Origin: Candidatus Bipolaricaulis anaerobius
Lineage (GTDB): Bacteria; Bipolaricaulota; Bipolaricaulia; Bipolaricaulales; Bipolaricaulaceae
Direction: 5' to 3'
Length of the DNA stretch: 64,000 nucleotides
Assembly: GCF_900465355.1 (NCBI RefSeq)
Contig: NZ_LS483254.1
Location: 186,001 to 250,000 of the forward strand
In this document: positions 1 to 64,000 of the stretch, piece after piece
How the letters are laid out: each line of letters begins with the position of its first letter
Numbering within the stretch: position 1 is the stretch's first letter
Notes under the pieces: generated by a model
What the model was told of the DNA's origin: nothing
Databases searched by the model: none
What the model saw: the letters and a program-made list of their open reading frames with translations, nothing else
Program-made: the position numbers and the translations under genes

Positions 1-116
1 GCCCCCAACCCGAACCCGCCGAGGAACAGGCGGTACGCCTGGTCCGGCAGCGTCTCCACCGCTGTCTTCCTCTGCGAAAGGTCCGCGACCAGCATCTTCC
101 CCGTCACACCGTTCAT
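1..116 (-). CDS. Aldehyde ferredoxin oxidoreductase-like protein, N-terminus only
   Basis: Only the first 38 codons are in the window; the gene runs off the left edge. The ATG is preceded on the minus strand by a GGGGGGAG-type ribosome binding site. The peptide begins MNGVTGKMLVADLSQ and continues to FLGGFGLG. This resembles the start of tungsten-pterin aldehyde ferredoxin oxidoreductases (GKxLxVDLS, then FLGGRGLG), which oxidise aldehydes to acids with ferredoxin in the cytoplasm of anaerobes. The tungstopterin and 4Fe-4S ligand motifs lie outside the window, so the call rests on the N-terminal signature alone. A TATACT hexamer on the minus strand at 215-220 could be its -10 box. Confidence 0.65.
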   Translation of the reverse strand, partial: MNGVTGKMLVADLSQRKTAVETLPDQAYRLFLGGFGLG

Positions 117-432
117 GTCTCCCCCCTTCGTGTCTGTGGTCTGGCGCTCGGCTGTGCTCTGCCGGCCACCGTGCCCGCCAGCAAGCGTTCCGCGGCGAAG
201 CCGCACCAGAGCCGAGTATAGCTCCACCCCTCCGTTCAGGCCCGACCGATATGCGCCGAGGTCAGGGCATGCGGCGGCGTAGAACCCTGGACTGGCTTGC
301 GCGCGGATTGCTGCAGTGCCTCTAGCCATGGAGGGAAGTTCCCGGTCTCCCGTTACCTTGGGTCCCTCTCCCCCCGATGGGGGGAGAGGCACGGAGAGGG
401 GGGAACGTCCTCCGCGGTGAGAGCGTATGGGG
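117..432. other. Intergenic stretch without a recognisable gene
   Basis: About 316 bases between the oxidoreductase start and the small minus-strand gene. It holds a possible minus-strand -10 box (TATACT, 215-220) and a strong GC-rich hairpin at 365-389. Short reading frames here have atypical composition and no convincing ribosome binding site. Confidence 0.5.
365..389. repeat. Perfect GC-rich inverted repeat (REP-like hairpin)
   Basis: CCTCTCCCCCC, a GAT loop, then GGGGGGAGAGG: an 11-bp perfect stem. Elements of this shape are common as dispersed intergenic repeats in GC-rich genomes. I see only one copy in this window. It could also act as a bidirectional terminator stem, although no T-run follows. 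Confidence 0.5.
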
Positions 433-636
433 TCAGCCTTGGATCAGCCGCTCCAGGTACTCGCGGATCTCCGCCAGGCCGTAGATCGTGCGCCGGGCCT
501 CCAGGTCATCGAGCCACGCCTCGGCCACCGTCTCGTCGCGGATCACCTCGACGTCGTCCACGTCCAGGGCAGTGAGGAGCCGCCGCGCCTCCGCCTCGAT
601 CTCGCCGTCGTGGGCCCGCACCATGAACCTGCGCAT
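433..636 (-). CDS. Small hypothetical protein, 67 aa
   Basis: The ORF has a good ribosome binding site (GGAGA and GGAG just before the ATG) and a TACACT hexamer about 20 bases upstream at 657-662. The protein is charged and has no signal peptide or membrane segment. It begins MRRFMVRAHDGEIEAEAR and ends GLAEIREYLERLIQG. The last part loosely recalls the C-terminal end of glutaredoxin or arsenate-reductase-like folds (a GLxEIxEYL pattern), but no CxxC is present, so I do not assign a function. It is isolated, with divergent neighbours. Confidence 0.55.
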   Translation of the reverse strand: MRRFMVRAHDGEIEAEARRLLTALDVDDVEVIRDETVAEAWLDDLEARRTIYGLAEIREYLERLIQG

Positions 637-746
637 CTCCGTCTTCTCCCAAGACGAGTGTAGCCGAACTCCGCTGGTGCGATCTAGCTAGGGGAGCCTC
701 GCGGGATCGGCTCCCGTCCAGGGTACACTCCCCACGAGGAGGCCCT

Positions 747-2015
747 GTGGAGAGACTGCTCGTCGGAGCCCTGGTAGCGGCAGTATCGGTGGTGGGCGTG
801 GGGGAGCCACCGGCTGAGCTCTACACCTACCTCGCCGCTACGGCGGGGGAGGGGACGTGGGAGGTCCGGTCCATCCAACCGGTGGGTACGGGGCGGGTGA
901 CGGAGATCGGCCTCCGGTCCCAAACCTGGCGCGGGATCCCGTGGGATCACGTGCTGACCGTGTACGAGCCGGGAGAGGTCCTGGTGGAGGACGTTCTCGT
1001 GCTCTTCATCTCCGGGGATCCCGGGCCCGGGGACGTCCTCCTCGGGAGGACGGGGGCGGCCCTCTCCGGCCTCCGGTTCGCCATCCTCAGCGGGGTGCCC
1101 AACCAGCCCCTGTTCGGCCTACGCGAGGACGCCCTCATCGCCCATACGTTCGAGCGGTACCTGGTCGAGGGGGACCCGGACTGGCCCCTTCTCCTCCCAA
1201 TGGTGCGCAGCGCCCACGCGGCGCTGGAGGCCCTGGATGCGCTCGCCCCCGGCCTGTGGGGCACGGAGCTGCGGGGGGTCGTGGTCGCCGGGGCGTCCAA
1301 GCGCGGCTGGACGGCCTACCTCACCGCGGCCACCGCGCCCGCGCGGGTGGTGGGGCTGGCCCCGATCGTGTTCGATTTCCTTAATATCCCGGCCCAGCTT
1401 CAGCACCAGGAGGAGGTGCTCGGTGGCCCGTCGCCGATGCTCGACGCCTACACGTCGCGCGGGCTCACCCGGGCGTTTGCGACCTCGGAGCGTGGGCTGC
1501 GGCTGGCGCAGATCGTGGACCCGTACACGTACCGGCATGCCCTCACGATGCCCAAGCTCATCATCGCGGGGTCGAACGATCCTTACTGGACCGTGGACGC
1601 GACGAGCCTCTACTGGCCAGGCCTCCCCGACCCGAAGCTCCTCCTCGTCGTCCCCAACGCCGGGCATGGGCTCCTCGACGTGTTCCGGGTGGTGAGCTCG
1701 GTCGGAGCGTTCGTGCGGCTCGTGGCGCGGGGGGAGATCATCCCGACGGTCCGGTTCACCTCGGACGGGGCACGGGTTGGGGTGGAGACCGATCGCGAAC
1801 CGGATGAGGCGCGGCTGTGGGTCGCCGCGAGCGCGACCCGGGATTTCCGGTTCGCCCGCTGGGAGGAACGGGAGCTTAGGGGGGAGGGGCGGGCGTGGGA
1901 AACGGTGGTTACCCCTCCCGACGCGGGGTACCTCGCGTTCTTCGCTGAGCTCGTGTTCGCGGTGGACGAGCTCAAGCTCTACGTCTCCTCCCCCCCGCAG
2001 GTCCTCGGCCCGTGA
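747..2015 (+). CDS. PhoPQ-activated pathogenicity-related (PqaA-like) alpha/beta hydrolase
   Basis: A 422-residue protein with a GTG start after a GAGGAGG ribosome binding site and a short N-terminal hydrophobic stretch (residues 4-18), which suggests export or a lipid-free secretory signal. The nucleophile motif GASKRGWT puts the catalytic serine at about residue 184. AGSNDPYW (Asp about 278) and NAGHGLLD (His about 307) complete an alpha/beta-hydrolase triad. The GxSKRGW motif and the following FDFLN are typical of the PqaA family (PF10142), whose substrate is not established. The C-terminal ~100 residues form the family's beta-rich tail. It stands alone between minus-strand genes. Confidence 0.8.
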   Translation: MERLLVGALVAAVSVVGVGEPPAELYTYLAATAGEGTWEVRSIQPVGTGRVTEIGLRSQTWRGIPWDHVLTVYEPGEVLVEDVLVLFISGDPGPGDVLLGRTGAALSGLRFAILSGVPNQPLFGLREDALIAHTFERYLVEGDPDWPLLLPMVRSAHAALEALDALAPGLWGTELRGVVVAGASKRGWTAYLTAATAPARVVGLAPIVFDFLNIPAQLQHQEEVLGGPSPMLDAYTSRGLTRAFATSERGLRLAQIVDPYTYRHALTMPKLIIAGSNDPYWTVDATSLYWPGLPDPKLLLVVPNAGHGLLDVFRVVSSVGAFVRLVARGEIIPTVRFTSDGARVGVETDREPDEARLWVAASATRDFRFARWEERELRGEGRAWETVVTPPDAGYLAFFAELVFAVDELKLYVSSPPQVLGP

Positions 2016-2105
2016 CGGCCGGCGCTCGCTTGGTCCCCCCTATCCTCCGTCGCAAGGAGGAGACCATGAGATGGAGACTCGCGCTCCCCGGTACGCCGGA
2101 GCCCC

Positions 2106-2879
2106 CTAGCTCTGGCAGCGGGGGCAGGAGTAGGTGCCCCGTCCGCCGAGCAGCGAGCGCTCGATCCGGGCCCCGCACCGCGGGCATGGTTCCCCCTCCC
2201 GGCCGTAGACGGAGAGCTCGTACCGGAACTCGCCGTTCTCCCCGGTCGGCCCCCGGTAGAGGCCGTCCGCGAGGGTCGTTCCACCGGCGGCGATCGCCCG
2301 TTCGAGGACGGACGGGATCGCGTCCTCGAGCCGGGCGACCTCCTTCCGGGACAGGGAGCCCGCGGGTCGGGTGGGGGCGATGCCCGCCCGGAACAGGATC
2401 TCCGCCGCGTAGATGTTCCCGATCCCCGCGATCTTTTTCTGGTCCATGAGCCACAGCTTGACCGGCATCCGGCTCCGCGCGAGGGCTGCGGGGAGCCAGG
2501 CGAGGTCCCCGAACGGCTCCGGGCCGAGCTCGTCCACGAACCGTTCCACGACCGCGGTGGTCCCCAGGCGGCGCGGATCCACGAGGTGGGCTCCCCCGTC
2601 GGGAAAGCGGAGGGACAGACGGACCTTCCCGGTGGGCTCCCTTGTTCCCCACGCGAGGCGGCCGCTCATCCGCAGGTGGAGGACGAGGGTTCGGTCCCCG
2701 AGGTCGAACAGGATGTGCTTCCCCCGCCGGGAGAGGGATGCCACGGTCGCGGGGAGGGCGAGCGTGGGGACGATAGGGGCGAGTTTCGGATCCCGCACTT
2801 GGACGGAAAGGATCTCCTTCCCCACCACGTGGGGCCGTAGCCCGCGGACCATCGTCTCCACCTCGGGGAGCTCGGGCAA
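2106..2879 (-). CDS. mutM: Formamidopyrimidine-DNA glycosylase (MutM/Fpg)
   Basis: The bifunctional base-excision repair enzyme removes 8-oxoguanine and FapyG and nicks the abasic site. The 257-residue protein starts PELPEVETMVRGL, where Pro2 is the Schiff-base nucleophile and Glu3 the catalytic acid. A lysine in RRGKHILFDL matches the conserved beta-turn lysine. It ends with an intact zinc finger (CPRC about 232, CPRC about 252). The start codon is TTG (2877-2879), which directly gives the obligatory N-terminal Met-Pro-Glu-Leu-Pro. It follows the amidohydrolase gene on the same strand with only 1 base between stop and start, so the two are probably co-transcribed. Length is normal. Confidence 0.97.
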   Translation of the reverse strand: MPELPEVETMVRGLRPHVVGKEILSVQVRDPKLAPIVPTLALPATVASLSRRGKHILFDLGDRTLVLHLRMSGRLAWGTREPTGKVRLSLRFPDGGAHLVDPRRLGTTAVVERFVDELGPEPFGDLAWLPAALARSRMPVKLWLMDQKKIAGIGNIYAAEILFRAGIAPTRPAGSLSRKEVARLEDAIPSVLERAIAAGGTTLADGLYRGPTGENGEFRYELSVYGREGEPCPRCGARIERSLLGGRGTYSCPRCQS

Positions 2880-2880
2880 G

Positions 2881-4383
2881 CTAGCCCGTCCCGGTGCGGG
2901 TGTAGATCGGTTTCCCGGCGAGGAACGTCAGATCCACCGCGAGCTCCCCCCACGGGGCCTGAGCCGGGTCCCGAGACAGGACGACGAGGTCCGCCCTCTT
3001 CCCCGGGGAGAGCGTCCCGAGGTCCGGTTCGGCGAACGCAGCGTAGGCTGCCCCTTCCGTGTAGGCGCGGATCGCCGCGGCGAGGGTGAGCTTCTGGGGC
3101 GGGTGGGGAGGATCGAGGGCGAGGCCGATCCCGTACAGGGGGTCCATCGGCATCCCATCCGACCCGAACGCAAGGGGGATCCCCCGCTCGCTGACCCAGG
3201 CATGGGGGTCCATCCGCGCCTCCCGCTCCGGGCCCAGGCGGTCCTCGTACATCCTTCCCCGTCCCGACCACTGGAGGAAGTTCGGCTGCATCGAGGCCAC
3301 GAGCCCGAGGGAGGCCACCCGGTCCAGCTGCTCAGGGGTGGGGAGTTCGAGGTGCTCGATCCGATGCCGGTCCAGGCGGCCCACCCCCGCGGCGTGGGCT
3401 GCGGCGAGGGCCTCCTCGATCGCCCGGTCGCCGATGGCGTGGACGGCGAGCTGGAGCCCCGCTTCGCTCGCCTCCCGCCCCAGGCGGGCAAGCTCAGCCC
3501 GCTCGGTGAGGAGCTGTCCCAGGCCCTTTCCGTCCCTGTACGGCGTGTTGAGCGCCGCGGTACGGGCCCCGATTGAGCCGTCGGCGAACGCCTTCACTCC
3601 CTGGATGGTGAGGAGGGGGGAGCCGAACCCATGGCTCACTTGGAGCTCTTTCGCTGCCGAAAGGTTGTCCGCCGGGAGGTAGAGGAAGACCCGGGTCTGG
3701 AGGGTGCCTCGCCGCAGGGCGACCTGGTAGGCGGCGAGATCGCCAGGGCCGGCCATGTCACCAACTGCTGTCACCCCGAGCGAGGCGGCGTGGCGCGAGG
3801 CGACGGACACGGCCTCGGCGAGCGCCTCCGGATCGGGCTGTGCGGCGCGGATGAGGTCGGAGGCCGCGTCCTCGCGGAGGTGGCCCCGGTTGCGGTCCAC
3901 GAACTCCCCGTTGGGGTAGGAGCAGTGGGCGAGGGCGAGGGTGTTGGCGGCCACGAGGTGCCCGTCCACCCGCACCGCGCAGCATGGCTGGTGGGGAACG
4001 GCCCGGTCGAGATCGGCCCGTTCCAGGTACCGCTTCTCCGGCCACCGCGACTCGTCCCACCCCCGGCCGACGATCCACCCCCCGGGGCGGGCCCGCGCTG
4101 TTTCCCGCAGCCGGTCCAGGGCTTCCCCGAGCGACCGCGCTGCCCCCAGCCCAACGTAGAACGTGTGCTCCAGGCCCACGCGGATGAAATGGGTGTGAGC
4201 GTCGAAGAACCCGGGGAGGACGGCCCGCCCGCGGAGGGAGATCAGGGCCGTCTCCGGCCCCGTCAGGCGGAGGAGCTCGGGGGAAGCTCCCACGGCGGCG
4301 ATCCGCCCGCACCGGACGGCAAGGGCATCCGCTCCGTCGGCCCCGAACAGTGGCCCCCCATAGAGGATCAGATCCGCTCCCAT
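2881..4383 (-). CDS. Amidohydrolase family 3 (YtcJ-like) metal-dependent hydrolase
   Basis: About 500 residues of the amidohydrolase superfamily. An N-terminal beta-domain is followed by the metal site DAHTHF, a GVKAFADGSIG segment, HAIGDRAIEEAL, the RIEHLE motif and FGSDGMPMDP, in the order of YtcJ-like amidohydrolases (PF07969). The family hydrolyses C-N bonds in small molecules; the substrate cannot be read from the sequence. The ATG at 4381-4383 is preferred over an in-frame ATG at 4404. It gives the usual MGADLILYGG start, and a GATAAT hexamer lies just upstream. Transcription is divergent from the Sua5-type gene, and mutM follows immediately. Confidence 0.88.
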   Translation of the reverse strand: MGADLILYGGPLFGADGADALAVRCGRIAAVGASPELLRLTGPETALISLRGRAVLPGFFDAHTHFIRVGLEHTFYVGLGAARSLGEALDRLRETARARPGGWIVGRGWDESRWPEKRYLERADLDRAVPHQPCCAVRVDGHLVAANTLALAHCSYPNGEFVDRNRGHLREDAASDLIRAAQPDPEALAEAVSVASRHAASLGVTAVGDMAGPGDLAAYQVALRRGTLQTRVFLYLPADNLSAAKELQVSHGFGSPLLTIQGVKAFADGSIGARTAALNTPYRDGKGLGQLLTERAELARLGREASEAGLQLAVHAIGDRAIEEALAAAHAAGVGRLDRHRIEHLELPTPEQLDRVASLGLVASMQPNFLQWSGRGRMYEDRLGPEREARMDPHAWVSERGIPLAFGSDGMPMDPLYGIGLALDPPHPPQKLTLAAAIRAYTEGAAYAAFAEPDLGTLSPGKRADLVVLSRDPAQAPWGELAVDLTFLAGKPIYTRTGTG

Positions 4384-4466
4384 CGCCGCGCCATTATCTC
4401 CCATCGGGGAGCCGGTCGGGACCGGGGGGCTTCCCTCGCCAGGGACGTGCTGTACGATTGAGGACG

Positions 4467-5480
4467 ATGGAGACGCAGCTCCTCGCTCCGGATGAGGAAG
4501 GGATCGTCGCCGCCGCGGCCGTCATCCGCCGGCAGGGGATCGTGGCGTTCCCGACGGAGACGGTGTACGGCCTCGGGGCGGACGCCATGGTGGCGCGGGC
4601 CGTGGCGCGCGTGTTCGCGGCCAAGGAGCGGCCCCGGTTCGACCCCGTGATCGTCCACGTCGCCTCCCCCGAAGATGTTGGGACCCTGTGGACGGAGGTC
4701 CCGCCGCTCGCGCGGAGGCTCATGGAGACGTTCTGGCCGGGTCCCCTGACCCTCGTCCTCCCCCGCCGGCGGCGGGTCCCGGCGATCGTCACCGCCGGCC
4801 TGCCCACGGTGGCGGTGCGGATGCCGGACCATCCCGTGGCCCTCGCCCTCATCCGGGCGGCGGGGAGGCCGATCGCCGCTCCGAGCGCGAACCGGTTCGG
4901 ACGCCTCTCCCCCACCCACCACGACGACGTCCTCTCCCAGCTCGCGGGGCAGGTGGACGCAGTCATCGCCGGTGGGCCGACCCCGGTTGGGATCGAGTCC
5001 ACCGTGGTCTCGCTCGCGGAGGAGGTGCCGGTGGTGCTCCGCCCGGGGGGGACCCCGCTCGAGGCGCTGCGGGAGGTGATCCCCGAGCTGCGCACTGCCC
5101 CGCCCCTTGGCCCATCGGCCTCGCCGGGGACGCTCCCCCGCCACTACCTCCCCGCTACCCCCCTCTTCCTCCTCGATCACGGTCCTGTCCCGGAAAGGAG
5201 CGAACAGGTGGACCGGCTAGCGTGTGGGTTCCTCGCGTTCCGCGAGGAGTGGAGCGGGTTCGGGCGGGTGGAGGTCCTCTCCCCGGGGGGGGACCTCGTC
5301 GAGGCAGGGGCCCGGTTCTTCTCCACCCTCCATCGGCTCGATCGGGCGGGGCTCGCGGCGATCATCGCCGAGCCGATCCGCGAGGAGGGCCTCGGGGTGG
5401 CGATGATGGACCGGCTGCGGCGGGCCGCGGCGGGGCGGGCCTACCTGGGCGAGGGGCAGGTGTGGATGGCGCGTAACTGA
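4467..5480 (+). CDS. sua5: L-threonylcarbamoyladenylate synthase, long Sua5 type
   Basis: Makes threonylcarbamoyl-AMP from threonine, bicarbonate and ATP for the t6A37 modification of ANN-decoding tRNAs. The 337-residue protein has the full TsaC/YrdC domain in the first ~200 residues: GIVAFPTETVYGLGADA, the KxR pair in AAKERPRFDPVIVHV, SANRFGRLSPTHHDDV and GIESTVVSL. A C-terminal Sua5 domain is joined by the linker SASPGTLPRHYLPATP. The ATG at 4467 is chosen because the family starts about 20 residues before the first strand. A TACGAT hexamer at 4453-4458 sits only 8 bases upstream, so the transcript may be almost leaderless. Confidence 0.95.
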   Translation: METQLLAPDEEGIVAAAAVIRRQGIVAFPTETVYGLGADAMVARAVARVFAAKERPRFDPVIVHVASPEDVGTLWTEVPPLARRLMETFWPGPLTLVLPRRRRVPAIVTAGLPTVAVRMPDHPVALALIRAAGRPIAAPSANRFGRLSPTHHDDVLSQLAGQVDAVIAGGPTPVGIESTVVSLAEEVPVVLRPGGTPLEALREVIPELRTAPPLGPSASPGTLPRHYLPATPLFLLDHGPVPERSEQVDRLACGFLAFREEWSGFGRVEVLSPGGDLVEAGARFFSTLHRLDRAGLAAIIAEPIREEGLGVAMMDRLRRAAAGRAYLGEGQVWMARN

Positions 5481-5498
5481 AGACCGAAGGAGGGGCCG

Positions 5499-6014
5499 AT
5501 GAGCGCGAAGGACAAACGGGTTGCAGTGCTGGTGGCGGACATGTACCAGGAATTGGAGTTCTGGTACCCCTACCTGCGACTGAAGGAGGAAGGGGCCTCG
5601 GTCGTGGCGGTGGGGCCGGAGAAGCGGGAGTACAAGAGCCGACTTGGCTACCCGGTCCCGGCTGAGCTCGCCGCGGCCCAGGTTCGCACGGCGGACTTCG
5701 AGGCAGTGGTCATCCCCGGCGGGTACGCCCCGGACTACATGCGCCGGAGCCCGGCCCTCGTCTCGTTCGTGCGCGAGATGGCGCAGGTGGGCAAGCCGGT
5801 GGCGGCGATCTGCCATGGGGGGTGGATGCTCTGCTCGGCGCGGGTGGTGAAGGGGAAGCGGGTCACGAGCGTGGCCGCGATCCGGGACGACCTCGAGAAC
5901 GCCGGGGCGACGTGGGTTGACGAGGAGGTCGTGCGCGACGGGAACCTCATCACGTCACGCGTCCCGAGCGACCTGCCCGCATTCCTGCGGGCGATCCTCG
6001 CCGCCCTCGGGTAG
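5499..6014 (+). CDS. DJ-1/PfpI family protein
   Basis: A 171-residue single-domain protein of the DJ-1/PfpI superfamily. The glutamate near residue 18 and the nucleophile elbow AICHGGW (Cys about 105, followed by His) are both present, as is the oligomer-interface VIPGGYAPDYMR segment. Members act as proteases, glyoxalases or protein/nucleotide deglycases in different species; the sequence does not decide. It lies 18 bases after the Sua5-type gene with ribosome binding site GAAGGAGG, so co-transcription is likely. Length is typical. Confidence 0.93.
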   Translation: MSAKDKRVAVLVADMYQELEFWYPYLRLKEEGASVVAVGPEKREYKSRLGYPVPAELAAAQVRTADFEAVVIPGGYAPDYMRRSPALVSFVREMAQVGKPVAAICHGGWMLCSARVVKGKRVTSVAAIRDDLENAGATWVDEEVVRDGNLITSRVPSDLPAFLRAILAALG

Positions 6015-6019
6015 GGCTC

Positions 6020-6790
6020 CTACCGGCTCCCCGGGGGAAGCCGGGCCTCGACCCGGACCACGGCGGGGCCGATGAGGTCGAGGGCCTCCCCCTCGCGGAC
6101 CGGGAGGGAACTGCCTCCTGAGGCGAGGGGCAGGGCCATCCCCCGCCCGGCGAGCCAGTCCACTGCCCGGTGGATGGACACGGCGAACCCGACCTCCGGC
6201 CCGCCCTCCGCCGCCGCGCTGCCCGTGACGATCCCCACCACCTGCCCGGCCTCGTTCACGAGCGGGGCCCCGCTGTAGCCAGGCCGGAACGGGTCCTGGG
6301 TGGCGATGAGGTCGCGGAGGACCGTCGTCTCCGGCCCCACCGCCCACCACCCGACGCCGACGACGTGGGTGGGCAGGGGAAGCGGCTGGGCCGCCCCGGT
6401 GGGGTGCCCCACCGCCACAACGGCGTCCCCAACCTTCGGCCGATCCAGCGCCAGCGAAGCCACGGGGAGCGGCGGGGCGTTGTCCATCACGAGGAGGGCG
6501 AGGTCGTGGTCCGGACTGAGGGCGATCGCGGTCGCGCGGTGCCTCTGCCCTTCCCAGTACACGGCGATCTCGCTTGCCCCCCGCACGACGTGGGCGGCGG
6601 TGAGGACGTACCCGCCCGCGGCGATGCCAAATCCGGTTCCGGATCCCGTCCTCTCGCGGGGGAGGAGGCCGGGGATGAACGTGGCGAGGAGGGCGCCCGC
6701 GAGGAGGAGAGAGAGGAAAGGAACCCACCACCGCCGCGGGGGGAGGGGCTGCGGTTCCCCCTCGGGCTCGAGGGGGAGCTCGTCGGTCAT
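6020..6790 (-). CDS. Membrane-anchored trypsin-like serine protease (HtrA-like, no PDZ)
   Basis: A 256-residue protein with one N-terminal transmembrane helix (about residues 21-43) after an acidic, proline-rich cytoplasmic tail. The chymotrypsin-fold domain faces outward: His67 in LTAAHVV, Asp96 in SPDHDLALL, Ser173 in PGYSGAPLV. The serine motif is GYSGAP instead of the usual GNSGGP. No PDZ domain follows; only about 30 residues remain after the catalytic domain. The ATG at 6790 is chosen because upstream in-frame sequence has coding-shadow composition. It is the last gene of a minus-strand run after the TGS GTPase and the M20 peptidase. Confidence 0.85.
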   Translation of the reverse strand: MTDELPLEPEGEPQPLPPRRWWVPFLSLLLAGALLATFIPGLLPRERTGSGTGFGIAAGGYVLTAAHVVRGASEIAVYWEGQRHRATAIALSPDHDLALLVMDNAPPLPVASLALDRPKVGDAVVAVGHPTGAAQPLPLPTHVVGVGWWAVGPETTVLRDLIATQDPFRPGYSGAPLVNEAGQVVGIVTGSAAAEGGPEVGFAVSIHRAVDWLAGRGMALPLASGGSSLPVREGEALDLIGPAVVRVEARLPPGSR

Positions 6791-6827
6791 CGCCGCTCCC
6801 GACGTGCGGTGAGCCGCTGGGCCCGAG

Positions 6828-8000
6828 CTACCGGCGATGCCTGCTGCGACCCCGTCGTTCCTCCCGACGTGCGGCCTGGAGGGGCTTCCTCTCCTGGCTC
6901 CCCGGGACAAGGAGCGATCGCAGGAGCCGGCGGTAGGCATTGGCTGCTCGTTCCAGGTCGGCCACGGGAACGTGCTCGTCGGTCTGGTGGGCGAGGGATT
7001 CGTCCCCCGGGCCGTAGCCGACGGTGGGGATCCCCCGCCGGGCGCACGACTCCACGCCATCGGTCGAGAACCGCCACACGCGCATCGGCGGCGAACCCAG
7101 TCCCTCCCAGGCCCGGCGGGCCCACGGCTGCTCGGGGTTCATCCACCACGCGGGGAAGAAGCACTCCGCCCCGAATTTCTCCCCCGTGTAGGCGACGAGC
7201 TCCAGGCGCTCGATCTTCGCCTCGACCTCGAGCCCTTCGTACGCGGCGAGGACGGACGCCGGCGTCTCGTCGCGGGAGATGCGGCGGTCGATGAGAACCC
7301 AGCACCGGTCGGGGACGACCGGGCCATCGGACGGCGTCCCGATCGCCACCGGTGTTGCTGTCTCCTCGCCGAGGAGGGGGTCGTCGGGGAACAGGGCGTC
7401 GAACGTGAGGGGAAGCGTTTCCACCATCCGCACGATCGCGTTGTCCCCGAGGTGCGGCATCGCGGCGTGGGACGCGCGGCCGTGGGCCTCCAGCCGGATC
7501 ACCGCCCGGCCGCGGTGGCCGATCCCCAGGCGGAGGTCGGTCGGCTCGCTCAGCACCACGAGGTCCGGCCGTTCGACCTGGTCGAGGACCCGCGCCAGGA
7601 CGACCCCTTCCGCGGTTTCCTCGTGGGGCACGTAGACGAGGAGGAGAGTTCCCTCGATCTCCTGGGAGAGGGTGGCTGCGGCCGCGACCTGGGCTGCGAT
7701 CGCCCCCTTCATGTCCGCGGCCCCTCGTCCCCACAGCCTCCCGTCCGCGATCTCCCCGGAGAACGGCCCCCTGGTCCATCCTCCGCTCTCCCCCCCCGGC
7801 ACCGTGTCGAGGTGCCCCTCCACCATCACCGTCGGGCCCTCCCCACGGGAGATCCTCGCCACGACCGATCCCAACGGCCCGCGCTCGACCTCGCAGAACC
7901 CTTTCAGGACCTGGATCAGTCGCTCGGCCACCTCTCCTTCCATCCCCGATGGGCTTGGGATACGTACCAGTTCTTGGGCCAGGCGCACGGGGTCAGTCAT
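6828..8000 (-). CDS. M20 family metallopeptidase/deacylase, YgeY-like
   Basis: A 390-residue di-zinc amidohydrolase of the ArgE/DapE/carboxypeptidase G2 family. The metal ligands are seen in VEGHLDTVPGG (His63, Asp65), GRGAADMKG (Asp96) and VPHEETAEG (Glu pair), followed by the dimerisation domain (HGRASHAAMPHLGDNA). The C-terminal half, STDGVESCARRGIPTVGYGPGDE, resembles the YgeY subgroup linked to selenium metabolism in some bacteria. No selenium genes are nearby, so the substrate is open. The start overlaps the GTPase stop in ATGA. The last ~20 residues are strongly basic, which is unusual. Confidence 0.87.
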   Translation of the reverse strand: MTDPVRLAQELVRIPSPSGMEGEVAERLIQVLKGFCEVERGPLGSVVARISRGEGPTVMVEGHLDTVPGGESGGWTRGPFSGEIADGRLWGRGAADMKGAIAAQVAAAATLSQEIEGTLLLVYVPHEETAEGVVLARVLDQVERPDLVVLSEPTDLRLGIGHRGRAVIRLEAHGRASHAAMPHLGDNAIVRMVETLPLTFDALFPDDPLLGEETATPVAIGTPSDGPVVPDRCWVLIDRRISRDETPASVLAAYEGLEVEAKIERLELVAYTGEKFGAECFFPAWWMNPEQPWARRAWEGLGSPPMRVWRFSTDGVESCARRGIPTVGYGPGDESLAHQTDEHVPVADLERAANAYRRLLRSLLVPGSQERKPLQAARREERRGRSRHRR

Positions 8001-8983
8001 GAGAGGTGGATCTCCACGATGTCCTTGTCCTGAACCACGTGATCCTGCGGGGCATGCTGGCCCTCGAACCGGCCCGAGCCCCACAGGCGCACGTAGCGCA
8101 GCCGGCTCACGAAGTCCTTGTGAATCTGCTCGACGACGTTCAGCACCGTTGCTCCCTCCCTGATCGTGTACGGTTTCGATAGGTCGGGGGGGTGGCCCGG
8201 CTTCTTCGTGTACACCCGCACCACCCCCGAATGGCGAAAGATGAGGACCCGCACTTCCTCCAGCCCCTCTCCGGTCGCGGTGGAGGCGACCGCGGCTGGG
8301 TACCGGCCGTCGGCCCAGGCGAGGAACGCTGGGATGCGATCGCGTCCGAGGTCGGCCTTGAGCCCGAGGGCGACCGTCTGCCGCTCCACGACCCGCCAGT
8401 CCACCTGCCGGCTCGCGCCCTTCGTGAGCAGGGTGTGGTGCGCGGCGAGGAGGGCGATCGCTTCCTCCGTCTCGCGCTGCCAGCCAGGGCTCCCCAGGTC
8501 CACGCACAGCGCCACCGTGTCTGCGAGGCGGATCAGCCCGTACACCCATCCCTCGGTGTAGTCCCGGGTGATCGGTGGGAGGTCCACGAGCTGGATCTGG
8601 ATGTCCTCAAACTCCATCATCCCCGGCTGCGGCCGGACGGTGGTCAGCGGGTAGGGGGCGATGTCCGGGGTGGCCCGGGTCAGGGCGGCGAGGAGGGACG
8701 ACTTCCCGGCGTTGGGGACGCCAACGAGGGCCACCTGAGCCGCCCCCTCCCGCGGCACGTGGTAGCCGACCGCACCTCCCTTGCCGGATCGCCGCTGTTG
8801 TTCTGCCTTCTCCTTCAGCTTAGCGATCCGCCGCCGGATGTCAGCCTGCATCTTCTCCGTCCCCTTGTGCTTGGGGATGGTGGCGAGCATCTCCTGGAGC
8901 GCGTCCAGTCGCTCCTCATCCGTCTTGGACCGGTTGAGGCGGTCCCGGGCAGCGAGGAAGGCGGGGCTCAGGTTGGCGGGCAT
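7997..8983 (-). CDS. TGS-domain GTPase of the Obg/DRG superfamily
   Basis: A 328-residue protein. An N-terminal helical region (1-80) precedes the G domain with Walker A GVPNAGKSS (about 88-96) and a G3 motif QLVDLPPI (DLPP as in DRG-like proteins). The C-terminal TGS domain (about 255-328: KPYTIREGATVLNVVEQIH to HVVQDKDIVEIHLS) may bind RNA or nucleotides. Relatives associate with ribosomes. The ATG at 8981-8983 has an AGAGGA ribosome binding site; the much longer upstream frame is the antisense shadow of mutS2. First gene of the GTPase, peptidase, protease run, and divergent from mutS2. Confidence 0.9.
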   Translation of the reverse strand: MPANLSPAFLAARDRLNRSKTDEERLDALQEMLATIPKHKGTEKMQADIRRRIAKLKEKAEQQRRSGKGGAVGYHVPREGAAQVALVGVPNAGKSSLLAALTRATPDIAPYPLTTVRPQPGMMEFEDIQIQLVDLPPITRDYTEGWVYGLIRLADTVALCVDLGSPGWQRETEEAIALLAAHHTLLTKGASRQVDWRVVERQTVALGLKADLGRDRIPAFLAWADGRYPAAVASTATGEGLEEVRVLIFRHSGVVRVYTKKPGHPPDLSKPYTIREGATVLNVVEQIHKDFVSRLRYVRLWGSGRFEGQHAPQDHVVQDKDIVEIHLS

Positions 8984-9052
8984 GTCCTCTGATTGTAGTG
9001 ACCGGCTGAGTCCCCTTCTAGCGGAGCTCGGGACGGACCGGATATAGTACCG

Positions 9053-11380
9053 ATGATGGTCTCCTCTGCGTCGGATGATGTGATCTCCGAGGTCGTGAAC
9101 CCCCGCACCGGGCGGGACCTCGAGCTGGGGAAGGTCCTCGACGGGGTGGCGGCGTTCGCCGCTTCCACGCTCGGGGCCGAGGCGGTGCGCGCCCTCTCCC
9201 CGCGGTCCGACCGGGCCGCCCTGGAGCGGGAGTTCGCCCTCGTCGGGGAGATGGAGGAGGCCATCCGCGCGGGGTTCTCTCTCGGGGGAATCCACGATCT
9301 CTCCCCGCTCCTCGCCGCGGCCCGCGATCACGGGGCCCTGCCCCCGGACCGGTTCCTGACCGTCGCCGCCACCTTGACCGCGTGCGGTGAGGTGCGGCAG
9401 GCCCTGGCCGGATCGCGGCTCCTCGGGCTCAAGGCTTTGGGAGAGAGGATCTCCGACCAGACCGATCTCCTCCGCGCGGTCTGGCGAGCCGTGGATGAGC
9501 GGGGGGAGGTGCGACAGGACGCGACGCCTAAGCTGCGGGACCTCTATCGGGAGCGGCGGGGGCTTGTGGACCGGATCACCGACCTCCTCCGCCGATACCT
9601 GGACCATAACCGCGACCTCGTCCAGGAGCCGGTGGTGACCCAGCGCGGCGGGAGGTTCGTGGTCCCGCTCAAGGCCGGGGCGCGGGGGGCATCGGTGGTG
9701 GTCCACGAGATGTCGGCGAGCGGCCAGACCCTGTTCGCCGAGCCGGCGGCGGCGGTTGAGCTCAACAACCGGCTGCGGGAGGCCGATGACGAGATCGAGC
9801 GCGAGGTGCACCGAATCCTGGCCGAGCTCACGGGGATGCTCCTCGAGGAGGAGGGCCACCTGCGGCGCGACCTGGCGACCGTGGCCCGGCTGGATGGCCT
9901 GTACGCCCGGGCGCGGTACGGCCAGGCGGTGCGGGGAGCGCTGCCGACCCTCGTCGAGGATGGGCGGATCGAGCTCGTGGAGGCCCGCCACCCCCTCCTC
10001 GGGGACCGGGCGGTGCCGGTCTCGATCGCGTTCGGGGGGACGAAGCGGGTGGCGGTGATCACCGGCCCCAACACGGGCGGGAAGACCGTCCTCCTGAAGA
10101 CGATCGGCCTCCTTACGGTGATGGCCCAGAGCGGGATCCCGATCCCCGCCTCGTCGCGGACCGTGCTCTCCGTGTTCCCCAAGGTGCGGTCGGACATCGG
10201 GGAGGAGCAGTCGATCGAACAGAGCCTGTCCACCTTCTCCTCCCACATGACGAACATCGTGGGGATCCTCTGCGACGTCGATGAACGGTCCCTCGTCCTC
10301 CTCGACGAGCTGGGGGCAGGGACCGATCCTCAGGAGGGGGCTGCGCTCGGCCTGGCGATCCTGGAGCGGATCCTCGAGATCGGGGCCACCGCAGCGGTGG
10401 CGACCCACCTCACCCCCCTCAAGCACTTCTCCGTGTCCCATCCCGGCGTCCTCTCTTGCTCGATGGAGTTCGACCTGGAGACCCTCTCCCCCACCTACCG
10501 CGTCCAGGAGGGGGTGCCGGGGCGGTCGTGTGCCCTCGAGATCGCGGATCGCCTCGGGCTCCCCCGAGAGCTCATCGAGCGGGCGCGCGGCGTGTTCACG
10601 TCAGGCGAGATCCGCGCCGAGGAGATCATCGCCGAGCTCGAGCGGGAGCGGGGGGCGGCCCGCCGACTGCGGGCGAACCTTGAGCTGGAGCGGGAAACTC
10701 TGAGAAAGCTGCGGGCGGACTATGAGAAGAGGCTCCTCGCCCTCCAGGAGAAGAAGACGGAGGCCATTGGCCAGGAACTGGCGCGGCTGGAGGGGGAGAT
10801 CCGCGCTGCGCGCAAGGAACTCTCGGCGCTCATCGCCCAGGCCCGCGCCGCCGGTTCGGCCGAGGAGCGGAGGGCTGTTCTCAAGCGGGTGGAGGAGATC
10901 GCGGCTGAGGTCCCGGCGGCTCCTGGCCCCGTCCACCGCCCCCTCGCGGTGAGGGAGGGGATGGTCGTGCGCGTGCGCGCGACGGGGAAGGTGGGCACCG
11001 TGCTGTGGGTGGACGGGGACCGGGTCGGGGTCGAGGTGCGCGGGCGGAGGGTCGAGCTCCCCCCCGAGGCGCTCGAACCCGCCGAAAGCGTGCCCGTACC
11101 GCGGGCACCCGTGCCCACCCTCGGGCCGGTGAGGGAGGTGAGCCTGGAGCTCTCCGTGCGCGGGCTCTCCGTATCCGAGGCCGAACGCGAGGTCGAGGCC
11201 TGGCTCGATCGCCTGTTGCGGGCCGGGGTGTCCACGGGCCGCATCGTCCACGGCAAGGGGACGGGCGCGCTGCGGGAGGCCCTCCACGGCTACCTCCGCC
11301 GCGCCCCGTACGTGAAGCGGTTTCACCTCGCCCCCCCCGCCGAGGGCGGCGATGGGGTCACGATCGTCGAGCTGGGGTAG
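9053..11380 (+). CDS. mutS2: MutS2 family ATPase/endonuclease with Smr domain
   Basis: A 775-residue protein with MutS core domains, a P-loop GPNTGGKT at about 338-345, Walker B LVLLDELGAGTDPQEG, a long charged coiled coil (about 525-610) and a C-terminal Smr nuclease-like domain (about 695-775, containing the H-G-K-G-T-G motif IVHGKGTGALREAL). MutS2 suppresses recombination, and in Bacillus it splits collided ribosomes (RqcU). The mismatch-recognition domain of MutS1 is absent, as expected. Two adjacent ATGs (9053, 9056) are possible. A TATAGT box at 9043-9048 lies so close that the mRNA may be leaderless. Confidence 0.96.
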   Translation: MMVSSASDDVISEVVNPRTGRDLELGKVLDGVAAFAASTLGAEAVRALSPRSDRAALEREFALVGEMEEAIRAGFSLGGIHDLSPLLAAARDHGALPPDRFLTVAATLTACGEVRQALAGSRLLGLKALGERISDQTDLLRAVWRAVDERGEVRQDATPKLRDLYRERRGLVDRITDLLRRYLDHNRDLVQEPVVTQRGGRFVVPLKAGARGASVVVHEMSASGQTLFAEPAAAVELNNRLREADDEIEREVHRILAELTGMLLEEEGHLRRDLATVARLDGLYARARYGQAVRGALPTLVEDGRIELVEARHPLLGDRAVPVSIAFGGTKRVAVITGPNTGGKTVLLKTIGLLTVMAQSGIPIPASSRTVLSVFPKVRSDIGEEQSIEQSLSTFSSHMTNIVGILCDVDERSLVLLDELGAGTDPQEGAALGLAILERILEIGATAAVATHLTPLKHFSVSHPGVLSCSMEFDLETLSPTYRVQEGVPGRSCALEIADRLGLPRELIERARGVFTSGEIRAEEIIAELERERGAARRLRANLELERETLRKLRADYEKRLLALQEKKTEAIGQELARLEGEIRAARKELSALIAQARAAGSAEERRAVLKRVEEIAAEVPAAPGPVHRPLAVREGMVVRVRATGKVGTVLWVDGDRVGVEVRGRRVELPPEALEPAESVPVPRAPVPTLGPVREVSLELSVRGLSVSEAEREVEAWLDRLLRAGVSTGRIVHGKGTGALREALHGYLRRAPYVKRFHLAPPAEGGDGVTIVELG

Positions 11381-11383
11381 CTG

Positions 11384-12715
11384 CTAGCGGACCTCGACCC
11401 AGATCGGGTTCGTGTACGCCTGGTCTCCATCCGTGGCCACGACCCGCACCACGTACCAGCTCCCCGGGGTGGGGGCATCGGCGAAGGTGACCGTGGCCTC
11501 CGCCCTCCCGTCGAGCGGGAAATCGCGCACCACTTCACCGTTCTTGATCACCTGAGCGAGCGCGAGGCCCCGCGGTGCCTCGCGCGGGGCGACGAACAGC
11601 TCGGCTTGGAGCCGGATCTCCTCCCCCCTGGCGAGGACGACGGTGTCCCCCGGTCGGGCGGCCCCGCCCTGGGCGGTGAAGTCCACGAGGGGGCCGTAGG
11701 TGGCGAACGCCCGTCCCTTCCCCAGCGCCGCGAGCCACTTCTCCACGGTGAGCTCGCCCTCCACGTACACGTAGGTGCGGGGGCGGCCGTAGATGTGGGT
11801 GGGATCCTGCCAATGGTGGGCATCGCTCCCTGCCACGGCCACGTAGCGCTTCCCTTCGTTCCAGAACGCGAACAGCTGTTCGACGGCGCGCTGATCCTCT
11901 TCATCGAACTCGCTGTTGGCGATCTCGATGAGGTCGAAGTTCGGGTCGAAGAAGTCCCGTCCCAGGGCCTCGAAGTAGGGCGCCCCCGACCAGTAGGGGT
12001 GAGCGACCTGGATGAACTGGGCCCCGTGGAGGCGGGCCTCGGCGAAGGTGGGGGCAGGGGATCCCACGCCCATCCACACCATTGGCGGGATCTGTGGAAC
12101 GTAGGGATCGACCGGGTACGCTGTCCAGTGCCAGCGGAAGGCGGTGATCTCGACTCCGAGGATCACCGGGAACCCGCGCTTCTTGGCGGCGGAGGCGAAC
12201 GGGGCGTGCCCGTCGCCGGTGTTGTGGTCGCTCAGGAACCCGATGTCGAGGCCCGCGGCCAGCTGCACGGCGATGAGCTCGTCGGGGGGGGTGGAGGCAT
12301 CGAAGCTCGCGTTGGAGTGAGCGTGGAGGTCCACCCCGTAGTAGCCCCACGCCTGGGAAGGAGAGAACCCCTGCGGGAACTCGACCTCCACCCGGACTTC
12401 TTCCCCGGCCTGGACGGTGATCTCCCGCACCTCCGCCCCCCGCGCGAAGCCAGCCCCGTGCTCGACGACCAGGGTGTAGGCCCCGGCGGGGAGGGAGAAC
12501 CGGGCGCTCCCCGGGGCGACGACAGAGCTGTAGAAGATCCCTGCCACTTCGCCATCCGTGCGGGCCACCACCCGCACATCCACCGGCGAGCCGGCCAACG
12601 TCGCCCCTACCGCGACCTCGCCCGTTCCCTGGGCGAAGGCGATGGACGGCCCAACTGCACACAAAAGACACGAGAATAGCACCACAGCGCTACGCACTCG
12701 GATCCTCTGGTTCAT
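11384..12715 (-). CDS. Secreted PHP-type metallohydrolase (CehA/McbA-like)
   Basis: A 443-residue protein with a clear signal peptide (residues 1-28, ending SIAFAQG). A beta-sandwich N-terminal region (30-120) is followed by a PHP phosphoesterase-like domain: YGVDLHAHSNASFD, FLSDHNTGDG, LGVEITAF, VAHPYWSG and VAGSDAHHW supply the histidine/aspartate metal ligands. The C-terminal ~100 residues form a second beta-sandwich. Members of this group hydrolyse phosphoesters, or carbamates in CehA; the substrate here is unknown. The ribosome binding site GGAGGT lies 4 bases before the ATG. It converges on mutS2 with only 3 bases between the stops. Confidence 0.85.
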   Translation of the reverse strand: MNQRIRVRSAVVLFSCLLCAVGPSIAFAQGTGEVAVGATLAGSPVDVRVVARTDGEVAGIFYSSVVAPGSARFSLPAGAYTLVVEHGAGFARGAEVREITVQAGEEVRVEVEFPQGFSPSQAWGYYGVDLHAHSNASFDASTPPDELIAVQLAAGLDIGFLSDHNTGDGHAPFASAAKKRGFPVILGVEITAFRWHWTAYPVDPYVPQIPPMVWMGVGSPAPTFAEARLHGAQFIQVAHPYWSGAPYFEALGRDFFDPNFDLIEIANSEFDEEDQRAVEQLFAFWNEGKRYVAVAGSDAHHWQDPTHIYGRPRTYVYVEGELTVEKWLAALGKGRAFATYGPLVDFTAQGGAARPGDTVVLARGEEIRLQAELFVAPREAPRGLALAQVIKNGEVVRDFPLDGRAEATVTFADAPTPGSWYVVRVVATDGDQAYTNPIWVEVR

Positions 12716-12902
12716 CGAAACCTCCCTCGTTCAGTGGGCTTCTGCCGCTCACAAGGATAGCCCCACCCCCGCGCCGCACAACCGGGAGTGGGGGGCACGT
12801 GCCCCGGGACGTGCCGGATGCGGCTGCGGATCACGGGCAGTAGAATGTGAGCTGTGAACCACGAACCCAATCCTCCCCGCTGCGGGCGGCCAGGGGTGTA
12901 GG

Positions 12903-14693
12903 GTGTGCGGCATCTTCGGCATCGTGACGGGCAAGGACGAGGCCTTGGGTCCGCTCCTCGTCGAGGCGGGGAAGCGCCTCTCCTACCGCGGGTACGACTC
13001 CGTCGGGTGCGCCACCCTGACCTCCGACGGCCAGGTTGACCTGCGCAAGGATGTGGGGAGGATCGAGGACGTCGCCCGCCGCCTCGCTTTCCACGAGATG
13101 CGCGGGACGCGGGGGATCGTCCAGCTCCGCTGGGCCACGTTCGGGGCTCCGTCTCAGGCCAATGCCCAGCCCCACCTCGACTCGGACGGCGACCTCGTTG
13201 GCGCTCACAACGGGAACGTCGTGAACAACGTTGAGCTGCGAGAGGCGTTCATCGGCCAAGGGATGGTCGTTCGCTCCACGAACGATGGCGAGACATGCGT
13301 CCACGCCGTCGAGCGGTACGTGGACCAGGGCTTCTCGATGCTCGATGCGATCCGCCACGCGTACCACGACCTCGCGGGGGATTACGCGTTCGTGATTGGG
13401 CGGGTGGGGGAGAACCGGCTCTACGCGTTCAAGAAGGGATCCGGGCTCGTCGCCGGGGTCACTGATGGGATCTCCGTGGTGTCCTCCGACCTCCCCTCGC
13501 TCCTCCCCCTCACCCGGCGCATCGTGAGGGTCGAGGATGGGGAGATCGTGATCCTCGAGCCGGGGCGGATCGAGCTGCGGCGGGTCGAGGATGGGCGCCG
13601 GATCGAGCGGGAGGTGGAGGCGATCACGGAGACGATGGAGGAAGCGCAGAAGGGCGGGTTCGCGCACTTCATGCTCAAGGAGATCCACGAGCAGCCGCGG
13701 CGGGCGGGGGAGATGCTCCACCTCTACGACGCTTCCCCCCATGTGGCGCCGCTGGTGGAGCGGATGAAGGCGGCACGGAACCTGTACCTGGTCGGGTGTG
13801 GGACGAGCTACCACGCGTGCCTGCTTGGGGCGACGTACATCGCGCGCCTGGCGGGCCGGCCGGCGATCCCCGTCCTCGCCCCCCAGTTCGTCCCCCAGTA
13901 CGTGCCGGCAGTGGGGCGAGACGACGTGGGGGTGTTCGTGAGCCAAAGTGGGGAGACGAAGGATGTCCTCCTCGCCCTGGAGGCAGCACGCGGGCGTGGA
14001 CTGGAGCCCCTCGCCCTCATCAACGTCATCGGCTCGACCCTGATGCGGGAGAGCCGTGCCTACCTCCCCTTGGCCTGCGGCTACGAGATCAGTGTCCCGG
14101 CGACGAAGACGTTCCTCAACCAGGCGCTCGCGTTCCTGTACCTCGCCCTGAGGATGGGCGGCCATTCCACCGCGATGCTCCACACGCTCCCGGGCCTGAT
14201 CGAGGAGACGATCGGCGCGGCGGAGGTAGCTGTAGCGGGCCTCGCCGAGTCCCTCGCGCGGCACGATGACCTGTACTGCCTCGGGTACGGGCTGACCTAC
14301 CCCATTGCCCTCGAGGGGGCGCTGAAGATGAAGGAGGTCACCTACGCCCACTGTGAGGGGATGCTCTCCACCGAATTCAAGCACGGCCCCCTGTCGGCGG
14401 TGACCGACGGGTACCCGGTGATCTTCGTGGCGGGGCCGGAGGACGTGGCGCGGATCGTGAGCGGGGTGAACGAGGTCACGTGCCGCGGCGGGTGGGCGAT
14501 CGCGATCGGGGAAGAGGACCCGCGGCTGCGGGCCAACGCCCACGACCTCGTCGTTCTTCCCCCGGCGGGGCCGCTTTTCAACCCTCTCCTCGCCGTGGTC
14601 CCCCTGCAACTCCTTGCCTACCGGCTGAGCGTGGCCCGCGGGCTCGACCCCGATTACCCCCGCAACCTGAGCAAGACCCTCACTGTGGACTAG
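12903..14693 (+). CDS. glmS: Glutamine-fructose-6-phosphate aminotransferase (isomerizing)
   Basis: Makes glucosamine-6-phosphate from fructose-6-phosphate and glutamine, the first step to UDP-GlcNAc. The GTG start gives MCGIFGIVTG, exposing catalytic Cys2 after Met removal. The glutaminase domain (1-225) has RGYDSVG and an HNGNVVN motif. Two SIS domains follow (VGCGTSYHACLLG and SQSGETKD at about 298-345; a second around 455-540). It ends in the normal DYPRNLSKTLTVD tail. The 596-residue length is usual. GlmU, a later enzyme of the pathway, is in this window at 46 kb. The 187-base upstream region shows no glmS ribozyme core. Confidence 0.97.
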   Translation: MCGIFGIVTGKDEALGPLLVEAGKRLSYRGYDSVGCATLTSDGQVDLRKDVGRIEDVARRLAFHEMRGTRGIVQLRWATFGAPSQANAQPHLDSDGDLVGAHNGNVVNNVELREAFIGQGMVVRSTNDGETCVHAVERYVDQGFSMLDAIRHAYHDLAGDYAFVIGRVGENRLYAFKKGSGLVAGVTDGISVVSSDLPSLLPLTRRIVRVEDGEIVILEPGRIELRRVEDGRRIEREVEAITETMEEAQKGGFAHFMLKEIHEQPRRAGEMLHLYDASPHVAPLVERMKAARNLYLVGCGTSYHACLLGATYIARLAGRPAIPVLAPQFVPQYVPAVGRDDVGVFVSQSGETKDVLLALEAARGRGLEPLALINVIGSTLMRESRAYLPLACGYEISVPATKTFLNQALAFLYLALRMGGHSTAMLHTLPGLIEETIGAAEVAVAGLAESLARHDDLYCLGYGLTYPIALEGALKMKEVTYAHCEGMLSTEFKHGPLSAVTDGYPVIFVAGPEDVARIVSGVNEVTCRGGWAIAIGEEDPRLRANAHDLVVLPPAGPLFNPLLAVVPLQLLAYRLSVARGLDPDYPRNLSKTLTVD

Positions 14694-16434
14694 AGGCGAG
14701 CTGCTCGAACCGCGCCACGCGCTCCCCGAGGATGGCGAGCCCCCCCTCCCAGAACGATCGCGCTTCGAGATCGAACCCGAACCGACCGGCGAGCTCCGCG
14801 GCGGGGTAGATCCCGACCGAGGCGAGGAGGTCGTCGTAGCGGGCCACGAACGCTTCTCCCTCCGCGAGGTACTTCTGGTACAGGGCGAGCCCGAACAGGA
14901 GCCCGAACGTGTACGGGAAGTTGTAGAAGTCGGTCCCGTAGTAGTGCGGCTTCACGGCCCACATGTAGGGGTGGTAGGTGGCCAACGCATCGCCGTACGT
15001 CACCTTCTGCGCCTCCACCATGAGCGAGCAGAATTCCGCCGCGGAGAGTTCGCGGCTCGCCCGATTCTCGAACACCGCCTTCTCGAACAGGAACCGGGAG
15101 TGGATGTCCACCACCACCTGGGCTGCCCCCTGGAGGTCGGTCTCGAGGATCGGGAGCTGTTCTTTTTCCGACAGGGCAAGCAGCGCAGCCTGGACGACGA
15201 TCGTCTCGTTCATGATGCTCGCTGTCTCGGCCAAGGTCATCGGGTACGTCCTGAGGAGCGGCGGCCTCTCTCGCAGGCAGTGGTTGTGGTAGGCGTGCCC
15301 GAGTTCGTGGGCGATCGTGGACACGGAGTCGAAGCTCTCTTCGAAATTGGCGAGGATGCGGCTCTTCCCTCCCCCGATGGACATGCAGTACGCCCCACCG
15401 CGCTTTCCCACCCGAGGCTCGGCATCGATCCAGTTCTCGCGGAACGCGATCTCGGCCACCGTGGCATCCGACGCCGAGAAGGTGCGGAGCTGGCCCACGA
15501 TGAACGACGCTCCCTCGTCCCACGTCCAGCGTTTCTCGCCCTTCCCCACCGGGGCGGCGAGGTCCCACCAGTCGAGCACCGCCTTCCCGAGGAGGCGGGC
15601 CTTGGCGCGGAAGTAGCGCTTCCAGATGGGGAAGCTCGCCACGACCGCATCCTGCATCGCCCCGAGGGCCTGGGGGGAGATCCGGTTCCGGACGAGAGCT
15701 GGTTCCAAGTCATCGCGCCACCGGCGCTTCCGGTTGAGGGTGGAGGCCTCGCCCTTGACCCCGTTCAACGCTGCAGAGAGCGGCACCTCGTGCGCCTTCC
15801 AGGCCGCGATCTCTGCATCGTACGCCTCCTTGCGGACCCGGGGGTCTAGGCTGTGGGCGAGGTTGCGGACCGCGGTGATGGGGAGTTCCTTCCCCCCCAC
15901 GGTGGCCGTGATGAGGCTGGAGACGTTCCCGTGGAGCTTCGTCCACGCGCTCCCCCCGGAGAGGCGGAGCTCGGAAGCGAGGATCTCCTCACGCTCGCTC
16001 ATCATATGCTCGGCCTGGACGCGGGCCTCGTCGAGCATGAGCTTGTACGGGCCAGCGCCGATCGCCTCCGGGTCGAGCCGCGCCAGCCACGCCGTGAGGC
16101 GGGGCCGGAGGCGCTCGTAGGCGAGGAACATCTTCTGGAGCTCCGAGAGCTTTGCCTGGGCAGCCTGGTTTGTGCTGTCCGTATCCACGTGGGCGGACAC
16201 GAACGCCCGCACGGGGAGGAACGCTTCCATCATCCCGTTAATCGCGGCTGTGATCTCCTGGAACGCGGCGCGGTCGCCGTCGCGCATCGGCCGCGGGCCA
16301 ACCTCGTGGCGGTCGAAGAGGGGCTCCAGGGTGTGGAGGCGGGCCTCGACGTCGTTCCACGCTGCCTGGAACTCACGGGAGTCGAGGCTCGGGAAGAGGG
16401 GCGAAAGATCCCATCGGGGCAGCTTCTTGGTCAT
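14680..16434 (-). CDS. M3 family oligoendopeptidase (PepF-like)
   Basis: A 584-residue cytoplasmic zinc metallopeptidase that trims short peptides. The zinc-binding motif HELGHAYH is at about residues 375-382, with the third ligand glutamate in the following helix (ETASIMNETIV). The N-terminal helical domain and C-terminal KPHYYGTDFYNFPYTFG segment match M3B oligoendopeptidases. A TATACT hexamer on the minus strand (16441-16446) stands only 6 bases before the ATG and there is no Shine-Dalgarno sequence, so a leaderless message is plausible. It converges on glmS, and the two genes overlap by 14 bases at their 3' ends. Confidence 0.93.
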   Translation of the reverse strand: MTKKLPRWDLSPLFPSLDSREFQAAWNDVEARLHTLEPLFDRHEVGPRPMRDGDRAAFQEITAAINGMMEAFLPVRAFVSAHVDTDSTNQAAQAKLSELQKMFLAYERLRPRLTAWLARLDPEAIGAGPYKLMLDEARVQAEHMMSEREEILASELRLSGGSAWTKLHGNVSSLITATVGGKELPITAVRNLAHSLDPRVRKEAYDAEIAAWKAHEVPLSAALNGVKGEASTLNRKRRWRDDLEPALVRNRISPQALGAMQDAVVASFPIWKRYFRAKARLLGKAVLDWWDLAAPVGKGEKRWTWDEGASFIVGQLRTFSASDATVAEIAFRENWIDAEPRVGKRGGAYCMSIGGGKSRILANFEESFDSVSTIAHELGHAYHNHCLRERPPLLRTYPMTLAETASIMNETIVVQAALLALSEKEQLPILETDLQGAAQVVVDIHSRFLFEKAVFENRASRELSAAEFCSLMVEAQKVTYGDALATYHPYMWAVKPHYYGTDFYNFPYTFGLLFGLALYQKYLAEGEAFVARYDDLLASVGIYPAAELAGRFGFDLEARSFWEGGLAILGERVARFEQLASSPQ

Positions 16435-16650
16435 GGGAGAAGTATACCCGGCCCGCCGCTTCGCCCACCTCCCGAGCGGATGACGGACGATGAGGACGGG
16501 CGGACGAGCCTCTCCGGCGTGGACGTCTACCCGGACGTCCTCTCCTGGGCGGCGCGGATCGAGGACGCGGGAAGGAAGCTCGCGATCTCGGCGTCCTCTG
16601 CGTGCTCAGCAGTGTGGCTAGGGTCTTCTGCCTGAGCTTGCTTCAGCAAG

Positions 16651-17919
16651 TCAGCCGATGAAGGTGTGCGGGTCGGCGGTGAACTGGGCGAGGCCGATCG
16701 CCTTCTCTTCTCCGGAAGCGAGATCCTTGAGCTTGATCTCTCCCCGGGCGAGTTCGTCGGGCCCTAGGATCGCCGCATAGCGCGCGCTGCGGCCAGCGAT
16801 CTGCATCGTCTTGCGCAGGGATCGCCCCATGTAGTCAGTGTCCGCTGAGATCCCATGTCGGCGCAGGCTTGCGAGGAGCTTCGCTCCCTCGCGCTTCGCG
16901 TCGCTGCCGATCGGGACGAGGTACACCTCGAGGGCAGGCTCCGCCGCGCCGGGAGGGGCTCCTTGGCCGGAGAGGACGAGCACCAGGCGCTCCATCCCGC
17001 CGGCGAACCCCACCGCCGGGGCGGGAGGGCCGCCGAGGAGTTCCACGAGGTCGTCATAGCGCCCCCCGCCGAGGAGGGCATCCTGGGCCCCCAAATCCTC
17101 CGCGCAGAGCTCGAATACCGTCCGCGTGTAGTAGTCGAGCCCCCGGACCAGGGTGGGATCCAGGGTGTAGCGAATGCCGAGCGCCTGCACGAACTCCTGG
17201 ACTTGGGTGAAGTGCTCCCGACAGGCTTCGCAGACGTGGTCTAGGCTTTTGGGGGCAGCGGCGATCGCGGATTGGCACTGCGGCTGCTTACAGTCGAGGA
17301 TCCGCAGTGGGTTCTCCTCTAATCGCCGCCGACAGTCCGGACAGAGGTCCGCTTGCTGCGGGAGGAAGTGGCGCCGCAGCGCCTCCCGATACGGCTCCCG
17401 ATCCTTGCGGCAGCCGATCGTGTTGAGGCGAAGGGTCAGCCTCTTCCGATCGAGCCCCAGCTTCTCCATTAAATACGCAGCGACATCCATCACCTCGGCG
17501 TCGAGGGCGGGATCGAGCGACCCGATCGCCTCAACCCCGTACTGGTGGAACTGGCGCTGGCGCCCGAGCTGGGGCTTCTCATAGCGGAACATCGGCCCAA
17601 GGTAGTAGAGCTTGGCGAGGTCGCCCGTGGCGTGCAGCCCGTGCTCGATGTAGGCTCTCACCACGGATGCCGTCGCCTCGGGCCGCAGGGCGAGCGGCAG
17701 CCCCTTCCGGTCGGGGAACACGTACATCTGCTTCTCCACGACCTCAGTCTCCTCCCCGACCCCCCGCGAGAAGAGCTCGGCCCGCTCCACGAGGGGGACG
17801 CGGATCTCGCCGTACCCGTAGAGGGCGAACGCGGCGCGGATCTCCTGTTCCAGCTTCTGCCACCGCGGGGCTTCCTCGGGGAGGATGTCCCGCATTCCGC
17901 GCACGCTCTCCACCTTCAT
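16651..17919 (-). CDS. hisS: Histidyl-tRNA synthetase
   Basis: A 422-residue class II aminoacyl-tRNA synthetase. The start MKVESVRGMRDILPEEAPRW is characteristic. Motif 2 (FRYEKPQLGRQRQFHQYGVE), the HisS-specific motifs (LDPTLVRGLDYYTRTVFE; GGGRYDDLVELLGG) and motif 3 (VGFAGGMERL) are all present, with a C-terminal anticodon-binding domain (from about 325). It overlaps ribH by 4 bases (ATGA), so it is the distal gene of the riboflavin run. A weak hairpin (16632-16654) sits at its stop codon, but no T-run follows. Confidence 0.97.
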   Translation of the reverse strand: MKVESVRGMRDILPEEAPRWQKLEQEIRAAFALYGYGEIRVPLVERAELFSRGVGEETEVVEKQMYVFPDRKGLPLALRPEATASVVRAYIEHGLHATGDLAKLYYLGPMFRYEKPQLGRQRQFHQYGVEAIGSLDPALDAEVMDVAAYLMEKLGLDRKRLTLRLNTIGCRKDREPYREALRRHFLPQQADLCPDCRRRLEENPLRILDCKQPQCQSAIAAAPKSLDHVCEACREHFTQVQEFVQALGIRYTLDPTLVRGLDYYTRTVFELCAEDLGAQDALLGGGRYDDLVELLGGPPAPAVGFAGGMERLVLVLSGQGAPPGAAEPALEVYLVPIGSDAKREGAKLLASLRRHGISADTDYMGRSLRKTMQIAGRSARYAAILGPDELARGEIKLKDLASGEEKAIGLAQFTADPHTFIG

Positions 17920-18383
17920 CTTCCGATCGCCCGCTCCAGGTTGATCATCTCGACGAGGGCCTCCGCGGCCTGGGCGCCCTTGTTCCCCACCTTTCCCCCC
18001 GCCCGCTCCAGGGCCTGGTCCATTGTGTCGGCGGTGAGGACCCCGAACGCCACCGGGATGGGGAGGTCGAGGTTGAGTTTGGCGATCCCCTTTGCCGCCT
18101 CGGCCGCCACGTACTCGAAGTGGGGGGTCGCCCCCCGCACCACCGCGGCGAGGGCGATGACGCCGTGGAACTGCCCCGATGCCCCGAGCACCTGAGCCGC
18201 CCGAGGGAGCTCGAATGCCCCCGGCACCCACGCCACCGTGATGTCCTTCTCTGCCACCCCCAGCCGGCGCAACCGGTCGAGCGCCCCGTCGAGGAGCTCC
18301 TTCGTCACGAGGTCGTTGAACCGGGATACGGCGATCCCGACCTTGATCCCCTTTCCATCGAGCTTCCCTTCGTACGCAGCCAT
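17916..18383 (-). CDS. ribH: 6,7-dimethyl-8-ribityllumazine synthase
   Basis: Condenses 5-amino-6-ribitylaminouracil with dihydroxybutanone phosphate, the penultimate riboflavin step. The 155-residue protein shows the family start (YEGKLDGKGIKVGIAVSRFN), the substrate loop WVPGAFELP, the ALAAVVRGATPHFEYV segment with its catalytic histidine, and PVAFGVLTADTMDQALERAG. These subunits normally assemble into 60-mers or pentamers. Sixteen bases separate it from ribBA. Confidence 0.97.
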   Translation of the reverse strand: MAAYEGKLDGKGIKVGIAVSRFNDLVTKELLDGALDRLRRLGVAEKDITVAWVPGAFELPRAAQVLGASGQFHGVIALAAVVRGATPHFEYVAAEAAKGIAKLNLDLPIPVAFGVLTADTMDQALERAGGKVGNKGAQAAEALVEMINLERAIGR

Positions 18384-18399
18384 CGGTTCCTCCTTCGCG

Positions 18400-19602
18400 C
18401 TACACCTTATCGAGCTTGTGCCCGAGTTTCTCTTTCTTCGCCTTGAGGTAGCGCAGGTTGTACGGGTTGGGTTCGATCTCGATCGGCACGGTGTCCACGA
18501 TCGTGAGCCCGTACCCGGACAGGCCGGCCACCTTGCGCGGGTTGTTGGTGAGCAGCCGGATCCGCTTCAGTCCAAGGTCCACGAGGATCTGGGCCCCGAT
18601 CCCGTACTCGCGCAGGTCCGCCGGGTACCCCAGCCGCAGGTTCGCCTCCACCGTGTCCAGGCCCTGGTCCTGGAGCTGGTAGGCGCACAGCTTGCCCAGG
18701 AGGCCGATCCCCCGCCCCTCCTGGCGCATGTAGAGGACGACCCCGCGCCCCTCACCCTCGACCATCTGCAGCGCGGTGCGGAGCTGGTCACCGCAATCGC
18801 AGCGGAGCGACCCCAGCGCGTCCCCGGTCAGGCACTCCGAGTGGACCCGCACGAGGGGAGGCTCGTCCCCGCTCAGGTCGCCCTTGGTGAGGGCGACGTG
18901 CTCCTGGCCGGTGAGGATATCGCGGAACGTGACGATCCTGAAATGCCCGTATCGCGTCGGCAGCTCTGCCTCGCAAACCCTTTCCACGAGCTTCTCCCGC
19001 TGTTTGCGGTGGGAGATGAGGTCGGCGATGGTGAGGATGGGGAGGCCGTGCCGCTCGGCGAACGCCAGGAGATCGGGCAGGCGCGCCATCGTCCCGTCCT
19101 CGTTCATGATCTCGCAGATCACCCCCACCGGCTGGAGGCCGGCCAGGCGACACAGGTCCACGGTGGCCTCGGTGTGCCCGGCCCGGCGCAGGACGCCCCC
19201 TTCCCGGGCGATGAGGGGGAACACGTGCCCGGGGCGGGTCAGGTCCTCGGGCCCGGTGGTGGGGTCGGCGAGGGTGAGGACCGTCCGCGCCCGGTCGGCG
19301 GCGGAGATCCCGGTGGAGACGCCCCGCCGTGCGTCTACGGAGATCGTGAACGTCGTCTCGTGGCTGTCCTCGGGGGGCTCGATCATCGGCCTGAGCTCAA
19401 GCCGTTTTGCCCGCTCCCGGGGCAGGGGCACACACAGGAGTCCCCGCCCCTCGCGGAGCATGAAGTTGATCGCGTCCGGGGTCGCCTTCTCCGCCGCCAG
19501 CACGAGGTCGCCCTCGTTCTCCCGGTCCTCGTCGTCCACGACGATGATCATCCGCCCCGCACGGAGCGCTTCCACTGCTTCTTCGACTGTCGCCAGTTTC
19601 AC
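18400..19602 (-). CDS. ribBA: Bifunctional DHBP synthase / GTP cyclohydrolase II
   Basis: A 400-residue fusion supplying both riboflavin precursors. Residues 1-205 are 3,4-dihydroxy-2-butanone-4-phosphate synthase ([14 protein letters not shown] active-site loop; [24 protein letters not shown]). Residues 206-400 are GTP cyclohydrolase II, with zinc cysteines in [20 protein letters not shown] and the RQEGRGIGL motif. The start is GTG at 19600-19602 with GGAGGGAG directly upstream; it overlaps the ribE stop as GTGA. Both halves keep their catalytic residues. Confidence 0.96.
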
Positions 19603-20168
19603 CTCTCCCTCCACGTCCGCACGTATTTCGCCAGGACGTCGAACTCCAGGTTCACCCGCTCCCCCCCCCGGCGGTGGGAGAGGTTTGTCTGGTGCCACGT
19701 GTAGGGGACGATCGCGCACCGGAACGTGCCCTCCCCCACAGCGAACGGGGTCAGGCTGATCCCGTCTACCCCCACCGATCCCTTGTCGGCGAGGAGGAGG
19801 TCGAACCGGGGGTCGAACGCGATTTCCACCACGACTTCTTCCCCCCGCCGCTCGATCCAGGCGACCTTCCCCACCGTGTCCACGTGGCCGAGGAGGAGGT
19901 GCCCCCCGAGCTCTTCTCCCACACGGAGGGCCGGTTCGAGGTTCACCGGATCCCCTGGGCGGAGGTCGCCGAGCGTGGTGCGGCGGACCGTCTCTGCCGA
20001 CAGGTCCATCACCGCCCGCCCGGCGTTCGCCTCGGTTACGGTCAGGCAGACCCCGTTCACGGCGAGGCTCGCCCCGCGAGGGAGGGCGAGCTCCCCGGCC
20101 TGGACGACGAGGTGGTGAGGGGAGCGCTCCCCCACCCGGCCCACGGAACGCACGATGCCGGTGAACAT
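19599..20168 (-). CDS. ribE: Riboflavin synthase alpha subunit
   Basis: Dismutates two 6,7-dimethyl-8-ribityllumazine molecules to riboflavin. The 189-residue protein starts MFTGIV and has the two tandem lumazine-binding repeats: [10 protein letters not shown] and [22 protein letters not shown] in the first; [12 protein letters not shown] and HTWHQTNL-like [11 protein letters not shown] in the second. It is the first gene of the ribE-ribBA-ribH-hisS run. A TACACT box (minus strand, 20178-20183) lies 9 bases before the ATG with a C-run and no Shine-Dalgarno between, so the message may be leaderless. The ~80-base gap to yidC is too short for an FMN riboswitch. Confidence 0.95.
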
Positions 20169-20250
20169 CGCGGGGGGAGTGTACGTCCGGCAGGGGGTTG
20201 TCCCAAGGCATGTTGTGGCGGGAAGCTCTCCCCGGTAAAGTCGCAAGGTT

Positions 20251-21726
20251 ATGCGCGTGTGCATCCTTGTCCTCAGCATCCTGGCGACGATCGCGTGTCC
20301 CGTCTTCGCTGCCTCTGAGCCGGTGGAGATCCGGCGTTCGGTCGAGGAGGGGACGGAGATCGTCCAGGTCACGACGAGCCTCCTCCGCTACACGTTTTCC
20401 GCGGCGGGCGGGACCATGAAGAGCGCGTTCGTTCACTTCGCGTCCTACGGCTCGACCCCCCTCGACGCTGTTCCCGGTTGGGGAAGCGGTGCCCAGCCGA
20501 CGTTGGCGTATGGGGTCAGCCTCCCGTTCGAGGTCTGGCTCGGTGAGGAGGACGCCGATCTTCGGGCCTACACGATTGAAACGACCCAGCCCACGCCGGA
20601 GGAGGCGGTGGTTCGCATCGCCTACGAGGGAGAGGGCTTGCGTGCGGAGAAGGCCTTTCGGGTGGGGTGGGATGACCTGTACACGATGGACGTGGACCTC
20701 CACATCCGCGCGCCCGGGGAGAAGATCCGCGTCATCGTCGGTCACCGCCCGACTGGGAGCGGAGTCCCCGACCTCGTCTTCCTCTACGATGGAAAGACCT
20801 CCAATGCCCCGCTCGCCCCCGGGAGCTATGCCCAGTTCCAGGGCCTGGGCCTTGTGGGCAAGGATCGGGTGTACTTCCTCCGCCTCGCTGAGGGAGATGC
20901 GGTCCCGTTCTTTGCGGTGAACGAGTCCGGCCATCCCGTGTTCGGCGTCGAAGGAACGGGCGAGATCCTCCTCCGGGGCACCCTCTACACGGGCCGCAAC
21001 CGGTACGTGCTCCTCGAGAAGGCGGGCCTCGCCGCCGTCGCTCCGGTGGGCTTCTTCTCCCAGTTCCTGGTGTGGGTGATGAAGTTCTTCGAGTGGCTCT
21101 ACCATTTGACCGGGAACTACGGGTGGGCGATCCTCCTCTTCACCCTCATCACGCGCATCATCATCTATCCCCTCATGCGCAACCAGTACCGCTCGATGGC
21201 GAAGATGCAGCGCCTGGCACCGAAGCTTCAAAAGCTCCAGGAGAAGTACAAGGATGACCGCCAGACCCTTCAGCAGCAGATGATGGAGCTCTACCGCCAG
21301 GAGAAGGTGAACCCTCTGGGAGGGTGCCTCCCCCTCCTCCTGCAGTTCCCGATCCTGATCCTTCTCTGGCAGGCGATCATGTACTCGGCGGAGCAGATCC
21401 ACCTCTCGCCGGCGTTCCTCTGGCTTTCCGATCTCTCCCAACCTGATCCCTACTACATCATGATCGTCCTCGCTACCGGAGCCCAGCTCGTCCAGCAGTG
21501 GCTGACCCAGCGGCGGATGCCGGAGCAGCCAAAGGGTGGGGCCCAGATGGTCGGGTGGGTGTTGCCGATCGTGATGGCCCTCCTCTTCCTGAGCTTCCCG
21601 GCCGGGTTGTGGTTGTATTGGTTCGCGTCCACGCTCCTCCAGATCGGGCAGCAGATGATCTTCGACCTCGAGATGGCTCGGGAGACGGCGCGAACCGCGA
21701 AACCGGATGCCCCCCCAGCTCCTTGA
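20251..21726 (+). CDS. yidC: Membrane protein insertase YidC
   Basis: Inserts and folds inner-membrane proteins, alone or with SecYEG. The 491-residue protein has an N-terminal signal/first helix (2-20), a large extracytoplasmic beta-sandwich (about 25-265), then the conserved five-helix core starting [24 protein letters not shown]. The hydrophilic-groove arginine ([10 protein letters not shown] region) and the cytoplasmic coiled hairpin ([19 protein letters not shown]) follow, then the final helices ([25 protein letters not shown]). The long periplasmic domain is of the Gram-negative type, which suggests a diderm cell. It overlaps jag by 20 bases. Confidence 0.97.
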
Positions 21727-22156
21727 TGCGGCGCGGGAGTTCGGCGTGGGGCTCTTGCAGGTGATGGGAGAAGAGGGCCACGTCGAGGCTACGGCGGAGG
21801 GCGAGGGGGTGTACGTGGATCTGCGTGGGGTGCGACGCCTTCCCACCGACGCTGCGTTCCGCGCTGCCCTCTCCCGCGTTGCGCGCCTGTACCTCAAATC
21901 CCACTACGGGCAGGACGTCCCCGTCGTTGTAGACGTCAACGGGGAGCTCCTCGTCCACCGCGAGGAGCTGGCGAGGAAGGCGCGGGATGTGGCGGGCCAG
22001 GTGGTTATGGAGGGCCGCCGGATCGAGCTCGCCCCGATGCCCGCCGACGACCGGCGGGTGGTCCACATGGCCCTCGCGGACGTCCCCGGGGTACGGACGT
22101 CCTCCGTCGGCCGCGAGCCCAACCGCCGTGTGGTGGTCGAGCCCGCTACCGAGTAA
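21707..22156 (+). CDS. jag: Jag/KhpB-type RNA-binding protein (KH-R3H)
   Basis: A 149-residue protein with a KH-like segment (residues 20-85) and a C-terminal R3H domain (about 88-147: [57 protein letters not shown], quoted by position only for its core HMAL and [11 protein letters not shown]). Family members bind RNA and are encoded next to yidC in many bacteria, as here. It lacks the N-terminal Jag_N domain found in Firmicutes. The start ATG lies inside the yidC end. Confidence 0.88.
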
Positions 22157-22171
22157 GGGAGCGCGACACCG

Positions 22172-23644
22172 TCAGATCCGACGCGACACGAGGCTCCGGA
22201 AGAGCATCAAGACGGGGATGATCTCCAACCGCCCCACCCACATGTTGAAGCAGAGGACGAGTTTGGCCAGAAGTGGCATCCCAGGGTTGGTGATCCCCAC
22301 CGACAGGCCGACGTTCCCTTGGGCCGAGGCGACCTCGAACAGGAGGTCAGCGAGTCGGAACCCGGGGACGAACCATCCCACGAGGAGCACCCCCATGAAG
22401 AGGAACGCCATCCACAGCATGGCCAGCACCCCCGCTTCGCTGATGCGGCGGTACGCGGTGAGCTCAGGCAGGGCTTGATGCCCTATCCGCAGCGGGATCA
22501 GTGCGTCGGGGGAGCGCGCCAAACGTTTGAGTTGCCAGCTTGCCCCGCGCACGAGGAACAGGAACCGCATCACCTTGATCCCGCCCGCGGTGGAGCCCGC
22601 TGCCCCGCCGATCACCATTCCCACGGTCAGAACAAGCTTTGCGATGTCCGACCACCCGTCGAGGGGGACGGTTTGGAAGCCGGTGCAGGTCAAGGCAGAG
22701 GCGAACTGGAACGTCCCCTCGCGGAATGCTGTGCCCATGGGGGCGCGCCCTAGCTGCATCCCCCCCACCAGAAGCGCTCCCCCCGCGGTCAGGAGCAAGA
22801 GCGCCCGCGTCTGGACGTCGGAGGAGAGGACCCGCGGGCCGTGCTGCAACACGTGGTAGTGGACGACGAAGCTGATCGCCCCCAGGAGCATGGCGAGGAT
22901 CACGACGATCTCGATCGCCACGGAGTGGTAGTGCCCGATTCCGTCTGGCCAGATCGAGAACCCGCCGGTAGCGATGCCGGTCATGCCGTGGTTCACCGCG
23001 TCCCAGAGGGGCATCCCTGCCCCCCACAGGCCCGCGATGGCGAGGAACGTGTAGAGGAGGAAGATCCACCACATCGTGCGCACGGTGGAGATCACCGAGG
23101 GATGGATCTTCTCTCCGTGGGCTTCGGCGAAGTACAGGTTGGCGGCGGTCATCCCGGGGCCCGCGATGAGGGTGATCATGAGGACGATCACCCCCATCCC
23201 CCCCACCCATTCTGTGAACGACCGCCACCATTGGAGGGTCCGGGGGAGGAGGTCCGGCCGCAGGGCCATCGTGAGGCCGGTGCCAGTGAATCCGGATACG
23301 CTCTCGAAGAACGCGCTCGCTGGGTCGGTGTAGGGGAGGACTCCGCTACCGGGGCCGATGGACACGAGCCACAACGGAAGCGCACCCAGCGTGGCCACGA
23401 CGAGCCACCCCACCGCAGCGGCGACGAGCCCGTGCTTGAGCTGTGCCTCGGGCGCCCGGCGGAACGGGAGGTAGAGGAGCGCCCAGACCCCGAGGGAAGC
23501 GAGGGCGGTCGCCCCCAGCGGCCCCAGGGCGTAGCCTTCCCCGAACACGACCGCCACGGGGAACGACCCCACCGCCATCGCCCCGACCACCAGCGCCAGG
23601 AGCCCCACGTCCCGGAGGACGATCGGGAGATCGTTCGTTCTCAT
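22172..23644 (-). CDS. trkH: Trk/Ktr-type potassium transporter membrane subunit
   Basis: A 490-residue, ~10-helix SKT-superfamily K+ transporter. The four pore-loop repeats are visible around ESVSGFTGTGLT, NHGMTGIATGGF, ASALTCTGFQTV and ASAQGNVGLSVG, each with the selectivity-filter glycine. It should work with a TrkA/KtrA NAD-binding gating subunit, which is not in the window. It is transcribed toward jag, and the ArsB-like gene lies upstream on the same strand 74 bases away. Confidence 0.94.
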   Translation of the reverse strand: MRTNDLPIVLRDVGLLALVVGAMAVGSFPVAVVFGEGYALGPLGATALASLGVWALLYLPFRRAPEAQLKHGLVAAAVGWLVVATLGALPLWLVSIGPGSGVLPYTDPASAFFESVSGFTGTGLTMALRPDLLPRTLQWWRSFTEWVGGMGVIVLMITLIAGPGMTAANLYFAEAHGEKIHPSVISTVRTMWWIFLLYTFLAIAGLWGAGMPLWDAVNHGMTGIATGGFSIWPDGIGHYHSVAIEIVVILAMLLGAISFVVHYHVLQHGPRVLSSDVQTRALLLLTAGGALLVGGMQLGRAPMGTAFREGTFQFASALTCTGFQTVPLDGWSDIAKLVLTVGMVIGGAAGSTAGGIKVMRFLFLVRGASWQLKRLARSPDALIPLRIGHQALPELTAYRRISEAGVLAMLWMAFLFMGVLLVGWFVPGFRLADLLFEVASAQGNVGLSVGITNPGMPLLAKLVLCFNMWVGRLEIIPVLMLFRSLVSRRI

Positions 23645-23718
23645 GTCTTCTCGTCCACTTGCCCTACCGGCCGGGAGCTGGCCTCAGGGGGCTCGCCCGT
23701 CCTCCGCTCCGCGCCCGG

Positions 23719-24972
23719 TCACAGCCAAAGGAGCTGGAGGAGGATGTGGGCGGTGGCGACCGCGCTGATGCTGAACAGAGCGCCGATCTTCATGAACTCC
23801 CCCAGGCGCACCTTGTGCCCCGCCTTCTCCAGGGCCCCGCACGCGAACACGTTCGCCGTCGCCCCGACCGGGGTTAGGTTCCCACCCAGCCCGGTCCCGA
23901 CGAGCATCCCGAACAGGAGGGGGAACGGGTTGGCCATCCCGATCGCGGTCGCCATGTGCGTGCAGACGGGGATCATGAGCATCGTAAACGGGACGTTATC
24001 CACGAACGACGACAGGGCCACCGAGATCCAGGTGAGGAAGACCAGGGCGAGGGTCGGGCTGTTGACCCCGAGCTTCACGATCCCGTTCGCGAGGTCCGTC
24101 AGCAAGCCGACATTGTTCACGGCGCCCACGACCACGAAGATCCCGATGATGTAGGCGAGCGAGTGCCAGTCGAACTCGGTGATGACCTTCTTCGCCCCCT
24201 TCGCCTCGATCAACAGGGCGATGACCCCCACCGCGAGCCCGATGTAGCCGATCGGGACCCCGAGGTAGGGAGCGATCGCGAGGGCAGCGATGCCGCCCAC
24301 GAACAGGACGGCGGGAAGGATCCTCATCTCCACCTTCTCCACCTCGACGTGGACGGTCTTCTTCATCTTCCGCATCGTGGTCAGGTAAAGGACGACGAAC
24401 CCCACCGCCACCGCCACGATCGAGATCAGCCCCAGCCCGATCCTCCCCTGGAACCAGTAGAAGTCGAAGAACGTCATCCCCGTCTGCCGCGCGAGGATGA
24501 GGGCTGGCGGATCGGCGATCATCGTCACCGTGGTCACGATGTTTGAGGAGCAGGAGATCGCGATGAGGTACGTGGTGGGAGATGACCCGGCTGCCTTGGC
24601 GAGCGCGAACCCGATCGGGACCATCATCAGCGTGACCCCCACGTTCTCCATGAACGCGGACAGGAACGCTGTTAGGACGCACAGGGCGAAGAGGGCCATC
24701 CCTTCCGTGTGCGAGCGTCGCGCGAGGTAGTTCGCCAGCCGCGCCGGGACGCCGCTCTCGGAGAACACGATCGAGACCATGAGGAAACCCCAGTAGATGG
24801 CAATCACGTTCCAGTCGATCGCTTCGAAAAGCGCGGTCTGGGGGGAGAGCGCCCCGATCGCCACGAGTAAGATGGCGGACGCGACGGATACGTAGGAGAT
24901 CTTGACCTTGCGCCACAGGATCAGGCCGTAGCACACGACGAAGATCGCGAGGGTTACCCACTTCACATCCAC
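23719..24972 (-). CDS. ArsB/SLC13-type (Na+:anion or H+ antiporter) permease
   Basis: A 417-residue, ~11-helix protein of the ion-transporter superfamily. Repeat-hairpin motifs FLSAFMENVGVTLMMVPIGFALAK and the second-half counterpart VALSSFVDNVPFTMLMIPV match ArsB/NhaD/citrate-transporter-like permeases (PF03600), with ADPPALILA and VGTGLGGNLTPVGATANVFA. Substrate could be arsenite, dicarboxylate, or Na+/H+. No ars genes are adjacent, so arsenite is not favoured by context. Confidence 0.85.
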   Translation of the reverse strand: MDVKWVTLAIFVVCYGLILWRKVKISYVSVASAILLVAIGALSPQTALFEAIDWNVIAIYWGFLMVSIVFSESGVPARLANYLARRSHTEGMALFALCVLTAFLSAFMENVGVTLMMVPIGFALAKAAGSSPTTYLIAISCSSNIVTTVTMIADPPALILARQTGMTFFDFYWFQGRIGLGLISIVAVAVGFVVLYLTTMRKMKKTVHVEVEKVEMRILPAVLFVGGIAALAIAPYLGVPIGYIGLAVGVIALLIEAKGAKKVITEFDWHSLAYIIGIFVVVGAVNNVGLLTDLANGIVKLGVNSPTLALVFLTWISVALSSFVDNVPFTMLMIPVCTHMATAIGMANPFPLLFGMLVGTGLGGNLTPVGATANVFACGALEKAGHKVRLGEFMKIGALFSISAVATAHILLQLLWL

Positions 24973-25056
24973 TGCCTACCTCCTCCCCAGCCTCGTGGGC
25001 CCGTCTGGGTCAGCGCGCGCCTCCGTGTCGGTAAGCGCGTGGAGGGCCCGGTTGCG

Positions 25057-26004
25057 TTAGCGCCGTCTCGCGTGAATGCGCTCCGCGGTCAAGGTCCACC
25101 AGGCGATGACGGGGTTGGCGATGAAGATAGAGGAGTAGGTTCCCACCACAACGCCTACCAACATCGCGAGGGCGAACGGTTGCAGGGATCTGCCTCCAAA
25201 GATGAAGAGGACGATGATCGCGATGAGGGTTGCGCTTCCCGTGGTGAGCGTTCGGCTGAGCGTTTGGTTGATCGCCTTGTTCATCGTCTCGATGAGGGGG
25301 GCCTTTTTCGCGATCCGCGTGTTCTCCCGCACCCGATCGTAGATGACGATCTTGTCGTTGAGCGTGTAGCCGATCACGGTGAGGATGGCGGCGATTGCCG
25401 TCAGGTCGAACTCGAGCTGGGTCACTGCGAAGAGCCCGACCATGAGAATTACGTCGTGTATCAGGGAGACCACTGCCGCTACACCGTACTTGAGTCGGAA
25501 CCGGAATGCGATGTAGAGGAGCATCGCCGCCAGGGAGATGAGGACGGCCTGCCAAGCGCGGGTGACGGTCTCTCCTGAAACTTGGGGGCCGATCTCGGTG
25601 ATGCTGAATTCGATCGGCTGGGGGAGCCCCGAGTCAGCAGGCGGCTCTGTGAGAGCGGACCGCACCCGTTGCCATATTTCCTCCGATACGCTCGGTAGGG
25701 ATATAACCTTGCCGGGGACCGACACCGTGCCCTCGCCCGGCGAGGTGCGCGCTCCGGTCACGGACTGGACACTAAGGTTGGGGGCAGGGGTGACGTCGGC
25801 AAGAAGAGGCTCCAGATAGGCCCGCACCGCCTGATCGGAGAGGGTCGTGTCCGTCGGGTAGAACACGGTCAGTTGGAGGCCGCCTGTGAAGTCCATCCCG
25901 AGACGAAGCCCCACGGTGACCAGAGCCACGATGCTTGCCACCACAAGGAGCGTAGACAGCGCGAGGAAGTACTTCGATTTGCCGAGGAAGTCGAAGTGGG
26001 TCAT
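25057..26004 (-). CDS. secF: Protein-export membrane protein SecF
   Basis: A 315-residue, 6-helix RND-type protein that helps the Sec translocon pull proteins across the membrane using the proton motive force. TM1 is at about 14-35, followed by GMDFTGGLQL. The extracytoplasmic domain (40-150) leads to the conserved TM4-5 region (DLTAIAAILTVIGYTLNDKIVIYDRVREN) and TM6 with ANPVIAWWTL. Its partner secD is not adjacent; instead rpsT lies 13 bases upstream on the same strand. The ATG has a GAGGGATCT ribosome binding site. Confidence 0.95.
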   Translation of the reverse strand: MTHFDFLGKSKYFLALSTLLVVASIVALVTVGLRLGMDFTGGLQLTVFYPTDTTLSDQAVRAYLEPLLADVTPAPNLSVQSVTGARTSPGEGTVSVPGKVISLPSVSEEIWQRVRSALTEPPADSGLPQPIEFSITEIGPQVSGETVTRAWQAVLISLAAMLLYIAFRFRLKYGVAAVVSLIHDVILMVGLFAVTQLEFDLTAIAAILTVIGYTLNDKIVIYDRVRENTRIAKKAPLIETMNKAINQTLSRTLTTGSATLIAIIVLFIFGGRSLQPFALAMLVGVVVGTYSSIFIANPVIAWWTLTAERIHARRR

Positions 26005-26017
26005 GGAGATCCCTCGG

Positions 26018-26278
26018 TCACGACTGGTCGAGGGACTTGGCGAGCCGGGCCTTCATCCGCGCTGCCCGGTTGGGGTGGATCACGCCGCGTGCGGCCGCCT
26101 TGTCCACCGCCTTCTGGAGCTGGGGGAGGGACGCACGGGCTTCATCCACCTGTCCCGCCTCCGTGAGCTTCTGGACCTTTCTTCGCCAGTACCGAACCGC
26201 ACTTCGGCGCGCATCGTTGCGCCGACGCCGGGTCGCGCTCTTGCGCTCCTCACGTTTGGCCGAGCGTTTGACTGGAAT
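26018..26278 (-). CDS. rpsT: Ribosomal protein bS20 with an apparent ATT start codon
   Basis: The 86-residue basic protein reads (I)PVKRSAKREERKSATRR and continues to GVIHPNRAARMKARLAKSLDQ, a clear bS20. Its only start with a proper ribosome binding site (TAAGGAGGAG, 7 bases upstream) is ATT at 26276-26278. Going upstream in frame the codons are ACC, TCC, AGA, AGG, AGG, CTA and then a stop TAG. No in-frame ATG, GTG or TTG precedes the conserved N-terminus; the only internal Met is near the C-terminus. E. coli rpsT starts at TTG, a feature tied to its autogenous control. Probably co-transcribed with secF. Confidence 0.9.
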   Translation of the reverse strand: MPVKRSAKREERKSATRRRRNDARRSAVRYWRRKVQKLTEAGQVDEARASLPQLQKAVDKAAARGVIHPNRAARMKARLAKSLDQS

Positions 26279-26424
26279 GGTGGATCTCCTCCTTAGCTAG
26301 CGAATGCCAGGGCGCATGGTAGCCCTTCCCTCCCCGCGGTGCAAGGGCAGGACGAAGGTCCTCTTGCCGCCCCGGGGGATCGTGGCTAAGGTAACGCCGG
26401 TTACGTTCGCGAGGAGGACCTCGG

Positions 26425-28470
26425 GTGATCGAACAGGTACGGAAGCGCGATGGGAGCGTTGTCCCATTCGAGCGAGAGAAGATCGCGTCCGCCATCGGGC
26501 GTGCCCTCGGCGAGGTGGGGCGCGGCGACGCGGACCTCGCGGCCCAACTCGCAGCCCGCGTCGAGCAGATGCTCTCCGGTCGGTTCGGCCCCCTGTTCGG
26601 TCCCCCCCACGTTGAGGAGATCCAAGACGCGGTGGAAGAGGTCCTCATGGCGGCCGGGCTCCCCGACGCGGCGCGGGCGTACATCGTCTACCGTCACCAG
26701 CACAAGCAGCTCCGGGAGATCAAGGAGCTCGTAGATCCCGAGCTCGTGGGGAGCTACCTCAACGGCCAGGACTGGCGGGTACGGGAGAATTCGAACATGG
26801 CGTTCTCCCTCCAGGGCCTGAACGTGTTCCTCACCGAGAAGATCATTGGCCAGTACTGGCTCACGAAGGTCTACCCGGAGCCGATCCGGAGGGCGCATGT
26901 CGAGGGGGACTTCCATATCCACGACCTCGGCACGCTCGGTCCGTATTGTGTGGGGTGGGACCTCGCGGATCTCCTCCGGCTTGGGTTCCGCGGGGCGCGG
27001 GGCAAGGTGGAGTCGCGGCCCCCCAAGCACTTCCGGGTGGCGTTGATGCAGGCGGTGAACTTCCTCTACACCCTGCAGGGCGAGGCAGCGGGGGCGCAGG
27101 CGTTCTCCGGCGTGGATACCCTCCTCGCCCCGTTCATCGCCGCCGATGGCCTATCCTATTCGGAGGTGAAGCAGGCCGTTCAGGAGTTCGTGTACAACCT
27201 GAACGTTCCCACCCGTGTCGGGTTCCAGACCCCGTTCACCAACGTGACCCTCGACCTCCGGCCGCCGCCGCACCTGGCGGGCCTCCCCGCCCTCGTTGAG
27301 GGCAAGGAGTTCGGGACCTACGCCGAGTTCGGGCGGGAGATGGGGATGTTCAACCGCGCCCTGGCCGAAGTGATGGCGGCCGGCGATGCCCGGGGCCGGG
27401 TGTTTACGTTCCCCATCCCCACCTACAACGTAACGGGTGACTTCCCGTGGGACGACCCGGACCTCGTCCCGTTGTGGGAGATGACAGCCAAGTACGGGAT
27501 CCCCTACTTCGCGAACTTCCTCTCCTCGGACATGAAGCCGGAGGACGCGCGCAGCATGTGCTGTCGGCTCAGGCTCGACGTGCGCGAGCTGCGCCGGCGG
27601 GGGGGAGGGTTGTTCGGGTCGAACCCCCTCACCGGCTCGATCGGGGTTGTGACCTTGAACCTGCCGCGGCTGGCATTCCTCGCGCGGAACGAGGGCGAGT
27701 TCTTCGATCGGCTGCGCGGGTTGCTGCAGGCCGCCGGCCGCTCGCTCATCATCAAGCGCAAGCTCCTGGAGCGGCTCACGGACCAGGGGCTGTACCCGTA
27801 CTCCAAGTTCTACCTGTCCTCGATCAAACAGGAGACAGGCGAGTACTGGGCGAACCATTTCTCCACGATCGGCGTGATCGGGATGAACGAGGCGGCCCTC
27901 AACCTCCTCGGGGTCAACCTCGCCCACGAGGAAGGGATCCGGTTCGCGCGCTGCACCCTCGAGTTTGTGCGCGAGACCCTCGTTCAGTTCCAAGAGGCGA
28001 CCGGGCACCTGTGGAACCTTGAGGCGACCCCCGCCGAGGGGACAGCGTACCGGTTGGCGATGCTCGATCAGAGGAGGCACCCCGGGATCCGGGTCGCCAA
28101 CGACCGCGCTGTGCGGGAGAAGGGAGCGGCCCCCTACTACACGAACTCGTCCCAGCTCCCGGTGGACTTCACCGATGACCTGTTCCGCGCCCTGCAGCTC
28201 CAGGAAGAGCTGCAGGCCCTGTACACGGGGGGGACCGTGTTCCACGCCTGGCTCGGGGAGCGGCTCCCCTCGCCCGAGTCGGTGAAGTCGTTCGTGGTGA
28301 AGGTGCTCACGAACTTCCGCATCCCCTACCTCACCCTCACCCCCACCTTCTCCGTGTGCCCCCACCACGGGTACCTCCCCGGTGAGAAGCGCTATTGCCC
28401 CCAGTGCGACGAGGAGCTCATCGTGCGCCATCAGAAGGCCCAAGGAGGCGTCTGTGTCCACGTACCGTGA
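26425..28470 (+). CDS. nrdD: Anaerobic (class III) ribonucleoside-triphosphate reductase, catalytic chain lacking the glycyl-radical tail
   Basis: Reduces NTPs to dNTPs under anoxia. GTG start with AGGAGG upstream. Residues 1-95 are an ATP-cone (VRKRDGSVVPFEREKIASAI). The barrel contains DFHIHDLG, the double cysteine in RSMCCRLRLD with GGGLFG and GSIGVVTLNLPR. Near the C-terminus is a zinc-site-like CPHHGYLPGEKRYCPQC. The protein ends 14 residues after the zinc site (GGVCVHVP) without the RVxGY glycyl-radical motif, which is encoded by the next, overlapping gene in another frame. Length of 681 residues is near the family norm minus the tail. Confidence 0.93.
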   Translation: MIEQVRKRDGSVVPFEREKIASAIGRALGEVGRGDADLAAQLAARVEQMLSGRFGPLFGPPHVEEIQDAVEEVLMAAGLPDAARAYIVYRHQHKQLREIKELVDPELVGSYLNGQDWRVRENSNMAFSLQGLNVFLTEKIIGQYWLTKVYPEPIRRAHVEGDFHIHDLGTLGPYCVGWDLADLLRLGFRGARGKVESRPPKHFRVALMQAVNFLYTLQGEAAGAQAFSGVDTLLAPFIAADGLSYSEVKQAVQEFVYNLNVPTRVGFQTPFTNVTLDLRPPPHLAGLPALVEGKEFGTYAEFGREMGMFNRALAEVMAAGDARGRVFTFPIPTYNVTGDFPWDDPDLVPLWEMTAKYGIPYFANFLSSDMKPEDARSMCCRLRLDVRELRRRGGGLFGSNPLTGSIGVVTLNLPRLAFLARNEGEFFDRLRGLLQAAGRSLIIKRKLLERLTDQGLYPYSKFYLSSIKQETGEYWANHFSTIGVIGMNEAALNLLGVNLAHEEGIRFARCTLEFVRETLVQFQEATGHLWNLEATPAEGTAYRLAMLDQRRHPGIRVANDRAVREKGAAPYYTNSSQLPVDFTDDLFRALQLQEELQALYTGGTVFHAWLGERLPSPESVKSFVVKVLTNFRIPYLTLTPTFSVCPHHGYLPGEKRYCPQCDEELIVRHQKAQGGVCVHVP

Positions 28471-28660
28471 AGATGAACAGGGGAACCTGATCCTAGACGA
28501 TGGGACCGTCATCCCGGAGGCGGAACGGGTGAAGGCGGAGGTCTACTCGCGCGTGGTGGGGTACCTGCGGCCGGTCGAGCAATGGAACATCGGCAAGCAG
28601 GCCGAATTTGCGGATCGGAAAGTGTTCCGGCTCGCCCCCGCGGACGACCGAACCGGCTAG
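28454..28660 (+). CDS. Separate glycyl-radical domain of class III ribonucleotide reductase
   Basis: A 68-residue protein in a frame different from nrdD, overlapping its end by 17 bases. The GTG at 28454 has a textbook AAGGAGG 5 bases upstream. Its C-terminal half, SRVVGYLRPVEQWNIGKQAE, is the NrdD glycyl-radical motif (the Gly of RVVGY is the radical site), followed by EFADRKVF. The N-terminal half is acidic. The natural reading is that it completes NrdD in trans and is activated by the adjacent NrdG. A simple frameshift is less likely because of the dedicated ribosome binding site. Confidence 0.85.
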   Translation: MSTYREDEQGNLILDDGTVIPEAERVKAEVYSRVVGYLRPVEQWNIGKQAEFADRKVFRLAPADDRTG

Positions 28661-28662
28661 CT

Positions 28663-29397
28663 GTGGAGATCGCCCATCTCCAACCCCTCTCCCTCCTCGA
28701 CTACCCGGGGAAGGTGAGCGCGGTGGTGTGGACGGTGGGCTGCAACCTCCGCTGCCCGTTCTGCTACAACGCTGAGCTCGTCCTGCCTGGGTTGGCGCAC
28801 GGCCTCCCCCGCCTTCCCCTGGAGGAGGTGGTCGCAGCCCTGACCGAGAGGGCGCGGTTCCTCGACGGGCTCGTCGTCACCGGGGGCGAACCGGCCCTCC
28901 ACCGCGACCTTCCCCTCCTCCTCAGGGAGGTGAAGGAGCTCGGCCTCCGCGTCAAGCTCGACACGAACGGGACCCGTCCCGCCGTCCTTCGCTCCTTGCT
29001 CGGAGACGGGCTCGTGGACTACGTGGCCCTCGACGTCAAGGCGCCGTTCGCGCGGTACCCCGAGTTCACGGGCCTTCTCCCCCTGCCCCATGTAGCGTCG
29101 GAGCCTGTCCCCGACGTCGTCACGCTGGTTCGGGAGTCGGTCGCTCTCGTTCGGGAGCGCGCCCCGGACTACGAGTTCCGCACCACGGTCGCTCCCGGGC
29201 TCGCTCCAGACGACCTGTTCTCCATCGCTCACGGGATCAGGGGTGCCCGGCGCTACGTGCTGCAACCGTTCTTCGTTCCAGATGGGAAGCGGCTTGTGGA
29301 CGAGGAGTGGCGGGGCCGACCAGCTCTCTCTTCAGACACGTTGCGGGCGCTCCTCCCCGAACTTCAGAAGAGCGTGCCGACCGAGCTCCGCGGCTAG
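28663..29397 (+). CDS. nrdG: Anaerobic ribonucleotide reductase activating protein (radical SAM)
   Basis: A 244-residue radical SAM enzyme that installs the glycyl radical. The cluster motif is CNLRCPFC near residues 25-32, preceded by LDYPGKVSAVVWTVG; the SAM-binding VVTGGEPALH follows, and DYVALDVKAP is typical of glycyl-radical activases. GTG start 2 bases after the radical-domain gene stop, so the nrdD, radical domain and nrdG genes form one tight operon. The stop overlaps the trpS stop (convergent) by 3 bases. Confidence 0.92.
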   Translation: MEIAHLQPLSLLDYPGKVSAVVWTVGCNLRCPFCYNAELVLPGLAHGLPRLPLEEVVAALTERARFLDGLVVTGGEPALHRDLPLLLREVKELGLRVKLDTNGTRPAVLRSLLGDGLVDYVALDVKAPFARYPEFTGLLPLPHVASEPVPDVVTLVRESVALVRERAPDYEFRTTVAPGLAPDDLFSIAHGIRGARRYVLQPFFVPDGKRLVDEEWRGRPALSSDTLRALLPELQKSVPTELRG

Positions 29398-30368
29398 TCG
29401 AGTCCCACCCGGGCTCGCACCTCGCGCATCGTCTCCCGAGCGATCGCCTGCGCCCGCTGGGCGCCGTGGGCGAGGATTTCGTCCACATCTCCGCGGGCGG
29501 CGAGCTCGCGGCGGCGCTCCCGGACCGGGCGCAAGGCGGCCATGAGGTGGGTGAAGAGGGCCTCCTTGAGGTCGCGGTAGAGGAGCTTCCCCACCTTGTG
29601 GTCGCGGCGGAACGCCTCCACCACCTCCTGTGGGGCCACGAGTTCAAGCAGGGAGAACAGGTTGGCGACACCGGGGGACATCCCCTGGCCCGGGGTGAGC
29701 CCGACGTCAGTCACCGCCGAGCGGACCTTCTTGCGGATGCTTTCCTCCGGCTCCATGAGGCCGATGTAGTGGTCGGGCCCGGCGGACTTGCTCATCTTCC
29801 GCTCCGGATCGGCGAGGGACATGATCCGCGCCCCCTCACCGAGGATCGGCTCCGGCTCGGGGAATGTTCCCCCGAACCGGAAGTTGAACCGCCGCGCGAT
29901 CCGCCGCGCCTCCTCCAGGTGCTGGACCTGGTCCTCCCCCACCGGGACGTGGTCGGCGCGGTAGAGGAGGATGTCCGCTGCCTGGAGGACCGGATAGTAG
30001 AACAGGCCACCGTTGATGAACTCCTGCTCCGCGGCCTTCTCTTTGAACTGGGTCATCCGGGTCAGGTCCCCGTAGGAGGCGACACAGCCCAGGATCCAGC
30101 ACAGCTCCGTGTGCTCTGGGACGGCGGACTGGACATAGAGGACAGACCGCTCAGGGTCGATCCCGCACGCGACGAGGTCGAGGGCGAGCTCCCGTCGCGC
30201 CGTGCGGAGCTCGGCGGGCACCGTGTCCTCGTTGGTGAGGGCGTGGTAATCCACGATGCAGTAGATGCAGTCGTTCCCCTGCTGGAGCTCGACCCAGCGC
30301 TCGATCGCCCCGAAGTAGTTCCCGATGTGGAGCTCCCCTGTTGGCTGGATGCCTGAGAAGATGCGCAT
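29394..30368 (-). CDS. trpS: Tryptophanyl-tRNA synthetase
   Basis: A 324-residue class I synthetase. MRIFSGIQPTGELHIGNYFG carries the HIGH-type motif (HIGN), and KMSKSAGPDHY is the KMSKS loop. The ATG at 30368 is the family start. A promoter-like TTGTGG-N17-TATACT lies on the minus strand (30383-30411), giving a leader of only about 8 bases. Positions 29650-30368 of the gene (first ~239 codons) recur as a truncated copy at 39150-39868. This copy is the complete, functional one. Confidence 0.97.
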   Translation of the reverse strand: MRIFSGIQPTGELHIGNYFGAIERWVELQQGNDCIYCIVDYHALTNEDTVPAELRTARRELALDLVACGIDPERSVLYVQSAVPEHTELCWILGCVASYGDLTRMTQFKEKAAEQEFINGGLFYYPVLQAADILLYRADHVPVGEDQVQHLEEARRIARRFNFRFGGTFPEPEPILGEGARIMSLADPERKMSKSAGPDHYIGLMEPEESIRKKVRSAVTDVGLTPGQGMSPGVANLFSLLELVAPQEVVEAFRRDHKVGKLLYRDLKEALFTHLMAALRPVRERRRELAARGDVDEILAHGAQRAQAIARETMREVRARVGLD

Positions 30369-30482
30369 GGATGATCGGCGGCAGTATAGGGAGCTTCGCG
30401 CCTGCCCACAAGAGACTCTCCTCGGCAACCAGCGGGACGGAGCCGAGTCGGGACTTGTTCGAGGAATGATCTGGTTGGACGA
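29650..30482. repeat. Duplicated block 1, copy A (trpS 5' part plus upstream region)
   Basis: This 833-bp stretch matches 39150-39982 at a constant offset of 9500 with no indel. I count 15 substitutions, about 98.2% identity. All 15 fall inside trpS and only two change the protein (Asp/Glu, Val/Ala). The noncoding ~115 bp upstream of trpS is identical in both copies. Confidence 0.97.
30383..30411 (-). promoter_or_regulatory. Probable trpS promoter
   Basis: On the minus strand: TTGTGG (-35, 30406-30411), 17-bp spacer, TATACT (-10, 30383-30388). Predicted transcription start is about 8 bases before the trpS ATG, with no Shine-Dalgarno. The same sequence occurs in the duplicated copy at 39883-39911. 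Confidence 0.6.
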
Positions 30483-30487
30483 GGTTC

Positions 30488-30544
30488 CTTGTTCTGAGTT
30501 GACTCTTGTTCTGACTTGACTATTATGATCTTACTAAATAATAG
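30488..30544 (+). promoter_or_regulatory. AT-rich promoter with tandem 17-bp direct repeat before the FNR-like gene
   Basis: CTTGTTCTGAGTTGACT (30488-30504) is followed at once by CTTGTTCTGACTTGACT (30505-30521); they differ at one base. The second copy ends in a -35-like TTGACT (30516-30521), with a 17-bp spacer and TAATAG (30539-30544). The stretch is strikingly AT-rich against its surroundings. An AGGAGGTGA lies at 30567-30575 and an imperfect dyad (ACCGA..TCGGC) at 30545-30560. The truncated regulator copy at 40 kb has lost this promoter. Confidence 0.65.
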
Positions 30545-30583
30545 ACCGAACGATAGGTCGGCCATAGGAGGTGACCGCGCAGG

Positions 30584-31279
30584 ATGACCGATCCGAACGC
30601 GAAGCCCTTCACTTGCACCTCCTGTGTGTCCCGCTCCAGGTGTGTCCTATCGGCAGTGGAACCCGAAGTCCTCGCGAGCTCAGCGTCACGCGTCCAGTGG
30701 GTCCGTTTCGAGAGGGGAGGGACGATCATCCACGAGGGGACTCTCTCCACGGGGTGGGCGATCCTGTGCCACGGGCGAGCCAGGCTCACCGTGAGCACAG
30801 AGAAAGGGAAGAGGCTGCACCTGCGTTTCTACGGCTCGGGCGAGCTCCTTGAGGCGTCGCTATCTGAACCTCACGGTTTCTCTGTGACGGCCGTAGCCCA
30901 TTGCACCATCGGGTTTGTCGCAAGAGAGCACGTCCTGGATCTTGGTCGGCGGTATCCTGAGTTGCTCTTCCAGGTCCACCAGCGGTTCGAAGAGACACAG
31001 CGTCATCTGGCAACGAGGCTGGTGGATCTCGCCTACGCCGGCACCCGGCAACGCCTGGTGCGGGTGCTCCTGGAACTCGGGGAGGAGCACGGGGCAGCGG
31101 AGGGAGGTGGGGTGCGGATCGACATCCCGCTTTCGCTCCGCGACCTGGCGGAGATGATCGGAGCAAGCCGACAAGCGACCTGCAAGGAACTCCAGCTGCT
31201 GCGTGCCAAGGGGTTGATCGAAGTTGTGTGGCCGAGGGTCTTCCTCTCGGACCTGGAGCACCTGCGCCAGCTCAGCTGA
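30584..31279 (+). CDS. FNR-like iron-sulfur transcription regulator (Crp/Fnr family)
   Basis: A 231-residue protein. The N-terminus carries Cys11-x2-Cys14-x5-Cys20, exactly the CX2CX5C spacing of E. coli FNR, and a central Cys107 (AVAHCTIGFV) sits where FNR Cys122 does. These four would ligate an oxygen-labile [4Fe-4S] cluster. Residues 25-120 form the cyclic-nucleotide-like beta-roll, then a dimer helix, then a winged helix (183-212, SLRDLAEMIGASRQATCKEL). The recognition helix is SRQATCKE rather than FNR's, so the DNA site should differ from TTGAT-N4-ATCAA. It lies directly upstream of paired palindromes and cassette A. Confidence 0.88.
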   Translation: MTDPNAKPFTCTSCVSRSRCVLSAVEPEVLASSASRVQWVRFERGGTIIHEGTLSTGWAILCHGRARLTVSTEKGKRLHLRFYGSGELLEASLSEPHGFSVTAVAHCTIGFVAREHVLDLGRRYPELLFQVHQRFEETQRHLATRLVDLAYAGTRQRLVRVLLELGEEHGAAEGGGVRIDIPLSLRDLAEMIGASRQATCKELQLLRAKGLIEVVWPRVFLSDLEHLRQLS

Positions 31280-31386
31280 CGAATGTCCTGCTCGCGGAAG
31301 GACCCTTGTTCCAGACTGCTCTTCGCCCTCTACCTACATTCGCCTCGGCGAACGCCGTCGTTCGCCAAGACGAACGGAATCGTTCA
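31017..31386. repeat. Duplicated block 2, copy A (regulator 3' part, operators)
   Basis: Matches 40050-40415. I see six substitutions in the coding part, all synonymous, three in the noncoding part and one 4-bp indel (CTAC at about 31334). The block ends just after the second operator palindrome; the sequences then diverge completely into two different cassettes. Confidence 0.95.
31347..31385. promoter_or_regulatory. Paired palindromic operators of cassette A
   Basis: Site 1 is GGCGAACGCCGTCGTTCGCC (31347-31366), a perfect inverted repeat. Site 2 is GAACGGAATCGTTC (31372-31385), also perfect. They share CGAACG-N3-TCGTTC. The centres are 22 bp apart, two helical turns, so dimers would sit on the same face. 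A possible promoter follows (TTGATC 31396-31401, TACTAT 31421-31426, 19-bp spacer), placing the sites upstream as for an activator. The FNR-like protein is the obvious candidate, by context only. Confidence 0.7.
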
Positions 31387-31462
31387 ACTTGGTGGTTGAT
31401 CGCGGGTTCAGGCTTTCGGATACTATATCATTCTTAACTCCAATGTGTGAAGGAGGTGAAGT

Positions 31463-31582
31463 ATGGTGTTTGATGTGCAAGAGCTGACAGTGGAGGAATT
31501 GAAAGCGCTGCCGGACTTAATCGGGGAACTGGCACTTGGCTGCGGCTACATCCTCTGTGGGGCTTGCGAGAAGCCGCAGTAG
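31463..31582 (+). CDS. Cys-containing precursor-like peptide of cassette A, 39 aa
   Basis: The ATG has a perfect AGGAGGTGA ribosome binding site. The N-terminal part is acidic and leucine-rich (MVFDVQELTVEELKALP, then DLIGELALG), as expected of a leader. It ends GCGYILCGACEKPQ with Cys27, Cys32 and Cys35. This leader/core layout, placed 65 bp before a SPASM radical SAM enzyme with a PqqD-like N-terminus, is that of a ribosomally made, post-translationally modified peptide (RiPP), probably thioether-crosslinked. I do not recognise the family. Confidence 0.8.
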   Translation: MVFDVQELTVEELKALPDLIGELALGCGYILCGACEKPQ

Positions 31583-31592
31583 CCACAGGACG

Positions 31593-31627
31593 AGCCGAGG
31601 CCACCGTAAGGAAGCGGTGGCTCGGCT
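31593..31627 (+). promoter_or_regulatory. Stem-loop between precursor A and its radical SAM gene
   Basis: AGCCGAGGCCACCG (31593-31606), an 8-base loop, CGGTGGCTCGGCT (31615-31627): 13 pairs with one bulged G. No T-run follows. Such a stem could protect or part-terminate the message so that more peptide than enzyme is made. A different stem occupies the equivalent gap in cassette B. Confidence 0.6.
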
Positions 31628-31646
31628 GTTGCAGGGGGGGAATCAA

Positions 31647-33032
31647 GTGGCAGAGAGGTGGCGGATCTGGCCAGCGCCGGGTGAGGGGCGGTTCATCGTC
31701 TTCGACACCGAAAGTCTGCGCTTCCTTGAGGTCGAGAGCAGGGTTGCCGAGATACTCGAGGGGGTAATGGAAGGTGCGCCGTATGCAAAGCTGGCGGCTG
31801 AGGCCCGCTGCTCGGAAAACGACATCTCGGCATTGCTGCTGCGCCTTCAGGGCGATTCAGCGCCAACGAACGAGGAGCCGGCGGGGCGCGTGCCAGCGCC
31901 TCTCGGCAAGCTTTCCCTCAATGTCTCGCATATCTGCAATATGCGGTGTTCATACTGTTATGCGAGAGGAGGGGACTACGGACACGGCCCCAGCTTGATG
32001 TCAGCGCAGACGGCTGTCGCGGCTTTGGAAGTAGTACGGGAGAGGTTTGGAGGCTGTCGGACGATTCAGTTCTTTGGGGGGGAGCCCCTTCTCAACTGGC
32101 CAGCGATACTCGCCGTGTGTGAATACATAGATGCTAACTGGCGGGATCTGCCTGTGCAGCCCCGCCTCGGCGTGGTTACCAACCTAGCCTACCTACCAGA
32201 CCAATTCGACAAGATAGTGAACCACTTCCAGCTTCATGTGACAGTAAGCCTGGACGGACCTGCGCAAGTAAACGATCAACACCGGCTTCTGCTGGATGGA
32301 GGAGGTAGCTACCGCGTGGTTGCTGAGAATATTCGAAGGCTGCAATCTGCAACATCGCAACCCCGTGCAGTTGAAGCGACGTTCACCATGGCCCATCGGG
32401 CACAGGGTTGGACTGGCGACACGTTGCGTGCGTTTTTTCAGGATACGTTTGACATCAGCGTAGTCCTCGTCGCACCTGCGTGGGACCCCAACCAGCCGGG
32501 TCTTGCCCATGAGCTGGCGCCTTTCGTTCGGGATCGAGTGACCTGTCTTGCGCCTGGGATCACATGCCGAGAGACGGTGGACCCATCAGGGTTGTTCGAC
32601 ATGCTCCCCCTCGCCTCGAAGAAGAACTCCCCATACTGGTGCGGGGCCGGGCTTGCCACGCTGACGGTGACTCCCGCCGGGGACATCTACCCATGTCAGC
32701 TGTTCCTCGAACGGCCCGAGTTCAGAATCGGAAACGTCCGCCATGGAACCTGGGATAGCGGAGTTGTGGAGCGGCTTCGTGGAAACACCAAGACAGCGGA
32801 TCACGTATGCCGAGCGTGCGAAGTAAGATGGGCATGCCGCGGCTGCATTGCAGTGGCGCTGGCCAGTCGAGGCACGCTGAACCCCCGCGATGAGAACTTC
32901 TGTAAGCTGATCAGGCAAGGAGCGGAAGAAACACTAAAAGGGTATAGGATCATACTGCTTTCCGATGGAGCGACAAGGCAGCGGGTACGAACCATCGTGG
33001 AACGGGCCTTCACCAGTCGAACTTATGCCTAG
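31647..33032 (+). CDS. Radical SAM/SPASM peptide maturase with PqqD-like recognition domain (cassette A)
   Basis: 461 residues from GTG 31647 (purine-rich GGGGGG before it); the longer frame would overlap the stem-loop and peptide. Residues 1-70 (RFIVFDTESLRFLEVES and following helices) look like a PqqD-type RiPP recognition element. The SAM cluster motif is CNMRCSYC (Cys97, 101, 104). The SPASM region near the C-terminus has CGAGLATLTVTPAGDIYPC, then CRACEVRWACRGC and a last Cys in DENFC, enough for two auxiliary 4Fe-4S clusters. Architecture is like ranthipeptide/SCIFF maturases. Less GC-rich than core genes, suggesting transfer. Confidence 0.87.
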   Translation: MAERWRIWPAPGEGRFIVFDTESLRFLEVESRVAEILEGVMEGAPYAKLAAEARCSENDISALLLRLQGDSAPTNEEPAGRVPAPLGKLSLNVSHICNMRCSYCYARGGDYGHGPSLMSAQTAVAALEVVRERFGGCRTIQFFGGEPLLNWPAILAVCEYIDANWRDLPVQPRLGVVTNLAYLPDQFDKIVNHFQLHVTVSLDGPAQVNDQHRLLLDGGGSYRVVAENIRRLQSATSQPRAVEATFTMAHRAQGWTGDTLRAFFQDTFDISVVLVAPAWDPNQPGLAHELAPFVRDRVTCLAPGITCRETVDPSGLFDMLPLASKKNSPYWCGAGLATLTVTPAGDIYPCQLFLERPEFRIGNVRHGTWDSGVVERLRGNTKTADHVCRACEVRWACRGCIAVALASRGTLNPRDENFCKLIRQGAEETLKGYRIILLSDGATRQRVRTIVERAFTSRTYA

Positions 33033-34296
33033 CCGGCTTGCTGGCTATCATCGGCTATTGGCGTTGCCGGCTTCCGTGGCTGCGGCGGCTCCGTTTGCGA
33101 CTTACCTTGCCGCTTCTTCTTTGACGTTGTTCGGTGACTCCTTGTTTGAGATGGCTGTGATCTGGCACATTATGGAGGCAACGGGTTCTGCTGCTGTAGT
33201 CGGGGGGGTCGCGGCTGCGATTCAGCTACCTGTAGCGCTGAGTGCGGCTTTCGCCGGCGTGTTGGCCGACCGCTGGAGCCGGAAGAAGCTGATCGTCTTC
33301 TCGAAGGTAGCGCGAGGGAGCGTCGTGGCCAGCGTCTTCCTCTTCTATCGGCTGGGGGTGCTAACACCCTGGCACCTGCTGGCAGTTGGCGTTCTCGACT
33401 CGTTTATCCAGGTTCTAGGCGGAGCCGCCAGCACGGCAGTGATCCCGAATCTCGTGGATAGAGAGAGGGTGATGACAGCTAACTCCTGGCTTGAGGGCAT
33501 ACGTACGGGCACCCCGATCGCTGCGCAGGGCTTGGCCGGGCTCATCATTGCTGCCACGGGGATTGCTGGAGCTGCTGGGATTACCTCAACGCTGTTTCTC
33601 GCAGGCGCAGGGTTGTTCGCTCTCATTGCTGATGTTCGGTACGGAGGCGGAGGGAGCAAGGGTAGGCGGCTTACTGGGAGGGTCTTTGCCGTGGAGTTCT
33701 GGAACGGCTTAAGGCAGGCGCTGCGCAGTAGAGCTGTCAGGTGGTTGATGCTCGTAGGTTTGGTAACGAACCTGCTTATTGCTGGACCAATCTTCGTTTT
33801 GATGCCGTTCTACGCGTCTACGGTGTTGGAGGCGGGAGCTTCAGGATACGGGTACATGAAGGCGGCGATGACCGTGGGCTCCCTTATCGGTGCTCTCGTT
33901 GTAGGGCGTTTCGGCAGACGGATGACAGTAGGGGCATGGCTCGGAGTGGGCATCGGTGTTCTCGGAGCGCTGCTCGCTTCTCTATCATTTTCGCCTTCTC
34001 TCTGGGTGGCGTGCATCCTTTGGGCAGTCGTGGGTATATGCCTGCCTATCGTCAACATACCGGTTTTCACTGCGCTGCAGTTGTCCACGCCTGATGACCG
34101 CCGGGCCCGGACGATGACCGTCTTCATGACTCTGGCAGGTGCTAGTACGCCAGCCTCGTTGGCCTTGGTTGGTCAAGCGGTGAGAGTGGCGGGGATCGAA
34201 GGGACGTTTCTTGCTACAGGCTTGCTGGTGACTCTGGTGGGCATCGGAGCGTGGATTTGGAGAACTCGGTTCGAAATTGCTGCTACGTCGTGGTGA
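33025..34296 (+). CDS. MFS transporter (cassette A)
   Basis: 423 residues, about 12 hydrophobic helices, major facilitator superfamily of the MFS_3/macrolide-exporter type. The loop 2-3 signature GVLADRWSRKKLIVFSK is clear. Start ATG 33025 overlaps the end of the maturase by 8 bases; a longer frame from 32965 is possible. In context it is the likely exporter, or self-protection pump, for the modified peptide. No fused peptidase domain is present. Confidence 0.88.
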   Translation: MPSRLAGYHRLLALPASVAAAAPFATYLAASSLTLFGDSLFEMAVIWHIMEATGSAAVVGGVAAAIQLPVALSAAFAGVLADRWSRKKLIVFSKVARGSVVASVFLFYRLGVLTPWHLLAVGVLDSFIQVLGGAASTAVIPNLVDRERVMTANSWLEGIRTGTPIAAQGLAGLIIAATGIAGAAGITSTLFLAGAGLFALIADVRYGGGGSKGRRLTGRVFAVEFWNGLRQALRSRAVRWLMLVGLVTNLLIAGPIFVLMPFYASTVLEAGASGYGYMKAAMTVGSLIGALVVGRFGRRMTVGAWLGVGIGVLGALLASLSFSPSLWVACILWAVVGICLPIVNIPVFTALQLSTPDDRRARTMTVFMTLAGASTPASLALVGQAVRVAGIEGTFLATGLLVTLVGIGAWIWRTRFEIAATSW

Positions 34297-34736
34297 AGGC
34301 ACGGCCCGTGCTGAACTGGGCAGTTGACGCCTGCCGGCCAGGCAAGGGCCGGGAGCAGATGGGTTTCATGTTCGTACGGCCCCTCGGCGAGACAGGGCGT
34401 TTCGCCTGTTGCGAGTTCATACCGGTTCCCGACAATCGACTCCTCCGCCAGGCACGTGATGCCATTACTTCAGACCCACTCTGCCTAATCTGGGCGTGTC
34501 GCCACGCCAAGGAGACGGGGACGGTTCTGTTCATGGTTCATACCCATGTAGCCGTGACAGCGGCGTTCTCTGAGCTAGATGACAAGACAGAACGAAGAGT
34601 CGCTCGCTGTGTCATGGAGCTAACGGGTGTGGAGCGGTTTGGAGCGGTCGTCTTGTCGTTGAAAGAGCACCGAGCGCGACTCTGGCAAAGCTGCGGCGAT
34701 GATCTCGTTCAGACCGCCGTGACGCTCGAAGCCTGA
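34293..34736 (+). CDS. JAMM/MPN+ (JAB1-type) metalloprotease-like protein (cassette A)
   Basis: About 147 residues from the GTG that overlaps the MFS stop as GTGA (an in-frame GTG at 34251 is an alternative). The JAMM zinc motif is complete: Glu21 in GREQMGF, then HTHVAVTAAFSELD with His83, His85, Ser93 and Asp96 in exact H-x-H-x7-S-x2-D spacing. JAMM proteins cleave isopeptide or peptide bonds, and bacterial ones often accompany ubiquitin-like or sulfur-carrier systems. In this operon a leader peptidase role is conceivable, but that is inference. Several extra cysteines. Confidence 0.78.
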   Translation: MKARPVLNWAVDACRPGKGREQMGFMFVRPLGETGRFACCEFIPVPDNRLLRQARDAITSDPLCLIWACRHAKETGTVLFMVHTHVAVTAAFSELDDKTERRVARCVMELTGVERFGAVVLSLKEHRARLWQSCGDDLVQTAVTLEA

Positions 34737-34755
34737 GCAACGCAGAGGGGGAAGA

Positions 34756-34965
34756 GTGTCCTTTTCTGTAAGGAGGGGCCTTGGGGCAACGTTGATCGTG
34801 GTCGCTCACCGCCTTTCTACGATCTACATGGCTGACCGGATCTACCTCCTGGAAGGGGGACCCGTCGTCTGTAAGGGCGCGCATGGAGAACTCCTTGCGC
34901 GCTGCCACGGGTACCGCGCCCTGTTTGAGAAGCAGCTCGTGCACGAGAGCGGGGTGCGCCCCTGA
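34756..34965 (+). pseudogene. C-terminal fragment of an ABC exporter ATPase
   Basis: About 70 codons remain. ATLIVVAHRLSTIYMADRIY carries the H-loop histidine and switch region of an ABCB-type exporter, then VVCKGAHGELLARCHGYRALFEKQ. Walker A, signature and Walker B are missing, as is the whole membrane domain. Its stop codon lies inside the left inverted repeat of the IS3 element. It may be what is left of a cassette A exporter. Confidence 0.8.
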
Positions 34966-36268
34966 AGCGGGACCACCAGGACGACTAACGACCGACGACC
35001 GACCTTCGGGTGTATTCTCCCCTGGGAAGAGAGGAGGGGTGAGGTGAGCACGCAGAACGGCAGGTACAGTTCGGCGTTCAAGTTCCAGGTGGTGTTGGAA
35101 TCCCTGAAGGCTGAAGGAAAAGGCGGGGAGGCTCAGGTGGCCCGGGCGTACGGGATCCACCCAGTGACGCTGTCCAACTGGAAGAGGCAGTTCCTCCAGC
35201 GTGGACCGGAGGTGTTCGGGGGCACAGAGGAGGTCAAGGGGTACGAGAAGAGGATTGCGGATCTGGAGCGGGTAGTCGGCCAGAAGGAAGTGGAGATTGC
35301 GCTTCTCACAAATTTCTTGAAGGGGCGCTGACGGTGGACAAGAAGATCGAGCTGGTGGAGGTGCACCGTGGGAAGCACGGGCTCAACCGATGCCTGCGTG
35401 CCCTGGGGGTATCGAAGGGGACCTGGCATCGCCACCAGTGCCGTCCGGCAGTGCCCGCAGCGGACGAGAAGCTGAAAGCGGAGGTGCTATCCGTGGTGCG
35501 GGAGCATCCGGCGTACGGGTACCGGAGGATCCAGGTCGAGCTGCGGGAGCGGACCGGGGAGCGGGTGAACCACAAGCGGCTGCGGAGGCTGCTTGGCACC
35601 TGGGATCTGGCTCTGCCTCGGAAGGTGGCCCGCCCCTGGCCGAGCGGGGTGCGGCAGATCCTCAGGACGGGCCGAGGGAAGCTCGATCTGGTACAGGGAA
35701 GGGAGATGGAGCCGCTGGAGGCACTGTCGACGGACTTCACGGAGATCCGGTACGCTGGGGGAACGAAGAAGGCGCACCTGATGGCGATGGTGGATGTGGG
35801 GAGTGCGTGGGTGCCGGGGTGGGCGGTGGGGTCCTCGGCAGACCGCAGCCTGGCCCTGCGCTGCTGGGAAACGGTGAAGGAAGCGTTGGCTCACGTCGGC
35901 CGGGGAACGGAGGGGGTGATCGTGCACCACGACCACGACGCGGTGTACACAAGCTACGACTGGTTGCAGACGCTCCTCATCCGGGACCGAGCGCGGGTGT
36001 CCTACGCTGAGCGGGGTGCGCGGGACAACCCGTGGATCGAGTCGTTGTGGGGCCACTTCAAGGTGGAGAACGGTTCACTCCTCTCCGAGGCGGCGACCCT
36101 GGAGGAGCTGGAGTGGGTCATTGACCGGCAGATGCTGTACTACAACCAGGAACGGCGGCACTCGGGACTTGGCTACCGAGCGCCGATGGCGTACCTGGAA
36201 GACGAGGGGATCCACCCAAAGGTCTTAGTCGAAATCGGCCCTCGAAGTGGTTCCGTTTTAGGGGCGCA
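34955..36268 (+). mobile_element. IS3-family insertion sequence, 1314 bp
   Basis: Bounded by imperfect 23-bp inverted repeats: TGCGCCCCTGAAGCGGGACC (34955 on, continuing ACC to 34977) and, reversed, TGCGCCCCTAAAACGGAACC (36268 back to 36246). I count 19 of 23 bases shared. The ends are TG...CA as in IS3 elements. It carries orfA and orfB. No clean target-site duplication is visible (GGGG on the left, GGTC on the right), so flanking DNA may have rearranged. No second copy lies in the window. Confidence 0.85.
35044..35331 (+). CDS. IS3-family transposase OrfA
   Basis: 95 residues: an N-terminal helix-turn-helix (YSSAFKFQVVLESLKAEG to GIHPVTLSNWKRQF) followed by a leucine-zipper-like coil (EEVKGYEKRIADLERVVGQKEVEIALL). 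GTG start with GAGGAGGGG upstream. It binds the element ends and partners OrfB. The stop is 2 bases before the OrfB GTG, so OrfB could be made by reinitiation or by the frameshift usual in the family. Confidence 0.93.
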   Translation: MSTQNGRYSSAFKFQVVLESLKAEGKGGEAQVARAYGIHPVTLSNWKRQFLQRGPEVFGGTEEVKGYEKRIADLERVVGQKEVEIALLTNFLKGR

Positions 36269-36350
36269 GGTCCGAGGGAGGCTGCTCCCGAGCAGAGCGC
36301 AGCAGCGGAGGGGTGAGACATGGCGGTGGCGTATGAGGTGGCAGGGCTGA
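35334..36350 (+). CDS. IS3-family transposase OrfB (integrase catalytic domain)
   Basis: 338 residues as read. Residues 40-110 are the HTH_21 region (VREHPAYGYRRIQVEL). The rve domain has the DDE triad at Asp134 (STDFTEIRY), Asp200 (VHHDHDAVYTS) and Glu236 (NPWIESLWGHFKVE). The frame has no stop inside the element: it passes through the right inverted repeat at 36268 and ends 82 bases later, overlapping the start of the ABC gene at 36320. The last ~27 residues are therefore probably not native. Confidence 0.92.
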   Translation: MDKKIELVEVHRGKHGLNRCLRALGVSKGTWHRHQCRPAVPAADEKLKAEVLSVVREHPAYGYRRIQVELRERTGERVNHKRLRRLLGTWDLALPRKVARPWPSGVRQILRTGRGKLDLVQGREMEPLEALSTDFTEIRYAGGTKKAHLMAMVDVGSAWVPGWAVGSSADRSLALRCWETVKEALAHVGRGTEGVIVHHDHDAVYTSYDWLQTLLIRDRARVSYAERGARDNPWIESLWGHFKVENGSLLSEAATLEELEWVIDRQMLYYNQERRHSGLGYRAPMAYLEDEGIHPKVLVEIGPRSGSVLGAQVRGRLLPSRAQQRRGETWRWRMRWQG

Positions 36351-37261
36351 CAAAGCGGTACCCCGGGCCGAAGGAGGTGCTCGCCAACGACCGCATCGAC
36401 CTTTGCATCGCCACAGGGGAGATCGTGGGGATCTTCGGCCCCAACGGCGCGGGCAAGACGACGCTCGTGCGACAGCTGATGGGCCTCCTCCGTCCTACCG
36501 CGGGCCAGATTCGGCTGTTCGACAACGATCTCGTCCGTGAGCCCACGATAGCCACAAATCACGTGGCCTACTTTGCTCAGGAGACCTCGTACTTCTGGTA
36601 CCTGAAGCCGCGCGAGCTCTTGGCGATTACGGGCCGATTGCGAGGGCTCACGTCAAGAGAGGCGAACAGCCAGGCGTATTCGTTGCTGGGTAAGTTCAAT
36701 CTAGGGAACCTGGCGGGGAAGACCCTGTCCCGCCTCAGCTTCGGGCAGGCGCGGTTCGTGGCGCTGTTATCGGTGTTCATGGGAAACCGGCCGATCCTGA
36801 TCCTGGACGAGCCGACGAACGATCTCGATCCCCTGCACCGGCGCGCCTTCTGGGACTACCTGTGGGAGGTGAACAGTCGAGAAGGGACCACCGTGCTCCT
36901 CGTTACCCACAACGTGCACGAGGCGGAGCACGTGGTGCACCGGGTGGTGATCGTGGATGCAGGGCGCATCGTCGCCTCGGGTACGCCCGGCGAGCTCAAG
37001 GCGGGGCTGGAAGGTCAGGTTCGGGTGGAGGTTGCTCTGGCGGAGCCCCTCAACAATCACGAGCTGCCGACGTTCGCAGGCTGCGAGAGGCTCCCCGCGA
37101 AGCGGAACACCCTCTTGCTCCAGACGGCCCGGGAGAACGTGGAGGCGGTGATCCGTGCTGTGTACGACCGTTTCCCCTCAGGCGCGGTAAGCGACCTGCG
37201 GGTCGTCCCCCCGACCTTGGAGGACGTCTATGTGCAGACCGTGGGGAAGGAGTGGGGATGA
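36320..37261 (+). CDS. ABC-2 type transporter ATP-binding protein
   Basis: 313 residues with Walker A GPNGAGKTT (40-48), Q-loop YFAQET, a variant signature LSFGQ, Walker B ILILDEPTNDLDP and H-loop VTHNVHEA. A C-terminal ~80-residue extension follows, as in CcmA/BcrA-type drug or bacteriocin exporters. GGAGGGG ribosome binding site before ATG. It overlaps the permease gene in ATGA. Located between the two RiPP-like cassettes, it may serve immunity or export, but that rests on position only. Confidence 0.92.
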   Translation: MAVAYEVAGLTKRYPGPKEVLANDRIDLCIATGEIVGIFGPNGAGKTTLVRQLMGLLRPTAGQIRLFDNDLVREPTIATNHVAYFAQETSYFWYLKPRELLAITGRLRGLTSREANSQAYSLLGKFNLGNLAGKTLSRLSFGQARFVALLSVFMGNRPILILDEPTNDLDPLHRRAFWDYLWEVNSREGTTVLLVTHNVHEAEHVVHRVVIVDAGRIVASGTPGELKAGLEGQVRVEVALAEPLNNHELPTFAGCERLPAKRNTLLLQTARENVEAVIRAVYDRFPSGAVSDLRVVPPTLEDVYVQTVGKEWG

Positions 37262-38028
37262 AACGGGTGTGGACCAAAACGAGGAAACTCGTGGTGGATA
37301 GCTGGCTAGTGTTCGTCAGCCGGATGTTCGAGGTCCGGCACATGTGGGTATGGTCTGTGGTCATGATCAGCTTCTTCCCGCTCTCGATCATGGGCTTCCT
37401 ACTCCTGTTCGGCGAGTCTACGCCGGAGCGGATCCTCTACATCGTCACCGGTAGCATCACCAACGCCGTTTCCCTCCAAGCAGGGCTATCGTTGGGGCAG
37501 AGGATCGGGAGCATGAAGGCCCACCGAGTGTTCGACTACTACGCTTCCCTTCCCATCTCGAAACTCTCGTTCATCTTTGGGCTCAACCTGAACGCGTTGC
37601 TTTTGTGCGTGCCTTCGTCCCTTATCCTTCTGACCATCTCCATGCTGGCCTTCCGGTTGCGGATTGTGAACCCAGCTCTCTTCGTTGCGACGTTCGTGCT
37701 CGGGGGGTTCTCTCTGGCTGGGGTGGGGGCAATGATTGGGTTCTACAGCCGCAGCGGCCAGATCGCGGGTATCCTCACCCAGGTTGTCGATCCAATCCTT
37801 GTGTTTTTCGCTCCAGTGTACATGCCCGAGGATGTGTTGCCGACCTTCCTTCGCTACACGGCGCCGTTCCTTCCCACCACGCACGTGGCACGGCTGTTGC
37901 GCGCCGCGTTCGGGCATCCCACGGAGCGGATATACCAACCCATAGTCATCCTTGTCGGGTTCATCTTCATCACGGTGATCCTTGTCCAACGCGGGCTGGA
38001 CTGGCGCGGCGACCGCCCGTTGGCCTGA
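37258..38028 (+). CDS. ABC-2 type transporter permease
   Basis: 256 residues with about six hydrophobic helices. The layout (FEVRHMWVWSVVMISFFPLS; GSITNAVSLQAGLSLGQRIG; VDPILVFFAPVYMPEDVLP then FLPTTHVARLLR) matches ABC-2 permeases. It is the membrane half of the transporter whose ATPase is encoded immediately upstream. A 121-bp gap without gene follows. Confidence 0.88.
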   Translation: MKRVWTKTRKLVVDSWLVFVSRMFEVRHMWVWSVVMISFFPLSIMGFLLLFGESTPERILYIVTGSITNAVSLQAGLSLGQRIGSMKAHRVFDYYASLPISKLSFIFGLNLNALLLCVPSSLILLTISMLAFRLRIVNPALFVATFVLGGFSLAGVGAMIGFYSRSGQIAGILTQVVDPILVFFAPVYMPEDVLPTFLRYTAPFLPTTHVARLLRAAFGHPTERIYQPIVILVGFIFITVILVQRGLDWRGDRPLA

Positions 38029-38149
38029 GAAGTGTCGATAGGGACTGAAGGCGCTGGATCCGGAGACGGTCGCGCACTTCTGCACCCCCGAACCGGAACG
38101 CAGCATGGGGTTGTTGACAGGCGCCGGAGGCGTCGAGGAGGGAGAGGAA

Positions 38150-39034
38150 ATGTGGGAGATCCTCCATAGGGTGAAGCGGACGTTCGAACGGAGCCTGCCC
38201 GTGACCGGGCACGTGCGGCTGGAGGTGCGCACCGAGAGCGGCGACGTGGCCGTGCGGGAAGGAGCTGATGACGTTGTTCGCGTCCGGGGCCGGATCTGGG
38301 TCTCAGGACCTCGCGATGAGGTCCGGGAGGTGCTGGAGGAGATCGAGCGTCATCCACCGGTCGAGCAGATCGGTTCCACCCTCCGGATCGGCGACCTCCC
38401 CTCGCGGCTCGAGCGGGACAACTGCTCGGTGGCCGCTGACTACTGGATCGAGGCGCCTGTCGATACGGAGGTTCAGGTGGAGGTGGACTCCGGGGACGTG
38501 AAGATCGTTGGGTTACGGGGGCCGGTCGTGGCGAAGCTCGGTTCGGGCGATGTCGAGGTGGCGCGGATCGAGGGCGACCTCGAGGTGCAGGTGGACAGCG
38601 GGGATGCGGAAGGAGGTCAGCTCCGCGGGAGAGCATGGTTCGACATAGACAGCGGTGACCTCGATCTGTGCGACGTCCGGGGACCTGTCCGAGCGGTGGT
38701 CGACTCGGGGGACGTGGCGTTGGCCGATCTCGGCCCTGAGCTGGAACTGAGCGTGGACTCGGGGGACGTCAGCCTCGCCTCGGCCGTGCCCGACGGGGCA
38801 CGGTGGAGGGTGTATACGGACTCGGGCGACGTCGCGGTCTGTCTTCCCCGCGGCAGCCGATGCGTGATGGAGGCGGAGGCGAGCTCGGGGGACCTCGACT
38901 GCGACCTTCCGCTGGTGGTGGAGACCGACGACGAAGGGGCCTCGGCTCGCGGTACCCTGGGAGAGGGGGCCACGGCGCGGATCGAGATCTCGACCGACAA
39001 CGGGGACATCGCCCTCCGCTGGAGGGACCGGTAG
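38150..39034 (+). CDS. DUF4097-like protein with SGD repeats
   Basis: 294 residues from an ATG with GGAGGGAGAGGAA directly upstream. No signal peptide or membrane helix. From about residue 25 it is a series of ~20-residue units each ending in a SGDV/SGDL turn (VDSGDVKIVGL, VDSGDVALADL, TDSGDVAVCLP and others, about ten). This is typical of the DUF4097 beta-solenoid. Such proteins often stand beside ABC transporters or regulators; function unknown. Four cysteines. Confidence 0.82.
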   Translation: MWEILHRVKRTFERSLPVTGHVRLEVRTESGDVAVREGADDVVRVRGRIWVSGPRDEVREVLEEIERHPPVEQIGSTLRIGDLPSRLERDNCSVAADYWIEAPVDTEVQVEVDSGDVKIVGLRGPVVAKLGSGDVEVARIEGDLEVQVDSGDAEGGQLRGRAWFDIDSGDLDLCDVRGPVRAVVDSGDVALADLGPELELSVDSGDVSLASAVPDGARWRVYTDSGDVAVCLPRGSRCVMEAEASSGDLDCDLPLVVETDDEGASARGTLGEGATARIEISTDNGDIALRWRDR

Positions 39035-39149
39035 ACCTCGGGGACCCCATCGCACCCGGAACGCCCCGCGATCGCAGGGTGGCTCGCGAACCGGCCCGCG
39101 CGGTGAGTTAGTGATCGCATCTGCATTCCGCGTGGTTCCATCGGCATGG

Positions 39150-39868
39150 AGGGAGAACAGGTTGGCGACACCGGGGGACATCCCCTGGCCCGGGGTGAGC
39201 CCGACGTCAGTCACCGCCGAGCGGACCTTCTTGCGGATGCTTTCCTCCGGCTCCATGAGGCCGATGTAGTGGTCGGGCCCGGCGGACTTGCTCATCTTCC
39301 GCTCCGGGTCGGCGAGGGACATGATCCGCGCCCCCTCACCGAGGATCGGCTCCGGTTCGGGGAATGTTCCCCCGAACCGGAAGTTGAACCGCCGCGCGAT
39401 CCGCCGCGCCTCCTCCAGGTGCTGGACCTGGTCCTCCCCCACCGGGACGTGGTCGGCGCGGTAGAGGAGGATGTCCGCTGCCTGGAGGACCGGATAGTAG
39501 AACAGGCCACCGTTGATGAACTCCTGCTCCGCGGCCTTCTCTTTGAACTGGGTCATCCGCGTCAGGTCCCCGTACGAGGCGACACAGCCCAGGATCCAGC
39601 ATAGCTCCGTGTGCTCCGGGACGGCGGACTGGACATAGAGGACAGACCGCTCAGGGTCGATCCCGCACGCGACGAGGTCGAGGGCGAGCTCCCGCCGCGC
39701 CGTGCGGAGCTCGGCGGGCACCGTGTCCTCGTTGGTGAGAGCGTGGTAGTCGGCGATACAGTAGATACACTCGTTTCCCTGCTGGAGCTCGACCCAGCGC
39801 TCGATCGCCCCGAAGTAGTTCCCGATGTGGAGCTCCCCTGTTGGCTGGATGCCTGAGAAGATGCGCAT
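39150..39868 (-). pseudogene. Truncated second copy of trpS
   Basis: Codons 1 to ~239 of trpS, from MRIFSGIQPTG to GVANLFS, with the HIGN and KMSKS motifs intact. The C-terminal quarter (anticodon-recognition region) is missing, and the frame runs into unrelated DNA. It differs from the full gene by Asp to Glu and Val to Ala only; the remaining differences are synonymous. Its promoter is also copied, so a truncated protein could be expressed, although it should not charge tRNA. Confidence 0.93.
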
Positions 39869-39982
39869 GGATGATCGGCGGCAGTATAGGGAGCTTCGCG
39901 CCTGCCCACAAGAGACTCTCCTCGGCAACCAGCGGGACGGAGCCGAGTCGGGACTTGTTCGAGGAATGATCTGGTTGGACGA
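39150..39982. repeat. Duplicated block 1, copy B
   Basis: Counterpart of 29650-30482. The left end falls inside trpS coding sequence, and the right end 115 bp upstream of the start codon. The next 67 bp (39983-40049) match nothing in the window and replace the 534 bp that in copy A hold the regulator promoter and its sensory domain. Confidence 0.97.
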
Positions 39983-40049
39983 CGGTACCCTGAAGCGCTG
40001 CTTGCCGCCCACCACCGACTTGCCCATGAGCAGGGCCGTCTCGTGCGGC

Positions 40050-40312
40050 GGCTGGTGGATCTCGCCTACGCCGGCACCCGGCAACGCCTGGTGCGGGTGC
40101 TCCTAGAACTCGGGGAGGAGCACGGGGCAGCGGAGGGAGGTGGGGTGCGGATCGATATTCCTCTTTCGCTTCGGGACCTGGCGGAGATGATCGGAGCAAG
40201 CCGACAAGCGACCTGCAAGGAACTCCAGCTGCTGCGTGCCAAGGGGTTGATCGAAGTTGTGTGGCCGAGGGTCTTCCTCTCGGACCTGGAGCACCTGCGC
40301 CAGCTCAGCTGA
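40050..40312 (+). pseudogene. C-terminal (DNA-binding) half of the FNR-like regulator
   Basis: Encodes residues ~145-231 of the regulator, identical in protein sequence to the intact copy, with six synonymous changes. The cysteine cluster and sensory roll are gone. An in-frame GTG at 40043 could start an 89-residue protein holding only the winged helix, but no good ribosome binding site precedes it. If made, it could compete for the operators. More likely it is a remnant. Confidence 0.88.
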
Positions 40313-40375
40313 CGAATGTCCTGCTCGCGGAAGAACTCTTGTTCCAGACTGCTCTTCGCCCTCTACATTCGCCTC

Positions 40376-40414
40376 GGCGAACGCCGTCGTTCGCCTAGAC
40401 GAACGGAATCGTTC
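40376..40414. promoter_or_regulatory. Paired palindromic operators of cassette B
   Basis: The same two perfect palindromes as before cassette A, at 40376-40395 and 40401-40414, again 22 bp centre to centre. The spacer differs by one base (CCTAGA against CCAAGA). The peptide ATG is 72 bases downstream. The intact regulator at 30.6 kb could act here in trans. Confidence 0.7.
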
Positions 40415-40485
40415 AGCCAGCTGATTCCCGCTGAGGAGCACACCGCCATACGCTAGTGCCAGCTGCAAGTAAGGGGGTGATCGGA

Positions 40486-40596
40486 ATGGTGGCACTCAAG
40501 CTGAGAGTGACAACCCCTGAACGGCAAGATCCGGGGCAGCCCGTAGCCATGACCGGACACGGCCACGGGCACCATTGTCACGCCAGTCCAGACTGA
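40486..40596 (+). CDS. His/Cys-rich precursor-like peptide of cassette B, 36 aa
   Basis: ATG after AAGGGGGTGA. The N-terminal two thirds (MVALKLRVTTPERQDPGQPV) is a plausible leader. The C-terminus is TGHGHGHHCHASPD, five His and one Cys within ten residues, a metal-binding composition. It sits 86 bp before a SPASM radical SAM gene. I recall uncharacterised radical-SAM-linked precursors named CbpA with partner CbpB as a possible match, but cannot confirm this. Confidence 0.75.
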   Translation: MVALKLRVTTPERQDPGQPVAMTGHGHGHHCHASPD

Positions 40597-40609
40597 GTTG
40601 TCTGGGATG

Positions 40610-40654
40610 CCCAGCCTGGGGCCTCAGTGCGCCGCCAAAGGACCCCAGGTTGGG
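40610..40654 (+). promoter_or_regulatory. Stem-loop between precursor B and its radical SAM gene
   Basis: CCCAGCCTGGGG (40610-40621), 21-base loop, CCCCAGGTTGGG (40643-40654): a 12-pair stem with one G-T pair. Different in sequence from the cassette A stem but in the same position, between peptide stop and maturase start. Confidence 0.6.
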
Positions 40655-40682
40655 CTCTGCACTGAAAGGGTGGGTGTCTGCC

Positions 40683-42059
40683 ATGGGCATGACAGACTTT
40701 CGGACGATCTCTCTAGGCGAGGGTGCTTCTGTGGTGTTGGAGCCAGAGACCTTGCTTTGGGTGATTGCAGAGTCGAAGCAGCTCAAACAGGCTCACAGGC
40801 TGTTGAGCGATACCTATAGCGAGCTTCAAGATGATCTAAAGCAAGACACTGAGCGAATGAGGACCTCCCATCTCGTTGACATGATAGAGCTCCATCCGAC
40901 AGCAGTATGCAATATGCGGTGTGCGTACTGCTACATACCGGAAGCGTACCGCAAGCGACCCTTGGTTATGAGCCGTGACGACGTTGATCGGGTTGTGCGT
41001 AAGGTACTCTCATGGGTAGAGGAGAAGGGAGGCATGAAGAGGATCATCTTTCATGGTGGTGAACCTCTCTTGGCCAGGGATTCAATCTTCCCGGTGATCG
41101 ACAGGTACTGGCGTGATGTTGAGTTCGGGATTCAGACGAACGCCACGCTCCTGACTCAAGGGGATGCAGACTTCATCAAGGAGAGGAATGTTCATGTTAG
41201 TCTTTCGCTCGACGGTCACACAGCGGAAGTGAACGATAGGTGTCGTCAGTACTCCAATGGGGGCAGCACGTTTGATGATGTAGTGCGTAACATCAGCCTG
41301 TTCAGGGATTTCGAATGGAATGGCGTGATCGTTACGATCACCAGACACAATGTTGGCTATCTGGCCGAGATGCTGCGCTTTCTGTATGGAATGGGCATCC
41401 GGTCGGCTCTGTTTAACCCTGTTTCACCAGCGAATCCCGCAGCCGCTCTGCTCATGCCAAAGACCGAAGATCTCCTTGCAGGCTACAGAGGGTTGATCAA
41501 TGAGCTAGTACGGCTCAATACTGTACCGGGAGCTCGCCGTTTCGTTGTCGATAACATCGAATCGCTTGTCGTTGCGCTCGTCACATCGAACATGCGGGTG
41601 CTCTACTGCCATATGACGCCTTGCGGCGCAGGAAGATTCATGTACGTCATTGACCCTGCAGGCTACGTCTACCCGTGTTCTGAGTTTGTGGGGCATGAGG
41701 AGTTCCGCTGTGGCAACATCTTCTCTGACCCTATGGCCGAAGTGCTCGATGCTCCTCCCTGTAAGCGGCTTCGCGCCAGGTATGTTGAACGAGTAAAAGG
41801 ATGCATATCCTGCGAGTACCGGATGATCTGCGGGGCGAACTGCCCAGCTGCTGTTCAGAGTCTGTCAGGCAACCTGGACGGCAGATCGCCCTACTGCGAG
41901 TTCCTCAAGGGGAGCGTGAACTTGATCTTCCGAACATTCCTTGATCACGGCATCGAGAGTGCATTCTGCCTTGTGAGCACCAGATTCGAGGAGATGCTGC
42001 GAAAGAGTGCATTGCTTCTGGATGCGAGCCAAGGCGGTGCGAGGCAACCCCGTGCGTAG
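40683..42059 (+). CDS. Radical SAM/SPASM peptide maturase (cassette B)
   Basis: 458 residues from ATG 40683 (ATG 40689 is also possible). The ~75-residue N-terminal region precedes CNMRCAYC, the SAM cluster motif; IIFHGGEPLLAR is the GGEP motif. The full SPASM signature follows: CGAGRFMYVIDPAGYVYPC, then CISCEYRMICGANC (CX2CX5CX3C) and a final Cys in RSPYCEF. A ~45-residue C-terminal tail follows. Only distantly like the cassette A enzyme: different N-terminus and SPASM spacing. Codon use is less GC-rich than in core genes. Confidence 0.88.
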   Translation: MGMTDFRTISLGEGASVVLEPETLLWVIAESKQLKQAHRLLSDTYSELQDDLKQDTERMRTSHLVDMIELHPTAVCNMRCAYCYIPEAYRKRPLVMSRDDVDRVVRKVLSWVEEKGGMKRIIFHGGEPLLARDSIFPVIDRYWRDVEFGIQTNATLLTQGDADFIKERNVHVSLSLDGHTAEVNDRCRQYSNGGSTFDDVVRNISLFRDFEWNGVIVTITRHNVGYLAEMLRFLYGMGIRSALFNPVSPANPAAALLMPKTEDLLAGYRGLINELVRLNTVPGARRFVVDNIESLVVALVTSNMRVLYCHMTPCGAGRFMYVIDPAGYVYPCSEFVGHEEFRCGNIFSDPMAEVLDAPPCKRLRARYVERVKGCISCEYRMICGANCPAAVQSLSGNLDGRSPYCEFLKGSVNLIFRTFLDHGIESAFCLVSTRFEEMLRKSALLLDASQGGARQPRA

Positions 42060-43305
42060 AGCCCTTGGGGATTATTCCCTCATCCTGCGCTCGAAGAATG
42101 TGCGCACTCTGGTTGTCTCCTCGTGCCTATTGTCCTTCATGCGTGGACCGCTGACATGGCTGTTCCCCATCCTCTTGCTGCGTGCTGGGGGCCCGCTGTT
42201 TCTAGGGGTAGCGTTCGCAGTCGCGAATGTTGATGACACAGTGATGTCGTTCGTCGGTGGCGCGATGGCTGACAGATGGGGAAGAAGACCGATCCTTCTC
42301 TTCTCTCGGCTGATGTACGTATGCGGGGCGTGTCTCCTGCTGGCCTCGATGTTCGTGGGGGGGGCCTTGAGCCGGGCTGCTCTTTTCATTGCAGTGTTGT
42401 TCGCTTACGGGATGAGTGGGATCTCTCCCGGCGCTTCTTCCGCCCTGCTTGTGGAGTCGGTAGAGCCCCGCCATGTGGGGCGAGCCTTTTCGTTGCTCAG
42501 CAGCTCTTCTCTGCTGTTCCGCAGTCTTGGATCAGCGGCCCTAGGCGTCATCTATCAACGGAGCGTGGTGGCGGGCGCCTTCATGCTCATCCTTTTCGCC
42601 CTGAGCAGCACGCTGCTGCTGTTCTGTGTGCGCGAGACGCTGCCTTCACAATCTGCTCGAGACGGAGAGCGGTTAGTCGGACACTTCGTGAACACGTTCC
42701 GCTCCGTCGGTCAGCTTGGCCTACTCGGTCTGGCTCCGCTGCTTCTTCTTGTTGTGGGGAACGGCCTTGGCCATGGAATTGGTGGCAACTACTTCGCGCC
42801 CCTGCTCGAGGAAGGTCACGGGGTTTCGCTAGCAGTTCTCGGCGGTGTCTTCTCAGCGATCCCCCTTCTCCAAGCTACCCTAGTGCTCCCCGCTGGGTGG
42901 TTGGTGGACAGACGCGGTCCCTTCCTTGCTCTGATAACTGGGAATGTGGTCGCCGGCGGGTGGGTAATGCTTGCGGGCGTGACAAAGTGCGCGGATCTTG
43001 CCGTTGCGGCAGTAGTAGTCTCGGGATCGCTAGGTGCGTTCCACGGGATAGGGTATGAGACAGCGGTGGCTAGGCTATCGAACGATCGTATGCGAGCCAC
43101 TCTATTCGGAAGCCTGGAAACGTTGTGGAATGCGATGTTCATAGTAGGACCCCTTGCAGGGGGGGCATTGTATGGGTTTCGGTCAGAACTGACTTTCATC
43201 GCTGCCGGGGCGATCCTCATGTTGACTTTCTTGCCGACCCTGGCAATGAGATACCACGCTGGGCAGAGTGGACAATCACGCCGGGGCGGAGAGTCGCCTT
43301 GGTAG
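42022..43305 (+). CDS. MFS transporter (cassette B)
   Basis: About 427 residues, ~12 helices, with the MFS loop signature GGAMADRWGRRPILLFSR and a second-half counterpart GWLVDRRGPFLALI. The start may be ATG 42022 or GTG 42052; both overlap the maturase end. The sequence is clearly different from the cassette A MFS protein. Likely exporter of the modified peptide. Confidence 0.87.
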   Translation: MRAKAVRGNPVRRALGDYSLILRSKNVRTLVVSSCLLSFMRGPLTWLFPILLLRAGGPLFLGVAFAVANVDDTVMSFVGGAMADRWGRRPILLFSRLMYVCGACLLLASMFVGGALSRAALFIAVLFAYGMSGISPGASSALLVESVEPRHVGRAFSLLSSSSLLFRSLGSAALGVIYQRSVVAGAFMLILFALSSTLLLFCVRETLPSQSARDGERLVGHFVNTFRSVGQLGLLGLAPLLLLVVGNGLGHGIGGNYFAPLLEEGHGVSLAVLGGVFSAIPLLQATLVLPAGWLVDRRGPFLALITGNVVAGGWVMLAGVTKCADLAVAAVVVSGSLGAFHGIGYETAVARLSNDRMRATLFGSLETLWNAMFIVGPLAGGALYGFRSELTFIAAGAILMLTFLPTLAMRYHAGQSGQSRRGGESPW

Positions 43306-43502
43306 GCAACGAAGAAGCCCTGCGAGACACGGCGGTGGCGTATGACCCATCTTCTACAGTTCCCGGCGCTGTCAGGGGCTAGAACGCAGACGGGATCGCA
43401 CCGCAGGGTGACGAGATGCCAGAACCTGGTGCCAGGGTATGTGCCGTAGGTCTTGGCATCGTCTGTTGTTCTCACTACTGTGGAGGTGGTAGGTGATCGA
43501 GG

Positions 43503-44262
43503 ATGTTCATCCGCCAGAAGAAGGTTAGGCCGCACGTCTACCTCCAGCTCGTGGAGAACTGCTGGGAGGAGGGAGCTACCCGCCAGCGGACCGTGGCGAG
43601 CTTGGGGAGGTTGGATCGGTTGCAGGAGAGCGGGCAGCTTGAGGTCCTTCTGCGGTCGCTCGGGCGGTGTTTGCCAGCGTCGTGCACCGCCTGTTTGAGT
43701 CCGGGTCCGACCGTCAGGCGGTACGGTTCCTGCGGGACGTGGCCGTCCCGGATCGGACTCCCTGGCGCTCTACCACCTGTACCGGGCGATGCGGTTCCTG
43801 GGGGAGGGCAAAGACCGGATCGAGGAGAAGCTCTTCGCGAGGAACCGCGACTTGTTCACGGACCTCAGGATCGTGTTCTTTGACACGACGAGCCTCTACT
43901 TCCACGGGGAGGGGGGCGAGCTGGGAGCGCGGGGGCACTCTCGGGATCACCGGCCGGAGCTCAACCAGGTGGTGGTGGGAGCACTTCTGTCCGGTGACGG
44001 GCGCCCGATCAGCTGCGAGGTGTACCGGGGGAACCAGACGGATGTGCGGGCGCTCTTGCCGGTGGTGGACCGAGCGCGGGAGCGGTTCGCTCTCCAGGAG
44101 GTGTGCTTCGTCGCCGACCGGGGGATGGTGAGCGACGCCGTGATCCGGGGGCTGGAGGAACGAGGCCTCGGGTACATCCTCGGGATGCGCCTGCGGCGGG
44201 CCAAGGAGGTCCGGGACGTGGTGCTGTCCCATCCTGGGCGGTACCGGAGCGAAGAACCATGA
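43503..44262 (+). pseudogene. Decayed, truncated IS1634/IS4-like transposase
   Basis: The N-terminal part (MFIRQKKVRPHVYLQLVENC, then TRQRTVASLGRLDRL) is in one frame. It breaks near 43680-43790 and continues in another frame as FFDTTSLYFHGEG, the first catalytic Asp region of IS1634-type transposases, to ADRGMVSDAVIRGL and LSHPGRYRSEEP. The C-terminal half with the last catalytic residue is missing. The remnant ends exactly at the ABC exporter start (stop overlaps its ATG), marking the right edge of the island. Confidence 0.82.
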
Positions 44263-45911
44263 GAGAACGGCTGCGTCGTGTTCTTGAGTTCTGGCGGGAA
44301 CACGTGTTCCGGTACCGCGCGCTGTGGGGTCTCGCGTTCACGTTGCACCTCCTCTTCTTCGCGTTGAGCGGGATCCTTCCCTTCTTCTTTAAGCGGGTGA
44401 TCGACGCCGTGACCGTCCTCGACCCGCGGCTGTTTGCCCTCTGGATCGCGGTGTTCCTGGGCACGGAGATCGCCCAGGTGGTCCTCCTCTACACTCGGGG
44501 CTACGCCACGCGGCGCCTCGAGCTCAAGGTGGAACAGGACGTGCAGCTGGCGATGTACCGTAGGTTCCACACTGCGCCCTACGAACAGGCGTTGAAGACG
44601 AAGGCCGGCGAGGCGCTGCAGAGGCTGACGAGCGACGTGCCGCGCGCCTCGCCCCTCATCGTGAAAAACGTGGCCGAGCTCGTCGGGCACATCGTGCTCG
44701 TGGTGATCGTGCTTTCCCTCATGTTCGCCATGGCCCCGCTGCTCGCGGCGATCGCTGTCGCGTTCGTCGCCGTGTACACGGTGGGGTTCCGCCTCTACGG
44801 GAAGCGAGCCCCCGCTCTCGCCATCCGGCGCCAGGAGGCCGAGGCGCGGTACGTCGCTACGGCCGAGGAGGGCTTGGGCGCCCTCTACTCGGTGCGCGTT
44901 CAGGCCGGCCTGCGCGGGGTGATGGACCGCTTCTCCCGGGCCCTCGGGGCCTACCTGCGGGAGGGGTTCGCCCTGTACAAGCTGACCCTCCTCTTTCAGG
45001 GCGGGTTCACAACCCTGATCACTGTCGGCTCGGAGGTGGCGGTGATACTCACCGGGGCCTGGCTCATCTTCCGCGGGGAGGCCACGGTGGGGACCCTGGT
45101 CGCCTTCAGCCAGTACATAAACTGGCTGTACGTGTTCGTGGGCTTCATGTCCGGGTTCGCCGCCGAGATCGAGCCGGCCCTCGTCTCGCTCGGGCGGGTG
45201 CAGGAGGTCCTCTCCTGGCCTGAACAATGGACGGTGGAAGAACCTCAGGTCCCGACGACGGTGCCCGATCATCCGTACGCGGTCGAGGTGCGGGACCTTG
45301 ACTTCTCCGTGGGCGGGATGTCCGTCTTCCGCGGGCTCTCGCTTCGGGTGGAGCGGGGCCGGATGACGGCCGTCGTTGGGCGGAGCGGACTCGGGAAGAG
45401 TACCCTCCTCAACCTGATCCTCGGCCTGTACCCTGTTCCGCCGGAGAAGGTGTTTCTGTTCGGGCGGGACGTGACGGAGATCCCCCTCCCCGAGCGGGTG
45501 GGGATGGTAGCGGTGGTAGAGCAGGAGCCGAAGTTCGTGAGCGCGGGCGGGAGCCTGGCGGATGTCCTCGGAGCGCCGGAGGAGAGGATCCGCGAGGTGG
45601 CGCGGAAGCTGGGCCTGGACGACTTCGTTCAGGACCTTTTCGCCCGCGACCTCGCTTCGGCCAAGCTCTCCGAGCTCTCGGGAGGGGAGCGGAAGCGGCT
45701 CGGGGTCCTGCGGGGGTTCCTCCGGGAGGCCCCCCTGCTCCTCCTCGACGAGCCGACCGCGTTCCTCGACGAGCGCACCGCAGCTACGGTTCTCGACCAC
45801 ATCCGCACGAACTTCCCCGGGGTTACGGTAGTCGCGTTCTCCCACGACCCCCTGGTGTGCGACCGCTGCGACACCGTGATCGACCTCGAGCGCGGCGCGC
45901 CGCCGGGTTGA
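44259..45911 (+). CDS. ABC exporter-type transporter, fused membrane and ATPase domains
   Basis: 550 residues. Six-helix membrane domain (about 15-300), then an ATPase with Walker A GRSGLGKST, Q-loop VVEQEP, signature ELSGGERKR and Walker B LLLLDEPTAFLD. The switch is FSHD (histidine present). Type IV exporter half-transporter, expected to work as a homodimer. GC-rich like the core genome, so it belongs to the backbone rather than the island, although its own upstream region was overwritten by the decayed transposase. Substrate unknown. Confidence 0.9.
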   Translation: MRERLRRVLEFWREHVFRYRALWGLAFTLHLLFFALSGILPFFFKRVIDAVTVLDPRLFALWIAVFLGTEIAQVVLLYTRGYATRRLELKVEQDVQLAMYRRFHTAPYEQALKTKAGEALQRLTSDVPRASPLIVKNVAELVGHIVLVVIVLSLMFAMAPLLAAIAVAFVAVYTVGFRLYGKRAPALAIRRQEAEARYVATAEEGLGALYSVRVQAGLRGVMDRFSRALGAYLREGFALYKLTLLFQGGFTTLITVGSEVAVILTGAWLIFRGEATVGTLVAFSQYINWLYVFVGFMSGFAAEIEPALVSLGRVQEVLSWPEQWTVEEPQVPTTVPDHPYAVEVRDLDFSVGGMSVFRGLSLRVERGRMTAVVGRSGLGKSTLLNLILGLYPVPPEKVFLFGRDVTEIPLPERVGMVAVVEQEPKFVSAGGSLADVLGAPEERIREVARKLGLDDFVQDLFARDLASAKLSELSGGERKRLGVLRGFLREAPLLLLDEPTAFLDERTAATVLDHIRTNFPGVTVVAFSHDPLVCDRCDTVIDLERGAPPG

Positions 45912-45923
45912 TCCTCTTGGCTT

Positions 45924-45952
45924 TTGCGGGATGAGCGCGCGGAGGCTATAGT
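45924..45952 (+). promoter_or_regulatory. Probable glmU promoter
   Basis: TTGCGG (45924-45929), 17-bp spacer, TATAGT (45947-45952). The predicted start of transcription is about 5 bases before the glmU ATG at 45964, with no Shine-Dalgarno, giving an almost leaderless message. Confidence 0.5.
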
Positions 45953-45963
45953 CGAAGCGGTTG

Positions 45964-47349
45964 ATGGACGACTCGCTCGATGTCGTGGTCCTGGCGGCGG
46001 GCAAGGGGATGCGCATGCGTTCCCACCGCCCGAAGGTCCTCCATTCTCTCGCTGGCCTCCCCCTCCTCGAACACGTCCTCCGCACGGCGTTCTCCCTTTC
46101 CCCACAGCGGGTCGTGGTCGTGGTGGGCCACGGCGGCGACGCGGTGCGGGCCGCGTTCGCGGAGCGAGGGGTTATGTTTGTGGACCAAGGGGAGCCCCGC
46201 GGCACGGGCCACGCCGTCCTCGCGGCGCGGGAGGCGGTGGCCGCGGGCACGTTCCTCGTCCTCCCCGGCGATGTCCCGCTCGTCCCCCCGGAGGCCCTGC
46301 GCGCGCTCGTCCGGTTCCATCGGGAACGCAACGCCACGGTCTCCTTCCTCACGATGGAGCCCGCCGCGCCCGGCCCCTACGGCCGGGTGGTGCGGGGCGA
46401 AGATGGAAAACCGCTGCGGATCGTGGAGGCGGGGGATGCGACCCCAGAAGAACGGGCGGTTCGTGAGCTCAACTCCGGGATCTGGTGCCTGGAGAACGCC
46501 CCCGCGGTGTGGGAAGCGCTCGGGGGGCTCTCCACCGCCAATGTGAAGGGAGAGCTTTACCTCACCGACCTCGTAGCCCGTTTTGCCGAAGAGGGGACGG
46601 CCGCTGCCCTTCCCTGGCCGGACGCGGACGACCTCTTGGGGGTGAACGATCGGGCTGATCTTGCCCTGCTCGAACGCCTCGTCCGGGAGAGGATCCTCAC
46701 GGCGTGGATGCGGGATGGGGTTACGGTGACGGACCCCTCTGCGGTCTATCCGTCCCTCGATGCGGCGGTGGGGGAGGACACGGTCCTCCACCCCGGCACC
46801 CACCTCCTCGGGCGCACCGTGATCGGACCGGGGTGCACCGTTGGTCCGAATGCTTACCTCATCGATTCCCGCGTCGGGGAGGAGGCGCAGGTGTGGTACT
46901 CCGTGGTTGAGGGGGCGGAGGTGGGGCCGGAGGCAAGGATCGGCCCCTATGCCCACCTCCGGCCGGGGTCGCGGATCGGGAGGGGGGCCAAGGTTGGGAA
47001 CTTCGTCGAGGTCAAGGCAGCCACGCTTGGGGACGGGGTCAAGGCCGGGCACCTCGCGTACATCGGGGATGCCGAGGTCGGGGCGGGGGCGAACATCGGG
47101 GCCGGGGCCATCACCTGCAACTTCCAGCCCGGGCGCAGGGAGAAGTTCCGCACCGAGGTCGGCCCGCGGGCATTCATCGGCAGCAACGTATCCCTCGTCG
47201 CGCCGGTCCGGATCGGGGAGGGAGCGGTGGTGGGGGCGGGTTCAGTGATCACGCACGATGTCCCCCCCTACGCCCTCGCCCTCGGGCGGGCCCGCGAGGC
47301 CGTGACGCCGGGGTGGGCGCGCCCCGCCGAAGAGGGAGGCCATGCCTAG
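45964..47349 (+). CDS. glmU: Bifunctional GlcN-1-P acetyltransferase / UDP-GlcNAc pyrophosphorylase
   Basis: 461 residues. N-terminal nucleotidyltransferase (LAAGKGMRMRSHRPKVLH; GEPRGTGHAVLAA; LPGDVPLV), residues 1-225. C-terminal left-handed beta-helix acetyltransferase (about 250-450; IGPYAHLRPGSRIGRGAKVG, GAGAITCNFQPGRR). Makes UDP-GlcNAc for peptidoglycan and lipopolysaccharide. First gene of a tight run glmU-prs-rplY-pth; overlaps prs by 8 bases. The TTG at 45961 is in frame but the ATG is preferred. Confidence 0.97.
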   Translation: MDDSLDVVVLAAGKGMRMRSHRPKVLHSLAGLPLLEHVLRTAFSLSPQRVVVVVGHGGDAVRAAFAERGVMFVDQGEPRGTGHAVLAAREAVAAGTFLVLPGDVPLVPPEALRALVRFHRERNATVSFLTMEPAAPGPYGRVVRGEDGKPLRIVEAGDATPEERAVRELNSGIWCLENAPAVWEALGGLSTANVKGELYLTDLVARFAEEGTAAALPWPDADDLLGVNDRADLALLERLVRERILTAWMRDGVTVTDPSAVYPSLDAAVGEDTVLHPGTHLLGRTVIGPGCTVGPNAYLIDSRVGEEAQVWYSVVEGAEVGPEARIGPYAHLRPGSRIGRGAKVGNFVEVKAATLGDGVKAGHLAYIGDAEVGAGANIGAGAITCNFQPGRREKFRTEVGPRAFIGSNVSLVAPVRIGEGAVVGAGSVITHDVPPYALALGRAREAVTPGWARPAEEGGHA

Positions 47350-48373
47350 GAAGAAGGGAGTGGAAGATGTTCGGATCCTTTCCGGGAGGGCGAACCTGCC
47401 GCTCGCCCGCCGCATCGCGGAGATCCTCGGGGTCGAGCTGTGCGAGGCCGATGCCCCGGGCCAGGACGGCCCGAGCTACGCTCCGGGCCGGTTCCCCGAT
47501 GGAGAGGTCAGCGTGCAGATCCGGCAGACGGTCCGGGGGAAGGATGTGTTCGTCGTCCAGCCGACCTCGCCCCCGGTGAACGACCACCTGATGGAGCTCC
47601 TCATCCTGGTGGACGCGCTGCGGCGGGCTTCCTGCCGCGAGATCTGTGCCGTGATCCCCTACCTCGGCTATGCTCGTCAGGACCGGAAGATGACGGGGAG
47701 GGTCCCGATCTCGGCCCGACTCGTGGCCGACCTCCTCGAGGTGGCGGGGGTGGACCGGGTGCTGACGATGGACCTCCATGCTGGACAAATCCAAGGTTTC
47801 TTCTCCGTGCCCCTCGATCACCTGCGGTCGGACCGGATGCTCGCCAAGTACATCTACGATCACCATCACGACTGGCTGAACAAGCTCACGGTCGCCTCCC
47901 CCGACCTCGGCGGGGTATGGCGGGCGCGGCGGATGGCGAAGCGGTTGGGGGAGCTTCAGGGCGATGGGGAGCTTCCTCTGGCCGTGGTCGTGATGCAGCG
48001 CGACGAAGAGGGGAAGGGCGTGGTGGTGAAGGACGTGATCGGGAAGGTACGGGGCCGCAACGTGCTCCTCGTGGACGATATCCTCGCCAGCGGGCGGACG
48101 CTCGTGACGGCGGCGGAGGAACTCACAAGGAGCGGGGCGAAGGAGGTGTTCGCCGCCTGCACCCACGGGGTGTTCGCCGGCGATGCGCTGCGGGTCCTCG
48201 ACACGCCCCAGTTGCAGCGGGTGTTGGTGACCGATACCATTGCCCCCCGCGACGAGGTCCGCAGGGCCCCCCAGATTGAGATCGTTTCGGTGGCCGAGTT
48301 CTTCGCGGACGCGATTCGCCGCATTCACCGCCACGAGTCGATGACCGATCTCCTGGCGTACATCCCGATGTGA
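47342..48373 (+). CDS. prs: Ribose-phosphate pyrophosphokinase
   Basis: 343 residues, slightly longer than usual (~315) because of an N-terminal extension. Makes PRPP from ribose-5-phosphate and ATP. Flexible-loop and metal motifs: FPDGEVSVQI, YLGYARQDRK, TMDLHAGQIQGFF and the PRPP loop VLLVDDILASGRTL. The GlmU-Prs-Ctc-Pth order is the one seen in Bacillus. Confidence 0.96.
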   Translation: MPRKKGVEDVRILSGRANLPLARRIAEILGVELCEADAPGQDGPSYAPGRFPDGEVSVQIRQTVRGKDVFVVQPTSPPVNDHLMELLILVDALRRASCREICAVIPYLGYARQDRKMTGRVPISARLVADLLEVAGVDRVLTMDLHAGQIQGFFSVPLDHLRSDRMLAKYIYDHHHDWLNKLTVASPDLGGVWRARRMAKRLGELQGDGELPLAVVVMQRDEEGKGVVVKDVIGKVRGRNVLLVDDILASGRTLVTAAEELTRSGAKEVFAACTHGVFAGDALRVLDTPQLQRVLVTDTIAPRDEVRRAPQIEIVSVAEFFADAIRRIHRHESMTDLLAYIPM

Positions 48374-48389
48374 GTGGAGGAGGATCTGG

Positions 48390-49037
48390 ATGCTGGTCAA
48401 TGCGACACGACGGCCTCTTACCGTGAAGGCGGGGGCCCTCCGCCGGCAGGGGTTCGTCCCGGCCGTCCTGTACGGTGCCCATGTGGCTTCGCTTCACGTT
48501 TCGATCCCGGAGAAGGAGCTTCTGAACATGCTCGACCACGTGACCCGCTCCACGCCGGTCGAGGTGAAGGTGGATGGGAAGAAGACTTATCACGTCTTCC
48601 TCAAAGAGATCCAGGTCCATCCGATCACGGAGAAGTTCCTCCACCTCGACCTGTACGTCGCGGATCCGGAGCGACCCCTGGAGATGAACGTCCCGGTGCG
48701 GTTCATCGGCACGCCGCGCGGGATCAAGGACGGCGGGGTGTTCGAAGCAGTGCACAGCTACATCCCGGTCCAGGCCCTGCCGGCGAAGATGCCGCCCCGG
48801 ATCGAGGTGGACGTGTCCGACCTCGGCATCGGGGATTCGATCCTCGTCAAGGACCTCCCGTGGCCGGAGGGCGTCGAGCCCCAGCTCCCCCCCGAGGACG
48901 CGGTCGTAACCGTGGCCGCGCGGCGAGCGCTCGAGGTGGAGGCCCCGGTGGCGGCGGAAGCGGCGGAGGCCGTCCCGGCTGAGGGCGCTGCGGTTGAAGA
49001 GGAGAAGCCGACGGGAGGCGAGCAACCCGCGGCTTGA
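48390..49037 (+). CDS. rplY: Ribosomal protein bL25 (CTC/TL5 type)
   Basis: 215 residues: N-terminal 5S rRNA-binding bL25 domain (RRQGFVPAVLYGAH; VFLKEIQVHPITEKFLHLDLY) and the C-terminal TL5/CTC beta domain (residues ~100-185), then an Ala/Glu-rich tail. Ribosome binding site GGAGGA before ATG. Overlaps pth as TTGA. Confidence 0.95.
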   Translation: MLVNATRRPLTVKAGALRRQGFVPAVLYGAHVASLHVSIPEKELLNMLDHVTRSTPVEVKVDGKKTYHVFLKEIQVHPITEKFLHLDLYVADPERPLEMNVPVRFIGTPRGIKDGGVFEAVHSYIPVQALPAKMPPRIEVDVSDLGIGDSILVKDLPWPEGVEPQLPPEDAVVTVAARRALEVEAPVAAEAAEAVPAEGAAVEEEKPTGGEQPAA

Positions 49038-49606
49038 GGGCCGTCGTCGGGCTGGGGAACGTCGGACCGGAGTACGCGGCCAGCCGCCACAACGTCGGGT
49101 TCTGGGTCGTGGAGCGCCTCCTCGCACGTGGTCGCTGGCGGGGCGAGACCCACCCGTGGGGGGAGGTTCATCGCAGCTCCTCAGGGTACCTGCTTCGTCC
49201 ATTCACGTACATGAACCGGTCCGGGGAAGCCGTGCGCGAGCTTCTCGCCAGGTTTCCCCTCACTCCCCAGGACCTTCTCGTCGTCTACGACGAGGCCGAT
49301 CTACCGGTGGGGGCCCTCCGGCTGCGGGCCCGGGGAGGGCCGGGGACGCACCGTGGGATGGAGTCCGTCCTCGCTGCCTTGGGGACGGACGATGTGCCCC
49401 GCCTCCGGGTGGGGATCGGCCGGCCGGCGGATGGAGGGGATTGGGTGGAGCACGTCCTCTCTCCCCCTCCCCCCGCCGAAGCGGATGCCCTCGCTCGCGC
49501 CGTGGACCTCGCCGGCGAGCTGGCCTGGGCCTTCCTCACCGGGGGGCTCGCCGCGGCCCTGGACCGCTTCTCCCGTGAGCGGGGAACGACGGACCGTATA
49601 ATCTGA
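49034..49606 (+). CDS. pth: Peptidyl-tRNA hydrolase
   Basis: 190 residues. Recycles peptidyl-tRNAs released prematurely. Active-site motifs GLGNVGPEYAASRHNVGF (with Asn and catalytic His) and YDEADLPVGALRLRARGGPG, plus FTYMNRSGEAV. The start is TTG at 49034, overlapping the rplY stop, and gives the family start MRAVVGLGN. A TATAAT hexamer (49597-49602) at its end may serve clpC. Confidence 0.95.
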   Translation: MRAVVGLGNVGPEYAASRHNVGFWVVERLLARGRWRGETHPWGEVHRSSSGYLLRPFTYMNRSGEAVRELLARFPLTPQDLLVVYDEADLPVGALRLRARGGPGTHRGMESVLAALGTDDVPRLRVGIGRPADGGDWVEHVLSPPPPAEADALARAVDLAGELAWAFLTGGLAAALDRFSRERGTTDRII

Positions 49607-49619
49607 CCGGAGGTCGCTG

Positions 49620-52031
49620 ATGTACGAGAAGTTCTCCAAGGATTCCATGAAGCTCTTGGCTGCGTCCCAGGAAGAGGCGGGGGATTGGCGCCACCGCTAC
49701 GTGGGGACAGAGCACCTGCTGCTGGCCGCAGCGCGTATGGAGGGATCGCGCGTGGCGCGGTTCCTCGATGCCAAGGGCCTTAACTACGAGCGGATCGCGC
49801 GGTTCGTTGAGCGGCAGAAGGGGAGGGGGAAGGTCCACGTGTCCCCCGACGAGCTCGAGCCCACCCAGCGCCTGCGGCGGGTGATGAAGCTCGCCTACGA
49901 GGAGGCGCGGCGGGACGGGGCGGAGACGATCGAGCCGGAGCACCTCGTGTTGGGGATCCTCCGCGAGGGGGAGTGCACGGCGGCGGAGATCCTGCGCTCC
50001 CAAGGGGTTGACCTCCGTGCCGCGCGGGAGTATTTCGCTCCCAGTCGGCGGGGCGGGGTGCGGGTTCGCACGAGCCATGCCCGCCTGCCCGGCGAGCTCG
50101 GCGAGTTCGGCCGGAACTTGGTCGAGGAGGCAGCGAGCGGCGCCCTCGATCCCGTCATCGGCCGGGAGCGGGAGCTGGAGCGGGTGGTGGAGATCCTGTG
50201 CCGGCGGAAGAAGAACAACCCGGCCCTCATCGGCGAGTCCGGCGTGGGGAAGACGGCAATCGTGGAGGGCCTCGCTCAGAAGATCGCCGCGGGGGACGTG
50301 CCGTCTGCTCTCGCCCAGAAGGAAATCATCGAGCTCGACATGGCGGGGATCGTCGCCGGCACGAAGTACCGCGGCGAGTTCGAGCAGCGGCTGAAGACGA
50401 TCCTCAACCAGGTCATGAGCGTGGACAACATCATCCTGTTCATCGATGAGCTGCAGACCGTGGTCGGGGCCGGCGGGGCGGAGGGCGCGATCGACGCCTC
50501 GGCGATCCTCAAGCCTCCCCTCGCCTCGGGCGCCCTTCAGTGCATCGGCACGGCGACCCCCGACGACTACCGAAAGTCGATCGAGAAGGATCCCGCCCTC
50601 AAGCGGCGGTTCAAGACGGTGTACGTGGACGAGCCGTCCGTGGAGGACACGGTGAAGATCCTCCACGGGCTGCGGCACTGCTACGAGGAGCACCACGGGG
50701 TCCAGATCACCGACGATGCCCTGTGGCAGGCGGCGCGGCTGGCCGACCGCTACATCACCGACCAGTTCCTCCCCGACAAGGCGATCGATCTCATCGACGA
50801 GACCGCGGCCAAGGTGCGGCTGGCGGCGACCGAGCTCCCCCCCGAGGCGCGGGAGCTCCTCGAGGAGATCACGAAGCTCGAGGACGAGGAGGAGGCAGCG
50901 GTAGCGGATCAGAACTACGAACTTGCCGCGAGGATCCGCGACCAGCGGACGGCGAAGGTTGAGGAGCTAAAGAAATACGAGGAGGCCGGCCGGGAGCCCC
51001 TCGTCCCCGTGGTGGGAGGGGAGAAGATCGCGGCGACCGTGTCCGCGTGGACCGGGATCCCGATCCGCCACCTCCAGGAGGAGGACACGGCGCGGCTCGT
51101 GCACCTCGAGGAGAAGATCCATGAGCGGTACGTGGGCCAGGACGAGGCGGTGAAGTCCGTGGCTCGCGCCATCCGCCGTGCCTACGCCGGGGTCAAGGAT
51201 CCCCGCCGCCCGATTGGATCGTTCCTCTTCCTCGGGCCGACCGGCGTTGGGAAGACGGAGCTGGCGCGGACCCTCGCTGGGTTCCTGTTCGGGGACGAGG
51301 ATGCTCTGATCCGCATCGACATGTCGGAGTACGTGGAGAGGTTCGCCGTGTCCCGCCTTGTGGGCGCGCCTCCGGGGTACGTGGGGTACGAAGAGGCGGG
51401 CCAGCTCACCGAGGCGGTGCGCCGCCGTCCTTACTCTGTCGTCCTGTTCGACGAGATCGAAAAGGCCCACCGCGACGTGTTCAACATCCTCCTCCAGGTG
51501 ATGGACGACGGGATCCTCACCGACTCCCAAGGGCGGAAGGTGGACTTCCGCAGCACGGTCCTCATCATGACCTCCAACGTGGGGAGCAAGTTGATCGTGG
51601 ACCGGACAGGGGTCGGGTTCAGCACGGCGGACGTCGAGTCGGAGCAGGCGTACCGAGACATGAAGGCGCGGGTGATGGGCGAGGTGCGCAAGGAGTTTTC
51701 GCCCGAGTTCCTGAACCGGCTTGACGACGTGATCGTGTTCCACTCCCTCACCCGGGAACAGGTGAAGGAGATCGCTGACCTGTTCATCGACCGGTTGAGC
51801 CGACGGCTCAAGGAGGAACACGGGATCGAGCTCGTCCTGGGCGCTTCGGCGTGGGAGGTCATCACCGAGCGGGGTTACGACGAGAAGTACGGGGCCCGTC
51901 CGATGGGACGGGCGATCGAGCGCCTGCTCGAGGACCCGATCGCCGAACGGATCCTCACCAAGGAGTTCCCCCCGGGGTGCCGGGTCGTGGCCGAGGGTCA
52001 GGACGGGGAGATCGTGGTGCGGAAGGACTAG
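49620..52031 (+). CDS. clpC: AAA+ unfoldase ClpC
   Basis: 803 residues. Clp_N double repeat (1-145), first AAA domain with [12 protein letters not shown], a UVR/M-domain segment ([18 protein letters not shown], about 430-455), second AAA domain with [12 protein letters not shown] and a C-terminal D2-small domain. Feeds proteins to ClpP or acts with adaptors; clpP, mcsA/B and ctsR are not in the window. GGAGG before ATG. radA starts at its stop codon, with disA next. Confidence 0.96.
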
Positions 52032-53353
52032 TGGCCTACCGCTGCCGGGAGTGCGGCTACCAGTCCCCAAAGTGGCTGGGCCGTTGTCCCCAGTGCGGGC
52101 GGTGGGAGTCGTTCGACGAGGTCGGCGCGCCGGCTGGGGGAGGGGGGAGCGGGGAGCCCCCGCGCTCCCTCTCGGAGGTCCCCGCCCTGTCCCCCGAGCG
52201 CCTCGCGACGGGGCTTCCGGAGGTGGATCGGGTCCTGGGGGGCCTCCTCCCGGGAACGGTGGTCCTGTTCGGGGGGGAGCCAGGGGTGGGGAAGTCCACC
52301 CTCCTCCTTCAGCTCGCCGCCCGGCTCGCGGCGCGGCACGGGAAGGTCCTCTACGTCTCCGGTGAGGAAGCCGTGGCCCAGGTCAAGCTGCGGGCAGAAC
52401 GGCTGGGGATCTCCGAACCCTCCCTCTACCTCCAGTCCGAGCAGGAGCTACTCGCGATCGTGCGCGCGGTGGAGGAGATCGAGCCGACGGTGCTCGTGGT
52501 GGACTCGCTCCAGACCGTGCTCGCCCGGCCCGATGGCGGTGAGATTGGGAGCCTCACCCAGGTAAGGGAGGCCGCCGCCCACCTCGCGCGGTTGGCCAAG
52601 GGGCTGGGGATGGTCACGTTCCTCGTCTCCCACATCACGAAGGGGGGTGAGTTCGCCGGCCCGAAGACAGTCGAGCACCTCGTGGACGTGGCGCTGCAGC
52701 TCGAGGGGGTGCGGGAGGGGGACCTCCGCCTCCTCCGCTGCCTGAAGAACCGGTTCGGATCCACGGCCGAGGTCGCCGTCCTCCAGATGGACCCGACCGG
52801 GCTCAGTGAGGTCGCCAACCCTTCCCTCTTCTTCGTGTCCCAAGATCGCGCTCCCAAGCCGGGGGCGGCGATCGTCCCCGTGCTCGAGGGGTCGCGGACC
52901 CTGCTCGTCGAGATCCAGGCCCTCATCGCCCCGGGGAGCGGGTTCGGCCCGCCCCAGCGGCGCACCGCCGGGCTCGATGTCAACCGGACCTCCGTCCTCC
53001 TGGCCGTGATCGAGAAGTACCTCGGCGTCCACGTGCGGGCGATGGACGTGTACCTCGCCGTGGCGGGAGGGCTTGAGGTGCGGGAGCCAGCGGCCGACCT
53101 CGGGGTCTGTGCCGCGATCCTGGGGAGCCTGCGGGGCCGTGCCATTCCCCCTGACACCGTCGTCCTGGGCGAGGTCGGCCTGGCCGGGGAGATCCGTCCG
53201 GTGCGGAAGGGACCGGAGCGCCTCCAGGAGGTGGCGAAGCTCGGGTTCGCCCGGGCGGTGGCGCCGCCGGGGTCCCTCCCCAAGCGGCTACCCTTGACCG
53301 TGGTCCAGGCGCGTACGCTTCAGGAAGCGATGGAGGCGCTTGAACTGACCTGA
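52031..53353 (+). CDS. radA: DNA repair protein RadA (Sms)
   Basis: 440 residues from GTG 52031, which shares one base with the clpC stop. N-terminal zinc finger CRECGYQSPKWLGRCPQC, RecA-like core with Walker A GEPGVGKSTLL, the RadA-specific KNRFGSTAEV motif and a C-terminal Lon-protease-like domain (from about 280). Branch-migration helicase in recombination. Confidence 0.96.
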   Translation: MAYRCRECGYQSPKWLGRCPQCGRWESFDEVGAPAGGGGSGEPPRSLSEVPALSPERLATGLPEVDRVLGGLLPGTVVLFGGEPGVGKSTLLLQLAARLAARHGKVLYVSGEEAVAQVKLRAERLGISEPSLYLQSEQELLAIVRAVEEIEPTVLVVDSLQTVLARPDGGEIGSLTQVREAAAHLARLAKGLGMVTFLVSHITKGGEFAGPKTVEHLVDVALQLEGVREGDLRLLRCLKNRFGSTAEVAVLQMDPTGLSEVANPSLFFVSQDRAPKPGAAIVPVLEGSRTLLVEIQALIAPGSGFGPPQRRTAGLDVNRTSVLLAVIEKYLGVHVRAMDVYLAVAGGLEVREPAADLGVCAAILGSLRGRAIPPDTVVLGEVGLAGEIRPVRKGPERLQEVAKLGFARAVAPPGSLPKRLPLTVVQARTLQEAMEALELT

Positions 53354-53354
53354 T

Positions 53355-54419
53355 ATGGAGGGGAAGAAGGATCCGCGGCTGGAGTTCCTGCGGCTCACCG
53401 CGCCGGGGACGCCGTTGCGGGACGCGATCGATCGCATCCTGCAGCTCGGCCGGGGCGGGCTCCTCCTCGTCGCCAACCGGGAGGTCGCGGGGCCCCTCAT
53501 CGCCGCCGGGTTCGAGCTCAATGCTCCGTTCACGCCCCAAGCGATCGTCGAGCTGGCGAAGATGGACCGCGCGGTGGTTGTGAATGAGGAACTGGAGACG
53601 ATCCTCTATGCCAACGCCCACCTCGTGCCGAGCCCGACGATCCCGTCCCAGGAGACGGGGACCCGTCATCGGGTGGCGGAACAAGTGGCGCGGGAGATCG
53701 AGCGGCTCGTGATCGCCATCTCTGAGGATCGCCACCGGGTGACCCTGTTCCACGGCGAGTGGAGGTACGAGCTCCAGGACATCCAGACCTTGTTTGTCCG
53801 CGTCTCACAAGGGCTGCAGATCCTGGACCGGTACCGGCGGGAGCTGCGGGAGCTCCTCACGGCATTGGCCCCCCTGGAGTTCGAGCGCCGGGTGTTCCCG
53901 TCCCACGTGGCGGCGGTCCTCCAGCGCGCCCTGTACATGATGGAGCTGGAGCGCGATGTGGAGAGGACGCTCGTCGAGCTGGGGGTCCACCGGGAGCTCC
54001 CGGAGCGGCACCTCACGGTCCTCATGCGCGGGGTCCGCGAGGAGATGGAGCTCCTCGTGCGGGACTTCAAGTCCGACCCCCGCCCGGCGGAGGAGATCGT
54101 GGACGAGCTCCTCGCCCTGGCTCCGGAGGACGTGCTGCGGCCGGATGTGATCCTCCGTCCGTTGGGGATCACCACTGACCAGGAGCTGGAGGAACCGATC
54201 CCGTCGCGGGGGTACCGGCTTCTGTCCAAGGTCCCGCGCCTCCCGGTCTCCGTGATCGAGCGGCTGATCGAGGAGATCGGGACCGTGGACAAGGTGTACC
54301 GCGCCTCGCGACGGCAACTCGATCGGGTGAAGGGGATCGCTGAGGCCCGCGCCCGGGCGATCGAGTTCAGCCTGAGCCGGTTCAAAAACGGGTACACGGG
54401 GACGATGGACGGGTTCTAG
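53355..54419 (+). CDS. disA: DNA integrity scanning protein DisA, diadenylate cyclase, with DRA in place of DGA
   Basis: 354 residues. N-terminal DAC domain (1-145), linker helices (150-290) and C-terminal helix-hairpin-helix DNA-binding domain (from ~295: VSVIERLIEEIGTVDKVYRASRRQLDRVKGIAEARARAI, seen as two hairpins). The RHR motif is intact (GTRHRVAEQ, 102-110). The other catalytic motif, normally DGA, reads Asp71-Arg72-Ala73 (KMDRAVVV; codons GAC CGC GCG). Asp is kept, Gly is replaced by Arg. It would make c-di-AMP if active. Directly follows radA, as in Bacillus. Confidence 0.95.
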   Translation: MEGKKDPRLEFLRLTAPGTPLRDAIDRILQLGRGGLLLVANREVAGPLIAAGFELNAPFTPQAIVELAKMDRAVVVNEELETILYANAHLVPSPTIPSQETGTRHRVAEQVAREIERLVIAISEDRHRVTLFHGEWRYELQDIQTLFVRVSQGLQILDRYRRELRELLTALAPLEFERRVFPSHVAAVLQRALYMMELERDVERTLVELGVHRELPERHLTVLMRGVREEMELLVRDFKSDPRPAEEIVDELLALAPEDVLRPDVILRPLGITTDQELEEPIPSRGYRLLSKVPRLPVSVIERLIEEIGTVDKVYRASRRQLDRVKGIAEARARAIEFSLSRFKNGYTGTMDGF

Positions 54420-54434
54420 TAACGGTTTGGGAGT

Positions 54435-55271
54435 ATGACAGAACATATGAGAGGGATGACGATGGGGGAGATGGAGCGGATCGAGCGGGCCGCGCAAGCG
54501 CTCGCCAAGCTGGGGACGCCGGAGGTGGCGGTGATCCTCGGATCGGGCCTGTCCGGGGTGTTCCCTGTGGCGGGGGAGCGGGCGCTTTCGTTCACGAAGA
54601 TCCCGGGGTTCCCCGCCCCATCCGTGCCCGGGCACGCCGGCGAGGTCGCGGTGGGGGAGGTATCCGGGCGAACCGTCCTCGTCCAGCGGGGAAGGGTCCA
54701 TCCCTACGAGGGACATCCCCTGACCGACGTCGTCCTCCCCGTCCGCGCCTACGCCCGGCTGGGGGTGCGGGTCCTCGTCCTCACCAACGCCTCTGGGGGG
54801 ATCGCCCACGGCCTCGAGGCGGGGGACCTCGTCCTCCTCTCCGACCACATCAACTTCCTCGGGGATAACCCCCTGCGCGGCCCGAACCTCGATCCGCTTG
54901 GCCCCCGCTTCCCCGACATGACGGAGGTCTACGACCCCGCGCTGCGCGAGGTGGCGCGGGACGTGGCGTGGGAGCTCGGGATCGGCCTCAAGGAGGGGGT
55001 GTACCTGGCGACCTTCGGCCCCTCCTACGAAACCCCGGCCGAGATCCGGGCGTTCCGGGCGCTCGGGGCAGACCTGGTGGGGATGTCCACCGTGCCCGAG
55101 GCGATCGCCGCCCGCCACGCTGGGCTGAAGGTGCTCGCGATCTCCTGCGTCACCAACCTCGCCGCCGGGGTGTCCCCTCAGCCTCTCTCCCACGACGAGG
55201 TCATCGCGACTTCCCGCCGCCGGGCAGCGGACCTGGGGCGACTCCTCACCTCCCTCATCCCCCGCCTGTAG
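54435..55271 (+). CDS. punA: Purine nucleoside phosphorylase (trimeric type)
   Basis: 278 residues of the PNP/MTAP family: phosphate-binding LGSGLSG, GRVHPYEGHPL, TNASGGIAHGLEAGDLVLLSDHIN, FGPSYETPAEIRAFRALGADLVGMSTVPE and the base-site TNLAAG. Splits inosine/guanosine to base and ribose-1-phosphate. Start at 54435 or at an internal ATG 30 bases later. Ends the clpC-radA-disA run. Confidence 0.94.
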   Translation: MTEHMRGMTMGEMERIERAAQALAKLGTPEVAVILGSGLSGVFPVAGERALSFTKIPGFPAPSVPGHAGEVAVGEVSGRTVLVQRGRVHPYEGHPLTDVVLPVRAYARLGVRVLVLTNASGGIAHGLEAGDLVLLSDHINFLGDNPLRGPNLDPLGPRFPDMTEVYDPALREVARDVAWELGIGLKEGVYLATFGPSYETPAEIRAFRALGADLVGMSTVPEAIAARHAGLKVLAISCVTNLAAGVSPQPLSHDEVIATSRRRAADLGRLLTSLIPRL

Positions 55272-55357
55272 CGGTTTGGCCGCCGCCCGTCCTCCAACCG
55301 GGATCGATGTAGAAGCGCAGGATCGGGCGGGGGGAGGAGGTCGCCCTCGTCCATGGG

Positions 55358-55385
55358 TTACTTCCTTGGCCCTGGCCAGTATAAT
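55358..55385 (+). promoter_or_regulatory. Probable promoter of the secreted nucleotidase gene
   Basis: TATAAT at 55380-55385, with TTACTT (55358-55363) 16 bp upstream. The leader would be about 107 bases. The 227-bp gap between the phosphorylase and this gene shows nothing else clear. Confidence 0.45.
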
Positions 55386-55498
55386 CGGGGTGCGGGAGTC
55401 CCCGCGCTCGAAGCGTGGCGGACGGGAAGGGGGTGAGAGACGACCATACGTGCGGGACCTCATTCAAGTGACGAGTTGACCATTTGAAGGAGGAGACC

Positions 55499-57193
55499 AT
55501 GAAACGGCTTACGGTTTTACTGCTGTGTGCGTTGGTGGTGGGGGGAGCGTGGGGGTGGGCCGAGGATTGGACGTTCACGATCCTCCACACGAACGATACC
55601 CATTCGCAGCTCGAGAACATGGCCCGCCAGGCGACGCTCGTCGAGGAGATCCGCGTTCAGGTGCCGGACGTCCTCTTCCTCCACGCCGGCGACGCGGTGA
55701 TGGGCACGCTGTACTACACGGTGCACAAGGGAGCGGCCGAGGCGTGGGTCCTGGAGCAAATGGGGGTCACGGCGATGACGCTCGGGAACCACGAGTTCGA
55801 CGGCGGGCCGGAGGGCCTGGCCCGGTTCGCGCAGGAGGTGAGCTTTCCCCTTCTCTGCGCCAACTTCGACTTCACGGGGGAGCCCCACCTCGCGGGGAAG
55901 ATCCTCCCCTACGTGGTGGTGGAGGCCCCAGGCGGGAAGGTGGGGGTCCTCGGCCTGACCACGGAGGGCACGGCGTGGAGTTCGAGCCCGGGCCCCAACG
56001 TCGTGATCCGCGATCCGGTTGCCGCGGCGACGGCGGCGGTGACCGAGCTGACGGCGCTCGGGGTGAACGCGATCATCGCCCTCACCCACCTCGGCTGGGA
56101 GGAGGACCTCGAACTGGCCCAGTCGGTCACCGGGATCGACATCGTGGTCGGTGGCCACTCCCACACGTTCCCTGAGGGCTACCCGGTGGTGGTGGAACGG
56201 AAGCTCATCAACATCAACACCGCGACAGCGGAGGAGTTAGAAACGTTGCGCGGAATCGGGCCGGCGTTGGCCCAGCGCATCATCGCCTACCGCCAAGAGC
56301 ATGGCCCATTCCAGGCGATCGAGGAGATCACGAACGTGAGCGGGATCGGGCCGGCCACGCTCGCCGGCATTCGCGATCGGATCTCGGTCGTGGATGCCAC
56401 CGTGCCGGCCTTGGTCGTGCAGGCCGGGGAGAAGGCATCCCATCTCGGCCGGCTGGAGGTCACGTTCGATAGCGAGGGCGTCCTCGTGGCGTGGGGCGGG
56501 GAGCTCGTCCCGGTGGAGGAGCTGCCGATGGAGGAGACGATTGCGGCCCAGCTCGAGGTCTTCCGGGGCCCGATCGATGCGCTGAAGGCCGAGGTGATCG
56601 GGGAGACGACGACCGACCTCGACGGGGAGCGGGGCCACGTGCGGACGCAGGAAACGAATCTCGGGAACCTTGTTGCCGACGCAATGCTGTGGAAGGCGGC
56701 CCCGGCTGGGGCCCAGATCGCGATCTGCAACGGCGGGGGGATCCGGGCGTCCATCCCCGCGGGGAAGATCACCTTTGGCCAGGCCCTGGAGGTCCTCCCG
56801 TTCGGGAACTACCTCGTGGTCCTCTCCCTCACCGGTGAGCAAATCCTGGCGGCCCTCGAGAACGGGGTATCCCAGGTGGAGGGCGTCGCCGGCCGGTTCC
56901 CCCATGTGGCCGGGCTGCGGTTCACGTGGGACCCCGCGCAGCCCGCTGGGCAACGGATCGTGTCCGCGGAGGTCCTCACGGAAGATGGGTTCAAGCCGAT
57001 CCGTAAGACGTCCACCTACAAGGTCGTCACGAACAACTTCCTCGCGAGCGGCGGAGATGGGTACGACGTGTTCCGGCAAGCCAAGGAAACCACGATCCTC
57101 GCGTTCGTGGAGGCGGAGGTGCTCGCCGAATACCTGCGGACTCACTCCCCGGTCAGCCCGGAGGTGGAGGGGAGGATCCTCGAGAAGAGGTAG
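55499..57193 (+). CDS. Secreted 5'-nucleotidase/UshA-like protein with inserted ComEA-type HhH unit
   Basis: 564 residues, AAGGAGGAG before ATG 55499. Signal peptide 1-21. Metallophosphatase domain: ILHTNDTHSQLENMA, HAGDAVMG, TLGNHEFDGG, ALTHLGWEEDLELA and VVGGHSHT (~219-223). Then, where relatives go straight on to the PxVQAG strand, residues ~236-298 are a double helix-hairpin-helix of ComEA type (LININTATAEELETLRGIGP, then VSGIGPATLAGIRDRISVVD), after which VPALVVQAGEKASHLGRLEV resumes the phosphatase. C-terminal 5'-nucleotidase domain ~345-555 (NLVADAMLW; FGNYLVVLSLTG; SGGDGYDVF). Likely extracellular nucleotide scavenging. Confidence 0.93.
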   Translation: MKRLTVLLLCALVVGGAWGWAEDWTFTILHTNDTHSQLENMARQATLVEEIRVQVPDVLFLHAGDAVMGTLYYTVHKGAAEAWVLEQMGVTAMTLGNHEFDGGPEGLARFAQEVSFPLLCANFDFTGEPHLAGKILPYVVVEAPGGKVGVLGLTTEGTAWSSSPGPNVVIRDPVAAATAAVTELTALGVNAIIALTHLGWEEDLELAQSVTGIDIVVGGHSHTFPEGYPVVVERKLININTATAEELETLRGIGPALAQRIIAYRQEHGPFQAIEEITNVSGIGPATLAGIRDRISVVDATVPALVVQAGEKASHLGRLEVTFDSEGVLVAWGGELVPVEELPMEETIAAQLEVFRGPIDALKAEVIGETTTDLDGERGHVRTQETNLGNLVADAMLWKAAPAGAQIAICNGGGIRASIPAGKITFGQALEVLPFGNYLVVLSLTGEQILAALENGVSQVEGVAGRFPHVAGLRFTWDPAQPAGQRIVSAEVLTEDGFKPIRKTSTYKVVTNNFLASGGDGYDVFRQAKETTILAFVEAEVLAEYLRTHSPVSPEVEGRILEKR

Positions 57194-57216
57194 GCGCAGG
57201 ATCGGGGGTCGTCACG

Positions 57217-57239
57217 GGGCAGGGCAAAGCGCCCTGCCC
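57217..57239 (+). terminator. Hairpin after the nucleotidase gene
   Basis: GGGCAGGGC, loop AAAGC, GCCCTGCCC: 9 perfect pairs 24 bases after the stop codon, followed by TTCACTT. Probable intrinsic terminator with a weak T-tract. Confidence 0.65.
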
Positions 57240-57330
57240 TTCACTTGTCCGTTCGGGCGGTGCCATGGGGCGGGAGTTCCCCGGACCTCCCGTGGGGGGA
57301 GTAGAATCCCAGCTCATCACAGGGGGGACC

Positions 57331-58164
57331 ATGACGACGGAGGAGATCCTGGCGCTTGCGCTCGCGATGGCGGGGCTCGATGAGGTCCCGGCGGACACGG
57401 CGATCTACTGCCCGGGCGAGGGGATCCGGCGCATCCTCGTCGGGATCGATCTCGAGGGGGCCGAGCTCATCCTGGCCAAGGAGCGGGGGTTCGACCTCGC
57501 CCTCGCCCATCACCCCGCGGGGGGAACGGCCGTCCTACGCATGGACGAGGTGTTCGCCCGCCACATCGGACTGATGGTAGAGGCAGGGGTTCCGGAGGCG
57601 GTCGCGAGGGCAGCGGTGGAGGAGAAGCGCTACGAGGATCGAATCACGGGCCAGATCCGCAACTACGATCGCCTCCCTGCCCTCGCCCGCCTCCTCGGGA
57701 TCGCGTACATGAACATCCACACCCCGCTGGATGAGATCGGCCGGAGGCGGATGGCGGAGGCAGCGGCGGAGCTCGCCCCGCACGCCATCGTGGCTGACCT
57801 CATCGCCCATTTGTGCGCCCGGTTCGGCGAGTTCCGCCATGCCCTCACCGAGATCCAGTGCCTGGTCGGGGATGGTCGCAACCGGTTGGGGCACGTGGCG
57901 GTGGCCCACGGGGCGGGGACGAACGGGGGGTATCCCGTGGCCAAGGCCTACTTCGATCACGGCGTGGACACGGTGATCTACATCCACTGCCAGCCGGCGG
58001 TGGCGAAGCAGCTTGCCCGGGAGTATGGGAGCACGGGGAAGAACCTCCTCGTCACCGGGCACATCGCGAGCGACTCCCTCGGGATCAACCCGTTCCTCTC
58101 TGCTCTTGGGGAGCGGGGCCTGGAGGTTGTCCCCCTGGGGCTCGTTCCCCCCGGCGGTGGGTGA
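57331..58164 (+). CDS. Nif3-like (DUF34) dinuclear metal-binding protein
   Basis: 277 residues from ATG 57331 with GGGGGG before it. The Nif3 pattern LALAHHPAGGT supplies the His ligands near the middle of the first half, and TGHIASDSLGIN near the C-terminus resembles the second metal-binding GH motif. Family proteins are often labelled GTP cyclohydrolase I type 2, but their activity is unsettled. The ATG is preferred over an in-frame 57265 start. Followed after 9 bases by an MFS gene. Confidence 0.75.
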   Translation: MTTEEILALALAMAGLDEVPADTAIYCPGEGIRRILVGIDLEGAELILAKERGFDLALAHHPAGGTAVLRMDEVFARHIGLMVEAGVPEAVARAAVEEKRYEDRITGQIRNYDRLPALARLLGIAYMNIHTPLDEIGRRRMAEAAAELAPHAIVADLIAHLCARFGEFRHALTEIQCLVGDGRNRLGHVAVAHGAGTNGGYPVAKAYFDHGVDTVIYIHCQPAVAKQLAREYGSTGKNLLVTGHIASDSLGINPFLSALGERGLEVVPLGLVPPGGG

Positions 58165-58173
58165 TCCCCCGCC

Positions 58174-59343
58174 GTGCGACCGCCCTTCACGGGATGGGAT
58201 CTCCTCCGGCGGCACCGCGATCTGCGGTTCCTCTTTCTCTCGAACACCCTCTGGAGCAGCGGGGCGATGCTCTACAGCTTCGTGTGGCCGAACTACGTGC
58301 GCGACCTCGGCGGGACGGAGCGGGAGATCGGGCTCCTCTCTTCGCTCATGTTCGCCACGGTCGCCGTGACCCTCCTCCCCGGGGGCTGGCTCGCTGACCG
58401 CGTCGAGCGGCGGGCGCTGATGGTCGTTACGTGGGGCCTCGCCGCGTTCGCCCCGCTCCTCTATGCGTTCGCCCGGAGCTGGCACAGTCTGATCCCGGGG
58501 GCGATCCTGTACAACATCTTCCTCGGCTGGCCGGCGATGGAGGCGTACATTGCCGATTCCGTGCCACCGGAGGCCCTGGCGCGGGCGTTTACCCTCACCG
58601 GAGCCGGGTTCTCCATGGGGGCGATCCTCTCCCCCCTTCTCGGGGGGTGGCTTCTCCCGATCATCGGGATGCGGGGCCTGTTCTTCATGGCGTTCGCGCT
58701 CTTCCTTCTCTCCACCGCCGTCCTCGCCCTCCTGGCCCCAAGCCATCCCCGTCCCCGCCCCGCCGGCCCGGCGGTCCCGCGCGGTCAGCGCCGCGAGATC
58801 GCTTGGTGGACGGCGCTCTCCATCGTTGCGGCGTTGGGGAGCGCGGCCCTTCGCCCGTTCCTCGCTCCCTACCTCGAGGACGCGGTCGGGTGGGCCCGGT
58901 CGTGGATCCTCGCCTCGAGCTCCCTCATCGCCGCGGGCGAGATCATCCTCGCGCCCGTGCTCGGCCGGATTTCGGATCGGGATGGCCGGCACGGCCTGGG
59001 CCGGGGGCTCCTCCTCACGGCGGGCGGGGCGTGCCTCCTCCTCGGCGGGCCGTGGGCAGTCGTTCCCGCTCTGCTCCTCCTCGGCGGGGACAGGGTGACG
59101 GGTTCCCTGTTCCGGTCAGCGATTGGGCGCTGGGGAGGGGCGCGGCGGGGGGTCGTGTTCGGTGGGACGCTCGTCCTGGTGAACGCAGCCCAGGCGGTGG
59201 GCCCTCTGGCCGGAGCCCGCCTCTACGCCCTCCGCCCGGACGGTCCCCTCCTCCTCGGGGCGGGCCTGTATGCCCTGGCGGGCATCGCGGTGGGGTTATG
59301 GCGCGGCCGAGGCGTGCCCGCTGCCGGGGGTACCCTCCGATGA
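58174..59343 (+). CDS. MFS transporter
   Basis: 389 residues, about 12 helices, GTG start. MFS loop motif GGWLADRVERRALMVVTWG and the second-half GRISDRDGRHGLGRG. No substrate can be assigned. Ends with the palindromic terminator at 59366. Confidence 0.85.
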   Translation: MRPPFTGWDLLRRHRDLRFLFLSNTLWSSGAMLYSFVWPNYVRDLGGTEREIGLLSSLMFATVAVTLLPGGWLADRVERRALMVVTWGLAAFAPLLYAFARSWHSLIPGAILYNIFLGWPAMEAYIADSVPPEALARAFTLTGAGFSMGAILSPLLGGWLLPIIGMRGLFFMAFALFLLSTAVLALLAPSHPRPRPAGPAVPRGQRREIAWWTALSIVAALGSAALRPFLAPYLEDAVGWARSWILASSSLIAAGEIILAPVLGRISDRDGRHGLGRGLLLTAGGACLLLGGPWAVVPALLLLGGDRVTGSLFRSAIGRWGGARRGVVFGGTLVLVNAAQAVGPLAGARLYALRPDGPLLLGAGLYALAGIAVGLWRGRGVPAAGGTLR

Positions 59344-59365
59344 CCGGACCGTAGCCCACAGAAGA

Positions 59366-59390
59366 ACGGGGCCGCCCGCGGCGGCCCCGT
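59366..59390. terminator. Palindromic terminator
   Basis: ACGGGGCCGCC, CGC loop, GGCGGCCCCGT: 11 perfect pairs, shared by convergent genes on both sides. The same stem with one loop base changed recurs at 63852-63876, so it is probably a genome-wide terminator module. Confidence 0.8.
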
Positions 59391-59413
59391 AGCCGTTCGG
59401 CACAGGCCGATCC

Positions 59414-60082
59414 CTACAGGCCGAGGGCCTCGAAGACGAGGGACCAGTCGAGCGCAGCCATGAACTTGTCCACCGTGTCCAGCCCGAACGAGCCGATGAG
59501 GGTCGTGAGGAGGTTCTCTATCCCCTCCGCCGGCGCAACCGTGAGCATCCCGGTGAGGACCTGCGGGCTCAGGCCGAGGCTGCCGAGGGTGTCGGCGAGG
59601 GACGTGTTGACCGTGAAGAACTGGGTGAGGAGCGAGGTGAACGCCTGGGGATCCGCGTCCCGCAGCGCGACAAGCCCGCCCGAGATGACCTTGATGAGGG
59701 CGGGCACGGTCGCGAAGTAGGGTTTGCCCGCCGGCTTATCCCCCACGAGCCACATCACGAGGGATGGCTCGGCCGTCGCCGGCTCCCAGCGCAGCTCGAC
59801 GAACCCGTGCGGGGCGAGCTTGCCCTCGAACAAGAACTCCATCCCCTCATCCGTTCCCGTGACGTTCTCCAGGCCTCCGAACACCTCGACCTTCCCCACC
59901 AGCGTGACCGGCTCGTCGAAGGCGATGCGGAGCCCGGTGACGGCCTGGCCACTGGTATTGGCGAACCAGTGGATGGTCCGCGTCCCGACCGTGAACACCC
60001 GCATGTCGACCCCCTGCCCGATGGCAAGGCCCGCGAGGGCCAGGGTGAGCCCGAGGAAAAGCACACACTTCTTGGTAAACAC
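59414..60082 (-). CDS. Secreted hypothetical protein
   Basis: About 222 residues with a signal peptide (CVLFLGLTLALAGLAIGQG). A beta-rich segment (VFTVGTRTIHWFANTSG to HGFVELRWEP) is followed by a helical C-terminal half (VPALIKVISGGLVALRDADP to FMAALDWSLVF). Start GTG 60082 is 8 bases after GGGAGG; two other GTGs in frame lie just upstream. No family recognised. Probable promoter on the minus strand at 60113-60140. Confidence 0.75.
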   Translation of the reverse strand: MFTKKCVLFLGLTLALAGLAIGQGVDMRVFTVGTRTIHWFANTSGQAVTGLRIAFDEPVTLVGKVEVFGGLENVTGTDEGMEFLFEGKLAPHGFVELRWEPATAEPSLVMWLVGDKPAGKPYFATVPALIKVISGGLVALRDADPQAFTSLLTQFFTVNTSLADTLGSLGLSPQVLTGMLTVAPAEGIENLLTTLIGSFGLDTVDKFMAALDWSLVFEALGL

Positions 60083-60112
60083 CGGCACCACCTCCCGTCA
60101 AGATGAACAGGA

Positions 60113-60140
60113 ATTCTAGGGACGCGACAGGTGCGTGCAA
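60113..60140 (-). promoter_or_regulatory. Probable promoter of the secreted protein gene
   Basis: Minus strand: TTGCAC (60135-60140), 16-bp spacer, TAGAAT (60113-60118), about 31 bases before the GTG. Confidence 0.5.
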
Positions 60141-60420
60141 CCCAGGTCAGACGACGGCCTCCCCTCTCCCGCGACGGAGATGCGCTCGATCTCACCGGCT
60201 GAAGGCTCTTCTTCGCTCCGCGGCTCCTCCACATCGGCTCGCCGGGAGGTCCACGGTCCCGCGCGATGGTGAGGGCCAGCGGACCGAAAGGAGGTCAGAT
60301 GCCCCAAGGAGGGCACCATGGCAGGAAGGGGGTTGTCCTCGTGGCGATCGGGGCGGGGGGAGCCAGCCCTCGCCGCTCTGTACGCGCGTCCCCCGAGCTG
60401 ACTGCCCGCGGGGGGCGTCC
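60141..60420. other. Intergenic stretch, possible small ORF only
   Basis: No supported gene. An ATG at 60299 has a strong AAAGGAGGT and opens a 56-codon Gly/Arg/Pro-rich frame that ends at 60469, on the lipoyl carrier start. Its composition looks non-coding. No riboswitch consensus was recognised. Confidence 0.4.
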
Positions 60421-60449
60421 TTGGTCAAGGCACGGGCCACCCGTAGAAT
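60421..60449 (+). promoter_or_regulatory. Probable promoter of the lipoyl carrier operon
   Basis: TTGGTC (60421-60426), 17-bp spacer, TAGAAT (60444-60449). Leader of about 10 bases before ATG 60466; a GGAGG sits at 60456-60460. Confidence 0.5.
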
Positions 60450-60465
60450 GGCCCAGGAGGAGCCG

Positions 60466-60699
60466 ATGATGGACATTGTGGTGCCCGACCTAGGAGAGGT
60501 GGGGGAGGTCAAGCTCGTGCGGTGGCTGGTGGCGGCGGGGGAGGAGGTCGAGGCCGGGGAGGCGGTGGCCGAGGTGGAGGCGGAGAAGGCGGTGTTCGTG
60601 GTCGAGGCACCGGTGGCAGGGGTGTTCGACCGGATCATCGTCGGCCCCGGCGGGATCACCCGCCCCGGGGAGGCGATCGCCCGCCTGAGGGCCGGGTGA
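60466..60699 (+). CDS. Free-standing lipoyl/biotinyl carrier protein
   Basis: 77 residues, essentially one lipoyl domain: VVPDLGEVGEVKLVRWLVAA, EVEAEKAVFVVEAPVAG (Lys41 is the attachment lysine in the tip of the beta hairpin) and a closing GGITRPGEAIARL. It resembles the N-terminal domain of 2-oxoacid dehydrogenase E2 more than GcvH. The lysine sits in an EKA context (DKA in many E2s). Overlaps lipB in GTGA, so lipoylation is the natural modification. No E1/E2/E3 or gcv genes are in the window. Confidence 0.87.
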   Translation: MMDIVVPDLGEVGEVKLVRWLVAAGEEVEAGEAVAEVEAEKAVFVVEAPVAGVFDRIIVGPGGITRPGEAIARLRAG

Positions 60700-61388
60700 C
60701 GGCCCTCTACGCTGACCTCGGTCGGATCCGGTACGGCCCAGCTTGGGCGATCCAGCGCCGCCTCCAGCGCCTGCGGGAGGAGGGACGGGTCTCCGACGTC
60801 ATCCTCGTTCTCGAACACGAGCCGGTGATCACGATCGGCCGGGCGGGGCGCGGGGAGCACATCCTCGCCACCCGGGACGAGCTAGATCGGGCCGGGGTGG
60901 AGGTCGTCGCGATCGAGCGGGGGGGGGACGTCACGTACCATGGCCCAGGCCAGCTCGTCCTGTACCCGATCCTCGACCTGCGGGAGCGAGGGAAGGACCT
61001 CCACCTCTATGTGAGGGACCTCGAGGAGATCATGATCCGGGTCGCCCGTTCGGTTGGGGTGGAGGCGGTTCGCCGGACCGGGTTCCCCGGGGTGTGGCAC
61101 GATCGGGGGAAGCTCGGCGCGGTGGGGATCCACGTCCGGAACTGGATTACAATGCACGGGCTCGCCCTCAACGTGGACCTTGCCCCGGATGGGTTCCGGT
61201 GGATCGTCCCGTGCGGGATCGCGGGGGCGCAGGCGGTGTCCCTGTCCGATATCGTCGGGCATCCGGTGCCGATGGGGGGGGCGCGGGACGCGGCGCGCAC
61301 CGCGGTGGCGGACGTGCTGGGGGTCGAACTCGTCCCGGCTTTGGAGGAGGAGATCGCGGAGTGGAGGAGCGAAAGCCCGATTGGCTGA
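60696..61388 (+). CDS. lipB: Lipoyl(octanoyl) transferase LipB
   Basis: 230 residues. Moves octanoate from acyl-ACP to lipoyl-domain lysine. Motifs RGGDVTYHGPGQLVLYPILD, then Lys in DRGKLGAVGIHV and the catalytic Cys in IVPCGIAG. GTG start overlaps the carrier stop. Overlaps lipA by 28 bases. Confidence 0.95.
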   Translation: MTALYADLGRIRYGPAWAIQRRLQRLREEGRVSDVILVLEHEPVITIGRAGRGEHILATRDELDRAGVEVVAIERGGDVTYHGPGQLVLYPILDLRERGKDLHLYVRDLEEIMIRVARSVGVEAVRRTGFPGVWHDRGKLGAVGIHVRNWITMHGLALNVDLAPDGFRWIVPCGIAGAQAVSLSDIVGHPVPMGGARDAARTAVADVLGVELVPALEEEIAEWRSESPIG

Positions 61389-62227
61389 AGGTCACGGTTC
61401 CTACCGCCGCCGTGCCGGTCGCGCGCCGGGTGGGTGAGGTGCTGGACCAGCTCGGGATCCCCACCGTGTGCCGTTCGGCGCGGTGTCCGAACCTGCCGAC
61501 GTGCTTTGGGGCGGGGACGGCGACGTTCATGATCCTGGGCGATGTGTGCACGCGCACCTGCCGGTTCTGTGCGGTGACCCACGGCCGGCCCGCGGCCCCG
61601 GATCCGGGTGAACCTGCTCGCCTCGCACAGGCGGTGGCCGCCCTGGGGCTGCGCTACGTCGTCCTCACCTCAGTGGACCGGGACGACCTCCCCGACGGAG
61701 GGGCGGGCCACTACGCGGACGTGATCCGCTACCTCCGGGGGGCTGTGCCGACTGCGGTCGTGGAGGCCCTGATCCCCGACTTCGCTGGCGAGCAGGAGGC
61801 GCTGGCGGCGCTGATCGACTCCCGCCCCCACGTCGTGGGGCACAACCTGGAGACGGTGCGGCGGCTGACCTCGCTCGTGCGCGACCGCCGCGCCGGGTAC
61901 GACCTCTCCCTGTCCGTCCTCCGGACGGCGAAGGGCCTCGACCCGAACCTGGTGACGAAATCGACACTTCTCCTTGGGCTCGGGGAGAGGGAGGAGGAAG
62001 TCCAGGATGCGCTCGCTGACCTGCGTGGGGTGGGGGTGGACGTGGTTGTCCTCGGCCAATACCTGCGCCCGACGCCGCGCGAGCTCCCCGTGGCCCGGTA
62101 CGTGCCCCCGGACGAGTTCCGGTGGTGGGAGGACCAGGCCCGATCGCTCGGGTTCGCGGCCGTCGTCGCGGCGCCGCTTGCCCGCACCTCGTTCCGGGCC
62201 GCGGAGGCCTACGCCGCCCTGCGATGA
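61361..62227 (+). CDS. lipA: Lipoyl synthase LipA
   Basis: 288 residues, radical SAM. Auxiliary-cluster motif CRSARCPNLPTC (CX4CX5C) and SAM-cluster motif CTRTCRFC are intact, as is the C-terminal serine ligand segment APLARTSFRA (RTS). Inserts two sulfurs into the octanoyl chain. GTG start with GGAGGAGGAG upstream. ATGA overlap with the ligase gene. Confidence 0.95.
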   Translation: MEERKPDWLKVTVPTAAVPVARRVGEVLDQLGIPTVCRSARCPNLPTCFGAGTATFMILGDVCTRTCRFCAVTHGRPAAPDPGEPARLAQAVAALGLRYVVLTSVDRDDLPDGGAGHYADVIRYLRGAVPTAVVEALIPDFAGEQEALAALIDSRPHVVGHNLETVRRLTSLVRDRRAGYDLSLSVLRTAKGLDPNLVTKSTLLLGLGEREEEVQDALADLRGVGVDVVVLGQYLRPTPRELPVARYVPPDEFRWWEDQARSLGFAAVVAAPLARTSFRAAEAYAALR

Positions 62228-62943
62228 GGTTCCTCCTCGACCTCGAGTATCGCGACCCTCTTCTCAACCTCGCCCTCGACGAGGCGATCCTCGGCGCGGT
62301 GGCGCGGGAGGAGGTCCCTCCCACCCTCCGCGTGTGGCGCAACCCGCGATGCGTGGTCGTGGGCCGCGGCCAGAGGATCGAGGACGAGGCTGACCTTGAG
62401 GCGTGTGCTCGCCTGCGGATCCCGGTTCTCAAGCGGCCCTCCGGGGGAGGCGCGGTGTACCACCACGCGGGGAACCTCAACTTCTCCCTCACCCTCCCTC
62501 TCACGGCGCCCTGGACCTCGGTGCGGGAGTCGCAGGGCTACCTCACCGGGCTCCTCTCCTCCGCCCTCGAGGAGAGGTTGGGGATCGAGGCCGAACCGCG
62601 GGGGGGGGCGGTGTTCGTGGGGGAGGCCAAGGTCTCCGGGTCGGCCCAACTGCGGCGGAGGGCGCTCCTCCACCACGGGACGCTCCTCCTCTCCCCCGAC
62701 ACGGTCCCGATGGAGGCGCTCCTCCTCGCCCTGCGGGCGGGGTACGCGCCGCACGGCGTGCCCTCCCAGCCCGCTACGGGCGGTGACCTCTCCTCCCTCA
62801 CCGGGCATAGGGTGACGATCGAGGAGGGGATCCGCCTGATCCTCAGTGCGTTCCGTCCGCTCGGGCGGGCGGGGCTCGCTGCGATCTCGCTCCGGGAGTG
62901 GGCCCTCGCCGATGCCCTCTCCTCGGCGCGGGGAGGCTCCTGA
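62224..62943 (+). CDS. Lipoate-protein ligase A family protein
   Basis: 239 residues of the biotin/lipoate ligase fold: WRNPRCVVVGRGQR, KRPSGGGAVYHHAGNLNFS and the lysine/GSAQ segment KVSGSAQLRRRALLHHGTLL. Could use free lipoate with ATP, or move octanoyl/lipoyl between carrier proteins as LipM/LipL do. The C-terminal accessory domain of E. coli LplA is not evident. Last gene of the carrier-lipB-lipA run. Confidence 0.88.
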   Translation: MRFLLDLEYRDPLLNLALDEAILGAVAREEVPPTLRVWRNPRCVVVGRGQRIEDEADLEACARLRIPVLKRPSGGGAVYHHAGNLNFSLTLPLTAPWTSVRESQGYLTGLLSSALEERLGIEAEPRGGAVFVGEAKVSGSAQLRRRALLHHGTLLLSPDTVPMEALLLALRAGYAPHGVPSQPATGGDLSSLTGHRVTIEEGIRLILSAFRPLGRAGLAAISLREWALADALSSARGGS

Positions 62944-62946
62944 GCC

Positions 62947-63516
62947 GTGCTCGACCCCACCGATCTCGACACGATCCGGTGGCAGCTCGGCCGCCCGCCA
63001 GCCGGGGCCCTCGCCGTGGCCTGCCGCTGCCCGTACGGGCACCCCCAGGTGGTCCTCACCCACCCCCTCCACCGGCGGGGGGCGGAGTTCACCGTCTTTC
63101 CGACCCTGTTTTGGCTCTCGTGTCCGTTCCTCGTGACCGCGGTCGGGCGCCTGGAATCCGGGGGGGCCGTGAAGAGGTTCGAGGCCCGCCTCGCAACCGA
63201 TCCGGACCTCGCGGCGCGGTACGCCGCCGCCCACGATGCCTACCGACGGGAACGCCTCTCCCTCCTCTCCCGGGAGGAGAGGGAGTTCCTATCGAGGGTT
63301 GGGGCGGGGGGGCGTTTGGAGACAGGGATCGCCGGGCTCGGGAGCCCCCATCGGGTGAAGTGCCTCCACGCCCACCTCGCCCACTTCCTCGCCCGCGGCG
63401 GGAACCCGATCGGGGAGGCGGTGGCGGCGGAACTGCCCGCGCTCGCCTGTCCTCCCCAGCGGGTGGAGTGCGTGGCGGGGGCCCACGGGGCGGGACCCTC
63501 GGGTTGCCATCCCTGA
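62947..63516 (+). CDS. DUF501 family protein
   Basis: 189 residues, GTG start 3 bases after the ligase stop. Conserved features of the DUF501 group: CRCPYGHPQVVLTHP, FPTLFWLSCP and GLGSPHRVKCLHAHLAHFLA with GGNPIG. In some genomes these sit near cell-division or exopolyphosphatase genes; function unknown. Cys/His pairs suggest a metal site. Confidence 0.85.
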   Translation: MLDPTDLDTIRWQLGRPPAGALAVACRCPYGHPQVVLTHPLHRRGAEFTVFPTLFWLSCPFLVTAVGRLESGGAVKRFEARLATDPDLAARYAAAHDAYRRERLSLLSREEREFLSRVGAGGRLETGIAGLGSPHRVKCLHAHLAHFLARGGNPIGEAVAAELPALACPPQRVECVAGAHGAGPSGCHP

Positions 63517-63554
63517 ACTTCGTTCCCTATACTCCTCGTTGAAAGGAGGTATTC

Positions 63555-63824
63555 ATGGAAGACTATCTTACGTTTCGGAAGATGCTCACCCCGGTGGCGA
63601 TCCAGGTCATCTTCTGGATCGGTGCTCTGGCGTGCGTCGTATTGGGATTGGTGATGATCGTGACCGGCGCCTCGACCCACTACGGCGGCGGGGGGCAGGT
63701 GCTGTCGGGGGTCCTCACCCTCCTCCTCGGCCCGATCATGGTCCGGATCTCGTGTGAAGTACTGATCGTGGTGTTCCGCATTCTGGACACCCTGGTCGAG
63801 ATCCGGGACAAGCTCCAGAGCTGA
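63555..63824 (+). CDS. DUF4282-like small membrane protein
   Basis: 89 residues, perfect AAAGGAGG ribosome binding site. Two transmembrane helices (about 10-35 and 45-72) with a short glycine-rich loop, then a charged tail (EIRDKLQS). The pattern FRKMLTPVAIQVIFWIG and PIMVRISCEVLIVVFRI matches DUF4282. Followed by a strong terminator. Confidence 0.85.
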   Translation: MEDYLTFRKMLTPVAIQVIFWIGALACVVLGLVMIVTGASTHYGGGGQVLSGVLTLLLGPIMVRISCEVLIVVFRILDTLVEIRDKLQS

Positions 63825-63851
63825 ACTCGGAGGGCTCTCCCCGGTAAAGGA

Positions 63852-63876
63852 ACGGGGCCGCCCGAGGCGGCCCCGT
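63852..63876. terminator. Palindromic terminator, second copy
   Basis: ACGGGGCCGCC, CGA loop, GGCGGCCCCGT; 24 of 25 bases identical to 59366-59390. Lies between convergent genes and is followed by GATCTTGCTGCGTTTCTC. Confidence 0.8.
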
Positions 63877-63900
63877 GATCTTGCTGCGTTTCTCTAGCTT

Positions 63901-64000
63901 CTACGGGTCTGCCGTGACCGAGGGCGGGTGGTTCACGTTCTGGACCAGGATCACGAGCGAGTCGCGGACCAGTTCCCCGCACGGGTCCACCACGCACAGG
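63901..64000 (-). CDS. C-terminal end of an unidentified, possibly secreted protein
   Basis: 32 codons before a TAG, gene continuing beyond the right edge. The residues end DSLVILVQNVNHPPSVTADP, with two cysteines just before. The VxNVNxPP pattern resembles the edge between Ig/cadherin-like repeats of surface proteins. Too short for more. Confidence 0.45.
   Translation of the reverse strand, partial: LCVVDPCGELVRDSLVILVQNVNHPPSVTADP

Follow-up and report, generated by a model that had tools for sequence, protein, structure and literature searches.

The interval between trpS and glmU in the 1.32-Mb, single-contig genome of Candidatus Bipolaricaulis anaerobius (Bipolaricaulota) probably serves as a fixed site from which exchangeable cassettes for peptide natural products are expressed. 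Within the window (the whole 64,000-nucleotide stretch of contig NZ_LS483254.1 that was analyzed), this interval holds two cassettes, each consisting of a short peptide followed by a radical-SAM/SPASM maturase and an MFS pump; ahead of each lie the 3' terminus of a Crp/FNR-type gene and a shared operator of ∼110 nt. In the mechanism proposed, a Crp/FNR-type activator encoded beside trpS would bind tandem dyads, spaced by 22 bp, just 3' of its own gene and, once bound, would drive the promoter of whichever genes come next, usually those for a short precursor peptide, for its presumed modifying enzyme (a radical-SAM/SPASM maturase) and for an exporter. The cassettes would pass between strains by homologous recombination via the shared flank (trpS, the regulator 3' end and the operator), and incomplete exchange would account for cassettes in tandem, truncated regulator copies and fragments of exporters such as those present in the window.

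The setting is an uncultured group of anaerobic bacteria, in which one switch at one chromosomal spot would serve swapped gene sets; a closed genome from the same group has been described as that of an anaerobic fermenter with a class III ribonucleotide reductase (PMC6092417). The locus would represent a natural case of plug-in biosynthesis, with precursor, maturase and exporter exchanged together behind one switch, and it makes testable whether such loci diversify via recombination at control DNA.

Organization of the trpS-glmU interval

The features of the interval are collected in Table 1. Cassettes A and B share the order peptide, maturase and MFS protein, as an earlier note on this DNA had proposed, and its view that their products are unlike was borne out: identity between the two maturases is 27%, no full-length similarity links the two MFS proteins, and the peptides are visibly unrelated by sequence. 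Both maturases carry a CxxxCxxC motif and a SPASM match. The arrangement by which radical-SAM RiPP loci are recognized, a short precursor ORF beside a radical-SAM/SPASM enzyme, occurs in both cassettes and recurs in relatives. Given the SPASM maturases, the short ORFs with ribosome sites, the exporters and a PqqD protein encoded in relatives, the cassettes are likely of the RiPP type. The JAMM protein of cassette A could possibly be a leader peptidase.

Table 1. Features of the trpS-glmU interval (positions in the window)
Feature	Position	Strand	Remarks
trpS	29394..30371	-	Left anchor of variable interval; ORF and homology in relatives
Crp/FNR-type regulator, full length	30584..31279	+	PF13545, PF00027; recognition helix SRQATCKEL; 60-78% homologues in 7 loci
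Operator-promoter, cassette A	31338..31424	+	Dyads 31338-31353, 31360-31375, degenerate third 31382-31397; 22 bp apart
Promoter, cassette A	-35 TTGATC 31396-31401; -10 GATACT 31419-31424	+	Sigma-70-like
Precursor peptide A, MVFDVQELTVEELKALPDLIGELALGCGYILCGACEKPQ	31463..31582	+	ATG 31463, 39 aa; ORF with AAGGAGGTG ribosome site
Radical-SAM/SPASM maturase A	31647..33032	+	GTG start 31647; PF04055, PF13186
MFS exporter A	32965..34296	+	PF07690/PF05977
JAMM/JAB metalloprotease-like protein	34251..34736	+	PF14464; HTHVAVTAAFSELD (HxHx7SxxD) read from sequence
C-terminal remnant, peptide-exporting ABC protein of other cassette type	34756..34965	+	75% identical to exporter ends in L030/L031; NHLM-type ABC matches
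IS3-type transposase pair	35044..36350	+	PF01527; related element adjoins glmU in L034
Resident ABC-2 transporter (ATPase, permease) and DUF4097 protein	36320..39034	+	Same block in G010, G008, G002, G001
Partial trpS duplicate and upstream DNA	39150..39986	-	98.1% identical over 837 bp to 29650-30485
Regulator copy, HTH end only	39974..40312	+	87.5% to residues 120-231; PF13545, without PF00027
Operator, cassette B	40367..40426	+	Dyads 40367-40382, 40389-40404, third 40411-40426
Precursor peptide B, MVALKLRVTTPERQDPGQPVAMTGHGHGHHCHASPD	40486..40596	+	ATG 40486, 36 aa; 76% identical leader after same operator in G009
Radical-SAM/SPASM maturase B, CbpB-like	about 40683..42059	+	PF04055, PF13186; 88% remnant in G022
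MFS exporter B	42007..43305	+	PF07690; 90% homologue after same operator in G022
Transposase remnant	43503..44262	+	PF01609 in 43789-44259
ABC exporter	44256..45911	+	80-82% identical to exporter of ...CGVICSPYCK peptide cassettes, G007 and G006
glmU	45961..47349	+	Right anchor of variable interval; ORF and homology in relatives

Family searches recovered Pfam radical-SAM and SPASM domains in both maturases, in keeping with the earlier reading of these enzymes, but none of the peptides or maturases tested, in the window or in relatives, attained an NCBIfam family cut-off. Peptide A had no match near a cut-off, and maturase A scored highest against the nif11-type model TIGR04064 (170.8 bits, under the cut-off of 518.7), with no relative at E<=1e-20 among 99 other genomes of the phylum. 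The nearest named relative of maturase B is the CbpB family (TIGR04163), matched over nearly the whole protein at 340.2 bits, which is below the 375-bit cut-off; peptide B matched no curated NCBIfam model. The frame of peptide A is without comparative support, since this peptide is known from one genome only.

Further cassette traces in the interval comprise an ABC-exporter remnant, a second ABC exporter and two insertion sequences, and the ABC exporter next to glmU is probably the leftover of a further cassette. The third-position GC content (GC3) of the cassette A and B genes is 0.62-0.67, versus 0.76-0.93 for most other long ORFs of the window. No immunity gene was recognized at the locus, and an Rfam search of the window returned no known RNA element.

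The regulator

The full-length regulator is a member of the Crp/Fnr superfamily, with both PF00027 and PF13545 above cut-off, and its cysteines are arranged as C11-x2-C14-x5-C20, plus C62. In E. coli FNR the N-terminal cysteines are spaced C-x2-C-x5-C; that protein has, in addition, a central cysteine (C122), its own recognition helix and the target site TTGAT-N4-ATCAA. The regulator described here resembles FNR in its Crp fold and in an N-terminal motif of identical spacing. It differs in its conserved fourth cysteine, C62, which does not lie at the C122 position, in its helix (SRQATCKEL or AARPTTSGEL) and in its operator, GTTC(G/A)-N6-(C/T)GAAC; neither the FNR recognition helix nor the TTGAT-N4-ATCAA site was found in the regulator and operator.

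The conserved FNR-like cysteine motif suggests that the regulator may respond to oxygen, presumably through an Fe-S or redox signal. We give somewhat less than an even chance to the alternative that the cassette site is correctly described and the regulator senses a cue other than oxygen (for instance nitric oxide, a small ligand or the redox state), or acts as a repressor. The nearest solved chains, which are mycobacterial CRP/FNR-family regulators, are consistent with such a cue, as is the absence from L025, L029 and L037 of the cysteine aligned near FNR C122; the invariance of C11, C20 and C62 across the aligned regulators, with C14 kept in all rows except one, argues for the FNR-like reading, and the promoter geometry described below argues against repression. 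An AlphaFold model of the regulator, built from seven sequences, had a mean pLDDT of 49 and was set aside.

Operator and promoter architecture

The palindrome pair reported earlier before each cassette was located at both, in the form of GTTCG-N6-CGAAC dyads in a 22-bp repeat. Their register is conserved in 14 aligned copies, each of them situated 3' of the regulator end, in which 92.8% of the dyad positions pair in register, versus 43% or less when slid by 1-3 columns. In most copies the array ends at a sigma-70-like promoter, whose -35 hexamer starts 6, 28 or 50 bp past the dyad centers, and the centers lie near -41.5, -63.5 and -85.5. This geometry fits that of a class II activator, and activation would be its expected outcome. 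The promoter in front of cassette B matches the sigma-70 type poorly.

The half-sites appear to change with the recognition helix: regulators with an SRQ(A/T)TC-type helix are accompanied mostly by GTTCG-N6-CGAAC, and those with the AARPTTSGEL-type helix by GTTCA-N6-TGAAC in three of four cases, the remaining one being a hybrid. This covariation is not fully independent, because the operator and the regulator end are adjacent and co-inherited.

The host genome carries two copies of the operator, both in the trpS-glmU interval; two additional weak matches there represent the same dyads on the opposite strand. With a search model of 120 nt, matches were obtained in 15 of 40 genomes of the family, a few of them weak. 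The operator may serve as a search tag, since with this single model radical-SAM peptide families are recovered that are new and unrecognized by curated models. The 16-bp dyad alone was rejected as a regulon marker, being too unspecific (143 genome sites at <=1 mismatch).

Cassettes in related genomes

The earlier proposal that the control module is kept while the product genes are exchanged is well supported by comparison of the trpS-glmU interval among relatives, in which other cassettes follow the same operator. The genes found after it encode at least seven peptide types unrelated to one another and at least six maturase types (tallies that take in cassettes A and B), besides remnants, and in one case the junction lies inside the operator itself. 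The peptides in relatives include MSAINKKTWLQSEDVFAGRVGVCCGVICSPYCKQVQT in G007, which has homologues in G006 and, in a different genus, in G042; MGGADGRVEILELGRDDAAEPNFCGKFCICPQ in a second copy in G007, which is without a maturase; MMSEREKFLARIAEIERDREKYCCGRGCSPGRDEPT in G008; MKQPYEKPTVAPLEERARHCESPGICCPGKLID, plus a sister copy, in G002 and G001; and MVSDRKEARVVVLEAGFGPGFGPACSVYCSGFCIKIHEPR in G006, with a homologue in G049. The associated maturases were nearest to TIGR04463, heme b synthase/ScmF, ScmF (PqqD partner) and geopeptide models; each score was far under the cut-off.

Numerous incomplete arrangements were also observed. The end of maturase B is retained together with MFS B (90%) in G022. 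G009 carries a B-type leader in fusion with the end of a different maturase. A transposase-like ORF occupies the maturase place in G006, and the first operator of G009 is cut short by inserted DNA. Some operators precede no full cassette: G010 has no peptide, one operator of G007 (G007b) is followed by a peptide and ABC genes without a radical-SAM enzyme, and a DUF4097 gene follows the operators G002x and G006x.

The small size of the peptides, the occurrence of peptide A in a single genome and the G007b operator, with its peptide and ABC genes but no maturase, would suit a different reading, according to which the peptides are signals or leader-like ORFs that tune maturase translation, the maturases having other targets, rather than exported RiPP precursors. 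Such a role is improbable: the peptide families show protein-level conservation, changes at third codon positions being the commonest, and their C-termini are Cys-rich, while SPASM maturases, a PqqD protein, a JAMM protein and exporters are encoded alongside.

The same order, namely a regulator with a similar N-terminal Cys motif, a promoter, a short peptide, a radical-SAM gene and an exporter, is found beyond the genus in members of other families (G037, G034 and G048), where the operator is diverged. A more distant regulator in G003 likewise precedes a short peptide, a radical-SAM gene and an exporter. Pairing with peptides as a general property of Crp genes was discarded, since other Crp paralogues from the class (G034:C25, G026:C26, G028 and G031) are not followed by a peptide and radical-SAM enzyme.

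Exchange and duplication of cassettes

The genomes G001 and G002 are 86% identical over nrdD-nrdG-trpS and 98.5-100% identical over the stretch that begins inside the operator and includes the peptides and the PqqD, radical-SAM and ABC-2 genes. The last operator mismatch between them falls immediately 5' of ATCGTTCAGC, in the spacer that separates the second dyad from the third. The jump in identity inside the operator therefore points to a recent replacement of the cassette, or of the regulator side, with a junction in control DNA, and this left junction is, as judged from the alignment, direct evidence of exchange. Recombination is also visible in nrdD-trpS, so that the exchange need not be operator-specific.

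In the window, the control module itself has been duplicated. The statement of the earlier note that the same regulator sequence precedes both cassettes stands for the shared 3' end only, the copy at cassette B being confined to the last ∼112 codons, with the HTH kept and the sensor absent. A second duplicated block, separated from the trpS block by the loss of ∼0.5 kb, covers the regulator end and the operator (370 bp at 96.5%). Since the duplicates are 96.5-98.1% identical and the best identity to any relative is about 92%, they would stem either from a closely related strain or from an earlier duplication. An assembly artefact was dismissed as their source, on account of the 2-4% difference between the duplicated blocks; it is further disfavored by a second single-contig genome, G009, with two operators at the same locus. 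With a sensor-less copy in front of it, cassette B would need the intact regulator in trans, and both operators would then have to be served by the full-length protein.

A rival explanation takes the regulator for an ordinary local one in a trpS-glmU hot spot of recombination and insertion, with the repeated operator as a by-product of segment duplication. It would be compatible with the frequent IS elements and gene scraps, with the recombination in nrdD-trpS and with the non-peptide genes directly downstream of some operators. This explanation is unlikely, as an operator conserved in register is followed mostly by a peptide, radical-SAM enzyme and exporter of unrelated families, and other families repeat the arrangement with a diverged operator. 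Within the preferred reading, that of an expression site for exchangeable cassettes, a stronger version is held tentatively, with rather more doubt than confidence: the regulator 3' end and the operator would form a dedicated cassette-capture site, being both switch and recombination anchor, and an arriving cassette with the same operator would come at once under the resident sensor. The family would then share an exchange pool of undescribed radical-SAM peptides, with truncated regulators as scars.

Relation to known peptide loci

A literature search of partial coverage returned neither a study of RiPPs from this phylum nor one of an arrangement of this type. By analogy, the nearest precedent in kind is a variable bacteriocin locus, the pneumococcal blp locus, in which conserved regulatory genes are followed by strain-variable peptide genes, group switching is attributed to recombination, and transposase scraps are present (PMC4860687). 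The locus described here is alike in all these respects, with a conserved control region and strain-variable product genes exchanged by recombination. In contrast, blp is governed by a quorum-sensing two-component system rather than a Crp/FNR-type regulator with tandem dyads, and its bacteriocins are not known to need a radical-SAM maturase, which here is exchanged together with the peptide. The peptides may function as bacteriocins and thereby play a role in competition between strains.

The sbo-alb operon, of which AlbA is the radical-SAM maturase, resembles the present cassettes in combining peptide genes with such an enzyme. It differs in its control by ResD, AbrB and Rok, and in its single fixed product without cassette exchange. 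In Bacillus subtilis, this peptide operon (subtilosin A) is induced under oxygen limitation (PMC6323116), and a radical-SAM peptide can therefore be oxygen-controlled.

A possibly mosaic regulator and additional loci

Among the regulator rows of alignment A1, the combination of sensor segment with HTH segment varies from strain to strain; these varying pairings suggest recombination inside the Crp/FNR-type regulator gene, which itself looks like a mosaic. At second loci in two relatives (L027 of G002 and L029 of G006), the same regulator and operator, with a DUF4097 gene immediately 3', are located elsewhere, at another site, and the recognition helix is of the AARPTTSGEL type. The regulator-headed locus of another relative, G015, ends with its contig, where the 5' part of a second regulator follows the MacB-type ABC system.

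In G060, the 19-residue peptide MKMVIIIIGDGWIIIIIIT lies between another regulator (upstream) and ABC transporter genes (downstream), and no radical SAM gene accompanies them at this locus. In two loci from relatives, the nrdD frame is interrupted by a long in-frame insert (∼310-415 codons), possibly an intein, with parts of nrdD on either side.

Coordinates of features in loci from relatives' genomes
Locus	Genome	Position	Feature
L024		1-2850	nrdD with insert
L028		1331-4621	nrdD with insert
L037	G015	8236-13296	regulator of the same Crp/FNR-type family, followed by secreted Cys-rich protein, AhpC/TSA-like protein, MacB-type ABC system
L112	G060	1488-1544	19-residue peptide
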